A stretch of DNA of 64,000 nt, from the NCBI GenBank assembly GCA_037176885.1, contig JAWWNJ010000244.1:124001-188000 (forward strand), in the 5' to 3' direction. A program made the position numbers and the translations under genes. Positions within the stretch are counted from its first letter, which is position 1, and every line of letters starts with the position of its first letter. The DNA comes from Favolaschia claudopus (lineage: Eukaryota > Basidiomycota > Agaricomycetes > Agaricales > Mycenaceae). Shown here piece after piece: positions 1 through 64,000 of this stretch. The notes under the pieces are model-generated. The model saw nothing but the letters and a program-made list of their open reading frames with translations. It did no database searches and was not told where the DNA came from.

Positions 1-1
1 A

Positions 2-643
2 TTCATTCACAAAGCGGTCCGCCATTTAGCTCTCGAGGCTCCCGAGCTTGACACAAGCGACAAACTCTTGGAATTGTTTAAAGGAGTCATCGATCTTGCT
101 CTTGGCAGTTTCTTGAACCATGACGTCTTAGGCCCTGATGTTCTGCCCCTCTTGGCTGGCATGCGTCTCCAACGTTTATCAATGAATCTGATGGATATTT
201 TCCCAGTCGCAGTCGACTTCTCTCTCCCTATGTTCACGCACCTGACACATCTCGACGTCTGTGACTCCACTGCAGTATACTTGGAAAAGGTCATGGCTTG
301 CATTCCAGCCCTCCCCGCACTCACACACCTCTGCCTTGTCAACGCCGCGCTAAGAGACACCGCGTTAGCGATGCTTGAAAAGTGTCCCCGCCTGCGGCTA
401 CTTCTAGTTCTTTGGGGCACTTTCGAGGAGGATAGATATCAACTGGAGCGACAACCGCGTCGTTATGATGTGCGGTTTGTTATCGGGCAGTACATGAATT
501 ATTGGTCGGATTGGGAAAAGAGTGCAAAGGGACACTCGGAATGCATGTGGTTGCGCGGTCAGGATTTCGTCGAGAAGAAGCGAAAAGGAGAGATTGAAGG
601 TGAAGTCTTGTCATTCGAACTCCGAGTTCGCACGGCTCATTAG
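2..643 (+). CDS. F-box/LRR-like orphan protein, 5' partial
   Basis: The frame is open from the left window edge to a TAG at 641-643, so the true start lies outside the window. The visible part is leucine-rich with motifs such as RHLALEAPELD and LTHLDVCDS. This is the style of the very large Agaricomycete families of F-box-associated, LRR-like orphan proteins, which are presumed substrate receptors of SCF ubiquitin ligases; no F-box itself is visible here. It resembles the minus-strand gene at 2732-3743 (same RHLAL / THLAIYD-type motifs), so the two are probably paralogues. A possible last intron (gtgaag...cattag, about 600-643) would change the extreme C-terminus. Family placement is inference. 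Confidence 0.6.
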   Translation, partial: FIHKAVRHLALEAPELDTSDKLLELFKGVIDLALGSFLNHDVLGPDVLPLLAGMRLQRLSMNLMDIFPVAVDFSLPMFTHLTHLDVCDSTAVYLEKVMACIPALPALTHLCLVNAALRDTALAMLEKCPRLRLLLVLWGTFEEDRYQLERQPRRYDVRFVIGQYMNYWSDWEKSAKGHSECMWLRGQDFVEKKRKGEIEGEVLSFELRVRTAH

Positions 644-903
644 TTTTCATCCAGCCACACGATATTGGTTGAGCTAACCGGCTCGTATCTCAAGACCCTT
701 CACAGGAAGAGATGTATGATTCAGGCATTCGCATAATTCGGGCTCTCAGAGGATCAGTATGTACAGAAAGTCCACTCAGCATCAACTACGTGTAGATCGT
801 AGGTATCAGTGAGATTCGAGTAATTGAGCGCCAGTTCCCCGACTGCATCTCGGCCACCAACACAGTGACTCATATGTCCACATGGATTGTTTGTTTTGGC
901 TAG

Positions 904-2435
904 TTAAGCTGAGCTGTTCGGTTGGAATGGCGCAAAACAAACTGGTAGGGGTGTCGGAGTGTCAAAAATATCGTATCCTGTGAAGATAACCATGAATTCC
1001 AAGCCCGGTACGCGGTAGCAAATGATGTAGATATAGACTTGAAAGAAAACCTCACCGTCAGCATCTTCTTGGTACGGCAAGAAATCCCCATGGAACTTCT
1101 TCCGAGTGCGCTGAGTACCCAGCACGATATGCATTCCGTTTTCCCGGAGGCTGTGAACTTCCCGCAAGTCCTCCACGATCGGGGGGTGCGGTGGTTCCTC
1201 TTGCGAGTGAATAAGGACCAGTTCGGCATCGATCAATGACCGACGCCGTGCCGCGAGAACGGAGAAGAATCCATCATAGATTTGAGCACAATCATAATCC
1301 GGGAAGAAACGCATCTTCAAAGTCCGTAAAACTGGCAGTAGGTCAGGGTTTTTTAGGACTTGAAAGTAGGACTGCGGAGGTTCGTTAGAGTTGAGTGTCA
1401 GAGTGAACTCGATGACACTTGGAGCCACTGTTAGGCACACATCCCAGCCGGAACGGGCCCATATGCGAATATGCAGGGACGTCAGCGTGCACTCCGAGCG
1501 CCGCAAAAAAGATGTTATCGCAAACGATTCCTCGCCACCAACAGAAACATCCAAGGAGGATAGATAGGGTGCCCGCAGGTGATTGAGCACGAAAGAACCG
1601 TGTGGAAGCACGAGAGTCTTCAATCCAATTGTCGTCACGTTAGATGAGACTCCGCCAGCCCCAAAGCGCGTCCAGATTTTGGCGTGTTCTATGTGTGGGG
1701 GAACGCCCGTAAGATATTCCAAAATTTCGCGCTATCCGGTTCCTTCGTCGGAAATTCTACGGCAGTAACGGACGTTATCAAGCCATCCGTGATACCACTC
1801 GGGAATCCCTCCCATAGTGAAGGTCCGAGGCGGAGGGCTTTGAGATTCGGAGAGCTGAGTAGAAACTCACGGTTCCATGATGTACATGGGCGAAAATGAT
1901 CAGCGAGCACGGTTACTGGCCCTGCAACACCAAATGCTAGCGTTTGTAGCATTGGGAACGGGCCAGATATGATCTCGTTCAATATCTCCAGATCAGACTT
2001 GGATATGCGTAGTTCAAGGCGACCCAACTGACGAGATTTCGATGCCAAAAGTTGGATCAAGTTTGGTGGCAACGAACGAGAGGGATCCGTGCAGGTAATC
2101 GTGATCGATAGGGGATACGAAGCGGCACGCGAGAGCCAACAGTAGACCAGAGTCACGATAGTGGCTTCTACAGGATACGACTCGAACCCAAGCATGGCTG
2201 AGATACCATCGTATTGAACACGACGGTCGAAATCAAGGAAAAGAGAGTTCCAAAGCTCGGGCAGCGAGAGTGCGATAACACGCCAGCGGCTGCAGATTTG
2301 AGCCAAGAGGAGAGGTGCGGTGCGGGGATTTGGACGAACACGTGTGTTGCGTGGAAGGCAGAGTAAGAAAATTTTGGAAGTGAGTTCGTATGGGACGTTG
2401 AGTGCAGGGCTCGAGGATTTGATTGTGCGAGTCAT
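904..2435 (-). pseudogene. F-box/LRR-like protein gene with a 1-nt frameshift
   Basis: The N-terminal part (2435 to about 1690) begins MTRTIKSSSPALNVPYEL and has an F-box-like start (VPYELTSKIFLLCL, then LLLAQICSRWRVIALSLPELW), followed by leucine-rich segments. It stops at about 1689 just after FWNILRAFPHT. A second open frame (about 1722-904) continues the same style of sequence as HIEHAKIWTRFGAGG. The two frames meet at a run of five C on the minus strand (near 1700-1710); one extra C would join them. No GT-AG intron fits so small a gap. I read this as one roughly 500-aa gene broken by a homopolymer indel, either a real lesion or a sequencing error. The last 20 or so residues may be altered by an unspliced 3' intron near 970-1030. 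Proposed role (F-box substrate adaptor) is by family only. Confidence 0.6.
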
Positions 2436-2731
2436 GGTGGGGTAAGAGGAAGAGAATCACCGCCGGGTGATCGCCGATGTCCAAGTAATTGAACTGAACG
2501 GAAGCCGCGACTCGGATCTGCGGAAAGTTCCCGCTTGAGGTATTTCGCAACCAAGCACAGATGCTCAAAAAAAAAGCCAATTTGTTTGATATTATTCTTA
2601 CATGAATGCAAGCTGAGCATCACTATCCAGTCATAAGGACAATAAAACCCCTGGATCCATCAGAAGTTGGTGGCCGTATAAGTATTGAACAAGCAGAATG
2701 ATAGAGGGCAACAAGATCATCCAGTTTCTAC
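2436..2731. other. Intergenic, no gene recognised
   Basis: About 300 bases between two minus-strand genes. I see no open frame with coding character, RNA gene or repeat. It should hold the promoter of the frameshifted F-box gene and the 3' end of the next gene. Confidence 0.5.
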
Positions 2732-3743
2732 TTAAATGTCGTCGAAGTAAGGACGAAGGCGACGTTTGGGGAACGGGAAGTCCTTAACCACATGGATGCG
2801 ATATTCAGATGCTAATTTGGATGTGAGTCGCAATGCACGCATGCAAGAAAAATATGCGGACCTTCATTGTCTCCCGGTGGACGACGGGCGATGATATTCT
2901 CCGCTATAGCCCAGAAATCTTGTCCGTTGTAAACACCCAGCTGCCAGTCGAGCAGAATCTCTCGACGGTCCATGACGACAAATCGTCGATCAATAGTGGG
3001 GGCAGTATCATCCTCTAGGTAGCGCCGAAAATCTACGAAGACAACAATCCCTTCGCACGTCGTCAAGATGCGCAGAATCGTCCGAGGAGGCGTATCATAG
3101 ATGGCGAGATGCGTTAAGCAAGAAAGGAGAGGCAGACATTGCTCGATATGGGTGTCAATGACCGGGTCGTTGATGACGAGATGGGAAATTCGAGCAAAGA
3201 AAGAATGTGACGGGAGGAAAGTCCGCAGTATGGGGGAAAGATACATTGTCAGGTGTGTAGGCTGCAAATTTGCAAACGTTGTGTGGTTCGCAGCAATGCC
3301 GTCTGAGCCGACTTCGAGATTCGTTAGTCCGGTACATAGAGGCAGAATTTTCGCGGCGGCAGCTTCATCCGATTCGTAAGGGGCATATATAGCGATGTTC
3401 CTGACATGATCACGGAAGAATGAAGCAGACTTCGACCGCGCAGTCGACAACAGCGCATCCCAACGAAATATAGGATACGGTTCCATAGCCACCTTGAACT
3501 GAACGGCGATTGTACGATAGAGCAAAGGCTCGAGCCTTAGAGTTACGAGTTCAATAAATTATCAAAGGTTCACCGTAGACTGGGACAGGAATAAACTGAG
3601 CATGCTCACCATTCCTTGACGCGCCATGCGACAAGCATGAGTTTGGGGATCGATACGGGGCGAATGGCAGCGCAGGTCTCGAATATTTCTCGCTCGATGT
3701 CTCGGGAAAAAGAAGGTTCCGCGGTTTTCTGTTCCATTGTCAT
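2732..3743 (-). CDS. F-box/LRR-like orphan protein, three exons
   Basis: Gene model on the minus strand: exon 1 3743-3610, intron 3609-3536 (gtgagc...ctaag), exon 2 3535-2862, intron 2861-2812 (gtccgc...attag), exon 3 2811-2732. Phases match and give 295 aa (or 293 aa if the in-frame ATG at 3737 is used). Exon 1 carries SRDIEREIFETCA and IPKLMLVAWRVKEW, and the splice yields WLEPLLYRT, the classic N-terminal motif of this Agaricomycete family. Exon 2 has leucine-rich HVRNIAIYAP and LTHLAIYD segments. Exon 3 ends FPKRRLRPYFDDI. It is a paralogue of the partial gene at 2-643. It starts 170 bp from the QCR6 start codon, head to head. Function is not known beyond the likely F-box-associated class. 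Confidence 0.75.
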
Positions 3744-3913
3744 CTTGTCTGCAGATTGGTGCAAGGTCGTCGACGACGAAATGTTGGCAGAAGGCAAGGC
3801 GTGAATCACGTAACCATGTACTGTCACATATCGGACCACTTCGGGTCACCATGGGTCACCATCAGTAACGGTGTGACAGTCACCTCCTTCCACCTCACCA
3901 CCACACGAAAAAA
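3744..3913. promoter_or_regulatory. Shared divergent promoter region
   Basis: The 170 bases between the start codons of the minus-strand F-box-like gene and the plus-strand QCR6 gene must hold both promoters. I see no clear TATA box. The call rests on gene arrangement only. Confidence 0.4.
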
Positions 3914-4548
3914 ATGTCGGGCATCGGCTCGTTTATCTCCTCTTTGTTCTCCACCACCCACGCCGACGCCGAGGAGGAGAAGCCCGCCGATACCAACGAG
4001 CAGGCCGACGCCAACGCTGAGGAGACGCCGAAGGAGGAAGAAGCTGAGGAGGAGGAGCCTGAGGATGTGCGTAAACGACTTGCTTCGGCGATGAAGGACT
4101 AAGCTGACGAGGGTGAGACTGTAGGAGCACCCCAAGATTCGCGAGGAATGCCAGTCGTCGCCGTCATGCGCGCCGTTGAAGCACCATTTTGAGAAGTGCG
4201 AGGAGAAGGTGCGCTCTGGCAAGGGCATGAAGGGAGAGGATTGCGTGGAGGAAATGTGCGTTGACCTGCTTCCTTAGCTTCTTTACGCCGTCGCTTTGTC
4301 TCCTTCTTGTTGTAAGGCTGATTGCTGACCTGTTTCGCAGGTGTATGTCTGCAATTTCGTCTCTTCCCATATTGTTGCTGATTGGCTTCCGGATTCCCTT
4401 AACTTTCGGATTGGTTTTCGCATTCAGTCCAGTACGTCGCCGCACCCTATACCCACCCGCAACTCCGCTTTCTAAATACATCACTTTAAGCATGATGCAC
4501 TGCTCTGAAGCGTGTGCCGCACCTAAGCTTTTCTCCAAGCTGCGCTAG
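3914..4548 (+). CDS. QCR6: Cytochrome bc1 complex subunit 6 (hinge protein)
   Basis: Exon 1 3914-4066 encodes MSGIGSFISSLFSTTHADAE and a long acidic tract (EEEAEEEEPED). Intron 4067-4124 (gtgcgt...tgtag) is phase 0. Exon 2 4125-4255 encodes EHPKIREECQSSPSCAPLKH, then HHFEKCEEKVRSGKGMKGED and CVEE. The last exon 4491-4548 encodes MMHCSEACAAPKLFSKLR. The acidic N-terminus, the paired cysteines and the LFSKLR end are diagnostic of the small hinge subunit of respiratory complex III, which in other species helps dock cytochrome c to cytochrome c1 on the inner mitochondrial membrane. Direct splicing 4256-4490 keeps the frame but gives VEEIMMHC, about two residues shorter than the usual VEEFFHMMHC. 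A 6-nt micro-exon at 4341-4346 would restore the length. Start chosen as the first ATG, which immediately precedes the conserved N-terminus. Confidence 0.88.
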
Positions 4549-4853
4549 ACGTCAATGGATGGAGGTTCGTACCATGTTCCCCTCTCGGGGCGGTTTCCCA
4601 TATCCTGTTGACAGACAGACAGGCAGACGGTAGATCGTAGAAAGTAAAAATCTCTTTGTCTGTCGCTGGATTCAGAATGCATTCTCTCTCTCTGCTCTGC
4701 TATTCAGTTCCTGCCCCTCATTTGCGCCGACAGCAGCAAAATGCTCTTCACGATCGAGACAGCTATATGTGCGTTACCGTATATATCACGAGCACAGGTA
4801 GTCCTCAAGATGCACGAAAACGCTGTAAAACTGTAGGTGTTCCAGGACGGGTC
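4549..4853. other. QCR6 3' flank, no gene seen
   Basis: About 300 bases holding the presumed QCR6 3' UTR. A short acagacagacaggcaga run lies near 4612. No coding or RNA signal found. Confidence 0.4.
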
Positions 4854-5383
4854 TCAACAAGGATAAAGAACAAAGATAACACCAACCGATTCCTCGCTAT
4901 CTTTGCTCACTAATTCCTGAGGGTAATCGGAAACGGTGATCTTAACCTTGGCACTCTGTGGCGTAGGGATGATGAATGAGTAGGACGTCTTCCAATCCTT
5001 CCCCGACTGGAACCAGAACGGAGGACTCGGCTCATTCTTGTTGTACGGATTGACGGCGTCGGCATACTGATACAGCGTTGTTGGATGCCCACCGGTGGGG
5101 GTATAGCCGTTCAACTGGATACCCCAGACTCGAGCGGGGTCGGATCCTTGAGCCGAGTAGTGCAGGTGCCCGACAGACATCCTGGAAGTAGTTTTGCCAT
5201 CAGGACAGCTCCAAGACATAAGTACGCGTCTCGCCATTGGGAAGAAGCTCCCCGGCTGGGCCGCGTGCACCGCCGCCTGAGGTACCCGAGTGGTATCGCG
5301 TGAATGTCGAAGTTGATTTGTTTTGGATGGTGATGGAGTAGTTATAGGTGAGAAGAGTAGTTATAGGTGAGAAGAGCCGACAT
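4854..5383 (-). pseudogene. Damaged small gene of an unrecognised fungal family
   Basis: On the minus strand an ATG at 5383-5381 starts a frame that runs into a stop after 13 codons because a 19-bp unit is tandemly repeated (5339-5357 and 5358-5376). Without the second unit the frame would continue through a segment with the pattern NYSITIQNKSTSTFT and then ELLPNGETRTYVLELS. A second open frame (about 5270-4854) carries YVLELS-proximal and downstream sequence including FWFQSGKDWKTSYSFIIPTP. The N-terminal pattern (hydrophobic-T-I-x-N-x-S-S-x-x-F-x-R ... G-G ... P-x-G-x-x-T) also occurs in the damaged gene at 6081-7180, so the two are probably relatives of a small beta-rich protein family. Function unknown; at least two frame breaks, so probably not expressed as a full protein. 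Confidence 0.45.
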
Positions 5384-6080
5384 CCGGAAAGGACGTTTAG
5401 AACAAGGGTAGAAGGGAAAGTACGAGGGGGGTTTTCCTTGTGAATCAGCGAGTGAACGAAGGTGCGGTGCCTGTTCTACGGAGGAAACTCGCAAGTGTTA
5501 TAAATCCTTCAGGTGCTTGATTGATGTCGCGAATGTCGCAAAAACAAATCGTCGGCTTGGAGGGTGAAAAAATCATTCCAAATGTCTATAGTGCGTCTGG
5601 GATTTCAGGTCCCCAACTTGTCTGGCTAGTCGACGCATATCCGGAAATTTAGAAGCGCCGAAAATAAACCAGAGCAGCTCGTCGCCGGTGAAATGTAATT
5701 CCCGGGAGAGGCTGGAACATTTGAGCCGTGTTGCGTGACAATCCTGACAATGCAACTAATGTTCACAATGTTCGTGCAGGTGAGCGAAGTATTCATTTCT
5801 ACATCTCAAACCTATCGGAACTCTGCCGATTCTGAATAATCTCTGTCGACAGAAAACTTGTCAATCTAAGAGCACATCATTCTCGTCAACATGGATTCGA
5901 GTTGCTTCTTAGACTGCTTGGCGACAATTTCGCTGCGGTTTATGGAGAGCGTTCATGAATATAAGGTGCGCAATAAACTGGTCAGAAATATCACCACTCG
6001 CTATATCTTCCACAGCCGCACTGTATTTGCCCTCGCTTTCACTACACACGAACTTGTTCGACTTATTACTTTCCTTCCAG
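5384..6080. other. Intergenic between two damaged relatives
   Basis: Small open frames exist (for example from 5891) but none shows splice support or family character. The cttccag at 6074-6080 directly before ATG 6081 could be a splice acceptor of an upstream 5' exon, so part of this stretch may be an untranslated leader or intron. Confidence 0.35.
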
Positions 6081-7180
6081 ATGGCCGAAGTGAAAGCAGA
6101 TTATGTCCTCACCATCGACAACCAGTCCTCCGAGTCCGTTACATTCCGCAGAGTCGCCCTCAGTCTCCGTGGTGGTAAGTAATCCACAAGTCGTGCACGA
6201 CGGCGATATCGCGCCTGGACATCAAACTATCTGGCTTGGGACACCAGATATGGACGGATACCGCAAGGAGAGTGCACCTTCGGTGTAGTGTTGGGAAAGT
6301 TCGGTTCGGAAATCGGTCCGAACGCCGAACCGAACTGAACCGGACGCGCGTTCAGCGTTCAGGTTCAGCAACATGTCGAACCTGAACGCGAGGTTCGGTT
6401 CCGCGTTCAGAGAAAATATGTTGCGTTCGAACGCGTCCGAACGCCGAACGCCGAACCTGTCAAAGTGAGTAAATACCATCGTTATTCTTACTAAATCACA
6501 CCCAGATCATGATCAGATGGTGCACCGGAATGTCGGATAGGTTCCACGGGATGTTCGGCTGGCGAGGGATCACTGTTTAGATGGCGGCATGAGAGTCAAC
6601 AACATTGGGCTTGTCGGATCCGGAAAATGATGAGGTAAGTCCATTTCTTCATCTTTTCGACTGTTTTGAATTCAAATCCAGGTCAAATCTGCCGATACAC
6701 GCACTATAAGCATCTTAATGAAAGCGAGTTATCATTTTTAGTAAAAATTTTGACTGCCTGATATGGCCGACAACAAAAACGTTCGGACACGTTCGAACGC
6801 CGAACCGAACCTGAACGCCGCATTCAGGTTCAGGTTCAGTGATTGGCCGAACGCGAAGGGGCGTTCAGGTTCAGCGTTCCGGACAAAGTGCCCCGAACCT
6901 GAAGCGAACCAAACTTTCCCATCACTACTTCGGTGAGCTGTGGTTCCACGTCGATGACCAGGCCAAACCAGCCATCGTCTGCGGGTTCGGTGTGTTTGGG
7001 TTCGACGGGGAGGGGAACCCCCCGGCACGGCGTATTTCCTTGGAAACTGCTGGTACCCCTCCTCCGCTTCAGATAGCAGCATTTTCGAAAGCCGCTCGTA
7101 GGATGCTTGTGGTCAAAAGAATGCGCTTCAGGACCAGGAATGGCCAAAAGGACCGCCCCGCCGTAAAATATGTCGGATGA
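6081..7180 (+). pseudogene. Small fungal orphan gene interrupted by a MITE
   Basis: The first exon (6081-6174) begins MAEVKADYVLTIDNQSSESV and ends at a strong donor (gtaagt at 6175). A likely 73-nt intron ends at cag 6247. Coding resumes briefly and is cut at 6285 by a 642-bp element. On the far side the frame continues with FGELWFHVDDQAKPAIVCGF and GVFGFDGEGN. Removing the element and one copy of cttcggtg joins CTF to GELWFHVDD in frame, but that frame does not agree with the one reached from the intron. There may therefore be a second lesion, or a different acceptor is used. N-terminal pattern shared with the gene at 4854-5383. Function unknown. Confidence 0.5.
6286..6927. mobile_element. 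Non-autonomous hAT-like MITE, 642 bp
   Basis: The left end begins tagtgttgggaaagttcggt; the reverse complement of the right end begins tagtgatgggaaagtttggt, so the terminal inverted repeats match at 18 of 20 bases. Flanks are a perfect 8-bp direct repeat, cttcggtg at 6278-6285 and 6928-6935. The TAGNG terminus and 8-bp duplication are the hallmarks of hAT elements. The interior is filled with subterminal repeats of gttcggttc / cgaacctgaacg in both orientations and has no transposase frame. It sits inside the gene at 6081-7180. Confidence 0.85.
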
Positions 7181-7182
7181 AT

Positions 7183-8060
7183 AGAGTAATATGCCTGCCG
7201 GTGGAAAGTTCGCTGGCGGCCACCACTGGCCACCAGTGGACATTGGCGGACGCTGCTGGACGATGTGATCCAGTGACGGCAGCGTAGGCCGTTGATCCTC
7301 GCTGTTTCCCACTGACCCACACGCATATCCGCACTGGATTCCGGTGGAAATTGTCAAATTGAGGGAAATCGCTGGAAGTCAGCGGAGAGCGCCGGTTTAT
7401 TTCAAGTTCATTCGGAAAATATGATGTTTATGCTAACCTTTCGACTCATCTTGGAGGGACACTAGATTTGTGTGTCTGCTTCAGGTTCAGGATGGTTATG
7501 ACCCTATTACTCAAGGTTCAGATGGGAAACCAAGTTACGCGAGTCCGGGGTGTTATTTTCTTGGTTCGAGTTGTTCGTAGTAGTCCTCCTTCGGAATCTT
7601 TTATCGTCAAAGTGAACCATTCCTTCCTCTGCCTTGTTTCATACAAACAGTTGAACAGAACAGACATCTAGACACTCTCATGAATGGTTCTATATATGTA
7701 TTTGCCTTCTTTGTTTTCAGTAAAAAAAGAACTCAACCTGAGTCAAAATACACTCCACCGCTTTGACTCACCCGCTCTAATTCAAATATGTTGAGCTACT
7801 AGGCTGAATTATTTGAGCGCGCAACATGGGAAAAAGTCGATGGATTCCACTGGATTCCAATGGAAATTGTTGGGGAGCGGCTTCCAATGTAATCCAGCAG
7901 ATTCCAATGTAGTCCAGTGAAAGGTAGTGCCGCGTTGCCGGACAGCACTGGAGTCCGGCAATCAACACTGGAAATCAGCCGGTTGCCACCTCCGCGTATA
8001 TTACTGGATGAATACCAATTTCTCCTGCCGGCAAGGGCCGCAAGGCAAACTGATACCTTT
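7183..8060. repeat. Degenerate CACTGGATTCC-type repeat region
   Basis: The phrase cactggatt-cc-ggtggaaattgt near 7331-7355 recurs as cactggattccaatggaaat near 7848-7870, and related ccagtgga/atccagtg words recur through 7200-8000. gagtaatatgcctgccggtgg near 7188 and tattactggatgaat...cctgccggcaag near 8000-8035 look like related ends. I infer one or two old non-autonomous insertions; borders were not fixed. No gene is supported between 7181 and 8345. Confidence 0.35.
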
Positions 8061-8465
8061 GACCTTCGGCCAGCTCTCACTAGCGGAACTGCTGGAGCAG
8101 CAGAGCCGGCAGAATAATGAATGAGGGATCAAATTTTCATTGGAGTCGGCTGCAGCCGGCCTCCTATACCCAATGAGAGCTGGTTGATGCAGAGCATCAG
8201 CCGAGCAAGTTTTTGGCAGCACACTCTGTTTTCAAAAAAAAAAAACTCAGTCCAGACAAATTTGGCAAGCTCATATACTGTCAAGTGCCAACAAGTGCAT
8301 TTTTACACTGGTGGGCTCTGCCGCAAAGTGTGCTACACTGGTCATAGTCTCAGACTGTTTTAATCGGTGCCAGGTGCTTGAAGTAAAGCACTCCACAGCG
8401 CCAACAGGGTTCACACAGAGACCGTTACATCCTACGATACAATACTATTGTCTCACTATCCCCTC

Positions 8466-8560
8466 CCAAGAAAAACTAATTCTGCACATTTTGTGAAAAT
8501 GCTCGGTGATTGTCCCCAGTGTTCCACCTCATGGCCGCCTATGATATGGTGCTTTGCTAT
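8466..8560 (-). pseudogene. 3'-end fragment of the 478-aa gene family
   Basis: Immediately past the stop of the NLR gene, the minus strand encodes GGHEVEHWGQSPSIFTK, closely matching the C-terminus of the genes at 29500-31128 and 18269-19800 (GGREVEHWGQSVGLF/IF). Only the tail is present. The equivalent fragment follows the right-arm NLR at 42320-42410. It could be a leftover from the event that placed the NLR next to this gene family, or an exon fused by read-through. Confidence 0.55.
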
Positions 8561-8565
8561 GATAT

Positions 8566-11500
8566 TCACATACCACCAATTTGATTGCTGAATGTAGACC
8601 CTTGACACTTGGTCCAGTCTTTTCCATGCACAAAGTGGGAGAGATCCAATAGTTTCACACCGCTTGGTGAGATAACAAGACAGCACCACGGAAGGCAAAA
8701 GTCATTTCGGAGATGAGGTGGGATCCAAAGGATTCTGGAAGAGGTTGAAGCAATCCATCCATCTTGGAAGGTGCATTCACATTGTCTCAATGCCATGTGA
8801 CAGTCATTTTCAGTGGGGATGGCACCAGAATGGTGAACATCTGAAAGACACATAGGATGTGATTCTGTAACTTTGGCCCAGAGCCGCACAGTCTTATCAT
8901 CAGATCCAGAGACAATGTGCTTCCCATCAGGTGAGAATGCAACAGAGCAGACATCATCACTGTGGCCCTTGAGGGGTGTGCCAACTGCAGCACCTGTGAT
9001 GGCATCCCACACACGCACTGTACTGTCTGCAGAACCAGAGACAATGTGCTTCCCATCAGGCGAGAATGCAACAGATATAACACCCCAGCTGTGGCCCTCG
9101 AGGGGTAAGCCAAGTGCAACACCCCTGGTGGCGTCCCAGACCTGTACAGTCTTGTCTAGAGATCCAGAGACAATGTGCTTCCCATCAGGTGAAAATGCAA
9201 CAGAGTTGACATACGAGCTGTGGCCCTCAAGTGGTGAGCCAATTGGAACACCTGTGACAGTGTCCCAGAGCCGCACAGTCTTGTCATAAGACCCAGAGAC
9301 AATCTGCTTCCCATCAGGTGAAAATGCAACAGAGGTGACCCAGTGGCTGTGGCCTTCAAGGGGTGAGCCAATTGCAACACCTGTGACAGCGTCCCAGACC
9401 CGCACAGTGTTGTCATCAGAACCAGAGACAATGTGCTTCCCATCAGGCGAGAATGCAACAGAGTTGACCCAGTTGCTGTGGCCCTCAAGTGGTGAGCCAA
9501 TTGCAACACCTGTGACAGTGTCCCAGAGCCGCACAGTCTCGTCAAAAGACCCAGAGACAATCTGCTTCCCATCAGGCGAAAATGCAACAGAGGTGACCCA
9601 GTGGCTGTGGCCTTCAAGGGGTGTGCCAATTGCAAGACCCGTGGCGGCGTCCCAGACCCGCACAGTCTTGTCATGAGATCCAGAGACAATGTGCTTCCCA
9701 TCAGCCGAGAACGCAACCGAGGTGACCCTGTCGCTGTGGCCCGCCGGGGATGTGCCAACTGCGCCGTCTGTGGTGGCCTCCCAGACCCGCACAGTGTTGT
9801 CATAAGACCCAGAGACAATGTGCTTCCCATCAGGCGAGAACGCCACGGAGCTGACATTATAACTGTGGCCCTTGAGGGGTGTGCCAACTGCAGTACCTGT
9901 GGCAGTGTCCCAGACCCGCACTGTCATGTCATCAGAACCAGAGACAATGTGCTTCCCATCAGGTGAGAACGCAACGGAGCTGACATTATAACTGTGGCCC
10001 TTGACGGGTGTGCCAACTGCAGTACCTGTGGCAGTGTCCCAGACCCGCACTGTCATGTCATCAGAACCAGAGACAATGTGCTTCCCATCAGGTGAGAATG
10101 CAACAGCGTTGACATCTCTGCTGTGGCCTTCGAGGGGTGTGCCAACCACACCATCTGTCGCAGTGTCCCAGACCCGCACTGTCTTGTCAAGAGAACCAGA
10201 GGCAATGTGCTTTCCATCAGGTGAGAATGCAACAGAGGTGACATAGTCACTGTGGCCCTCGAGGGGTGTTCCGACTGCATCACCTGTAGCAGTTTCCCAG
10301 ACCCTTACTGTCATGTCATGAGACCCAGAGACAATCTGCTTCCCATCAGATGAGAATGCAACAGAGTTGACATACGAGCTGTGGCCCTCAAGTGGTGAGC
10401 CAATTGGAACACCTGTGACAGTGTCCCAGAGCCGCACAGTCTTGTCATAAGACCCAGAGACAATCTGCTTCCCATCAGGTGAAAATGCAACAGAGGTGAC
10501 CCAGTGGCTGTGGCCTTCAAGGGGTGAGCCAATTGCAACACCTGTGACAGCGTCCCAGACCCGCACAGTGTTGTCATCAGAACCAGAGACAATCTGCTTC
10601 CCATCAGGCGAGAATGCAACAGAGGTGACATATTCACTGTGGCCTTGTATTATTTTTTCAAGCCTTGACCATGCCACTGGTACAGTGTGCTGAAGCAGGT
10701 TTGGAAACAATGGTAGGAACTGTCTTCGTATCAGAGAGTCCTTTGGAGTCAATGGCAGTGCTGAAATATATATATGGGGTGCACTCTGCACAATTGCTGG
10801 TGCAAAAACTGAGGCAAATCTTTGTCCATCCTGAATAAAAGCCATCATCCAATTGTCTTTTCCCTATTAAGCTGTTGTTAGCCATGTTCTGCTTCTTTAA
10901 CAGCACATAAGTGACACCCACCTGCACATATTGTTGTGCAACCTGCAGTATCTGCTCCACAGCTGCCAGCTCTCCCAATACACTGACTACCTCCAACCAA
11001 AATAAGAACTTGTTTGCGAGGAATTCTTTAAGCACCTGAAGCACTTTCTCATCAAAGCCAGACTCTGCAAGATGTGATCCCCAAAAGCGGCTTGTGTATG
11101 TTAAAGCATCTGGCAGATTCACCTTCATTGCAGTAGGCACTTCACAATTCAGCAAATGAGAATCAGGTAGATGGCAGACATTGAATTCTAGAAGGTTTTG
11201 CAGTGCTTTAAAACACCCCAATACTATTGATTTTTTGGCCATGCCACTATCAAAATTAGGAGTGACAGAGTTGGGACGAAGGATAAAGTCATTGAATGAG
11301 GCATGCAGTGTTGTAGCAGGACGACCAGTATTCCACTGAATAACAGAGCCAAAATGCTGCAGGATGTAAGCTGTGGTATTTCCTGAAAGACCACAGATAG
11401 AATCTATAGCACTGTCTGTCATTGGGAGCTTGGCAAGAGCAATGGTAGACAGGATAGCTGTGGCGGACTCCCTGAATTCAGGGTCAGCCCAATCTCCATT

Positions 11501-13774
11501 ACTTTCAAGTGCAAGGGCATATAACTGGTCCAGATTATCTTCCTTGAATGACATTTTCAACACTGCTTCTAGACGTTTTTGAGGCTGAGCTTTTCGTTCT
11601 CCCACAAACTTGAGTGCAGTTGCTGCCCAGATGAACAAGTTCCCTGAACGATTGATGAGCTGATCCACAGTGTTCTCTTCTGGCCATTGTGAACCAAGTC
11701 CACGGTCATCCTGAATGATCTTCAAGTGATGATGGATATATATAGAAATATCACTGTTGGTTTCTTGATTTGTATTTAGGGGGCACTGATGGATAGCAGT
11801 AATGTCCTTGGTGAAAATTCTTGTGATGTCCTGCTCTGGCCGAGAAGTCACCAAAACCCGGAATGCTGCTGGAAGTTTGGGGAATGAGTTGGCAATGAGT
11901 TTGATCATCCAATTTCGAGAATCTTCAGCACACTCATCCAATGCATCTATTACAATGATCAATGGACCAACAAGATGCTGCTTCACAGAGTTCAATGGGT
12001 TTAGAATGAGCTCTTCAAACTGGGTCTCTGGTGGTGCTTCAACTAGATGGGAGTCATGGGCCAACGTGTTACAAATGGCTTGCTTGATGTGTGGATGAGT
12101 ATTGGCCAGACCAGATGCTATAGTATGAAGTACAACTGTTTTATCACTTCTGTCCCCATGGTTACGTGAAAAGCGGATCTGTGCCCCAAGACGTCCAAGG
12201 ACTCGAAAGTGTTCTGAGATACTTGTTGCAATGGTACTCTTGCCTGATCCCGCAACACCAGACAGCCAGATGATCTGCTTCTCTGAAGGTATTGTCAAAC
12301 TGAGAGCAATATTCTTGATTACTTTGGTTCTTGTCCCTGGGAGGCATCCTTCAGGGTCAGAGAAACTGGCAGGTCTCAATTTTTTCAGTAGTTCCAGATT
12401 TTCTATAAATTACTTTAGTTGGGATCAGGGACTGGAATCACAAATATCACTGCATACCCAGGTTCTCAACTTTATCCAAGATTTTTGCTGATACCAGGGT
12501 TGTTTGCACTGCTATTCCTCGATCAAAAGCATCTTTCAGTCTGAGTAATTTTTTGGTCATCTCGTCAATTTTCCCTGTAGCACCTAGAATGGAAGTCTGA
12601 ACAACTCTTCCTAGAGTGTATGGTCACTAAAAGATGACAACAAAACACAAGAACATTCACCCAAGAATCCATGCCCATAGTAGTCCTGAATGAGGAAAGC
12701 ACACTCCACAGTTTGCATGGTAATGTGAAGAAGTACATCCTCAAAAGTCTTTGAGGGCTTCTTAACGGATTCCACATCGGTTGCAAAGGAGTAGAGTTGA
12801 GCCATAGCCTCTGCAAGCTTAACAACCTCGTTGTCTGTCTCTTGTTGATGTTGAATAATCTGCAAATGTAACAAATTTGAGAAATTGGAAGTATGATAAT
12901 TAATAAGAGAAATACTTGCGTTATACACTGATGTCAAGATTTTCCATGCCGTATTTGCATATGGATGAACCTGGGATATTACAAGTGAAAAGAATATCAT
13001 AGTGATTTGATAAATGTTGTACCTTTGCCAGTGCATCTCCTACTTGAACAATGTTCTTGAGAGCAGAGAGAACTCCATCAAGTGTATCTGATAACTTTGA
13101 ACTGGAGTCGAGCCCCTGAGCAGCTCCAATGGTATTCAAGACTTGTCCAATAGGCAATGGTGACTGCAATGTTGATGCTTCTCCTACTACTTTAGTGATG
13201 ACCTCCTGGGCTGCAATAGCCCTAAGGCTGAGACATAGCCGAAATGTACCCCTGAATTTGCCCTTTGACCCTTCCATGTCAAGCCATACATCTGATCAAG
13301 GAGGTTACACTATGTTATTGCAGCATGCCAAATGATGGTGCACCTGTCTCAGAACAGGATCGCTCCAGCAAATCTCCAACTGAGGTCTGTGCTTTTGCAA
13401 CATTCACATCTGAGCCAACCAGTGGCACGTCATGAAAGAGGCGAAAAGTGAGAACAGTTGATGGAGATGGTGAGTTTCTGAGTTGCAAGATGAGGAAGAG
13501 ATAATCAGGGAATCTGGCAGTCTCACAGAATACAGCTCTCATCCCAAGTGGGATCGATCTTTTGCTTCACCACCTTGGTTTTGAGAATTTGATGTTTGGG
13601 ATCAGACACTTTGACATAGAGATTGGGTGCCAGTGATTTTTTGTACTGATCCCGCAAGCCAGGCTGCCAATTGGTGGTTTCTGCGCGGCAAACTGTGCAA
13701 AAGGTAAGGATGGTAAGGATGGAGGGAAATTCAGGAGACAGGCAGTGGGCCATACCGACGAGTTTGAGGGCCAT
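8566..13774 (-). CDS. C2-NACHT-WD40 NLR-like receptor, left copy
   Basis: Nine exons on the minus strand with matching phases: 13774-13756, 13692-13527, 13477-13344, 13291-13023, 12970-12920, 12859-12661, 12610-12458, 12402-10922, 10863-8566; 1589 aa. Domains in order: C2-like (NLYVKVSDPKHQILKTKV, then IDPTWDESCIL and LTFRLFHDVPLVGSDV) at about 20-110; a helical linker; NACHT NTPase with Walker A GVAGSGKST near 380, Walker B LIIVIDALDE and sensor RVLVTSRPE; then 14 WD40 repeats of 43 aa; and a conserved cysteine-containing tail ending SNQIGGM. Intron 12919-12860 is a GC-AG intron. Start: MALKLV at 13774 is the first in-frame ATG; the right copy's ATG is destroyed here and an in-frame TGA lies upstream. 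Such STAND proteins are thought to act in fungal non-self recognition: ligand binding by the repeats, then NTP-driven oligomerisation. No break found in the frame. Confidence 0.85.
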
Positions 13775-14330
13775 GGATGTAGGAAGCAAGGATGCTGCTC
13801 GTCTCCTCAGCCTCGCGGTTTCCTTATGGCATGTCACGACTCACATGCTTGCTTTCCCGGGTCGATACGGGTACGGCGTGAAGGATATGAACTATCCAAG
13901 TAAGCTTCATGATTGATAGAATTCTAACTCTAAGTATGTAGCATAATGAACCCGGATCCATGCTTCTTGAGATAAGGAAAATGTACATTAGATGTGGGAT
14001 AAACGAGAGTATCGATTGTTCAAATGAACTGCACCTTCAATTTCACATTCCTGTTCTTCGCATGCTGCACTCGTTATATCATAGATTTCACGTTTGTCTC
14101 TTAAGTGTTGAATGGTGTCAATAGGATAAACGGGGGGAGCCAATACTAGCATACTAGCAGCCGCATTTGCGTGGAAGCATTCAGTTCGACAGATGAAATG
14201 AAATGAACGCACGATTCTCAGTTTAATTATACAAAGAGCTGGAAGCTTGCGCGCGAGAACCTTAAATGATAAACGAATCCTGTCACCGAAAAAGAGGTGC
14301 TGATTGTCCACGAATCGAACACCGTCAGCA
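13775..14330. promoter_or_regulatory. NLR 5' flank, conserved in both arms
   Basis: This region upstream of the left NLR matches the flank of the right copy in reverse orientation, for example gggataaacgagagtatcga near 13994 and catagatttcacgtttgt near 14080 recur near 36600-36700. The match shows that the promoter was duplicated with the gene. No TATA box or defined factor site recognised. Confidence 0.45.
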
Positions 14331-14518
14331 GAACTCCCGTGGTGATGTTGAATTAATTATGTACTTTGCAGACCAGAAAACTGTCGTGATTTGAGGAAGG
14401 AAGACTTTGTGTCAGCCAATCATTCGCGATGAACGGACCGCCTGCCCGCGACCGCTTCGAAAGAAGGGAAGGGGAAGACTTTGGCTTTTCCGACTCAGAG
14501 TTTGGTGCCAAACTTCTT

Positions 14519-15060
14519 CTAATAGGAGCAAGGATGATAGATTACAAACAGCTGGCATCGACATTTGAGTTTCACTGAAGTTACTGAAGAATGAGAGCCG
14601 TGGAGGGGAGAGGCATTGTGGGAACTTGAAGGAAACCGTCGAGAAAGAGATTCATAGGCTACGTTCGAACGATGTAAGGTGTCGGACGTATCACCGTTAT
14701 CCTGGCATTCGCAACGTGTAGGGCCCGAGGATGCGAACGCCGAACACGCAGTGCAGACGAGGGGATGAAATGAAGGCGTCGAAGCAAGGTCAAAGTCTCC
14801 GAGAGCTTGAGACTCTTCGGCCACATCAGATTCGAAGCATGACAAGGAAATTTAGGGTCGCGTCGAGGGCCACGCTAGGAGGCCAAAGTCTTGCTCAGAT
14901 GCAGAGCACAAGATCAGAATCGTATGCTTGAATGCTGTCGAACTCGCTTCCATTCAAGATAATTGAAGCCGTGTAAGTCGAGAACCAGAAAGAGCGAAGT
15001 TTTCGGACTTCAAAGCTGCGTTGTCAACTTGTCGCAATTCAGGAATCAGAAATAATAAAT
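14519..15060. other. Arm-conserved stretch with a decayed open frame
   Basis: On the plus strand the left arm reads LKETVEKEIHRLRSNDVRCR, a stop at about 14719, then GPRMRTPNTQCRRGDEMKAS. The mirrored right arm (34958 down to 34674) reads through without that stop. On the opposite strand the stretch also gives leucine-rich LKLSETLTLLRGLQF. I cannot tell which strand was coding; the leucine-rich strand would fit another F-box/LRR-like remnant. No intact gene here. Confidence 0.3.
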
Positions 15061-15100
15061 TCGGAATCGCAATTCGCAGAATCGCAAGCCTGAGCGGGTA

Positions 15101-15467
15101 CTGTACCTCCCTGTATGGAAGCAACCGTCGAGGGACCGTGACAAAACGGTTGCCTTGTTTTCAGGCAACCGACCCGCCGTGAGCCGTGACCGTTGCCAAA
15201 GGAGGCAACCATCTGGCTCAAAAAATTCGTGAAGAAGTCATCAAATCGTTGAATTCACTACAATTTCGAGGGATTTCGGCTAATAAGCAGCTCTAAAGGT
15301 AAGCACAGACTCAATTGTGTATGTTTCCAGGCAGAAAACTTTTTTCGTGCTGCGTCACGATTTTTTCAAGGCAACGGCCTCAATCGTGACCGTGACCACC
15401 TCAAAAAGAGGCAACACAACCAACCCCACCGTTACCGTGACGGTTGCTCCCATACAGGGAGGTACAG
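15101..15467. mobile_element. MITE with 30-bp inverted ends, TA target site
   Basis: The left end ctgtacctccctgtatggaa and the right end (reverse complement ctgtacctccctgtatggga) match over about 30 bases, then both read agcaaccgtc. The flanks are TA at 15099-15100 and 15468-15469, which suggests a Tc1/mariner-type non-autonomous element. The interior is rich in accgtgac/ggttgcc words. The mirrored place in the right arm (near 34225-34260) lacks it, so it inserted after the inverted duplication. No transposase frame. Confidence 0.75.
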
Positions 15468-15469
15468 TA

Positions 15470-16160
15470 ACTGTGGACCGGTTTGGGGTCAGGCAGAGAA
15501 TTTGTAGAGAGTGAACTCTTTTGAAGTTCTTGAAAAACGACTGAAATGCTGCTGTAGCAACTATCCGAGCTCAATGGGACGGAGAACGTGGGGAGAAGGA
15601 AGGAGAAAAGAAAGACGAAAGTGTCACGCATATGTCACACCGTGGGAACGTGGCCTCTGACAAAAAACACTCTCACACGAAACTCACACCAACGCCAACG
15701 ACGACCAACCTACTGCGGTCGAATTCACACCGGCTCACAGGCCTCCCACCTTGTTCCAACATGCCCACTGCACCCTATGACTCGTACTTATACGGGGGGA
15801 CAACGGTCTTGAACTTTGAAAATGTCCTCAGAACCCTGACGGAATGACTCGATTGTAATTTGTGCGTTGGCGTCGTTTTTTTCTTCGTCTTCGCCTTCTG
15901 AGATGCGTGTTTCAGTAAACTTCAGTTTCAACACGCATGCTCTGAGCCCGTGCTGCTGGACTGAAGAGGGTGATATGAACACTTACGCTCGATTGCGAGT
16001 GAGCTTGCCTGTCGGTGCGTGTTTTCATGAAACCTGATCCCGGGACGTTAGTAACGTCCTCCGGGCCTAGCACCGCCCAGGTTACCCCAAGCTCGAAGCT
16101 TTCTTTCGGGGGCTTGTAGAATCTCTCATCTCAAAGCCAAGAAGGTCTGGTTTCACAATA
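15470..16160. other. Arm-conserved non-coding stretch
   Basis: Matches 33590-34250 in reverse orientation (for example the actgcaccctatgactcgta area near 15769). Short open frames on both strands are not conserved between arms, so I do not support a gene here. Confidence 0.45.
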
Positions 16161-17960
16161 GGTTTTCGAGTGAATTTACAGGTTTCCTCCTGTCGCACAG
16201 CGCGCTGCATAACTGCGAGAGAAGTACTACCACCCTTCGCGCGATATTTGCGTCTGCTCTATCCCGCCCAAGCCACCTCGCAGCCGACAGGATCTGCTTA
16301 ATCTCAGCGCTTGCATACAGGTGACGGGCCGCTGCGAGTCGGCGCATCGCTTTCGCTCTCGGCGGCGTGGGGGTAGCTGGGAAGGGCGCGGAAGGCAGCA
16401 TGCTACGAGGAAGGGGACTTCGCCGATGATGCTATGCCCGTGGCTTCTTCACTCTGTCTTGACCCAATGCCCACTTCACGCTCTCCCTTTCCGCGTCTCT
16501 TTCGCCTCTCCTTTCCCGCGAGGGTAAGATGCTGGCGACAGACTTTCCGCTCTCTCGCCCTGTACCCTGTGGCTGCTCTAGCCTCGTGCGCGGGGCTCGG
16601 GGCCTGAGTGTGGAAGCGACCGCCCGCTGCGATCGAAGGCGTCGTGCTGAAAATGTTCGGAGCGCACGCAAGGTGCATCCCCAGCCGCCGCGCTTTCCCC
16701 TTCGTTCTCGCGAATGCGGGTGGACGTCGAAATCACTCCAAACAGCGTACCATTCGGTCCGCGCCCCAATCCTCTGCACACTGCGCGTATCTGGTGATAC
16801 GGAGTCCCAATCCGAGCGCATCGTCCCTCCGCGCAGCCACCGCGTCGAGCGTTCTTATTACGCACTGGTACATCTCTCGCGGCGGCTGCGCGAGCACGCG
16901 CGCACACTGGGAGGGTAGGACGCTGGTGACACCCTCCGCTCTCTCTCGAGACTCGCATTCGTAAGGGGTGTCTGCTCCGGCCTCGTGCACGAAAAGCGTC
17001 TCCTTCGTGCACCGTCGCTCGTGGACCAGGCGAGTCGTGCCTTGGGGCGGCGAGTGGAAGCGATCATGCCGCCGTCGTCTTCGCCCGCTGCGAGGGGATC
17101 ATGCTGAGAATCCTCGCGGTGCGCATACCCAGCCGCCTCGTTTTCTCATTCGCTATCCCAGACGTCGATATCGCTTCGGTACGCGTTCTCGCTCCACACC
17201 CGATCTTCTCCACAATCTGGTGATACGCAGTCCCTATTGAGCGATGCCATCCGCAGGCTCCGCGTCGGGCCTTCTCATCAGGCTGTAGCGCATTCCTCCT
17301 GGCGGCTGCGGGGGCACGCGCGGACAACGACCATATTCATATTGAGGTGTCGCTGGGAAGGGGGAAGGCTGGACTCGCGTTTGGAGCGGGGGGGGATTTG
17401 GGGACGAGGAACACAGGAAGGAGGAAGGGGAAGACGCTCGCCACGTACCCCGCCTCCCTCGCTCCCGCTTCTTCCCTCTGGCTCGTCTTGCGCACCCTCC
17501 GCGCCTACCCCTACCCCCACCCTCCAAGGGGAAGCCAGAAACCAAGCTCGACGACGCTCCTCTCCATCCCCGTCCACAATAAGACAAACACGCCTCCTGC
17601 CCGAAAGAATTCCCTCGCACCTGCGCCGCCGCCCCGTGGCGTCGCAACGACATCGCGCAAGCGCCGCCGGATCTGTCTGCCTCGCTGGTATCGGAGCCGC
17701 CTTCAAGTCAAGCAATCCGAATGCGAGTAGTAGTACGGCTAAGGGGAAGTCGGTCCTGTCGCTCGCACAGCAGCCGCAGATGGCTGCGGCGCGGGAGCTG
17801 CGATGGCGCGGTATCGGGAGATCAAGGCCGCGAGGCGCGCGGGGGGGAGGGGCGGCGGGTGGGGAGAGGGAGGAGGGGCTGTTGATGAGGAGAGGGAGGA
17901 GGGGTGGTTGATGAGGGGGAGGAGTGCAGCGCGGTGTGGGATTACCAGGGGGTGTCAGAT
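16160..17960. repeat. GC-rich block of degenerate ~400-bp tandem units
   Basis: Successive units share phrases such as atctggtgatacg-agtccc, gcacgcgcg-aca and tacccagccgcctcg, with starts near 16650 and 17080; the mirrored block at 31850-33590 has about three units. Overlapping open frames occur on both strands but none keeps its sequence between arms except a short Pro/Ser-rich stretch (CASDRT... and ARQTDPA near 17680-17790). I treat the block as a GC-rich repeat array rather than a gene. Confidence 0.45.
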
Positions 17961-18118
17961 TCATGATGATGCTCGGTGCTGGATGAGTTCTTCTCGCGCC
18001 GGGAGAGCGCGTTCACATGTACATGTACGCCCCTGTACGCGTTGTAATGTCGTTTCTGTCAACCGTATTTACATTATCTAGGATGGCACGGTTTTTTGTT
18101 TCACTCGCCGATTACACC
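17890..18118. repeat. Dispersed segment, copy 1 (copy 2 at 21030-21252)
   Basis: The sequence from ggggtggttgatgaggg through gattaccagggggtgtcaga and caaccgtatttacattatct to ttgtttcactcgccgatta recurs at 21030-21252 in the same orientation with a few changes. After both copies the flanking sequence differs abruptly, so it behaves as a unit. It joins other gene fragments at both places. Confidence 0.65.
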
Positions 18119-18169
18119 GATTGCGGTGTGCATCAAAGCACACTCCTACAGCATCTACGCAATCGCGAT

Positions 18170-18245
18170 GTCGCTCGCAGGATGCTGGTGGTCAAAAGAA
18201 TGCGCTTCAGGACGCCGATGAGGTTTCTGAGAATCATCACATTCA
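18170..18245 (-). pseudogene. Fragment of an NTF2-like gene
   Basis: The reverse complement, acctcatcggcgtcctgaag followed by cgcattcttttgaccacc, matches about 33 of 39 bases of acctcgtcggcgtcgtggag / cgcattccgtttgaccacc inside the intact NTF2-like gene at 27236-27646. The same fragment also lies at about 7097-7135. Too short to be functional. Confidence 0.5.
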
Positions 18246-18268
18246 ACAGAACTATTGTCTCCCTACTC

Positions 18269-19800
18269 TTACAAAACCAATCTTTTCACTCTCTCAAAGA
18301 TGCCCACTGATTGCCCCCAATGTTCCACCTCGCGGCCGCCTTTAGTCGTGGTCACGAAGCATTCGTACTGAAATTCCGAGGGTTTCTCCTGAAGCACGAA
18401 AGACATACCCTCCAACACCTTCGGAACTCCTTCTCGTTCACCAACCCCGCGTCCGCCCTCCACGATCCAATGCGCAGTATCCGCGTTATGAACTCCCGTG
18501 ACAGTCAATCCAGACTCCCTTGTTCCTTCCTCCTTTTGCGTGTATTGTGTTTTCTTCGAAACGCCAGCGTCGATTCCCAAGGGAGTATGTGGGATCGTGA
18601 TATTGATCCCTCCATGCTGATTCCAAGTCTGGCGGCTCGTCGACTGAACAGTGACCGAGTTGATCGATCCCAGCGTAGTTGTATCAGGGCAGTGGACTCT
18701 GGCGACATTCGCGCCCGGCGCAATGATCTTAAGGCTGACGGAAGTGATTTTGCGATCCCCAGCGGAAACACAGTTGAGTTGAACCTCTATGGGTGTGGCT
18801 TCGCCTGGGGGTGCAGTGCGTTCGTATCTCAAAGCGATGTCCACGTAGCTGTGCCCTTTCTCGCCCAACCGCAATTTGAATCTGAGGTGCTCTGCCAATG
18901 GAAAGGGTGAACGCTGGCAAGGCGACGGGGACAATGGCGTCATCCAGGCTTTGAATGGCACAAGATCTAGTGACTGCGAGTTAGATTTGAACATTGCAGT
19001 AAACACAAATATTTGCCTCACGAAGGAACGAGGAATCCAGCCGTGCGAGAGGTCATTTCCGCAAGTTGCATAGTGCCAATCAGCAGTGCTGCCGGCGAGT
19101 CTCTAGCATTGATTGTATAATTGAATCGTCTGAGAGGTAACGATTGCCAAGTACTCACCGAACACAGAAACATTTCTTCCAGTTTCCAGACGCAATCCAT
19201 TTGTAGATGCATGCTGTGTGTTCGCAGAAATTAGTTGTATGTGACATTCAACGGGAAATTTTCGGATGCTAACCTTCATGTCGCCATCCCAGTCACGTAG
19301 GGCGGTATATGGAACATATCGATACCAATGACTTGGCACTGCTGGGAGAAACAAACCATTTCGCTTTAGCCCGCCGGAGCACGCCGAAAAACCAAGGCTG
19401 TGCATTGGAAGCCGAACCCTTCTGAGATATACAATCGATTGCTCTTGAACGAGATATGACTGGAGCGTATGGTCGTTCATTAGTATATAACCGTTGAAAC
19501 GAAGATCCTGAAAATCTTTTTGAAGTTCTACTCTGTGTGTTCAGTCAAATGAGAATTCTCACCCGCTCGAATTCCTTCGATCTCTTCGATGTCGGTCTTG
19601 AGCTTTCGTATAGGTTGTAATAGATCTACATTGTATCGCACAAGAGCGTTGACATTGTCACTATCCTCCAGGCATTGCACGTATATATTGACCGTCGATA
19701 CAAAGGATATGTCGGGAAGATCGTCGAGCAGCTGTGAAACAGAGAGGTTGTCAGGGGAGGGTTCCAGGCGTGCAACAGGCATATCAGGTAGACGAGTCAT
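18269..19800 (-). pseudogene. Left copy of the 478-aa gene, frameshifted
   Basis: Minus-strand counterpart of the intact gene at 29500-31128. Exon 1 (from 19800, MTRLPDMPVARLEPSPDNLS) and the DWDGDMK exon are recognisable, as is the long last exon (GEKGHSYVDIALRYERTAPP through GGREVEHWGQSVGIF). Compared with the right copy there is a 2-nt length difference in exon 4 (near 19085, gcgactcgccggcagcactg) that leads to a stop after GFLVPS. Near 18900 a second 1-nt shift switches from a frame with VPVALPAF to the one with LRLGEKG. The fourth intron has GC instead of GT at its donor. I infer a pseudogene. Confidence 0.6.
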
Positions 19801-19939
19801 GGACTCACAGTTCTTATATAGCTCGTAACATGCGGTGTGGCGGAACTGCTGTACAGAGGAACGGCATGTATGTATCAGAAGCTGCCGTCCTGCATTCGAT
19901 ATCGACGCTGGCGAAAATGAATAAGTATCCCTTGTTGCC

Positions 19940-20030
19940 GGATTCGGTCAGTGCTGTTCGGTTCAGCGTTCGGGGCAATGTACCTGAACGCGGCGTTCCG
20001 CATTTGGACCGATTCCTCCCAACTGCTGCT
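19940..20030. mobile_element. Possible hAT MITE remnant
   Basis: cagtgctgttcggttcagcg at 19949 and, at the far end, tcctcccaactgctg give weak CAGTG-type inverted ends around gttcggttc words like those in the MITE at 6286-6927. The mirrored right arm has the related cagtgaccgaatccagcaac near 29310. No target duplication can be shown. Confidence 0.25.
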
Positions 20031-20120
20031 TCGGTGGGCTGATAACGGTTGACTTGAGGCATTGACCACTGAAGACAGCTTGACTCGCTTCTACCCGCAG
20101 GCGAGTCGTCACAACCTGTT

Positions 20121-20432
20121 TCAAGGTGGCTGTTTGGCAATTGCAATAATCTGCTCACTGTGACTCACGTTCATGGTGTCAAGATTCTGGCTGTCGTCGG
20201 CGACGATTTCGACGAGAAGGACTGTATATTCGATGGCGAATAAAACTGCCATAGCCACTCGAGAGCCGAGAAGAGCAATCAGGGTCGAACCTGTGAATTC
20301 TTCTTCGAGTCTTGCCGCGACGCCGGACCCGCACCAGCACCGCAATATAATTGTAGCTATCCGCACCCGACGTGTCAGGACATTTTTGTATACAGAACGG
20401 AGAGGAGAGCAAATTGCAGAAGAGCCCATCAC
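20121..20432 (-). other. Unassigned open frame with a hydrophobic segment
   Basis: A 103-residue frame with a hydrophobic stretch TLIALLGSRVAMAVLFAIEY and acidic VEIVADDSQNLDTM. The opposite strand and a second minus frame are also open, and I see no splice partner. It is listed only because this is otherwise empty ground between the left arm and the NTF2-like fragment. No family recognised. Confidence 0.2.
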
Positions 20433-20751
20433 ATTGATGATGGAAAATTTGTAGTAGGAGAGAAACCGATGAATTTTCCGCCGTCCTTTTATGCAGGCAT
20501 TTCCCAGTGCTTGGCATACCGATGAACTAAACCAGGATTACGAACTGGATGATTGGGCGGGTGGGACAAATTTTTGCGTGGATGTGAGAGCTGTCCCGCG
20601 GTGAACGGATCAAGCTTCGACGCACCTGCACCAGCTTACTTGCTTCTCGCTACCATCCTATCCCGAATACAGTCGTCGAGCTCAGGTCCGTGCAGCTACA
20701 TTCATTGAATAGACTCCCGCTGACTTGAACGCAAACCTCAAAGTCAGAACA

Positions 20752-21029
20752 ATGAAGTACAGCAAAGCCGGACTCACCGAAGACGTTGGCAGTTGCGGAG
20801 AGCCTCCTCGGATGCATCGAGAAACGGGACAAAGCAACTATGGTTTCAACCGTCCTTCCCTCTGGCGGAGCGACTCTCCTCCGGAACGGCGAACCGCTGT
20901 TCATCGACCTCGTCGGCGTCGTGGAGCGCATTCCCTTTGACCACCCATAAAAACTAGTATCTGAGGTGATATCGGCGCAGCCCACGGTGATGGTGGATCC
21001 TGCGGGCGAGATCGTGATAACGTAGACAG
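20752..21029 (+). pseudogene. NTF2-like gene copy, frameshifted and truncated
   Basis: Starts MKYSKAGLTED like the intact gene at 27236-27646 and shares its upstream sequence (gtgaacggatcaa, tgcaccagcttacttgctt near 20600-20650). After TED a block is deleted, shifting the frame. Nucleotide similarity continues (tggcggagcgactctcctcc, ttcatcgacctcgtcggcgt) until about 21029, where it joins the dispersed segment at 21030. Same orientation as the intact copy, so it is not part of the inverted arms. Confidence 0.75.
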
Positions 21030-21252
21030 GGAGGAGGGGCGGTTGATGAGGGAGGAGTGAAGCTCGTTGTGGGATTACCAGGGGGTGTCAGATTCATGTT
21101 CGGTGCTGGATGAGTTCTTCCCGTGCGGGGAGAGCGCGTTCACATGTACATGTAAGTATGTCCCTGTACGCGTTGTTATGTCGGTTCTGTCAACCGTATT
21201 TACATTATCTAGGATGGAACGGGTTTTTGTTTCACTCGCCGACTACACCGAG
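21030..21252. repeat. Dispersed segment, copy 2 (copy 1 at 17890-18118)
   Basis: Contains gattaccagggggtgtcaga, gcgcgttcacatgtacatgt and caaccgtatttacattatct as in copy 1. It lies between an NTF2-like pseudogene and an F-box fragment. Confidence 0.65.
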
Positions 21253-21430
21253 CGAAGTCCGACTTGGTGAGGCGAAGCTCAAGGCGGCCCCATTGTCTGG
21301 ATTTAGTTGTGACGAGCTCAATGAGCCCCGGAGGCAGCGAGCGAGAGGCGTCGATACATGTGATGGAAATTGCCAGTGGATATGAAGCCTTCCGAGAGAG
21401 CCAGCCGGTGGAGGAAGGCAAGGAAGAAAA
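21250..21430 (-). pseudogene. F-box/LRR gene fragment (middle exon part)
   Basis: The minus strand encodes WLSRKASYPLAISITC and ASRSLPPGLIEL, then SRQWGRLELRLTKSD. This matches WLSRAASYPLSITITC and PSRSLPPNLIQL, SRQLGRLELRISKSD in the F-box gene at 904-2435. Both ends are cut without splice sites, so it is a captured or eroded fragment of a paralogue. Confidence 0.7.
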
Positions 21431-21449
21431 CGCACAACGCGCCGGTGAT

Positions 21450-21665
21450 TACCGGCGATCCCATCAGCGGCAGTGCTATGACCATGCCGTTACCGGCACT
21501 CTTTCATTCCTCACGCTCGAAAATTTTGACTCGCTCCAGGTGATACCTAATGCACGAGCGTTTGATGCTGTAGACGCGCTCAGGAGCTTTACATGGACCT
21601 ACGATGCTGGGTCGCTTCCCGGTCCCGGAATGTCAGCTAACACTAAGCATCGGCGATCGCTTTGA
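21450..21665 (+). pseudogene. Possible second F-box/LRR fragment
   Basis: A plus-strand frame reads LSFLTLENFDSLQVIPNARA and VDALRSFTWTYDAGSLPGPG, in leucine-rich F-box style, and ends at 21665. It is opposite in orientation to the adjacent fragment at 21250-21430. Assignment is weak. Confidence 0.35.
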
Positions 21666-22304
21666 CCATCAATTGCTCAGAGTCGATTTGCTCTTTGAGG
21701 TTTAATGGGCAATTGTGAGTGCTTTTGCTTCTTGCTGTACTGTTATATTCTTATTACTCACAACCACTGTCAAGCAATTGTGCTTCACGATTCGGAATCC
21801 TTCGACCAGCATTTACAACGAGTTCGCAAATTTCCTAACCGGTCGCCATTGCCAATCGGTTCGCGGAAAGGTGAAGGTTCACTACCATAGACAACGGCCA
21901 AGGTCAGCTCTCACTACTTCCCCGTCTTCCGAAGTTTTACATGGCAATTGTCAGGGCGCCGTCTCCATCGATGATCCACGCTCTTTTGAAATTTTGTCTC
22001 ATTGGGTCCCCCCCATCGTGCTCCGGCTCGGAGGCTCCCAGACACCCACAAAGCAACGGCAAATCCCGCGTGTGCACAAACCTGTCAACAGGGACAATGC
22101 AAACGTCAGACACTTCTGCATTGACCGTGTTGCCTTTTTGGGCAGTCAAAGCAACTCGCTTCGGAGTGGCATAATTGTACTGTCTTGTATATAAAGCAGA
22201 GCGCCGTCGATCGCTCACGCGCTAGACTTTCCTCTCTTACCACTACCTCTGCGACACCCCCGCTCCCCGCGTTCCGCCCCTCTTCTACTCGATTCACCAG
22301 CATC
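21666..22304. promoter_or_regulatory. Upstream region of the 436-aa gene
   Basis: Short frames on both strands lack support. A tgtatataaagcag box at about 22185-22198, some 110 bases before the start codon at 22305, fits a TATA-like core promoter for the downstream gene. Confidence 0.45.
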
Positions 22305-23918
22305 ATGGCGAACAAGCGACTCATGCCACACCAAATCCCCCCTCCCCCGAAAATCAAGCTGGTTTCAGAGAACGCTGGATACACGCCGCCTGTGAGTCAC
22401 TCATTATCCCGCGACATTTAGCAGAGATTGAATCGATCTCAACAGCTTCACCCAATCGACTCCGACATGGGCATCGCCGATGCCACGACCCTCATCCTGC
22501 TGCAAAAAATGATCGCCGACTCATATGAACATGGTCGCGCTGTGTGGAAGGAGAACAAGGCTCGTTGTGCTGCCACCGGGGAGATCGAATCGGCCGAGGT
22601 GCGTTTTGTGATTCGTCGCTTCGCTGAATTCACGTTTATAATGGTATGTGTCTTCGCTTGCAGTTGCCCTGCGGGCCCAACGAAGCGCAGAAGGTACGCT
22701 TTGTCTTCCTTTTCTCAAACATTTGAGCATCTATTTATTCATTTATGATATTCGGACAGAATGTCGAAGCATGGCTCGTTGAAGCCGGTCTCCTCGCGCC
22801 AGATGCTGAGGATTCAGATGACGAGGGCGACTACAATGGATGTAGCGTGCGTATTCTGATACAAACATTAAAACTCCTTCGCTCTGAATCCCTGATTTCT
22901 TTCGATTAGTCTCCAGCCTTGCCTTTGCCCACTCTCCCAGTGCCACCCACGCCAGAAACACCCACCCGTCGTCCATGGCACCGCCGCCTACAAATCACTA
23001 TTCCGAGTAGCAAAAACAGCACCCTATCCATATCCAGTCCAGCCTCCTTGAAATCCCCGCGCTCGCCGTTATCCCCCCTAAAGCTCTGGTCAAGCATTCA
23101 GCGGAGCACCTCCTCCCTCCCTACCGTTCTACTGAAATCGAAGCGGCATAAATTCGAAGATACCCAGAATGACCCATCTCCACTGTCGCCCTCGCCCTCA
23201 CTCTCTCCCCCGCCTTCCCCGTGCGCCGACCGGCGCCAACGGAAGAAATGCCGTTCGCTGGACAGCGCCATGGCTTCAAGTTCTCCATCTACCCCGCCGA
23301 AAACGAAAGTACGTACCTAGATTCGTTCTGCCCACTATCCGTACAGACGATATATTCCACCAGCCGACAACTCCAGATACATATGCTCCCCCCGACGACA
23401 CGCTCCTCGCGACCGCCTTCAAACGCGCCGCCATGCTCGGCACCATCACAAACGAGGACGCCGACCAGATCATGCGTCAGATGAGAGGAACCGCTCCATC
23501 CTCATCTACACATACCCCTCCGTCCTTGGACGCAGACGACGTCTTCGGTTCCTTCACCTATCACCCCGCAACCCCGAAGACGAAGAAGAAGCCGAAGTCC
23601 CCACCGCATCCAGAACTCGAATTCGAAGACCCCGCTTCGTACCGCTGGCCATTGGCAGAAGCCATGGCGAAGCAATCATGTACACCGCCCTCGCCTCCTA
23701 CTCCTCCATGCGCAGCCGCAGCAGAAGGAATATCGGACTTGCGCGACTGTCCCGACGTGCGGTGGTATCACTTCGTTCTCCTCATACTCCTCTGGCACTT
23801 CGCCGTCGTCCTGTTTTCGGCCGTCCTTCTTTTTCGTGTTATGTGGAAACCGGTGGTACTTTTGTCGGTCGTTTATTTTTTGGTTTTGTTTTTTCGCATC
23901 GCTCTGTCATTCGTTTGA
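22305..23918 (+). CDS. Orphan protein with C-terminal membrane segments
   Basis: Six-exon model with matching phases: 22305-22391, 22446-22598, 22664-22693, 22760-22846, 22910-23308, 23364-23918; 436 aa. The N-terminus is MANKRLMPHQIPPPPKIKLV. The second exon has an alpha-helical region (MGIADATTLILLQKMIADSY). An acidic DAEDSDDEGD patch follows, then a long Pro/Ser-rich disordered region. The C-terminus, YHFVLLILLWHFAVVLFSAV onward, is strongly hydrophobic over about 50 residues and probably makes one or two membrane segments. No family recognised. For intron 1 the acceptor at 22445 (54 nt) was preferred over 22424 (33 nt) because 33 nt would be very short. Start supported by an upstream TATA-like box. 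Confidence 0.65.
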
Positions 23919-24553
23919 ACCAGTTTCAATTCAAGTCACTTCTTTTCGTCGTTGCTGAACCCGTTAGACAACTCGAAACTCTGGAACTGAGTCCGCTTCA
24001 TTGTGTGAAGCTCTCATTTGCCGTGAGTCCTGCCAGAGATGTATACAGAGTGTTGGGAGGAGTGTAAGAAGATTGAAAAGGGAGATCCCGACTGTGTGTG
24101 GTCGCAGAAGATTCCGTCGGAAGACAACGTAGAGGAGACTTGAAGGTTTGTCTACGTCCCATTGGAGTTCGACAAATACGCTCACAATTTTCGCTCCTGC
24201 CATGTTTCCGCCATGCCTAGGCGTTGAAGCCTCACGAACTCATCGGCATGCACCAATGGAGCATCGGCGTCGTCGGCCTTCAGCATAGGTCTCACTTCAC
24301 AACTACGTTCTCGAATGGAGCATGTCTCGCTTTTGTCGGCCGCAGACCCTTTCTCAAACCAACACCTGCGCGGATATCACAAATGTCTCTCATTGTATCC
24401 GCATCCGATTCACATCTGTTGGGGTATAAATATCAGGGCTCCTCCCCCCATTTGCCCCATCGCAGCTCCATCTCACAATCGGTTCAACGAAGCCCGTGAT
24501 CTACTTCTATTCCTCTACCACCAAATCGCCGCTCAATCCCACACACACCCACC

Positions 24554-24931
24554 ATGAAATTCATTGCCCTCACCCTTCTCTCCCTCGCGGCCTTCGCTCG
24601 CGCCGCGCCCCTCGGCACTGTACGCCTTTTTTCTTCTCTCCATCCACCCTCTCACTTCCCGCTAACATTTTCTTTCTTTCTCTTTTCGTAGCGCGACAAC
24701 ACAATCACCTCTCGCGACGCCTTCGAGCAAGCCACTCCCCAACAACGCACCGAATTCCTCTTGGCGATTAACCCGCAGGACATCCACACGTCGCCCGAAA
24801 TTCGTGCTCAGATCGAACAGGTGCCGCAAGTCGCAGAGAAGTTGGGCGGAAGGGCGTTGACGGATGACATGATTCGAAGCTGGCTTTCTGACTGGCAGAA
24901 GCGGCACGAGAGCAAGCCGGTGCAGGCCTAG
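24554..24931 (+). CDS. Small secreted protein
   Basis: Exon 1 24554-24619 encodes a typical signal peptide (MKFIALTLLSLAAFARAAPL). The intron 24620-24691 (gtacgc...cgtag) has a pyrimidine-rich 3' end. Exon 2 24692-24931 completes a 101-aa product. The mature part is hydrophilic, without cysteines, and ends SWLSDWQKRHESKPVQA. Signal-peptide cleavage probably falls after ARA, with export by the secretory pathway. A TATA-like gtataaatat lies near 24424. No family recognised; small secreted proteins of this size are common in Agaricomycetes. Its last ~115 coding bases plus 3' flank are duplicated immediately downstream. Confidence 0.8.
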
Positions 24932-25262
24932 AGGACTGAGGAATGATGCATTTTTTGGATGTACAGATATTCGTGTTGCCGAAATTCTTCTTCATAATTT
25001 ATGATTTTATCGCCCTAATGATCAACGGTGTTGTGCACAGGTGCCGCAAGTCGCGGAGAAATTGGGCGGAAGGGCGTCGACGGATGACATGGTTCAAAGC
25101 TGGCTTTCTGACTGGCAGAAGCGGTACGAGAGCAAGCCGGTGCAGTCTTACAGGACTGAGGAGTGATGCATTTTTTGGATTTACAGGTATTCGTTTTTGT
25201 TGTTGCCGAAATTCTTCCTCATAATTTATGATTTTATCGCCCTAATGGTCAACGGTGTCGTG
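24817..25262 (+). repeat. Tandem duplication of the secreted-protein gene 3' end
   Basis: The unit beginning acaggtgccgcaagtcg occurs at 24817-25036 and again from 25037 to about 25262, with a period of 220 bases. The second copy keeps LGGRASTDDMVQSWLSDWQK-type coding sequence and the tttatgattttatcgcccta 3' flank. It has no start or signal peptide, so it is a 3' pseudogene tail. The copies differ at roughly a dozen positions. Confidence 0.85.
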
Positions 25263-26114
25263 CACACGTGACCGCGGTGTCGCTCACTGGTCAGTGACGT
25301 CACTTCTGACTCTTTTCCTCCCCCTCGCCTAGACTTTGAGGGTTCGCTGCTTGTTCCATCCTCCCCTCCAACCGAAAAGTGTTTCGTATAAGCACTACCG
25401 ATAAGTACGATTTCTCCTTGACAGGATGTTGTCCAAAGTTCCTTATTTCCGAATCCGATTTCTCACTTACCATTCTTTTGGTTGGGATCTTCTACCATGC
25501 AGCGGCGCCTCGAGTTCACTCCAATGGCAATAAGTCCTCGATTCGACTGCACGCCTCTACACGCATCCCATGCGCTTGGACCAGATGACTTTGCTAACCA
25601 CGGCCCGCACAGGACCGAATCGCTCCGCCACCCTTCCGGTCATCGAGCAATCTTCAAAAGTCTTCAAACTTCTTCGAATCGACCCGGATCTTACCGCGCT
25701 TCGATTGCCACGAGCCAGTCAGCTCCTGTTCAGCTCCCGATGTGCGGTTCCTTGGCATTCGATCCGCGATTCATCGTCATGGATGATAAAAAAAACGAAC
25801 ATTCAAATGCTTGCTCTCTGTCTATATTCGGAGAAAAAACCAAAAATTTGAAGCTCGAAACCATCCGGCCGCCGGAGCTATCAGCATCTATCTGGGTACT
25901 GAGGCCTCCACGCAGCATCGATAATACTGGGCTTATCGTATTTCCGACCTTCGATTGCAAAAGGATCATAAAATTCCTGATCGGAGTCAGTTTGTTCCGT
26001 CGCCAACAACGAATTGCGTCTTGAGTCCTGAAATGCAATAAAGGTGCCTGGGCGTCATTGTCGTCCTTTATCCTACCCTATTCCTTCCCAGCCCATCGAT
26101 TCCTAAGCTCAAAC
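25263..26114. other. No gene recognised
   Basis: A 180-codon plus frame (25482-26024) and a 102-codon minus frame (25730-26038) exist, but neither has family character, splice support or a convincing start. The last 100 bases should hold the promoter of the DUF6593-type gene. Confidence 0.35.
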
Positions 26115-26760
26115 ATGGACTCGTTCACCTTCGATTCTGAACGAATCACCAAGAGCGCTATCCTCAGCGCCCGCGGGAACCGCTCGGTCCATTACACCTC
26201 CAATACGTCGAAGAATCTTTTTGCAAGGCAGTGTACTACGGTGGAAGATGCGACGGGGACGATACGCGGGGCGATCGATTGGAAGGAGCGGACGTTCGAG
26301 ATCATGGGCGAGGGAGGGAAGAAGGAGAGCGTTGATTTGTTGAAGAGGAAGGATCCATCGCAGACTTTTGCTACATCGTGAGTGAAGTTGGTCCACCGTG
26401 CATCCTGTTCAAGTAGACCATGGGTGTCTCAAGGACGCGCTTTTGGAGATGGTCTTCGCAAGGAGAAGAGTACAAAGTGAGATATTCGAATTCAACGAGT
26501 ACATGGATTGTACGTGTTTTACTTTTTTTTCAAGTGCGGCGAAGGCCTGGCGTTGATTCTGACCATTTAAATTTTAGGTTACAGTGCTGTCGACGGGAGA
26601 GCTCGTTTCCGAACTCACTTCTACCATCGAGCGAGTGTTCAAGTCGAATACCCTTCCGACGTGGAATATTTCACGGGATGTACGAAACGAAACCGAACGA
26701 CTGTTCATCTTGATGGTGTTGCTTTATTCAGAGACAAAGCGATTAGATAGACAAGACTAG
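26115..26760 (+). CDS. DUF6593-type protein
   Basis: Three exons: 26115-26377, 26434-26509, 26578-26760; introns of 56 and 68 nt with gt-ag ends and matching phases; 173 aa. The protein begins MDSFTFDSERITKSAILS, then has NRSVHYTSNTS, TGTIRGAIDWKERTFEI, FATS, FWRWSSQGEEYKVRY and a beta-strand-rich C-terminus (WIVTVLSTGELVSELTS). This order (xxFTFDxx-xNxxL, IDW, F-x-W-xxx-E, L-x-V-x-x-x-GE-L-V) fits the basidiomycete DUF6593 family, which is abundant in Agaricomycetes and has no known function. The D-G-R that often precedes the tryptophan is absent here. Confidence 0.7.
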
Positions 26761-27235
26761 CCGGGCAGTTAGACGACGATGGTCCGGCATCGATGAGACT
26801 CGGAAGAAGACTAATTCCGTCCAGAGGCATTTTATTCACACTGTAATCTTTATACACGGATACACCAACTAATGTATATTGGTCGAAACCAGGTCAACTG
26901 AGAGTGCGTAGACGACGTACTTATTTACAAAGTTATCACCCCGCCGGCCGCAAATTTCTATTGGGAACGGTCTCGTCCTCCCAGTTCATTTCCTTCGTCC
27001 GGGATGCTATCTCGTCAGGATTCTTGCAAGCGCCCAGATATTTGTAAGGGAGTTTACATGGGGTTCGGCGTTGCGGTAGAACGACCGCTGTGAACGGATC
27101 AACCCTGGAACCAGTGCCTCGAGGCGCCTGCACCATCTTGCTTCCTTCTCACCACCATCCTATTCCGAATCCAGTCGGGTTCGTGCAGCTACATTCATTG
27201 AATAGACCGCCCTGACTTGAACGCGAAGGAGAACA
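26761..27235. other. Intergenic, 5' flank of the NTF2-like gene
   Basis: No gene supported. Bases about 27085-27235 (gtgaacggatcaa...ttcattgaatagac) recur upstream of the pseudogene copy at 20600-20720, so the promoter was copied together with the gene. Confidence 0.45.
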
Positions 27236-27646
27236 ATGAAGTACAGCAAGGCCGGACTCACAGAAGACCAGCTCGCCGTGCTGGCAGTCGCCGAGACCTT
27301 CCTCGAATGCATCGAAAAACGGGATAAAGCAACTATGCTTTCCACCGTCCTCCCATCTGGCGGAGCAACTCTCCTCCGAAATGGCGAACCGCTGTTCATC
27401 GACCTCGTCGGCGTCGTGGAGCGCATTCCGTTTGACCACCCACAAAAGCTGTCTGAGGTGATATCGGCGCAGCCGACGGTGATGGTGGATCCTGCAGGCG
27501 AGATCGCGATGGCATGGACGCCGTACGAGTTTTATTTCGACGATGTGCTTCACCATGTGGGGACGAATATCTGGAGCTTTTTGAAGAGGGAGGGGAAGTG
27601 GATGATTAGTGGGGTGGCTGATAATAGTTTAGCTCCAGGAGCGTAG
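27236..27646 (+). CDS. NTF2-like / SnoaL-like domain protein
   Basis: Single-exon frame of 136 aa starting MKYSKAGLTEDQLAVLAVAE. It has a helical N-terminus (ETFLECIEKRDKATMLSTV), then GGATLLRNGEPLFIDLVGVV, and alternating strands including VMVDPAGEIAMAWTPYEFYF and IWSFLKREGKWMISGVADNS. The cone-shaped alpha+beta order and the final W-x-F-x-x-x-G-K-W-x-I-x-x-x-x-D motif are typical of NTF2-like/SnoaL-like proteins, small enzymes or ligand-binding proteins of diverse roles. The substrate cannot be told. A damaged copy in the same orientation lies at 20752-21029 and short fragments at 18170-18245 and about 7097-7135. Confidence 0.72.
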   Translation: MKYSKAGLTEDQLAVLAVAETFLECIEKRDKATMLSTVLPSGGATLLRNGEPLFIDLVGVVERIPFDHPQKLSEVISAQPTVMVDPAGEIAMAWTPYEFYFDDVLHHVGTNIWSFLKREGKWMISGVADNSLAPGA

Positions 27647-27889
27647 AGTTCTGCAGTTACGAAATATGCACGCGTGGCGATGCGTCCATAATTCACTGTC
27701 TTCCTGGCGAGTGCGGGGAAAAGGAGCTCCGCTATAGATCCTGAACGGCTCATAGTCAATGACGGAGGTGAGGCGCGCTATGCAAAACGTACATAATTTA
27801 AGTTGCCGCTGTAGCTATCAGACCAGATATCGCGCATTGATGGGCGAGTGGATTTTGGAAAAAGGCGACGGTTGGAATTCGAAGGAGAT

Positions 27890-28080
27890 GTCGCGTTGTT
27901 GAGACTGGACACCAAGGAAGGGGTTGACAAGGTAGACGCAGATTATCAAACAGAAAGCTGTCCGTGGTTTGGCCCCGAAAGTGACGATAATTTATAAATA
28001 CTCAGTACCTGCCTCTCGATCGTCATCCGTTCCGTCTGATTCAGTAGAGCGCGAGAGGGTAGCTTGCACTGTTCAAATGG
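27890..28080. repeat. Promoter-like segment shared with 45365-45515
   Basis: ggacaccaagga, ggtagacgcagat, acagaaagctgtccgtg, gatcgtcatccgttc and gagagggtagcttgc occur in the same order at 45380-45515. This copy has an additional tttataaatactc TATA-like box at about 27990-28002. I infer two relics of the same repeat or duplicated promoter. The 27969-28175 frame after it is not supported as a gene. Confidence 0.5.
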
Positions 28081-28432
28081 CGCGCACTTGGGCTGCGTTG
28101 ATTGCGCGCAGGAAGGACTTCGGTAGGGCTTGGAGGAGAGAGCGCCGTCCGAGGGCCGCCGTTGCGCGGGCGTGATGGTGCTAGGTCGCTGCCTCTGACG
28201 AGGGACTCGGAGGGAGGGAGTGAATGAGGGATGCGGGGGAGAAGGAGAGGATACTTATGTCCGTACTTTCTTTGAACGTTCCTGCCCGCGGACGGACCAG
28301 TTGATGCGTTTGTGAGGCATCAAAAGGGAAAGAGGAGGGTTTGCTTGTTTGGCTTCCTGATTGGAACGAAATAGTCACTGAGTCAGGCACGCAGACACGC
28401 GCACGTGCCATCGCGTCAGTCACGGCCGTGAT

Positions 28433-28705
28433 AGGCCCCCGGTCACTGACATATAGGTCTGTAACATCCATAGAGTAAAACAACGTCCAATTTGAGAGGT
28501 CTATTTGGCGAACCAGCCATCTGACAGAGGTTTTGACTAGATAGGGCGATGCAGCTCCTCTAAACTAAGCGTTTGCGCGCATTTTCAGAAAAAAATCGTG
28601 GTTTTTGAAGCCGCCAGAGCGCCATCAGTGCTGAAAAATAGAGTAAATCAGGCCAAAATTCGGGTTTTCAATGTTACAGACCTATATGTCAGTGACCGGG
28701 GGCCT
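28433..28705. mobile_element. MITE with 35-bp inverted ends and 8-bp target duplication
   Basis: The left end aggcccccggtcactgacat continues ataggtctgtaacat; the right end is its reverse complement, essentially perfect over 35 bases. The flanks are a perfect direct repeat gccgtgat at 28425-28432 and 28706-28713. The 8-bp duplication fits the hAT superfamily. The 273-bp interior has no coding frame. It lies in otherwise unassigned sequence. Confidence 0.82.
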
Positions 28706-29499
28706 GCCGTGATGTCACCCGTCGATGCTCTTCTCCTTCTACCAACTACCATCATCCGAGTCATCCGCCAAAGCACCGAGTCCTGCGCCTCACAATGCTC
28801 GCCATCCGAGCTCCCTGCAAAAGCCAAGTTGAGCCAACCGATTTCTGATTTAGCGGGTGAATATTTGACTGCCACAACTTCAAGTTCAAGACAAGCAAAA
28901 CTGAATTTTTTTGACATCTCTGTCTATGACTTTAGACCTTAAGTGAGAACTCCATCAAACTGGGTTCCTATTGACTTGCCCCAATTCTAGCGCATTTCCT
29001 CTGCTGAAATGCAGCAAAAAGGAAACACAAAAAGTACGTTTCCTGCCGCACAATCCTCTCCGAGACTGCGACTTTGAGGCGCTTTCGAAAATCTCAAATC
29101 GTGCCCAGATATTGTTAAACAGCCAATCTGAACCAGGTTCTGACGACTCGCCGGCGGGTAAAAGTCAGTTCAAGCCGTCGTGCAGCGGTCAATGACTCAA
29201 CTTATCCTACCGAAGTGGCAATTAAATGGGAAAGCTCGGACCGTTCGGTTCAGAAATCTGTCTGAATGTGGACACGCCGTCAGGTACGTTCCCGCGAGCT
29301 AAACCGAACAACAGTGACCGAATCCAGCAACAAGGGATACTTATTTGGCTTCGCCAGCGTCAATATCGAATCCAGTTCGGTAGCTTGACTGACAAGTACA
29401 TGCGTACATGCTGTTCCTGAAACTTCCTGTACAGCAATTCCGCCGGCACTGCATCGTACAAGCGATAAGAACTGTGCAGTGTGAGTTCATCTACCTAAG

Positions 29500-31128
29500 A
29501 TGCCTGTTGCCCCCTTGGAACCGTTCCCCATCATCTCCGTTTCGCAGCTCGACGATGTTCCCGACAGCGACTCGGACATAGCCTCTGTATCGACGGTCGA
29601 TGTCTACGTGCAATATCTGGCCCCGAACTTGGCAAATATCGGCGCTGTCGTGCAATACAATGTAGAGCTGCTACAATCTGTACGAGAGCTCAAGACCGCT
29701 ATTGAAGAGATCGAAGGAATTCCAGCAGGTGAGAGCCCGGTTGCCGTTGACCATTGAACACCGAGTAGAACTGCAGAAAGATGAGCAGGATCTCCGATTC
29801 TTCGGTTTTATGCAGGACCCTTTGAAGGATTACAATACGCTCCAGTCATGCCTCATCCAGAAGAAATCGACTGTATATCTTTCGCTCAAACCGAGGACCG
29901 GAGGACGCTGTCACTTGTCGGCAAGGCTCAAGGTGCGGTCTGGAAGAAACGTCGAGTTGCAAGATGCATTGCATGAATGTGCTCAATCTGCTTCCCCATT
30001 TCGATCTGCCTTCCCATACCAATCCGCTTCCCCAGATCTATCTCCTGCTCCATGTCCACCTCATTCCCCATACTCAAGTTCGATCGCGCGACGTGATTGG
30101 GATGGGGACATGAAGGTTAGCACTCGAGTTCCCTATCAGATACTTCATAAAACTGAGCTTTGATACAGCATGTCTGGACGGATGGACTACGCGTAAAAAC
30201 CGATACAGAATTCCAAGTCGACACTGTGTCAGGTAAGCTTTTCACATTCTCTACCAAAAACGACGACCCCATCATGCAATGCAATGCTAGGCGACTCGAG
30301 CGTCCCAACTGATTGGCACTATGGATATACCAAGAGTACTAGCCGCTCGTACGGTTGGATTCCTCGTTCTTTCGTGAGGTAATTAGTCCGCTGTGATCGA
30401 TTACCGAAAACTTCAATTTCAGCAGATCTTGTACAGCTGAAATTGGGGACGATGATACAACTCCCTCCGCCCTGCCAGCATTTCCATTTCCACCAGCGAC
30501 CCATCAAACATTCCAGCTTCGGTTGGGGGAAAAAGGACACAGCTACGTGAACGTCAGTTTGACATACAAATCCATTTCTCCTCCCGGCGAAGCTACGCGA
30601 ATCGATGTCCGACTCGACTGTGTTTCAGCTGGCGATCGCAAAATCACTTCCGTCAGCCTCAAGATTATTGCGCCGGGCTCGAATGTCACCACACTAAAAT
30701 GCCCCGATACAACTACATTGGGGTCGCTCAACTCTGTCATCGTTGAGTCGACGAGCCGCCGTACTTGGAATCATCATGGAGGGATCAATATTACGATCCC
30801 ACATACTCCCTTGGGATTCGACGCTGGCGTGGCGAGGAAAATACAACACACGCAAAAGGAGGAAGGAATGAGGGAGTCCGGATTAACCATCACGGGTGTT
30901 CATAACGTGGATACCGCACATTGGATCGTGGAAGGCAGACGCGGGGTTGGTGAACGAGAAGGAGTTCCGAAGGTGTTGGAGGGTATGTCTTTCGTGCTTG
31001 AGGAGAAGCCCTCGGAATTTCAGTACGAATGTTTCGTGACCACGACTAAAGGCGGCCGCGAGGTGGAACACTGGGGACAATCGGTGGGCTTATTTGCGAA
31101 ATTGAAAAAAATGGTTTTGCAAGGTTAG
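29500..31128 (+). CDS. Orphan 478-aa protein of a duplicated fungal family
   Basis: Five exons with matching phases: 29500-29728, 29766-30115, 30169-30232, 30291-30378, 30423-31128. The N-terminus is MPVAPLEPFPIISVSQLDDV; conserved marks are AIEEIEGIPAG, RDWDGDMK, TDWHYGYTKSTSRSYGWIPR and, in the long last exon, LRLGEKGHSYVNVSLTYKS, GDRKITSVSLKIIAPGSNV and GGREVEHWGQSVGLF. The last exon is beta-strand-rich, without a signal peptide or membrane segment, and with no catalytic motif I recognise. The left-arm copy (18269-19800) is frameshifted, and its C-terminal tail also occurs downstream of both NLR genes. The first intron would be only 37 nt, which is short. Function unknown. Confidence 0.6.
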
Positions 31129-31241
31129 GAAGACAATATTAATAGTTCTACGCTTCTTGTTGTAGGATTTCTACCGCTCACCATGAACTTTACCGTCAAA
31201 TAAGTTTGAAATAATTATAAGGTGAACTGAGTTGGAACTGA

Positions 31242-31676
31242 GTGCAATTTTTAACAACAAGAGGTGAAAATGAGATCACAGGATTCAGACTCACCCGCAG
31301 AACGGGAATCGTTAGAAAAACCACCGGAATCATCACCAAATTGGTGCTGTTCGCCATCCTTCTCGCCATTGCGCCTCCTGCAAAGGCGTTGCCGCGTTGG
31401 TACAGCTCATTGCAGTCCAGATTTAGGTATGTTCTGCGTCGTGAGCCTTTGATGTCCTCGCTGAATGTTTGTAGGCCATACTTATCACCTCTTCTCATTG
31501 TCGTGCGCGTCGGCATGGGTAAATCCTATGACCAGACGGTCACGGTGGGGCAAACGGGAACTATCACTTCAATGCGGTTCATTTGCTTCGGCAAGAAAAC
31601 GAAAGTGAGCGGAGGGACAAGCGCTACTGAGCACGTCTCGAGTGATGTGGAGTTGGGCGAATTACAAGAATCCTGA
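31242..31676 (+). pseudogene. C-terminal fragment of a 7TM-like membrane protein
   Basis: The frame contains TTGIITKLVLFAILLAIAPP, then PYLSPLLIVVRVGMGKSYDQ and later TSMRFICF. The pattern SP-[LIV]-hydrophobic-IIVRVG-x-G followed by a Ser/Thr-rich tail is typical of the C-terminus of the abundant Agaricomycete 7TM orphan proteins (DUF6533/6534-type). The upstream membrane segments are missing. It lies in a gap of the mirror match between the arms. Confidence 0.4.
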
Positions 31677-31849
31677 TGAGGTTGCATGACCCTGGACGGG
31701 GAGGACAGAATCCGCTCCCAATAAAGATCTGTAGCCACCCGAGTGATAGCTTTGTAAATACGTCGCATACATTGAGCATACTTCCAGACGCACAGAACGA
31801 TCTAAAGCAATCTCGCAATTAGGAAAACTGAAGAGGCCGTGAGGTACCT

Positions 31850-33590
31850 GGTGGATATCCCGTCCCTAGTCCCACGACGTGCATCACTCATCCCCTCATC
31901 AACCGCCCCTCCTCCCCTCTCCCCACCCGCCGCCCCTCCCTCCGCTCGCCGCGCGGCCTTGATCTCCCAATACCGTGCCACCGCCGCCTCCCGTGCCGCA
32001 GCCATCTGTAGCTGCTATGCGAGCGACAGGACCGGCTTCTCCTTAACCTTACTGCTACTGGCATTCGGATTGTTTGAGGTGAATACGGCTCTACCAGCGA
32101 GGCAGACAGATCCGGCGTCTGCGATGTCGCGGGGCGGCGGCGGAGGTGTGAGCGAATTCTTTCTGGCAGGAGGCGTGTTTGTCTTGTTGTGGACGGGGAT
32201 GGAGAGGAGCGTCGTCGGGCTTGGTTTTGGCTCCCCTTCGAGCGACGAGGGTGGAGGGTGAGGGTAGGCGCGCGGAGGTATACACGACGAGCCGGAGTGA
32301 AGAAGCGGCAGCGAGGGAGGCGGGGTACGTGGCCAACGTCTTCCCCTTCCTCCTTCCTGTGTTCCTCGTCCCGAAATCCCCCGCCGCTCAAAATACAAGT
32401 CTAGCCTTCCCCCTTCCCAGCGACACCCCAATATGCATATGGTCGTTGTGCGCGCGTGCCCCGCAGGCGCCAGGAGGAATGCGCTACAGCCTGATGAGAA
32501 GTCCCGACGCGGAGCCTGCGAATGGGCATCGCTCAATAGGGACTCCGTATCACCAGATTGTGGAGAAGATTGGAGTGCGGAGCGAGAACGCGTACCGAGG
32601 CGATACCGACGTCTGGGATAGCAAATGAGAAAGCGAGGCGGCTGGGTATGCGTACTGCGAGGATTTTCAGCACGACCCCCTCGATCGCAGCGGGCGAAGA
32701 CGGCGGCATGGTTGCTCACACTCGCCGCTGCTAGGCACGACTCGCCTGGTCCTGGTCCTGGTCCACGAGCGACGGTGCACGAAGGAGACGCTTTTCGCGC
32801 CCGAGGATAGAGCGGCCACCCGATATAGTACGCAGGCGAGAGAGCGGAAGGTATCTGCAGCATCCTACCCTCCCGTATGTGCGCGCGTGCTCCCGCAGCC
32901 GAGACGAGAAATGGGCTGCGGCGTAATGAGAAGGCTGCACGCGGAGGCTCGATGCGCTCGATTGGGACTTCGTCTCACCAGATACGCGATAGCGCTGCGC
33001 GGCGAGAACGCGTACGGGGTCGGCGTCAAGGTCCGCGATAGCGATTAGCGGATGAGGAAGCGAGGCGGCTGGGATGTGCATGGGGCGAATTGGAGCATTT
33101 TCACGGCGACGACCTCAGCGCTCACAGGCAGCGAAGACGACACGGTCGCTTCCACTCAAGCCCTAAGATGTGCGCAGGAGACGCTCGTGCAGACGCCGGG
33201 TACGAAGGCGAGAAAGCGGAGAGTGTCTCCAGCATCCTGCCCTCCGCAGGAAAGGAGAAGGCGGAAGGGGGAGAACGGGGTGTGCCGTGGGTCAAGGAAG
33301 CCATGAATATAGCATCTTTGGCGAACTCTCCTTGGCCCGCAGCCTCCTCCGCTACCCCTATGCCGCCGAAAGCGAAAGCGATGCGCTGACTAGCGGCGGC
33401 CCGTCCGACGGCCTGCATGCAAGCGTTGAAACCAAGCAGATCCTCAGGCTGTCGGATGCGCCCAAAGCAGACGCAGATATGGGGCGAAGGGTGGCGGCAC
33501 TTCTCTCGCGGTTACGCAGCGCGCTGTGCGACAGGAGGGTAGCTTTAGATTCACTCGAAAACCTATCGATAATCCTTACCTTCTTGACTT
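31850..33590. repeat. GC-rich ~400-bp repeat block, right arm
   Basis: Reverse-orientation match of 16160-17960. Repeated phrases include gaaagcgaggcggctgggta (32630), gaagcgaggcggctgggatg (33058) and caccagat-tgtggagaag / caccagatacgcgatagcg. At least three degenerate units. Open frames run on several strands but are not conserved between arms. Confidence 0.45.
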
Positions 33591-35350
33591 TGAAATAGGA
33601 TATTCTACAAGCCTCAGAAACAGAGCTTCGAGCTTGTGACGAACAGGGAGGTGGCTAGCCCCAAAGGACGTTAAGCACAAGCAGGATCAGGTTTCGTGAA
33701 AACACGCACCGACAGCCAAGCTCACTCGCAATCCACCGTATTCATGTTACCCTCTTCAATCAGTCAAACAGCACACGGGCTCAGAGCATGCATGTCGAAA
33801 CTGAAGCCTACTGCAAACACGCATCTCAGAAGGCGAAGACGAAGAAAAAAAACGACAACAACGCGCAAATTACACTCGAGTCATTCCAAAGTCATTCCGT
33901 CAGGGTTCTGAGGACATTTCAAGTAAAAAAGTTGAAGACCGTTGTCCCCCCGTATAAGTACGGGTCATAGAGTACCGTGGGCATGTTGGAACGAGAGGGG
34001 AGGCCTGCAAGCCGGTGTGAATTCGACCGTAGGTTCGTCGTCGCTGGTGGCAATGAGTTTCGTGGTGAGATTGTCGTTAGAGGCCACGTTCCCACGCATA
34101 TGTGACAGGCGTGACACTTTGCTCTTTTCGTTTCTCCTTCCTTCTCCTTCCCATTGACCTCGAATCGTTGCCGCAGCAGCAATCTTGTCGTTGGCTCAAG
34201 AACTTTAAAAGAGTCTACTCTTTCTCTGCCTGACCTTAAACTGCTCCATTGCTGGCTTGCTGAGCCTTGCTCGGATTCTGCGAATTGCGGTCATTTCAAG
34301 GTCATTTCCGAATTTCCGAATCCCGATTCGCGACTTGTTCGCGACAAGTTGACAACGCAGCTTGGACTCCGAAACTTCGCTCTTTCTGGTTCTCGACTTT
34401 CACGGCTTCAATCATCTTGAATGTGCTAATATTCCACAATTTTTCGGCTCCTTCAACGACGACTTTGACTTTCCTGAAACTTGGACGCTTGAGGCTGGCT
34501 TTCAGTTGCTCCGGTACTTATTTGATGGACTGGTTCGGGGACTGCGAGTCAATTCATAATCAAAGAGTCGTCTCCAAAACCAGCGCTCGAAACCCCCGAA
34601 ATACGCATCACGGTATAAGTATAAAGCAACTTCAATTCATCACCTCAGGAGCGGGTTCGACAGCATTTGAAGATCAGCTGTAATTCTGATCTTGTACTCT
34701 GCGTCCCCTCCACGCCATGATGCCAAATTTCCTCGTCATGCTTTGAATCTCGTGGGGCCGAAGAGTCTCAAGCTCTCGGAGACTTTGACCTTGCTTCGAG
34801 GCCTTCAGTTCATCCCCTCGTCTGCGCCGCGTGTTCGGCGTTCGCATCCTCGGGCCGTCCACGTTTCGAATGCCAGGATAACGGTGATACGTCCGACACC
34901 TTACATCGTTCGAACGTAGCCTATGAATCTCTTTGACGGTTTCCTTCAAGTCCCGCAATGCCTCTCCCGTCCACGGCTCTCATTCTTCAGTAACTTCAGT
35001 TAAACTCAAATGCCGATGCCAGCTGTTTGTAATCTATCATCGTTGCTCCTATTAGAAGAACTTTGGCACCAAACTCTGAGTCGGAAAAGCCAAAGTCCTC
35101 CCCTTATCTTCTTTCGAGGCGGTCGCCGGCAGCCGGTCCGTTCATCGCTGACGCGAATTCATTCTTCCCTCCTCAAATCACGACAGTTCTCTGGTCTGCA
35201 AACTACATAATTCTTTCACCAGGCGTCTTGTCGACAGTGTTCGATTCGTGGATAATCAGACACCTCCTTCCAGCGACATTTGTTCATCATTTGAGGTTCT
35301 CGCGCACAAAGCAAAAATTCCGGCTCTTTATATCGACGTCAATATAGGTG
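33591..35350. other. Arm-conserved stretch without an intact gene
   Basis: Mirrors 14240-16160. The minus-strand frame 34958-34674 (LKETVKEIHRLRSNDVRCRT) is open here but has a stop in the left arm; the plus strand gives leucine-rich LKLSETLTLLRGLQF. The empty site of the left-arm MITE lies near 34225-34260. No gene can be supported on either strand. Confidence 0.4.
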
Positions 35351-36490
35351 CGTGAGCAATGCGGGCCCACAATTATGCTCACCCAATTATGTATCTTCTC
35401 AGGGTCAAATCAAACTGAGAACAAGTCGAGCCTCCGCTTCGCTCCGGCCGCCAATTAAGCCCCAGTCCACTGACATGAGAAAGGAATGTGACACTGACAG
35501 GATAATTAGTGCTTGACTAGTGCTGCTCATTTGATGCGCGCTGCACAGTGTTTCCTTTCAAGCAGTAACATACCTGGAAGTCGCGCACAGTGGCGTCGGA
35601 GGAGACGGGAAAATTGAAGAGAAATAATCCTTTGAAAAGCAGATTCGTTCTAATGGAATTCCGCACGTAATGGTGAAACGTCCATTGTCAATCAAACCTG
35701 CGAAGGGATGGTCGACTTCATTCAAAATGATTCAATTGCGGCAAGCTCTGGTTTACACATGCAAAACAAATTCCAACGAACAAAACTTCGAAAAGCAAAA
35801 AGACTCGCTTGTGCCTTGTTTCCGGTGCACATAGTACTGCTGAACCACCCATTTGATCACCGAGTTGAAGCGCCAGCGAATTTGATGCACTGAGTCCACA
35901 GGAAAGTTGAATTTGTTGAACTGTTCGACGCAGCGGCGAGTACGAAGATAAAGGGAGTTCAGCAATATGTGATCCCTAAAAATTAGGTTATATTCAGGAA
36001 TCGAATCCTATTTCGACGATATGAGAAAGGATTGTCGGATGAACAGTTCCGAGTGGCGCAAAAGCGTTTAGAAATCTCGAGACATTGACCAAGAAGACGG
36101 AAAATAATGGTTGCGACCCGGGCAGCTCAAAGGTTCAGGTAGTGAAATGTTGATTCGAAAGAAGGAAGGCAAGGGCAGCAGGTGTGGCACAATCATGCAG
36201 ACAGTGTGAGGTGGTACGAGGGAAAGCAGTTGTTGGGGATCATCCAGCCGCAAGCTATATATAAGAACATCCACCGCAGCAAATGCACAGTTGCGCATGC
36301 CGCAGTTTACAGCAATAAAGCGGAAATGAATTCTAGATTCGGCCAGCTCAGGAGGTAGAAGCGTTGAGAAAACAATCACCCTGTACAGCTCAGTAAATGC
36401 AGTTGATTGTTTCGCGATGGCGATAGAAAAATGGGCACCGGAAGAGAGCAAAGGAAGAGTCAGGGTGAACGAAAGGGGATGTTGCACCGC
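35351..36490. other. Right-arm-specific insertion of about 1.1 kb
   Basis: The mirror match stops near 35350 and resumes near 36490, while the left-arm matches are adjacent (around 14220-14240). The stretch has a minus-strand frame of 139 codons (36487-36068, LSFTLTLPLLSSGAHFSIAI) with mild hydrophobicity but no recognised family. I found no terminal repeats, so whether it is an insertion here or a deletion on the left is open. Confidence 0.4.
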
Positions 36491-36793
36491 CGACTTGCCA
36501 TCTCGTTAAAGAACGGTTAATTAATCGTGCGCTCATTTCATTTCATATGTCAAATCGGTATTAGCTCCCCCAATCGAGACCATTTAACACTTGAGCCACA
36601 AACGTGAAATCTATGATATTTCTACTCGTGCCGCATGATACAGGATTGTAAAATTGAACGTGCGGTTCATTTGAACAATTGAAACTCTCGTTTATCTCAC
36701 ATATGAATCAATTAGTATGATATGATGTACATTATCTCAAGAAATCTGGGTCCATTATGCTGATGCTACATAGAGATAAAATTCATATCAATC

Positions 36794-39700
36794 ATGAAAT
36801 CTTCCCAGCCCGTATCGACCCGGGACTCGAAAAGCAAGCATGTGACATGCCACGAGGAAACCGCAATGCTGAAGAGACGAGCAGCATCCTTGCTTCCTAC
36901 ATCCATGGCCCTCAAACTCGTTGGTATGCCTCCTCGCCTGTCTCTTGAATTCCCCTCTCCTTACCTTTTGAACAGTTTGCCGCGCTGAAACCATCGATTG
37001 GCATCCTGGCTTGCGTGATCAGTACAAAAAATCACCCAATCTCTATGTCAAAGTGTATGATCGCAAGCATCGGATTCTCAAAACCAAGGTGGTGAAGCAA
37101 AAGATTGATCCCTCTTGGGATGAGAGCTGCATTCTGTGAGACTGTTAGATTCCCTGATTATCTCTTCCTCATCTTGCAACTCAGAAACTCGCCACCTCTG
37201 TCAACCATTCTCACTTTTTGCCTCTTTCATGACGTGCCACTGGTTGGCTCAGATGTGAATGTTGCAAAAGCAGAGACCTCAGTTGGAGATTTGCTGGAGC
37301 GATGCCGTTCTGAGACAGGTGCACCATCATTTGGCATGCTGCGATAACATAGTGTAACCTCCTTGATTAGATGTATGGCTTGACATGGAAGGGTCAAGAG
37401 GCAAGTCAAGGGGTACATTTCGGCTATGTGTCAGCCTTAGGGCTATTGCAGCCCAGGAGGTCATCACCAAAGTAGCAAGAGAAGCATCAACATTGGAGTC
37501 GCCATTGCCGGTTGGAAAAGTCATGGATACCATTGAAGCTGCTCAGGGGCTCGACTCCAGTTCAAAGTTATCAGATACACTTGATGGAGTTCTTTCTGCT
37601 CTCAAGAACATTGTTGAAGTAGGAGATGCACTGGCAAAGGTACAACATTTATCAAATCACTATGGTATTCTTTTCACTTTGTAATATCCCAGGTTCATCC
37701 ATATGCAAATACAGCATGGAAGATTTTGACATCAGTGTATAACGCAAGTATTTCTCTTATTGATTATCATACTTCCAATTTCTCAAATTTGTTGCATTTG
37801 CAGATTATTCAACATCAACAAGAGACAGATAATGAGGTTGTCAAGCTTGCAGAGGCTATGGCTCAACTCTACTCCTTCGCAACCGACGTGGAATCCCTTA
37901 AGAAGCACTCAAAGCCTTTTGAGGATATACTTCTCCACATTACCATGCAAACTGTGGAGTGTGCTTTCCTCATTCAGGAATACTGTGGGCATGGATTCTT
38001 GGGTGAGTGTTCTTGTGTTTTGTCTTCTTTTAGTGACCATGCATCTAGAAAGGGTTTTTCAGACTTCCATTCTAGGTGCTACAAAGAGAATTGTCCAGAT
38101 GACCAATGAATTACTCAGATTGAAAGATGCTTTTGCTCAAGGAATGGCAGTGCAGACAACCATTGTATCTGCAAAAATCTTGGACAAAGTTGAGAACCTG
38201 GGTATGCAATGATATTCGTGATTCCAATCCTTGATCCTAACTAAAGTATTCTATAGAAAATCTGGAACTACTGAAAAGATTGAGATGTGCCAGTTCCAAT
38301 TCTTCTAGCTCTGAAGGATGTCTTCGAGGGACAAGAACTGAAGTAATCAAGCATATTGCTCTCAGTTTGACAATACCTTCAGAGAGGCAGATCATCTGGT
38401 TGTCTGGTGTTGCCGGATCAGGCAAGAGTACCATTGCAACAAGTGTCTCAGAACACTTTCGAGTCCTTGGGCGTCTTGGGGCACAGATCCGCTTTTCACG
38501 TAACCATGGGGACAGAAGTGATAAAACAGTTATACTTCATACTATAGCATCTGGTCTAGCCAATACTCATCCACACATTAAACAAGCCATTTGTAACACT
38601 TTGGCCCACGACTCCCATCTAGTTGAAGCACCACCGGGGACCCAGTTTCAAGAGCTCATTCTAAACCCATTGAACTCTGTGAAGGGGCATCTTGTTGGTC
38701 CGTTGATCATTGTAATAGATGCACTAGATGAATGTGCCGAAGACTCTCGAAGTTGGATGATCGAACTCATTGCCAACTCGTTCCCCAAACTACCCAAAGT
38801 ATTCCGGGTTTTGGTGACTTCTCGGCCAGAGTCGGACATGACAATGATTTTCTCAAAGAACAGTGCTGCTATTTATCAGTGTCCACTCAGTCTGAACCAG
38901 GAAAATAATAGCGATATTTCTGTATATATTCATCACTGCTTGAAGCCTATCCGGGATTTGCATGGACTTGATCCACTATGGCCAGGGACAGACACTGTGG
39001 ATCAGCTCATCAATCGTTCAGGGAACTTGTTCATCTGGGCAGCAACTGCACTCAAGTTTGTGGGAGAACGAACAGCTCAGCCTAAAAAACGTCTAGAAGC
39101 AGTGTTGAAAATGTCATTCAGGGAAGATAATCTGGACCAGTTATATGCCCTTGCACTTGAAAGTAACGGAGATTGGGCTGACCCTGAATTCAGAGAGTCC
39201 ACTACAGCTATCCTGTCTACCATTGCTCTTGCAAAGCTCCCTATGACAGACAGTGCTATAGATGCTATGTGTGATCTTCAAGTGGGTAGTACAGCTTCCA
39301 TCCTGCAACATTTTGGCTCTGTCATTCAGTGGAATGTTGGTCATCCTGCTACAACACTGCATGCATCATTTAATGACTTTATTCTCCACCCCAACACTAT
39401 CACTCCTAATTTTGACAGTGCCATGGTGAAAAAATCATTGGTATTGGGGTGTTTTAGAGTGCTGCAAAAGCATCTCAGATTTAATATCTGTAATCTACCT
39501 GATTCTCATTTGCTTAATTGTGAAGTGCCTGCCTCTGTAAAAGCACACCTGCCAGATTCTCTAACATACACAAGTCGCTTTTGGGGGTCACATCTTGCAG
39601 AGTCTGACTTCGATGAGGAAGTGCTTCAGTTGCTTAAGGAATTTCTTGCAAACAAGTTCTTGTTTTGGTTGGAGGTAGTCAGTGTACAACAAGAGTTTGC

Positions 39701-42236
39701 AGCTGTAGAGCAGGTATTGCGGATCACAGAACAATATGTACAGGTAGGTGTTGCCTGGGAACTGTCAAAACTGTCAAAGAAGTCAACATGGCTAACAACA
39801 GCTTAATAGGAAAAGGATGATTGGACAAAGAGTTTTATTCAAGATGGACAAAAATTCGCCTCGGTTTTTGCCCCAGCAATTGCACAAAGTGCACCCCATA
39901 TATACATCTCAGCACTGCCATTGACTCCAAAGCACTCCCTGATACGAGAACAGTTCCTACCATTGTTTCCAAACCTGCTTCAGCACACTGTACCACTGGC
40001 ATGGACAAGGCTTGAAAAGATAATACAAGGACATAGTCAATTAGTCACCTCTGTTGCATTCTCGCTTGATGGGAAGCAGATTGTCTCTGGTTCTGATGAC
40101 ATGACAGTGCGGATCTGGGATGCTGCCACAGGTGCTGCATTAGGCACACCCCTCGAGGGCCACAGTGATGTGGTCCGCTCCATTGCATTCTCGCCTGATG
40201 GGAAGCACATTGTCTCTGGATCTCATGACAAGACACTGCTGCTCTGGGAAGCTGCCACAGGTGCTATAGTTGGTACACCCCTCGAGGGCCACAGCAATAG
40301 GGTCAGCTCTGTTGCATTCTCGCCTGATGGGAAGCACATTGTCTCTGGTTCTGGGGACAGGACAGTGCGGGTCTGGGATGCTGCTACAGGCTGTGCAGTT
40401 GGCACACCCCTCGAGGGCCACAGCAACACGGTCACCTCTGTTGCATTCTCGTCTGATGGAAAGCACATTGTCTCTGGATCCTATGACAGGACCCTGCGGT
40501 TCTGGGACGCCGCCACAGGTGCTGCAGTTGGCACACCCCTCGAGGGCCACAGCGATGTGGTCCTCTCCGTTGCATTCTCGCCTGATGGGAAGCACATTGT
40601 CTCTGGGTCGGCGGACAAGACCGTGCGGCTCTGGGACGCTGTCACAGGTGGTGCAATTGGCACACCCCTCAAGGGCCACAGGGACAGGGTCGCCTCTGTT
40701 GCATTCTCACCTGATGGGAAGCACATTGTCTCTGGATCTCATGACAAGACACTGCTGCTCTGGGACGCTGCCACAGGTGGTGCAGTTGGCACACCCCTCG
40801 AGGGCCACAGCGACTGGGTCACCTCTGTTGCATTCTCGCCTGATGGGAAGCACATTATCTCTGGCTCTCTGGACAGGACAGTGCGGGTCTGGGATGCTGC
40901 CACAGTTGCTATAGTTGGTACACCCCTCGAGATCCACAATGATGTTGTCACCTCTGTTGCATTCTCGCCCAATGGGAAGCACATTGTCTCTGGATCCTCT
41001 AACGAGACCGTACGGCTCTGGGACACTGTCACAGGTGGTGCAGTTGGCACACCCGTCGAGGGCCACAGTGATGTCGTCCGCTCCGTTGCATTCTCGCCTG
41101 ATGGGAAGCACATTGTCTCTGGTTCTGGGGACAGGACAGTGCGGGTCTGGGATGCTGCTACAGGCTGTGCAGTTGGCACACCCCTCGAGGGCCACAGCAA
41201 CACGGTCACCTCTGTTGCAATCTCGTCTGATGGAAAGCACATTGTCTCTGGATCCTATGACGAGACCGTGCGGCTCTGGGACGCTGTCACAGGTGGTGCA
41301 ATTGGCACACCCCTCAAGGGCCACAGGGATAGGGTCGCCTCTGTTGCATTCTCGTCTGATGGAAAGCACATTGTCTCTGGATCCTATGACGAGACCCTGC
41401 GGCTCTGGGATGCCGCCACAGGTGCTGCAGTTGGCACACCCCTCGAGGGCCACAGTGATGGGGTCCGCTCCATTGCATTCTCGCCTGATGGGAAGCACAT
41501 TGTCTCTGGGTCGGTGGACAAAACTGTGCGGCTCTGGGATGCTGTCACAGGTGGTGCAATTGGCACACCCCTCAAGGGCCACAGGGATAGGGTCGCCTCT
41601 GTTGCATTCTCACCTGATGGGAAGCACATTGTCTCTGGATCTCATGACAAGACACTGCTGCTCTGGGAAGCTGCCACAGGTGGTGCAGTTGGCACACTCC
41701 TCGAGGGCCACAGCGACTGGGTCACCTCTGTTGCATTCTCGCCTGATGGGAAGCACATCATCTCTGGCTCTCTGGACAGGACAGTGCGGGTCTGGGACGC
41801 TGCCACAGGTGCTATAGTTGGTACACCCCTCAAGGGCCACACCGATCTGGTCCACTGTCTTGCATTCTCGCCTGATGGGAAGCACATTGTCTCGGGATCT
41901 TCTGACAAGACTGTGCGGCTCTGGGCCAATGCTATAGAATCACATTCTATGTGTGTTTGTGATGTCCACCATTCTGGTGCCCTCCCCAATGTAAACAACT
42001 GCCACATGACATTGAGACGGGGTGAATGCACCTTCCAAGATGGATGGATTGCTTCAACCTCTTCCAGAATCTTTTGGATCCCGCCTCATCTTCGAGATGA
42101 CTTTTGCCTACCATGGTGCTGTCTTGTTATCTCACCGAGCGGTGTGAAACTATTGGATCTCTCCCACTTTGTGCATGGAAAAGACTGGACCAGGTGTCTA
42201 GGGACTACACTCGGCAATCAAATTGGCGGTATATGA
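36794..42236 (+). CDS. C2-NACHT-WD40 NLR-like receptor, right copy
   Basis: Nine exons with matching phases: 36794-36923, 36976-37135, 37185-37318, 37371-37639, 37693-37743, 37804-38002, 38049-38201, 38257-39743, 39810-42236; 1669 aa. The C2-like domain (NLYVKVYDRKHRILKTKV, IDPSWDESCIL) is followed by a helical linker. The NACHT domain has Walker A GVAGSGKST near residue 418, Walker B LIIVIDALDE and RVLVTSRPE. It is followed by 15 near-identical 43-aa WD40 repeats and a tail ending GNQIGGI. Intron 37744-37803 is GC-AG. Start 36794 adds 37 residues before MALKLV (36905); only the latter is kept in the left copy, so 36905 may be the true start. It points away from its left-arm twin. Predicted role: STAND-type intracellular receptor in non-self recognition or cell death; the effector function of the C2 domain is inference. 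Confidence 0.85.
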
Positions 42237-42281
42237 GGGTGATGGCAAAGTAGCATACTAAAGCGACCTGCGAGGTACGCA

Positions 42282-42607
42282 GGTACAAGGACCATATTGT
42301 TGTAGTGTCTGTCTACGCGAGACTACCTGCGAGGGGGAACACTGGAGACAATCAGTGAGTATTTTTACGAAATTTGTAAAGAATTAGTTTTTCTTGGGTG
42401 GGGGTAGCGAGAAAATAGTAATGTAGGATGTAACAGTCTCTGCGTGAGCCTTGTTGGGGCTGTGGAGCACTTTCCCTCGACTCCCTGGCACCGATTGAAA
42501 CAGTTTGAGATTATTTCGGTGCAGCCAAAAGCGATGTTATTATGTGCATCCTGGAGATTACAACAACCGCAGGTACGAGGACCATATTGTTGTAGTGTCT
42601 GTCTACG
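42282..42607. repeat. Direct repeat of about 37 bp, 289 bp apart
   Basis: gcaggtacaaggaccatatt-gttgtagtgtctgtctacg near 42282-42320 recurs as gcaggtacgaggaccatatt-gttgtagtgtctgtctacg near 42571-42609. The left arm lacks both, so they arose after the inverted duplication; the second copy lies just past the arm border. Confidence 0.6.
42320..42410 (+). pseudogene. Tail fragment of the 478-aa family, right arm
   Basis: Downstream of the NLR stop the plus strand encodes EGEHWRQSVSIFTKFVKN then a stop, the eroded version of the EVEHWGQS-x-x-IF tail. It mirrors the fragment at 8466-8560 and is more decayed. Confidence 0.45.
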
Positions 42608-42609
42608 AG

Positions 42610-42973
42610 AGGCTAGGGCGAGATCGCAATAGCCCAAACCTAGCGACGCTGTGAGTTTTATTTTCGACAATGTGCTTCACCTCACTATGTGGCAAGTTCC
42701 GCCGGGACGAATCATGATGATGATGTCCGGAATATTTCTTGACTGACGCGCGAAGGCGAACATTGAAATGACCCCATGCATGGTAGATAAACGGCAAAGT
42801 AGAATGTAGCCTGCAGCAAATGCTCACCAGTGATCAAAGCAAATCACGCACCCCCGAGTCAATCTTACTCCTGCCAAGTGTACTTACCCTGACACATAGG
42901 TGAATCACGCAATGCAAAATGTACATGGTTCCCACCATCACGACGAAGCTCGGTGTTGAACATAAATTTTATT
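42610..42973. other. No gene recognised
   Basis: Flank between the right arm and the next minus-strand frame. It has an aatcatgatgatgatgtccgg stretch, but no coding, RNA or repeat signal that I can support. Confidence 0.35.
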
Positions 42974-44895
42974 TTATTGGATTTTTAGTTCCATTAGTAT
43001 TGCTGAGCAATCAACGAGGCCGCAGCGTACCCCAGCCGGTTTATATCCAGCGATATGTAGATATATCGATGCTTTCTTGTGGGAGGAAATAATTCTTGGA
43101 TAGTCGTTCTCCCCTTGAATTGGTAGTCGCTCTCTCAGCAGCCTGTGAGTCAATGAGTATGGACCAAATACAAGATTCCGACTTGCCCTCTCAAGTATAG
43201 CCTGTGGCGTGGCGGGAGGCCCACCATGAAGCGGATCTGGCAAGCTGGGTCCAGGCACACGCGAAGTCCACGTAGTGTCCTTCAACACTGGAGATTTAGG
43301 GAGCATAGCCTCACCAGGAGGTCGAAATTGCAGAGCCGTGCTGACCAGACCTGATCGCGTCTGTTCGGCTGCTGGGGTAGGAAGGGGTCGTGCACCATGA
43401 CTTGAACGAGGGGACACGGATAGCTCCTTGTGCTCGCCTTCAACGGAGTAGAAGACGGTGGCAGGTTGAGCTTCGGGCTCGCGCAGTGGATATATCGGCG
43501 ACTCCGGCAACTCCCGGCACACCCAAACCCGACGGACCATCACGCTTCCTGAGTCTTCCCCAGCAGAAAATTCACCTTGCAGTTTTCAAAAACAGTCAAG
43601 TTCTGCTCTTCTGTCTCCTTCACACTAAATTTCTCAAATCTGCGAAGGATATAACTTCACCCGTGGCCGAGCCGTGGCACGGCCGGGGCGGCCGTCTTTC
43701 GACGGGCCGTGTGCTGTGCCACCCGTGCCGTGACCTGGACCAAAATATGGTTGACGGCACGGCACCCGTTTGACGGCTACCGTCGAGCCGTGACCACGGT
43801 AACGGGCGGCAGCCCTAGAAAGGCAGTGTCCATCTCTTCAGGAATATGGAAGAAGTGGGCTAAGTCATAGGTGTGGTGACTATAACCTTGAGGCCAAAGC
43901 GGTCTGTAATGCGGTACTTGATCATATAAAAACTGCATAGCATCGGCCAGATGTCGCTCTTTAGAATTCATTTCTTGATAGATTTCGGGCGCTGTGGAAG
44001 TTGGAGACCTCAAGATCTCCTCCGTGGATACAATCTCCGAACGATACTTGGTAAGATTTCTTTGAGCAAGGTCCATTCTCTTGCTGAGAGCGGACTGCTA
44101 TCATCTCTCCTAAATGCCGAGCGCTTCTCAATACTGAAAGAAGAACTTGGCCAGGGTCGGTGGTAAAGACTGAAGTCCTTCCGGGGGATAAGGCCGCGGC
44201 TCTATCTAGAAGAGCCTGCATTTGCTTCAAAGTCCTCGAAACATGCATAAATTGGCTAGCTCCTAAGCCAAATTTGTCCACTGACGCCGTCTCATACGCT
44301 TTGAAGAGGGCCTCGAGATGTTGGATCACTTCTCGTGGGTCTATCCTCTGTTCTGGCGACTTAGGAGCTTCAGTAAGAGTAGTCATGGAGCTAGCTGTTG
44401 ACGGAGTCGGAGGCGAGGAAGGGGGCAAAGGACTATTCTCGACGATGTGGTCTAAATTGACCTCAAGAGGGACGACGGGGGAAGACACGTGTGTGGTTTC
44501 AAGCGTCGTAACCGGTAATAGCGGTTGGGCAGTAGGCGCTTTAGATTTCCGGTATATAGTGGGTAACGCTTGAAAATCCAATTGTTTTCCCCGATGTGTG
44601 GCGCCTTTAGTTCTTGAAGCAGCGGGACTGTCTACAGAAGGTCCAAAGGGCAATTGAAAAGGTTTCTTGACGGGGGATACTGAGCGCGAGTTGACAGTGG
44701 TAACGGGAAGAGATTTAGTCCTTGAGACACTGGGTAACTCAGGCTTAGCAGATCGCGCTGCCGAAGCTCGAGTTGGCGCGAATAAACGTGAACTGGCTGG
44801 TTCCGCCTTTACTGAGATTTGAGTGCGAGAAGTCGTTGTCCTCCCTCGAGCAGACGAAAAGCTCGGGATACACTGAGGGTCGGCCAGATCGTCTC
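42974..44895 (-). pseudogene. Ser/Pro-rich orphan gene, interrupted
   Basis: Minus-strand coding segments read in order: from about 44895 (DDLADPQCIPSFSSARGRTT) to 43961 with PLLPVTTLETTHVSSPVVPL and IDPREVIQHLEALFKAYETA; 44076-43816 with YRSEIVSTEEILRSPTSTAP and FFHIPEEMDTAFLGLP; and from about 43590 to 42974 with SGSVMVRRVWVCRELPES and AILERASRNLVFGPYSLTHR. The frame changes near 44080 (a possible short intron ending tagcag) and is cut at about 43816 by a GC-rich element. No start codon is seen for the first segment. Low-complexity N-terminal part plus a helical middle; a gag-like origin is possible but no zinc knuckle or enzyme motif is present. Confidence 0.35.
43660..43818. mobile_element. 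GC-rich hAT-like remnant
   Basis: The stretch is built of gccgtg/cacggc words. Read from the right, it begins ctagggctgccgcccgttac and gtggtcacggctcgacggta, resembling a TAGGG-type hAT end. The left end (cccgtggccgagccgtggca) is only loosely complementary and no 8-bp target duplication is seen. It interrupts the orphan gene at 42974-44895. Confidence 0.35.
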
Positions 44896-45782
44896 AGATG
44901 AATATTCCCAATGTGTCCACTTTGTGAGGACCCGCAAGTCCTCGTTGGGCTTTAATTCACTGAGAACAACGTAGGGCTGGCTCCGAGCTTGTGTGAAGGG
45001 CCTTAATAGATTACAGTCTGATTTCTCAAGAGCAATCCCTCTAGGCCGGATATCCGAGCGCTAAATGAAGGATTGCTCAACCTTGCTCGAATATTTCGTT
45101 GCAGGGAGAAGTGAGCGCCAGCAAGCGCTAATCGGGAGAATATCCCTTGTATATTCCTCACAAGGAGAATCTACGTTCCCCTTTCCTCTCTGTTTGACCC
45201 TTACCTCAATCAGCACCTTAGTAGGTCTGGAGAGGTGCTTTGGCGCAATCCAGAGGATGGGGGAGTAGATCAGATAGTAGTTATTTCTTCGTGTATCAAC
45301 TACAAGCTACATCAGGAAGTAACTAATTCAACGAGAAAAATATGCGTGATACAAGTACAAGATTTGAAGCTGGAGACTCGACACCAAGGAGTTGAACAGG
45401 CAGACACAGATTGTCGGACAGAAAGCTGTCCGTGAACTGGCACGGGAATCAAGTAGTACCTTCTGATCGTCATCCGTTCAGTAGAACTTGAGAGGGTGGT
45501 TTGCTGTCTTCAAATTCGTCCTCAACGTGTTCCGGAAAATCGGACCCGACAAGAAAATAACTAGACCGGTGACCGTCTGTCTATGGAGGCAAGCCTGTGG
45601 ATAGACAGACCGGTCAATCTGAGTTTGAAATGCCATGTCAATCTCGGTTACCAAAAAAGGTTATTGCAGCAGGGGTCGCCGAGTGATTTGATCGATGTCA
45701 AATACCGAACAAACAACGCGCTCCTCACCTTCTTCCTTCATCTGGACGCGTCTGATACCCTCCATGACCTCAATTAGCCAGC
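44896..45782. other. Mostly unassigned; hairpin and shared segment
   Basis: Holds the second copy (about 45365-45515) of the segment at 27890-28080. It also has a hairpin: gtctgtctat at 45575-45584 pairs perfectly with atagacagac at 45601-45610, with accgg/ccggt extending it. No open frame here has coding character. Confidence 0.4.
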
Positions 45783-48218
45783 ATGGACAACTCTAATACC
45801 CTTCTACTTCCTACTATAAAACTCTGGCTCTATTTTGCTCGTGGATTATCGCTCTCGGAACTCGAATCATTCGCCCAGCACAATATTCCGGCTAATCTTC
45901 CTTTACCTGCTGCATACCTCAATTCTCTCAACGATGACTACAAAACAATTGCCCTCAGAGCTTGCATTCTTGTTTTTATAGCTAGTAATAAGCGCATGGT
46001 TCCTTGACAATAACAGCTCGAAGCGACAAATGCACTCGCTCATGGTCTCGATTGCACCGTTGATTCTGGTACCGGCTCTGGGAAAACACTATGTCAAATC
46101 ATTCTTAATTTACTATATCCCAACAGCTCCAAATGCTACAGGTATTCATCAGCTCTTCGCTTGCACACCCTCTCATGATTGCCTAGGCTGCGGAATTGGA
46201 GCGCTGGGGAGTCAGTACAGCTTGCATCAATGAGGATACTCCAAGTGACCGTAACTTATGGGAGGTGCGTGCAACTCCGTCTCGTTACCTTTCTTTCTGC
46301 TCTAATAGTCAACAGCGCATCCGAGATGGACTCTACCAACACCTCCTTGTTCAACCGGGGCAGCTACAAAATACAAATATATCAGGGTCACCTGCCTCAA
46401 CTAGCCCGCCTCCTTCACAAACAAGCTTTTGTCAAAAGTATCGCTCGTGTGCACGTCGATGAAGCCCATTTCCACTATCCATGGTCTTCCTCCGTTTCGC
46501 CCTGCTTGGGGAAAGCTTATTGAATTCCGCCTTCGCCTTCCCAAGGGTGTTCCATTCCAGCTCAACTCCGGGATGCTACCGCCTCATATCAAGAAAGCTC
46601 TTCACGATCATTTAAATTTCGACCCGCAGCGCGCACTGTCTTCAAAGCTGTCATCCAATCAACCCAACATAGTCTACGCTACTCACTGAATTGTCGGCTC
46701 GCTGAAGGACTTTCGTAATGCCGACGTCTTGACTTCAATCCCCTACAAACCGCTTGTCAAATGTCTCGTTTTTGTAAGGGCAACCTTTAGGACCCGAGAT
46801 GTCTTGAGGGTCTAGCGAGGGAGAATCCAAAGTTAATTCAAGATGCTACTAGGAATACATTACAGTGCACCTAGCGAGGGAGAATCCAAAGAGAAGAAAG
46901 GCTAAGGATTCTTACGCTAGGTGTGGCAAACATATACTAACTAGTTCCCACAAGGCCGGGTCAACCGGCAATAGTCCCTGGCCCGATCACATGCTAAGTC
47001 CCACCTTGATGACGTAGTTGGACTGGGATCTTGTGTACCCAAAAATAGAACTCTGTCATAGTTTGATGGAGCTCCACAGGAATGATGTAATGGGACCCAA
47101 GTCCCTTTGTGTCATGCTGCGCAGAACAGGGGTTCCCCTGACAGTTTTCCTTGACGACACCGAGATCTAGACGACCGTCTCTCGGAGCATCTGCGGAACA
47201 CAGGGATCATTTGACACTATCATGGCGGCATGTCCAAAGACTATCTCACCAAGGTTTTCGACGATTTCTCTGACCCAAACGGTGTCTGCAAAATTTTGAA
47301 TGCGACAGAAGGTGCATCTACGGTAATTAATGTGTCATTCCCTAGCCTAATACGGTACCGGGTATTGATGTCATTCAGGGCCTGGATGTTCCCAATATTG
47401 AAGCTGTGATTGAATATGGACTACCGCAGAAAAAATCTACCAGTCAAGAACGTGGCGGAAGAGCTGGTCGGCGTGGGCAATTCGCTGTTTATCTTAGTAT
47501 GGCTGAGCCGTGGGCCTACACTGCTTCATTAGATACTGTTCTTGCTGACTGTATGGACCCGGATCGTCCGTTATGTGGTCGCCTCGCGAAAATGACTCCA
47601 AAACCTGCACGTGCTGGTCTGGCGATGATTCTATATGTTCGTTCTTCGATCTGTCTCTGCAAGATGATATCAGATTATCTCGCAGACCAATCACCGGAAG
47701 GTAAGTTCTCTTCCGTGTTACATGAAACTCATGCTTACACTCCGCTAGCCCTCTCAATATCCTTCGAGTGGTGTTGCGAGAAAGTTCACCCTGGTCGACC
47801 AGAACTACAATTTGATAAGCGCAAATTCTTCCAGGGTCGATTCATATACCAGGAAGCGGACAGATCTATTTACGCTGGCGCATCTGATGAGAAGGATTGT
47901 GTCCATCTGAATCCCCCAGTTTCCCGCAAGCGTGGACTACGCAGCACCTCGAATCGCAAAGTTGACCAACGTGCTCCACTTCAAGCACTCATTCGATCGT
48001 GGCTTACAAAGGCTCATTCAACCGATGAGCTACGCGATGTCCGTCCGGCGTCATTCATATTGGATGCAAAATCAATCAAGACCCTCTCGACCGTTCACCC
48101 AGACCGGATGAAGACAGTAGAGGACGTGACTGCAGCATTGGACGAAACCGAGGAATGGATGATGGAGTGGGGTTCTATGACGGTTTTTATCAGACAAAAA
48201 TACAATGCCATCCAATGA
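45783..48218 (+). pseudogene. RecQ-type DNA helicase, decayed
   Basis: The order of fragments follows a RecQ helicase. It opens with an N-terminal exon MDNSNTLLLPTIKLWLYFAR with LSELESFAQHNIPANLPLPA. Walker A is CTVDSGTGSGKTLCQ near 46053-46100. RWGVSTACINEDT precedes a DEAH box (ARVHVDEAHFH near 46445-46475), then GKLIEFRLRLPKGVPFQLNS. After a stop and an inserted stretch come SEHLR and YHGGMSKDYLT, STGLDVPNIEAVIEYGLP (spliced across about 47320-47380) and motif VI QERGGRAGRRGQFAVYL. The C-terminal frame 47406-48218 is open for 270 codons. At least three frame changes and an in-frame stop at about 46687-46689 rule out a normal product. RecQ enzymes unwind DNA 3'-5' in repair; Agaricomycete genomes often carry many decayed copies. 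Confidence 0.7.
46785..47135. repeat. Insertion inside the RecQ pseudogene
   Basis: Helicase coding similarity stops after PYKPLVKCLVF near 46770 and resumes at VFLDDTE near 47145. The stretch between has no coding sense. It contains a direct repeat, ctagcgagggagaatccaaa at about 46813 and 46870, and a small inverted structure caggggttcccctg near 47127. Borders and class undetermined. Confidence 0.4.
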
Positions 48219-49320
48219 CATTTTCATTGACATTGATGTTTTCGATGTAAATCAGTGCAATTTGATGCATCCAGATGCAATGCATTGCAAATGGGTGTAG
48301 TTCAGTGATAGAGCCAATGTGATTCGGTGCAATCTAGTGAGATAGGCCTTTGGTCAAGCTTCACTGCATTGCATTGATTTTTACCATTCAAAAAGTGCAT
48401 TGAGGTTGCATCAACCCCCACCGGCAGCCGGCACAGCATCAAACATTGATTTCCGTTGTTGTTCTCCCCCAATGAGGCTCTTCTGAACTTTCAGACGCAA
48501 TTCAGACGGCACGAAGATATCTTTCGTTAGAGTCGGCACAGACCTATTCGGAGTCTATTCAGTATTCTTGATAAAGTGCTATGCACAGACGTAGTACTTA
48601 CCTATCTTCACTCCAAAGAGTGGGCTCTGGAGGATGGATGATGTTTTAAATTGAACTTGGCTTTCGGTGACTCTCGAGGCATACTTTCTATATATTCAAG
48701 GCAGCCTGGCTGCAGGAGGAATATATCTGAATGTTCTCAGACGCCTGACAAGGTTTAATGGCAAATTATCTGGTACCGATGATCAAATAGTACTTACTCA
48801 ATTGCAACTGGTCATAATAGCTTGCCTCTGTATAGCTAGGGGATGCAGAATTTCATAGCTGTATGTAGGGAATGATATTAACAATCGTAAATAGGCTGAG
48901 GGATTGAATGAGAAAGCTAGAAGTCCATCAGAAATGTGCAGGACTGGTCAGTGCAGCATTGCTGGTGTGTTCCACCTCAAAATCTGAGAATGCTGGTAGG
49001 TTTCCCAACATTCTGGGTGGATTTCCACCTGGAAACCTCCCACATAACACCAAGCAAACACCAAGGGTGTTATATGCAAATACGCCCTACCATATATTTT
49101 AACTGGTATAATGGGCAATTTTGAATGCTCGCATCTCCTCCTGAATCTCTTACCTGACTCCACTAAACCTTCCATTGACAATTAGGTGAAGATACATAAG
49201 AAAAAATTATGACGGATGCGAAACATAACTCAAAGAACACCAAAAGAATGTTGGTCTCATCAATGACATCATATTTCCGGCGCCTAATCGTGACAAAGGG
49301 ATCAAGTAAACGGCAAGTAA
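48219..49320. other. No gene; old repeat-like sequence
   Basis: 48220-48450 is dense in atgcattgca/gtgcaa words (for example gatgcaatgcattgcaaat) and may be an old MITE. The rest shows small open frames without coding character. Confidence 0.35.
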
Positions 49321-49781
49321 TGTAAGGCTCCAGGAGCGCTTACGAGGGTTACTGTCTAACGGAATCCCTGGCGGGAGTGGAAAAGCCTTATAATGTGGTA
49401 AGACCCTTGTTTGAACGGTCTAGCTCGCAGAAAACTACAAGGAGACAAATTCTCAAGCTCTCAGACGTAGTTCTCTTCAGTCTCCCGAATACTCAAGAGG
49501 ATTGGAGCCAACTGAGAGGGCGATCTGTAAAGATCAGTGGAAATAGTCGTATAATCAGAGAAATATAGCCTCGCGCCTAGAGCCTCAAATAGAGCCTAGG
49601 CAAGGCCAAAATATGTCCAGCCGACACCCGTGCCTCTCACAGAGCTTCGGAGTTACTCAACGAAAGCTGAGGAGGCTAAATGGGTGATTTGGTAGAAGTA
49701 AAGATGATAATAATCATGTGATCTGAGTACATGTGACTTGTAGCTAAACGAGTAAGAAAAGTACGTATATGATACCTTACA
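49321..49781 (+). repeat. LTR, probably the 5' LTR of retroelement 2
   Basis: Begins tgtaagg (49321) and ends ccttaca (49781), a perfect 7-bp inverted terminus of the TG...CA type; 461 bp. The 5 bases to the left (agtaa) and right (gagcc) differ, so it is not a solo LTR: the element must extend to one side. A gag start codon 666 bases to the right in plus orientation makes the 5' LTR reading likely. The alternative is the 3' LTR of a minus-strand element, because the minus strand has a purine-rich agagtggggggctc next to it. Confidence 0.5.
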
Positions 49782-50446
49782 GAGCCCCCCACTCTTGAGC
49801 TGCAAGGAAAAGAACATGTGCGAAGGGAGGGAATGGCGGGAGAAAAAACGAGAGGAAAAATTTTGCCCTGCACTGCACCTTCGAGATATCTCCATTCCAA
49901 CTCCATGAGCTGCTCCGCATCCACTTCGCCTCCATCTCCGATGTCCCTCAGATTCCGCTCCAGGCCCTGGTCACTGCGCAACCAGTACCATACCACACCA
50001 CGACCATCTTAAGTCGCCATGCTCCCATCCATACCTATCCTACCCTAGTGCCCCCCACGAAAGTAGCCGATTGTAGGGATCGACCGAGATCGGATGCTTT
50101 CGGAACCCACCACAAATAAATCAGCCCCCCAGTCTGAACGTATGGTGTGGGCTGCGGTGGGTGAATGAATGAATGAGGCTGGGTGTTAGGGACATGAATT
50201 ATATAATACTGATTACACATACTCCGCATGTATTGGGGATCAGCCAGCGTGGGAAAAGGGACTTTCTTTTCACCTACGTTGACTGACCCAGACTATTTCG
50301 ATATAGTATTTGGTTCGGTTCATTCGGGTGAACGTCTAAGTCTACACGCTCTACATCTTTTTGAACCTCAAAGCTCCTACTGGAGCGCTATATTCAAAAT
50401 TCTTCCAATACTACACGTACTTTGAAGAAACAACGGGGATTCTACA
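49782..50446 (+). other. Leader of retroelement 2
   Basis: 666 bases from the LTR to the gag ATG. A minus-strand frame (49996-49676, LERNLRDIGDGGEVDAEQLM) is visible but unsupported. I could not recognise a tRNA-type primer-binding site. The gaatgaatgaatgagg near 50163 is a short simple repeat. Confidence 0.35.
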
Positions 50447-50455
50447 ATGGCGACC

Positions 50456-51013
50456 TGTCACGTCCCGTGCCCCTTACGGCACTCCGAACTCCGACTCCGA
50501 ACTCCGGCCCCACGTCAAACACTGACCGGACACAGACTTGCCTTCGGACTCCGGGTTTTACGCAATGAAGGTCTTCTGAGCGTTTTCCCGTATAACTGTC
50601 TTGGCATTCTTATTGTCTCTTGCCTCATGTATGTTCCTATGACTTATGCATCACCGACATCCATCCTCCGTTATTGTCTTCGCTTAACACTTACCATTTC
50701 CGTCCGGACTCCTTATTGTTCTTATTGTTCTCCACCGGACTTACTCCGGACTTTCTACTTAGTATAAATACTTCTGTATTCCGTCTATGTACTTTAGTCT
50801 GAATATCGACTAAGTCTGTCTCTATCTTTGTTTGACTCCGTCCGAACTCCGCTCCGACTCCGCTCCGCAAATTGGGCCTTGGGCGTTCGGAAGGGCGCAG
50901 CGCACGAGCTGAAGCCAAGCCCACTCCGACACCTCGGACTCCGATCTCCGATCTCCGACCTCCGGTTCCGATCCGCGGACTTTGCCCTTTGAGTCCGTAC
51001 ACGGTACTTGACA
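50456..51013 (+). repeat. Retroelement 1, 5' LTR (558 bp)
   Basis: Starts tgtcacgtcccg and ends gtacttgaca, giving tgtca/tgaca ends. Differs from the 3' LTR by one extra base near gtgccc(a)cttacggc and substitutions at acacagac/acacggac and ataactgtc/ataaccgtc. Confidence 0.95.
50763..50770 (+). promoter_or_regulatory. TATA box in the LTR
   Basis: tataaata in the 5' LTR. The predicted transcript start agtctgaatat begins 33 bases downstream at 50796, a normal distance. The same box recurs in the 3' LTR at about 58419-58426. Confidence 0.7.
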
Positions 51014-51015
51014 GT

Positions 51016-51026
51016 ATATTCAGACT
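51016..51026 (+). promoter_or_regulatory. Self-priming primer-binding site
   Basis: atattcagact, two bases past the 5' LTR, is the exact reverse complement of agtctgaatat at 50796-50806 inside the LTR, 33 bases after the TATA box. The 11-nt length and position match the Tf1/sushi mechanism, in which the RNA's own 5' end folds back to prime minus-strand DNA synthesis instead of a tRNA. The role is inferred from this complementarity. Confidence 0.75.
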
Positions 51027-51048
51027 GCACTTCTGACGCCCACTGTCT

Positions 51049-52876
51049 ATGAATCGGGAGCCTTTCATCGGACCTCTCCCGAAACAACAAGCCGACCGCG
51101 AACAACGTGCTGCAGCCCGGCACCACCGCAGTCAGCTCATTGCTCCTCAACCAGTTTCTCCGGTCCGAACTTCTTTCCTCACCACATCTTCTGGCATTGC
51201 CGCTCGGGAAGCGGAATCTCGACGTCTTACGGATAACTTCGATCAAAGTCGCTGGGCTGCTTACCAGGCTTCTCATCCGACGGAAATCTACTCCAGGGAA
51301 GTCTTCTCAGCGAATCTCCGGCGGACCTCCGAAGCCGCTGCTCGCGCCGCACACCAACAACGCCAGACCGGGCACGTCTCCGGTATTCCTCCGACCATGC
51401 CCACCATAACCCAAACCACCACTACCACTTTGCCTACGGCTCCGGTTCACCCCATGGACTCCGCGTCCAACGCTCCTCACGATCGATCCCGCTTTGTGCC
51501 AGCTGGTCCGACCTCCGTTCTTCGGGAGGCGGACGAGGATCAACGGTCAGTTCACTCCTCCCAGCGTCTCTTCGGCAGTGCTGGGCCTTATCACCGTCCT
51601 GAGGATCATGGGTCTGCATTCTCTCGGTCTCCGAGCCCTCCTCGGGGCCCTCGTTCTCACAATCCGTTCCGCGAAGGCTCCGCTCCTCCGCCGGGCCCCG
51701 GCGGTGACGGAGGTGGCGATGACGGGGGTGATGACGGAGGCGGTGGAGATGGTCCTTTCGGACCCCGCAATCCACCTTCTCCTCTCCCTCCGCGTTTCGG
51801 TCGCCAACCCTTCACTATGAACGACATGCAGGCTCTCCTCGCGACATTCAACCAATCTCTCGGTCAGGCTATTGGAACTGCCATCACCGGTAACACCGGC
51901 TCCTCCGACAAGTCCCGGGCCCGCGTTCGCGACCCCGACACTTTCGATGGCAAGGATCCGGACAAGCTTCGGACTTTCCTGTTCCAGGGCTTGCTCAATT
52001 TCAACGACCGCCCCAGCGCTTTCCGGAGCGACCGCCAGAAAATCAACTACATGATTTCCTACCTCACTGGCGACGCGCTCGGTTGGTTTGAACCCTCCAT
52101 TGTCGACCCCGATCCTCTCGAGCCAACTCCGGCTTGGTTCTCGGACTACGACGTCTTTGTCCGCGAACTCCAGGTCAACTTCGGAGTTTACGACGCCCGC
52201 CAGGACGCCGAAAACGAGATCGTGGCCCTCTCCATGGCCGACAGTCAAAAGATCCAGCGCTACCTTGTCCGGTTCAACAAGCTATCGCAGCTTACCGGCT
52301 GGAATGCGATGGCCCTCCGCAAGACCTTTTACGACGGTCTTCCGGAGCGCATCCGGATCAAACTCCGTGACCTCCCCGGCGGACTCCCGACCGCTCTTGA
52401 CACCATGAAATTGGCAGCTCAGACGATCGACGCGAGTCACTGGGAATGGCAGAAGGAACAGAAACTCCGCACGGCTCACCGGGGTGCTCAGCCTTCGCCG
52501 AAGGACAAGCCCGGTAAGCCCGGCAACACCGGTACCTCCGGTAACCAGCCTAACGCGACCACCGCTGCTGTTGCGGGTGGAAACCGCAGGAAGAAGCAGA
52601 AGTCCGGTGGCGGCGGGGGGGAACGGCGGGAACGCCGGTGGATCCCCCGCTCAAGCTGCGACTCCTGCTCCGGCCGCGGAGAAACCCTACAAGAAGCACT
52701 TGGGCGCCGATGGGAAACTCCTGCCCGCCGAACGCGCTCGTCGCATCGCGGAGAATCTTTGCCTCCTGTGCGGAGGTAAGGGTCACCGTGCTGATGAGTG
52801 CCCGAAGAAGAAGTCCGCCGCCGCTCGCGCAGCTACAACTCCGGCTGCCGCTCCCGCTACCGAGCCGGGAAAATGA
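51049..52876 (+). pseudogene. gag: Retroelement 1 gag, with a +1 shift in a G run
   Basis: Starts MNREPFIGPLPKQQADREQR. A Ser/Pro/Gly-rich N-terminal half is followed by the retrotransposon gag core (DPDKLRTFLFQGLLNFNDRP, KINYMISYLTGDALGWFEPS, YLVRFNKLSQLTGW). At about 52611-52621 a run of seven G breaks the frame. The first frame ends at 52779, while the correct continuation is in the next frame to 52876 with NGGNAGGSPAQAA and a canonical CCHC zinc knuckle CLLCGGKGHRADEC. The TGA stop at 52874-52876 overlaps the pol ATG. The shift may be a mutation, a base-call error or, less likely, a programmed slip. Confidence 0.8.
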
Positions 52877-55800
52877 GCAGCGACCCTCGGACTCCGTCCG
52901 CGCGACCCGAGGGTCGCGACACTACTCCCGATCGCGCGGCTCTTCCCATTTTACGACTTAACGCTTCCGCTCTCTCTGATCCTAATGCTCTATGCCCTGT
53001 ACTTTCCTCTCCCCAAGTTGCCGTCGACTTCCGGACTCTCGTTGACTCCGGTTCGTCGCACTGCTTTATAGACTCTGTTTTTGTACATCCAATAATCTCA
53101 CGCGCGTTTCTATTCCTCCGATCGGACTCCGTCTGTTTGATGGCTCCTCCGGGACCACCATATCTGAGAGTGTCCACATAGATATCTCATTTCCCTCCGG
53201 TGACTCGACTCCGGTTGAACTCTACGTCACCCCTCTGGATTCCGCCTGCTCCGTCGTCCTTGGATACAATTGGCTTACCCGACACAATCCGTTGATTGAC
53301 TGGGTCTCTAGCCAAATCATTTTCCGTTCGCCCTGCTCCGCTGTTCCAACTCCGGCTCCGTCCGGAGTCTCTCCATCGGTTAAGTCCGATCCTGTTCCTC
53401 CTTCAGTGGAGCCTCCTGTTGCTCCGATGCCTCCTCCGCCGTCTCTCCCTTCCGAACCACTTCCGACTCCTCCTTCCATCTCTATCATCGGAGCCGCTGC
53501 GTTCGCCTCTGCCCTTCGGGACAAGGGCAACGCGGTGTTTCGTCTGGGCCTCTCCGAGGTCTCAGGCAAGTCCTCCGGTATCTCCGATCCTCCGGACCTT
53601 TCGGGGATCCCTCCGGAGTACCAGGACTACGCCGACGTCTTTTCGCCCACCGAGGCGGAGAAGTTGGCACCACATCGGCCATACGATCTCAAGATCGAAC
53701 TCGAGGACGGGGCTGCTCCGCCGCCCGGTCCTATCTATTCCCTTTCCCAGCTCGAGTTGAAGGCCTTGCGCGAGTTTCTCGACAAGAACCTAAACAACGG
53801 CTTCATCCGGCAATCCACCTCCCCGCACGGCGCTCCGATTCTCTTCGTCAAGAAAAAGTCCGGTGAACTCCGGCTTTGCGTTGACTTCCGGGCTTTGAAC
53901 CGAATCACCCGGAAGGACCGGTATCCTCTTCCTCTTATCTCCGATTTGTTGGATGCCGGTCGGAGTGCTAAAATCTTCACCAAAATAGACCTTAAACACG
54001 CCTATCACCTTGTCCGTATTGCCGACGGCGACGAATGGAAGACCACTTTCCGGACGCGCTACGGCTCTTACGAATGGCTTGTTATGCCGGAAGGTCTCAC
54101 CAACGCTCCGGCCGCTTTTCAGCGCTTCATGAACGACCTCTTCTCCGACCTTCTCGACGTCTACGTGGTTGTCTACCTCGACGACGTCCTCATCTTCTCC
54201 GACAACCCGGCGGACCACAAGAAACATGTCCGGGAAGTTCTCCGGCGTCTCCGCAAGGCTGGAATGTACGCTTCGCTCAAGAAGTGTGACTTCAGCGTCG
54301 ACACCATCGAATTCCTCGGCTACATCATTTCTCCGGCCGGACTCCGCATGGACGAGTCGAAGGTCAAGGTCATCCGCGATTGGCCGGAACCCCGTAAAGT
54401 CAAGGACGTTCAGTCTTTCCTTGGCTTCGCTAATTTCTATAGGCGCTTCATTGCCAACTACTCGGACATCGTTGTCCCTCTTACGCGCCTCACGCGGAAG
54501 TCCGAGAAGTGGCTCTGGTCTCCGGCTTGCCAGGAGGCCTTCGACGCGCTTAAACTTGCTTTCACCACTGCTCCGATTCTCACTCACTGGACTCCGGGAG
54601 CCCAACTCATTCTGGAGTCCGACGCCTCCGACTACGCCATTGCGGCCATTCTGTCGCAAGTCTGCCCCGACGGCCTTATCCGTCCGATCGCTTTCCACTC
54701 TCGGACTTTGGTCACCTCGGAGTTGAACTACGACACGCACGACAAAGAACTCTTGGCTATTTTCGAGGCTTTCCGCGTCTGGCGACGCTACCTCGAGGGC
54801 GCCGTTCCTCCGATCGACGTCGTCACGGACCACAAGAATCTGGAGTACTTTTCCACCACCAAACTCCTGACTCGGCGACAGGCTCGCTGGTCGGAGCTCC
54901 TTTCCGCCTTCAATTTCATACTCCGCTTCCGCCCTGGTCGCCTCGGAGGCAAGCCCGATGCCCTTACTCGCCGTTGGGACGTCTACCCAAAAGAGGGGGA
55001 TAGTGGCTACGCCAGTGTTAATCCGCATAACTTCCGACCTGTATTCACTCAGCATCAGCTCAGCGCTTCGCTCCGGGCCTCCGCTGTGTGGACTCCGGCC
55101 CTCCGGGCAGGTCAACTCATGGACGTTACTCAGCTCCACGCGGATATCCGAGCGGCTATTCCTTCCGATCCTATTGCTAAGCTCCATTTTAATACCTCTT
55201 CCAATCCCCGATGGGTTACTCATGACGGTCTTCTATACCAAGACGGACGAATCTTCGTACCGGACTCCGGCGATCTCCGCCTCCGGGTCCTCCTCGACAA
55301 ACACGATCACCAACTCGCTGGACACTGGGGACAGAATAAAACCCTGGCCCTGGTCCGACAGGAGTACGTGTGGCCCGGACTCCGGACTTTCGTTAAGGAC
55401 TATGTCCGATCCTGCGTATCTTGCAAACGAGGCAAGTACGCCCGTCACAAACCGTATGGCTTACTCCGGCAACTCCCAGTTCCTGAACGTCCGTGGGACT
55501 CCATTTCCATGGACTTCATCGAACAGCTGCCTATGTCCGACGGATATACCAGCATCCTCGTTATCGTTGACCGGCTGTCCAAGATGGGGTTGTTCATCCC
55601 CTGTCGCGGAAAGATTAACGCCTCCGAGCTTGCCCATCTCTTCATCCTTCACGTCTTCTCCAAACACGGAGTTCCCCGACACGCTACCTGCGACCGCGGT
55701 ACGGAATTCATCGCTCAGTTCTTCCGGTCTCTCGGAGATGCTCTCGGAATGAAAATTCACTACACCGCTGGCTATCACCCATCTGCCGACGGACAAACCG

Positions 55801-56585
55801 AGCGCGTCAACCAGACTATCGAGCAGTACCTCCGTATCTATTGCAACTACCAGCAGTCTAACTGGGCTCCGCTTCTCCCTCTCGGCGAATTCGCTTACAA
55901 CAATGCTCCGTCCGACACTACCGGAGTATCTCCGTTCTTCGCCAACAAGGGATTTAATCCTTCTATTGATGTTCACCCCGAGCGCGACTTGGTCTCCGCG
56001 CGCGCCCGCGACTACGTTACGGACTTGGACGAACTGCACCAGGAACTCCGGAAGCAGATGTCCGCCGCTCAGAAACGTTATCAAGGTCCTGCGGACAAGC
56101 GCCGGACTCCGGATCCGAAGATCAACATCGGTGACGAAGTCTACATCAGCGCCGCCGGATTCCGCTCCGCTCGCCCCGGGAAGTCCTTTACGGAGTTGTT
56201 CTACGGCCCTTACAAGGTCCTGGCGCAGCCCGGTCCCGCTTCTTTCACCGTCGAGCTTCCAAAAGATAAGCACCTGATTCATCCCGTCTTCCACATATCC
56301 CAACTCGAACTCAGCCATCCTAATCAAATCCCCGGTCGGGTCCAACCTCCGCCTCCGCCGATCGAAGTCGACGGAGAACTGGAATGGACTATCAAAGAGA
56401 TTGTTAGTAGCAAACTCGACCGCCGGCGGAAACCTCCGCTCATGTACCTTGTCCGTTGGGACGGGTACGAGGGATTACCTCAGGAGTACGATTGGATGCG
56501 CGCGGATGAACTCGGGAATGCTCAAGAGGCCATTGAGGACTTTCACAAGGCGCATCCGGACTTGCCTGGTCCGTTACCGCTTTGA
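52873..56585 (+). pseudogene. pol: Retroelement 1 pol: PR-RT-RNaseH-IN-chromodomain
   Basis: The ATG at 52873 lies in ATGA with the gag stop. Protease: VDFRTLVDSGSSHCFIDS (catalytic DSG). A 1-nt deletion near 53093 shifts the frame; the correct frame (IPPIGLRLFDGSSG onward) then runs open to 56585. Within the 1097 codons counted from 53292: RT with IDLKHAYHLVRI and catalytic YLDD near 294-298; RNase H with ESDASDY near 442; integrase zinc finger H...H...C-x-x-C (SCVSCKRGK) near 670-710; DDE residues D738 (ISMDFIEQL), D799 (CDRGTEFI) and E835 (GQTERVNQ). A chromodomain (EWTIKEIVSSKLDRR, MYLVRWDGYEG) sits at about 1030-1090. Chromodomains tether integration to modified histones. Apart from the frameshift all catalytic motifs are intact. 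Confidence 0.9.
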
Positions 56586-56862
56586 CCGGACTCCGTCCGG
56601 ACTCCGGTGCGCTCTAACCTCTGTGTCTCTATCGTCTGCCTCGACTTCCTCCCTGTCGTCTCGTTCCCCTTCTCTCTCTTATCTCATCCCCGGCCACCTC
56701 TGTATCACTTCCGGCCACCTCTGTATCACCACCTTCTTCCGGTTCGGACTCCGTGCGCAGTTCAAGATATTATATTTACATTTTTTTGGGCCAAGCGGGC
56801 CCAGCGCGCACAAGTATTCTACGGGCTCTTTGGCCCCCGACTCCGGCAGTCCGTTTCTGCGA
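56586..56862. other. Convergent 3' ends of pol and the antisense gene
   Basis: About 280 bases separating the pol stop from the antisense gene stop. It contains a tandem pair cggccacctctgtatcac (56690-56726) and a tatttacatttttttgggc stretch. Presumed 3' UTR of the antisense gene on the minus strand; no gene seen. Confidence 0.45.
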
Positions 56863-57952
56863 CTAATTTCCGGTGGCCGTCCCCGACCCACCGGCCTCCG
56901 TCTCCTCGTCCTCTCCGAGCGCATCTGGCTCCTCCATCGGCCCATGCACCGGACCTTCCTCCTCCTCCGAGTCGGAGTCGGAACCCGACGACGACTCCTC
57001 CGTCTTCTTCTTCTTCTTCTCCTCCGCATCCGACTCCGAGTCTTCCTCTTCCTCGTCCTCTTCATCGTTCTCCGACGGCGCAACCGGACCCCGCGTGTCC
57101 GCCACGTACTCCAATCCCGGAGATTCCTCCCGGACCGTCGTCATCCGAACCCGATCCGACACCTCCCCCATCCGCACCTCTATCGCCGCCAACCGCTGCT
57201 CCATCCGTCGGACCCCGGTCGCTACTCCGCGCAAGCTCGCCGCAATGTTGTCCAGGTGCGCGTTGGTCTCCTCCGTTAGCTGCGAGCGGTGGACGGTGTG
57301 CTCCACGAAGTGGCTGCTGAAGGTCTCCAGCACGCGCGCCAGCTCCGTCATGGCCGGACCGCCACGAGCGGGCTCCGACGCCGGCGGAGCTCCGTGCTCC
57401 GACGTCCGCTGCCTCTTGTTCTCATGGTTCGGACCGAACGAACAGCCGAGCTTCTTGCCAGCGCAGCGTGCGCAAGCCGAGGCGCGTCCTCCGGAACGCC
57501 GCTCGCACTTGGCGTTGTCCGAGACGCACTGTTCGCACTGTAAGTCAAAGTCAGTGGAGTCCGTACTCCGGACTGCGACGCACCCTGGTGATCTCTTCCA
57601 CCTCCACCTCCTCCGACGACTCCCGATCCCTCTTCTTTTCCTTCTTCTTCTCCGCCGCCTTCTTCTTCCGCTCCTTCTCCTTCCGCGCCTCCTCCTTGGC
57701 TCTCTCCTCCTCTATCCTCTGCTTCTCCACCGCCGCAAGCGCCTCCGCCATCTTGAAGCGTCTTGCCTTCTCCGCCTCCGCGGCCTTCTCCGCCTTCGCC
57801 TTCTTCAACAAGTCATGCACCGCCCACCAATCCTTCATCTCCTGCGCCGTCGCCTCTCCCTTGCGAACCATGTCGAGGAGGTCGGCCTCCGAGACCTCAG
57901 CGAGGCGGCGGGTGTAGTCGTCGTGGGTTTCGTTGTCGCGGCGGAAGGGCAT
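56863..57952 (-). CDS. Antisense spliced gene: coiled coil with Zn2Cys6-like cluster
   Basis: On the minus strand inside retroelement 1. Exon 1 57952-57584 (123 codons, MPFRRDNETHDDYTRRLAEV, then a long Lys/Glu/Ala coiled coil). Intron 57583-57538 (gtgcgt...ctgac...ttacag, 46 nt, phase 0). Exon 2 57537-56863 (224 codons); 347 aa in all. Exon 2 opens with six cysteines spaced C-x2-C-x6-C-x10-C-x2-C-x6-C (CEQCVSDNAKC, ACARCAGKKLGC), exactly the spacing of fungal Zn(II)2Cys6 binuclear clusters, at about residues 124-155. A helical region (MTELARVLETFSSHFVEHTV, EETNAHLDNIAASL) follows, and the C-terminus is acidic (ENDEEDEEEEDSESDAEEKK). Without splicing the frame ends at once after exon 1. Role unknown: DNA binding, or control of the element or host, is inference. 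Confidence 0.75.
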
Positions 57953-58097
57953 GGTGGGGTGTTTTTTGGAGATGGTGGTGGTAAGAGAACAAGAGAGGTT
58001 TTAACTCCGACAGGCTGCGGAAAAAGTTTAAATACGAGCTAGAAGCGGCACGGAGATGCCGCATCAACTTCTATTCTCACGCCTCGGGGCTCGGCGC

Positions 58098-58110
58098 TAA
58101 GAGGGGGATA
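58098..58110 (+). promoter_or_regulatory. Polypurine tract
   Basis: taagagggggata directly upstream of the 3' LTR, the expected plus-strand primer of retroelement 1. Confidence 0.7.
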
Positions 58111-58111
58111 C

Positions 58112-58670
58112 TGTCACGTCCCGTGCCCACTTACGGCACTCCGAACTCCGACTCCGAACTCCGGCCCCACGTCAAACACTGACCGGACACGGACTTGCCT
58201 TCGGACTCCGGGTTTTACGCAATGAAGGTCTTCTGAGCGTTTTCCCGTATAACCGTCTTGGCATTCTTATTGTCTCTTGCCTCATGTATGTTCCTATGAC
58301 TTATGCATCACCGACATCCATCCTCCGTTATTGTCTTCGCTTAACACTTACCATTTCCGTCCGGACTCCTTATTGTTCTTATTGTTCTCCACCGGACTTA
58401 CTCCGGACTTTCTACTTAGTATAAATACTTCTGTATTCCGTCTATGTACTTTAGTCTGAATATCGACTAAGTCTGTCTCTATCTTTGTTTGACTCCGTCC
58501 GAACTCCGCTCCGACTCCGCTCCGCAAATTGGGCCTTGGGCGTTCGGAAGGGCGCAGCGCACGAGCTGAAGCCAAGCCCACTCCGACACCTCGGACTCCG
58601 ATCTCCGATCTCCGACCTCCGGTTCCGATCCGCGGACTTTGCCCTTTGAGTCCGTACACGGTACTTGACA
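58112..58670 (+). repeat. Retroelement 1, 3' LTR (559 bp)
   Basis: Same sequence as the 5' LTR apart from about three differences; ends gtacttgaca and is followed by the cgacc target copy. Confidence 0.95.
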
Positions 58671-60830
58671 CGACCACACCAAGTAGCCCCCACCGAGATC
58701 CCACTACCGCTGGATCTTCCCAATTCGCTACAGCGAGTCTGGAGCCTCAGACCGACGAGCAAGGCCCTGCGGCGGGGCCCAGCGCCACCACATCATCAAT
58801 TGGACCACGACTAAGAGTTACGATGGGCGCCAATGGCCTCCCTGTCTTAGTCGACCCGTTAACGGGCACACGGTACGAGGTATCTGACGATGAGGCTGTA
58901 CCCGACATCCAAGCCCCTTCGCCTACTCGCCCGGCGGTACCCACAGTAGATACAGAGGGGACGGGCGGGCCCACCCCTTCGTCCCCTTCTAGTCTCACGC
59001 GAGAGGACGCAGACAACGCTCCTCTCACCCCTGAGGTGCTCCTGGCCTCGTTAATCGCGGATGTAAGCACCTCCCCGCTAAGTGAGCCCCAACTGTCCCG
59101 CTTTAGTACGCTCCGGGGGATCATGTCCCTGAGCCGGGACCCCCTACTCACTACGACTGGGCTAGTCGCAGGTCAGCGCGACCATGTACGCGGGCTGGCT
59201 CGAAGCCTCAGACAACTGCGTAACGACGTGGCTGAGCGCTTTGTAGAGCTCAGTGAAGAGATCACTACCGCCAACCAACGAATGGAAGTGACTCTCAGCA
59301 ACAACTTGAGAGTTCTTCGCGCAACGGGAGCCACCGACGCACAGTTAGCGCACTTAGTCATAGCCGTACAGGCAGGCCGGGACCAACCACTGGAGCGTGT
59401 CAATCTGGATGCCCAGCTCCATGAACCCCCAGCCCAGGCCGTCCAGCTGGAGGAATTGAGGCCTGCAGTGGACAGAGCTCTCCCCCCTCGTAGGGAAGGA
59501 GAATCTCATGAAGATTTCCTGACGCGAGGTAACGCCTCACTGGGACATCGAGTGCGAGCTGCTAGTTCTTTCGCTAACTCCGCACCTACCGATACACCGG
59601 GGCCTCGTACGAACGCTCCGCGAGTAACGCGTTTCGTTGACGAACGCTCCCCAACTCCGGCCGTGAGTCGCGACACCCCACCGCACATGCAGCGGAGCAC
59701 TGTGGGTGTGGGATGCGGGACGGTTAACCCAATTGGGTATAACCAGTCCATCTCTGGCGTACTCACTGAACGTGGACGGGACGGGGACACAACCCCAAAT
59801 GTCTTCGAGCTATTCCTTGAAGAAAAGGCCCAGCAGATTCACATTATGATCAATAGAACTCTGGGCCAAACTATTCGAGCACCTCCGCGCCCGCCCAAGC
59901 TCCCCGAGCCTTCCAAGTATAAGGGAGAAGACGACGACACCACCTTTATGACGTGGCTGAGTCGCCTGTGCACTTGGCTTCAGGGTAGTGGACTAGGCGG
60001 CCCGGACTATGAGGACAGTAGGATAGTGTACCTCAAGACCTCACTAGAATCGCATGCGATTGAATGGTTTGACACTGAAGTCGAGCCGCTGACGAGGCCC
60101 AGTGAAATTGATCATAATTTTGAGGCCATCGTGTGCGCCATGCACCGACGATTTGTAACGACGGCAACGGCGACTCGCGCCACTAGAGAATATGAAGCCG
60201 TGCGGTATGACGAGAGCAAAGGAGTTGAGTTCCTTGCTAGCGAACTCAAACGCACCGCACTTAGAATGCGTGAACCCCCTGCGGATATCACGCTAAGGCA
60301 ACGGTTCATGCGTCTTCTACCCGCTGGCGTCCACAACGAGCTCATCCGACGTGGGTTGTATACCGAGTATGTCGAATGGGATAGGTGGAAGAATCATGCT
60401 CGCATGTGGATCGAGGGCCAAGGAATGATGCGGAGAGACACCCGAGTGCCAGAATCGAGTCGCCCCGCTAGGACGACCACGGCGAGAGCAACGACGAAGA
60501 GTGTTGGGAAGAGTACAGCAAGAGGCAGAGTCACACCACGCTCTAACGCCCCAATCGCCGCTCGGGCTGGGGCCACCGCTGTCAACCACTCTTCTTCTCC
60601 CACCACCATGTCCAAAGATAAAGTGGGATCCAACCTCAATCCCGCCGCTTCACGATCCAACAAGACATGCTTTGGCTGTGGGCTAATCGGGCACATCGCC
60701 AGCGATCCCGTGTGCCCGCGCTACAATGAGTCTGCTTCAACCAGACCGAAAAATAACGCGCAGATACGCGCTCAACGCGTGGTATCGAGCTACTCAGATG
60801 ATGGTGAAGAGGAGGAGGAATTAGCCTCCG

Positions 60831-61972
60831 ATGAAGATGAGTCGGCCGTTGAAGATGAAGTTGATGGATTGTGGGGGGGCGATCAGTACGATGGGGGACG
60901 TCCTCCTCGACGATTTCCCTGCTGATCATGATCACCATGAGACCCACGATGACAACGAGCACGTCGTGGAAGAAACTGACCCCCACGAAGCTCCCGACTT
61001 GGCTGAGCTAATAGACAGTGCTGCCCCGACCGAAGTACGCGTCGGGGCCATGCAATACTTCGCCATGCGCATCGATAACGACGCGCCGGCTGATCGAGAA
61101 GTCATACCTGGAGCTAATGAATACTCCAGTTCACAACCCATGAGGACCGCCATCATGGATACCCTGGTTGCTGTGGTCGGATTTTCTGGGCTGGGACATC
61201 CCGAATGGGACCCAGCTCGAGAGGACCAGGAGCGCCTAGATCGCAACGATCACTGGGACTTTGAATGCCACGACCACGACTCGCTCATTCACGCGTTTGA
61301 AGTGCAGAGAGGTGTTGGCCCGACGCTATAATGCGCCTTGGTGCTGAGGAGAGTGCCAGGGCGGCGTGGGAGGGAGTATTGGCGATTCAGCCGCTAATAC
61401 TCACTAGCTTTACGAGTGGTGTCCTCCGCACCACCGTCATAGACGTCGAGGCGGAGTCCGCCCGAATTTCAGGGTATTTCTCGGTGCTGCAACAATCAAT
61501 CACCGACATACAAGCCTTGATCGACAGAAGGGAGGGAGCCTTTAACGACTTAAGACACCTCCCCCCTCTCGTCGACGAAACGAGGTCGAGAGCAGGACGC
61601 ATACGTCGCCTTGCTACCCTCGCTAGCGCCCGCACCCTTGACGATATGCGTGTTGGGCTTGAATTGCTAGAACACCGCCTGTCGCGTTAGTGAGATACGC
61701 GGGGCTATTGAAAACGAGCTTACTCGTCGACAATTTGCCCGAGAAGAGTATAGAGGACGATCCTCACCGCCCTCTAACCCCCCAAGCTACCCTGGGTCGC
61801 CCCACGACTCGGACGATTACTTTCCCGCTGACGATCGGCTGTCTCTGAGTCAGGTCCGAGTGGCGCACTCCGCACCATCACCGACTCCCTCCTCTGGGTC
61901 ATCCTTAGAAATCAGGCTGGTTGACCCACCACCGACGAAGACTCACCTCCCCATACCGAGGCCTCATGGACT
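60831..61972 (+). pseudogene. Retroelement 2 gag-pol linker in three frames
   Basis: A frame from 60831 to 61331 (ADHDHHETHDDNEHVVEETD, then MDTLVAVVGFSGLGHPEWDP) ends in TAATG, where its stop shares a base with the ATG of the next frame (61331-61690, MRLGAEESARAAWEGVLAIQ). A third frame then continues (IRGAIENELTRRQFAREEYR, SPPSNPPSYPGSPHDSDDYF) to about 61970. All three read like parts of one acidic, disordered polyprotein linker, so the breaks are probably decay. The TAATG overlap is noted as a possible re-initiation site. Confidence 0.45.
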
Positions 61973-63142
61973 ATGGGGAGCGAGAGCTCTTTTACCATAG
62001 ACTCCGATGACACCCACATGGCTCACGTAGGAGACGATGGGCTCCCTGGGGATGGTTCGCCATCAGCGCTAAACAGCACCACTCCGGGCGGGCACATACC
62101 TGCTCAAGCTATGGACGAGGCCATCCTCCGCTCTTTTAGAATAAATTCTGCATCGTCCTCTGAGTTACTTACAACTATCGTGGACACGAACGGGGATGTG
62201 CGCGTTGTGAGCTCGGAATTACCCCGACACCACCGCTATCATCCCGCATTCCGCGCCGAACATCGCCACGCTATGACTTTGGCAATAGCCGAACGTGCGG
62301 AAGAGCTGCATGTGCCCATCGTGGACGTAGAAGCTTGGGTGACTGCCCAATCCCGACCCGTCGTTGCACACGACGGTAGTATTCTGCGGTCTGTCGACGG
62401 CATGCCAGACCAAACCCCAGTACTATTCCCGGGCCTGGTAATCCACCAGGGAATGTCTGCCCTCGACCCCGAGTACGATGACTACGACGCGTGGCCAGGC
62501 TTCTGCGTAGGGTTCCTCGGCACTAGGAGTGAGGCTGCGCATGATTCCACCATGGCTCACTTCCCTGCGCCTCCCCCTCCGGACTACTCTCACTTGATGG
62601 CAGTACGGGTGGAATACTTACCATCCGTCAGACGCACCAAGTCCATTCCCCTCAATACTTCTGGGTCAGTAGGTCTAATGGACCAACCGACCCGCACCAC
62701 CAAAAACATCGCCTGTATCTCGGCCATGATCTCAATTGGAGGGACCAAGGCTTACGCATTATTTGACTCGGGCAGCAACACGGACTCTATGACCCCTGAG
62801 TTCGCCAAGGCTATAAACGGGGTTCTGATTCCATTGGATGAGCAGGTCACTCTCCAACTTGGATGTGTCGGCAGCCGGTCGAAGATTAACTATGGCACCC
62901 GCGTCCCCGTCGACTTTGGAGGAATCAAGGGCCACGTTTACTTTGACCAAGTGAACCTGGACCGATATGACGTTGTCATAGGCACCCCCCTTATGAACAA
63001 ACACGGTATCGTCCTGGACTTTGGGAAGCGAGAGGTTCGCTTCCCCAAGGGCCCTTCCATCTCCGCGTTATCTAATGTGGAGGAAGCCGCTCTCATCAAC
63101 GAACGCACCCAACGGGGCTCTTCACGTAGAGCCCGAGCTTGA
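61973..63142 (+). pseudogene. Retroelement 2 protease region
   Basis: A 389-codon frame. The N-terminal part is disordered and linker-like. The C-terminal part is a retropepsin-like domain: ISIGGTKAYALFDSGSNTDS with the catalytic DSG near 62770, FAKAINGVLIPLDEQVTLQL as flap-side strands, then LDRYDVVIGTPLMNKHGIVL. After RFPKGPSI the frame ends at 63142 while coding sense continues in another frame (HVEPELDFQSLPRPL), so the pol frame is broken here. Confidence 0.65.
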
Positions 63143-64000
63143 CTTCCAATCACTCCCACGGCCGCTGACCGAAAGCTGCGTGCGTCAGTACTGGAATGCG
63201 ACGACGGGCAGCATCGCTTCCAGCGAGCTGCCCACATGTACTTTTAACTCAGGATGAATATCACGTATGGGTCCGCGAGAACCGCAATTGTGTGCCTAAG
63301 ACCACGGTCAACGACTTGCCTGACTATGAGGCAATGAACTACCTTCCCTCTCTCCCCGAATGGTACCGGTTCATCTTAGTGAGCGAGGATGAATTCAAGT
63401 CGGGTGACCCACTTATCGACTTACGCCATATCGAGTGTCGTGCCGAGAATGACCTACCCTGTCACCCGGTAGTCGAAGAGTATCATTTATCTATACCCGA
63501 AGCCATGCGGCTTTGACCGGGAGAATATGACCATCCCCGACACTCTAGAAAGCCGAGTGACACTCCTGGGCTACAAGAGCTCGACATTATCCCTCGCCAT
63601 TCTCAGCAGGGCCTGGAGGCCCGACTTTACTGGGCCTACCAGATGGAAATGAGTCACATACTTGGTCTACGAAGCGCTCGCATAGCGGCTATGGCTGCTG
63701 AGGCCCAATCGTCTAACGAGTCGGGCCCTGAGGTTGACCCTGTACATGCTCAAGAACTCCGGGACAAGTGGTTTGCTGAGTACGAAGATATGCTCGGACC
63801 GATACCGCTTGAACTCCCCCCGCTACGAGAAATTAATCACGAGATCAACCTCATCGACAACGACGCAAAGTACAACTTCCATTTACCTCGCTGCCCTGAG
63901 GCACTGCGACCGGAGCTTCGCAGCAAGATAGAGCGATATACCACCGCTGGGTGGTGGGAAATGAGACCCGTGTCGCAGGCAGCCCCGCTCTTGTGTATCC
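63143..64000 (+). pseudogene. Retroelement 2 start of reverse transcriptase, 3' partial
   Basis: Coding sense passes through one short frame to about 63240, then into the frame with LTQDEYHVWVRENRNCVPKT and LPSLPEWYRFILVSEDEF. This has a stop at 63514-63516, after which the same frame is open to the window end. Its last part, WFAEYEDMLGPIPLELPPLR, HEINLIDNDAKYNFHLPRCP and IERYTTAGWWEMRPVSQAAP, is the conserved N-terminal lead-in of Ty3/gypsy reverse transcriptase. The catalytic YxDD lies beyond the window. Confidence 0.65.

Follow-up and report, generated by a model that had tools for sequence, protein, structure and literature searches.

An intron-bearing antisense gene with a six-cysteine cluster is a hypervariable, mosaic island in a chromovirus of Favolaschia claudopus

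Additional open reading frames (ORFs) that lie in antisense orientation between pol and the 3' long terminal repeat (LTR) are known from plant retrotransposons and from the fungal element Boty, and their function is unknown (PMC7264820). The plant representatives, termed aORF-3R, include Grande gene23, RIRE2, Retand ORF4/TRP28 and PvRetro13 (PMC11963269, PMC7264820); Retand is assigned to a non-chromovirus lineage, and the main text of the paper describing it does not contain the word “intron” (PMC11963269). Boty of Botrytis cinerea carries brtn, likewise an additional antisense gene in a fungal LTR element (PMC7264820, PMC8365987). Spliced antisense regulators are also known in HTLV-1 and HTLV-2, and one of them, the nuclear regulator HBZ, combines an activation domain with a leucine zipper and down-regulates sense transcription from the LTR (PMC3185765). 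From the Arabidopsis VANDAL elements comes VANC, whose target motif is arranged in one orientation at high density and is rare in other transposable elements (PMC5735166, PMC10398659).

Here, we analyse a stretch of 64,000 nucleotides (the window) from Favolaschia claudopus, the host named by the public protein records; the genome paper covers strain CIRM-BRFM 2984, where RNA-seq assisted the annotation of the genome as a whole (PMC10905254). The window contains a gene antisense to pol in the interval separating pol from the 3' LTR, the position that defines an aORF-3R. It is an antisense additional ORF like its plant counterparts, but in contrast to these it belongs to a fungal chromovirus and combines a six-cysteine cluster with a conserved intron and a hypervariable island. 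With HTLV-1 HBZ and HTLV-2 APH-2 it shares the layout of a spliced antisense gene at the 3' LTR end of a retroelement (PMC3185765); HBZ is a bZIP protein, however, whereas the window protein has a zinc cluster, and we claim no relationship. With the antisense ORFs of plants and of Boty described at this position, the kind as such is already known. Therefore, the statement of the first-pass annotation that no chromovirus with such a cargo has been described has to be narrowed: antisense ORFs are known in plants, Boty and HTLV. A fungal retrotransposon with an antisense zinc-cluster gene did not appear among the titles and abstracts of the literature searched, in which coverage of subscription journals is limited. 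By these searches, the novel features are the zinc cluster, the conservation of the intron, the hypervariable island and the CGG words that match.

The carrier element and its antisense gene

The carrier is a Ty3/gypsy chromovirus with reverse transcriptase (RT), RNase H, integrase and a C-terminal chromodomain. Its 5' LTR of 558 bp (50456..51013, plus strand) differs from the 3' LTR (58112..58670, plus strand) by two substitutions and one gap column, and the element is bounded by the target-site duplication CGACC (50451..50455 and 58671..58675). Profile matches to all four domains were found in the pol frame (53046..56585, plus strand), with RVT_1 at 2.9e-39 and Chromo at 23.4 bits for the whole frame and 26.6 bits for the C-terminal piece (cut-off 25.1). 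The gag frame of the window copy (51049..52779, plus strand) yields capsid-type matches and stops before the CCHC knuckle, which is in a different frame (51040-53050). In addition, single-base length differences to sibling copies occur late in gag (three of four copies compared) and near the start of pol (four of four). Judged from this gag frame and the single-base differences, the window copy may be damaged or defective, with its antisense gene intact. The LTR pairs of the copies C60 and C29 are identical and the family is therefore young. The carrier is nested in the gag-like frame of another element, with ATGGCGACC upstream and CGACCACACC downstream; in the downstream part (58676-64000), it is inserted directly after the first codons of this frame, in which the zinc-knuckle match is weak. 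Elsewhere in the window (40000-48000), the words GCCACA and CCACAG are strongly over-represented, perhaps due to a tandem repeat array.

The antisense gene runs on the minus strand and consists of two exons (57952-57584 and 57537-56863), which after splicing give a protein of 347 aa. This protein is identical in all 347 residues to the public model R3P38DRAFT_3244791 (P0001), so that the two-exon structure, the canonical 46-nt intron and the protein length of the first-pass annotation were exact. Exon 1 (57584..57952, 123 codons) encodes a small helical domain and a long charged helix and is the most variable part. The intron (57538..57583; GTGCGT...CTGAC...ACTTACAG) follows the GT..AG rule in phase 0 and contains a branch-point-like CTGAC. 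Exon 2 (56863..57537, including the stop codon) encodes the zinc cluster, a second coiled coil and the acidic tail. The six cysteines are spaced C-x2-C-x6-C-x10-C-x2-C-x6-C (residues 124-155; 57442..57537, minus strand), and the cluster is flanked by helices on both sides. Upstream of the gene lies a conserved region of 159 bp (57953..58111, minus strand), which is probably the promoter. It contains TATTTAA at 58034-58028, 82 nt ahead of the ATG, and its opposite strand includes the polypurine tract at 58099-58111; a TATA-like word as in the window family was absent from the two sister-family upstream regions checked.

The Zn(II)2Cys6 domain (PF00172) is defined by the spacing Cx2Cx6Cx5-12Cx2Cx6-8C, which the window protein satisfies in common with Gal4-type factors. 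Unlike these factors, it falls under the Pfam cut-off, and the loci of the gene are outside the 94 listed PF00172 matches of the genome. No match to Zn_clus (PF00172) was found in P0001, P0006 and P0010, and the matches in the sister proteins P0008 and P0009 (13.0 and 14.3 bits) stay under the cut-off of 21 and cover only positions 15-37 of the 39-position profile. The basic residues usual in the first loop of a zinc cluster are missing in the window protein, and the best PDB profile match of the cluster, GAL4, is not significant (E=1). An AlphaFold model built from seven sequences (mean pLDDT 63.5, pTM 0.28) has confident helices up to about residue 110, fair ones at 211-250 and a low-confidence cluster. 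The Zn(II)2Cys6 label given in the first-pass annotation thus seems appropriate with regard to cysteine spacing, but not by the Pfam gathering cut-off.

Copies of the gene in two chromovirus families

We found at least nine genomic copies of the antisense gene in F. claudopus. A near-identical pol end is present at the same nine loci, and all nine have the gene, with the intron at the same place (46 nt in eight copies, 47 nt in C166) and an intact frame in eight; the broken copy is C81. The concern that other copies might lack the frame is thus not borne out, and the proposal that a spliced gene is stably carried by the chromovirus agrees with the intron in all copies, the frame in eight of nine and purifying selection overall. 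The retention of the intron fits the argument that an antisense intron is unspliceable from the sense RNA. Likewise in keeping with an aORF-3R, the gene occurs in most copies of the family, though it is less conserved than gag-pol. In seven of eight copies, exon lengths differ from those of the window copy by multiples of three; C81 has two single-base differences, and the only indel among the introns is 1 nt long. Four further loci with similar LTRs (C48, C163, C188, C6) were rejected as gene carriers, because the stretches fetched contain no six-cysteine frame, and a match on C45 was discarded as low complexity, since it consists of two short overlapping matches.

Selection was assessed by Nei-Gojobori counts in the eight intact copies, leaving out C81 because of its shifted frame. 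For exon 2, omega is 0.10-0.62 in pairs without C166 and 0.55-0.79 in pairs with C166, and the pooled value of five representatives (0.51) is the lowest of all six frames in the gene's own frame. A long sense-strand ORF was rejected as the real gene on the basis of the three reverse-strand frames of exon 2 (0.62-1.33 versus 0.51). For exon 1, omega is 0-0.25 between near-identical copies and 0.47-1.04 between divergent alleles, with a value of 2.5 for C32-C166 that is based on three synonymous changes. The pooled value for the same exon is 0.85 (five representatives), and three other frames are lower (0.51, 0.78 and 0.84, the 0.78 frame being also open); therefore, exon 1 of the window family gives no support for selection, and the omega test does not separate the strands here. 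The expected conservation of the frame with dN/dS below 1 accordingly holds among the F. claudopus copies for exon 2, but not for exon 1, which shows no clear constraint. Overall, the antisense reading frame is under purifying selection, and a chance ORF is ruled out by the conserved intron, the indels in multiples of three and the frame controls.

The same layout is found in a sister family, whose pol is 57.6% identical to that of the window family over 1100 residues and whose pol end reaches 37.0 bits for Chromo, which makes it a chromovirus as well. Among 150 of 734 candidates scored, ten sister loci have pol ends matching at 44-46%. The antisense gene follows pol at all ten and is uninterrupted in nine; in C28 it is split, with 4.4 kb separating the parts, and was not usable in the sister counts, to which C7 was added by hand. 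The nine intact sister genes code for 594-613 aa, their introns are all 46 nt long and adjoin the first cysteine, and the public model P0008 (604 aa) is the spliced prediction for a sister gene. The intron position differs slightly: in the window family it immediately precedes the cysteine codon (phase 0), and in the sister family it lies two bases earlier (phase 1). Sister omega values (five representatives) are 0.54 for exon 1 and 0.43 for exon 2, and the gene's frame is the lowest in both. The protein profiles of the two families align only over the cluster region (60 columns, E 4.7e-4, probability 33%), with no alignment of the exon-1 parts in the profile comparison, and since only the cluster aligns, it is place, orientation, intron and cysteine spacing together that speak for homology of the two genes. 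In the sister copy C7 (L064), the second cysteine of the cluster is lost (CDNF) while the frame is still open. Besides, fragments at G000:C155:104779-105071 are 69-72% identical to the N-terminus of the sister protein and may represent a fourth, decayed relative.

This distribution bears on the suggestion of the first-pass annotation that a host-type gene was captured, which we do not uphold for a recent event. The layout is the same in two families at 58% pol identity, and none of the 94 listed PF00172 matches of the genome (150 of 392 candidates scored) lies at an antisense-gene locus. Furthermore, protein searches, with a sensitivity limited to shared 5-residue words, revealed relatives only among F. 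claudopus element copies and none outside this species. The closest other zinc cluster that we found is in another retroelement family.

A hypervariable, mosaic island

The antisense gene is a hypervariable, mosaic island in an otherwise near-identical element. Comparison of the copies gave identities of 97.7-100% for the LTRs, 96-100% for the region ahead of the gene and 97.8-100% for the region that follows it. The 3' end of pol is 99.1-100% identical without C166 and 88% with C166, whose LTRs are 5.9 kb apart; the lower value is attributable to a probable internal deletion in this copy. In gag, compared in four copies, most 100-base bins have 0-2 differences and a few have 3-7. Between alleles of the antisense gene, in contrast, exon 1 is 81-92% identical; identities are 78-98% for the intron, 86-98% for the portion with cluster and coiled coil and 92-100% for the acidic portion. 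Windows of 50 bases revealed no comparable excess of divergence outside the gene. The divergence sets in exactly at the start codon in C32 and C166 and near the intron in C29, and ends at or before the stop codon. Three copies, C244b, C29 and C32, are complete and have separate target duplications; between them, the gene differs by 4.8, 7.8 and 8.5% and the flanks by 0.5, 1.0 and 1.3% (p 2e-11 or lower). Divergence extends to synonymous sites and to the intron, and the alleles are therefore old, not just rapidly evolving in amino acid sequence.

The mosaic structure can be followed along C32: over the initial two thirds of exon 1 its nearest copy is C166, over the remainder of this exon C12, in the intron the window type, in the cluster and coiled coil C29, then again C12, and in the tail once more the window copy. 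A comparable island exists in the sister family, where the gene differs by 12.6% and the flanks by 1.4% between C39 and C109, and by 23.4 and 4.6% between C39 and C5b; moreover, C79 combines a C39-type gene with a C109-type intron. Two of the eight sister pairs tested lack the island, namely C39-C7 (gene 12.6%, flanks 11.2%) and the near-identical pair C109-C108 (0.3 and 0.8%).

Two copies near contig starts, C81 (L003) and C244a (L007), have the 5' flank of C60 (91 of 91 bases for C81) together with other 3' flanks, that of C81 being the flank of the window copy (300 of 300 bases). Due to these shared flanks, both look like ectopic recombinants or assembly chimeras.

CGG-triplet words, a third family and possible functions

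Along the whole element (50456..58670, plus strand), the words CTCCG and CGGAG are dense, with 137 CTCCG, 17 of them in each LTR, and 25 CGGAG. Together they reach 19.7 per kb in contrast to 2.06 per kb elsewhere in the window, and CGGACTCCG occurs 13 times versus 0.13 in shuffles. CTCCG is enriched in the 5' LTR (17 versus 1.4 by shuffle), in gag (19 versus 8.1) and in pol (55 versus 22.2 in shuffles keeping protein and codon usage, none of 200 reaching 55), and it is also found within the antisense gene itself; its enrichment is weak or absent in the short regions flanking the genes. In the sister LTR, 11 CTCCG were counted versus 1.6 by shuffle, and the preferred word is GGACTCCG in the window family and CCTCCGGC in the sister family. 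As only 5 of the sister's 24 CTCCG in pol share alignment columns with the window family's 48, the density has been kept while most sites differ.

Another chromovirus family has 1.0-2.5 CTCCG/CGGAG per kb in all six 3' pieces (three scanned for a chromodomain, all positive), and frames of at least 110 aa in these pieces contain no six-cysteine pattern. Of five loci fetched for LTR similarity, four are rich in the words to some degree (CTCCG/CGGAG counts of 18/13 in L066, 28/27 in L067, 16/9 in L068 and 84/44 in L070, which contains an LTR of the window family itself) and L069 is not (2/6). L070 (C90:482000-489300) and L067 (C163:483600-487800) are CTCCG-rich with LTR-like ends and, by eye, without a long gag-pol-like frame; they are possibly non-autonomous relatives that keep the motif.

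Zinc-cluster frames, of about 300-519 aa and typically 484 aa, with weak matches to the window cluster also occur in a third family, a high-copy Ty3/gypsy-type LTR element of 16.9 kb. Its terminal repeats of at least 626 bp lie for example at C125:1590 and 17899 and at C235:92052 and 108358 (40 of 382 candidates scored), corresponding to the copies G000:C125:1590-18527 (L071) and G000:C235:92052-108986 (L072). In the C1 copy, pol matches RNase H and integrase, and the C-terminal frame has no chromodomain match. After pol and ahead of the 3' LTR, two frames follow in antisense, one of 217 aa with two cysteine half-sites and one of 484 aa (CLNCVLNYAECRPVGGRSSVCVRCAHYKHKC) with a canonical 57-nt intron candidate upstream; the cluster is 51% identical to that of the window protein (18 of 35). 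CTCCG is not enriched here (2.7 per kb, L048), but CCGCGG, a word made of two CGG triplets placed back to back, was counted 28 times in 9.9 kb and 15 times in 6.5 kb, where about 1-2 are expected from base composition. These words are dispersed, not tandem, and the divergence of this family is patchy and not limited to the antisense gene. L072 contains four full TCCGCGGA, the site of yeast Pdr1/Pdr3. Zinc-cluster proteins usually target CGG triplets. In a post hoc comparison, the top 6-mer holds CGG or CCG in five of five pieces of gene-bearing families and in 5 of 20 controls, and because of the latter this test is weak if taken alone.

An element-coded protein combined with a dense, same-orientation family motif corresponds, as a pattern only, to VANC. 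VANDAL elements are DNA transposons. VANC likewise has conserved and variable regions and a dense, family-specific motif in one orientation, but the protein is different and, unlike the window CTCCG, its motifs are mainly noncoding and in tandem repeats; binding to the motif has been demonstrated for VANC, whereas for the window protein we infer it (PMC5735166).

No function has been established for antisense accessory genes of LTR elements. Because the layout is kept in two chromovirus families, the frame is under purifying selection, the alleles are mosaic and the CGG words are dense, we see about an even chance that the antisense gene is an accessory regulatory gene by which the retrotransposon lineage recognises itself, with an anti-silencing (VANC-like) or sense-tuning (HBZ-like) role. 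Transcription would start from the conserved 159-bp region within the 3' LTR border, the protein would dimerise via its coiled coils, and the zinc cluster would bind CGG triplets, with the CTCCG/CGGAG words over LTRs and body as putative binding sites. The acidic tail and the variable N-terminus could then act in trans on the own family, most likely in keeping copies open to transcription against host silencing, as VANC does, or in tuning sense transcription, as HBZ does; the variable N-terminal part might face a fast-changing partner, and recombination between copies might reshuffle alleles. Against this reading count the CTCCG words in coding gag, pol and the gene itself, the cysteine loss in the sister copy C7 and the third family, which is not CTCCG-rich and diverges in patches. 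The same holds for the Zn_clus scores under the cut-off, the low-confidence cluster of the model, the missing basic residues, the lack of clear constraint on exon 1 of the window family, the missing alignment of the exon-1 parts and the two sister pairs without an island. More tentatively, and short of what we would call probable, Ty3/gypsy elements of mushrooms could possess a general self/non-self system, in which the protein reads the CGG code of its own family (ACTCCGG or CCTCCGGC, everted CCGCGG elsewhere) and shields it from silencing, the N-terminus having become hypervariable by an arms race and recombination.

The dense words may also have nothing to do with the protein and instead be an RNA packaging signal or a lineage-specific repeat expansion. 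We consider this somewhat unlikely: the strong strand bias (137 CTCCG versus 25 CGGAG) could mean a signal in the sense RNA, the motif is also in coding sequence, and clusters of three ACTCCG occur elsewhere in the genome (197 matches including the family's own LTRs, versus 85 for the reversed control), but a gene-bearing family of another lineage shows the CGG theme in a different, palindromic word, and VANC target motifs are likewise arrayed in one orientation (PMC5735166). A real accessory gene that acts as repressor or copy-number control, HBZ-like or self-limiting, with CTCCG as operator sites, appears unlikely to us. HBZ has the same anatomy of a spliced antisense nuclear regulator that lowers sense LTR transcription (PMC3185765), and the motif is dense in the LTRs; however, self-repression gives no obvious reason for the hypervariable N-terminus, and the few copies found fit either reading. 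It is quite improbable that the protein aids particle assembly or nuclear entry with the six cysteines as a structural zinc site, since this leaves the CGG words and the acidic tail unexplained, although nuclear import and accessory-factor roles are discussed for plant antisense ORFs (PMC7264820) and the Zn_clus cut-off is not reached. That the antisense RNA matters instead of the protein, as trigger of double-stranded RNA or decoy, is hardly credible in view of the conserved intron, the exon indels in multiples of three in seven of eight copies, omega below 1 in the antisense frame and nine coding sister loci, even though antisense transcripts have been proposed as regulators (PMC7264820).

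A single genome offers three families that carry antisense genes, together with natural alleles, an intron whose conservation identifies the coding strand and a candidate target word that is specific to each lineage. With these at hand, the function can be tested directly in assays of binding and expression. If a gene varies several times more than the backbone of its element, this would be an unusual indication of an arms race within a retrotransposon. An origin of the island as artefact of locally high mutation or of the assembly is very improbable: 86.8% of BUSCO genes are duplicated in the assembly, which suggests that both haplotypes are held (PMC10905254), and the chimera-like copies C81 and C244a have one 5' flank in common with C60, but the island persists in comparisons of C244b, C29 and C32, all of them complete and with separate target duplications, is mosaic and recurs in the sister family.
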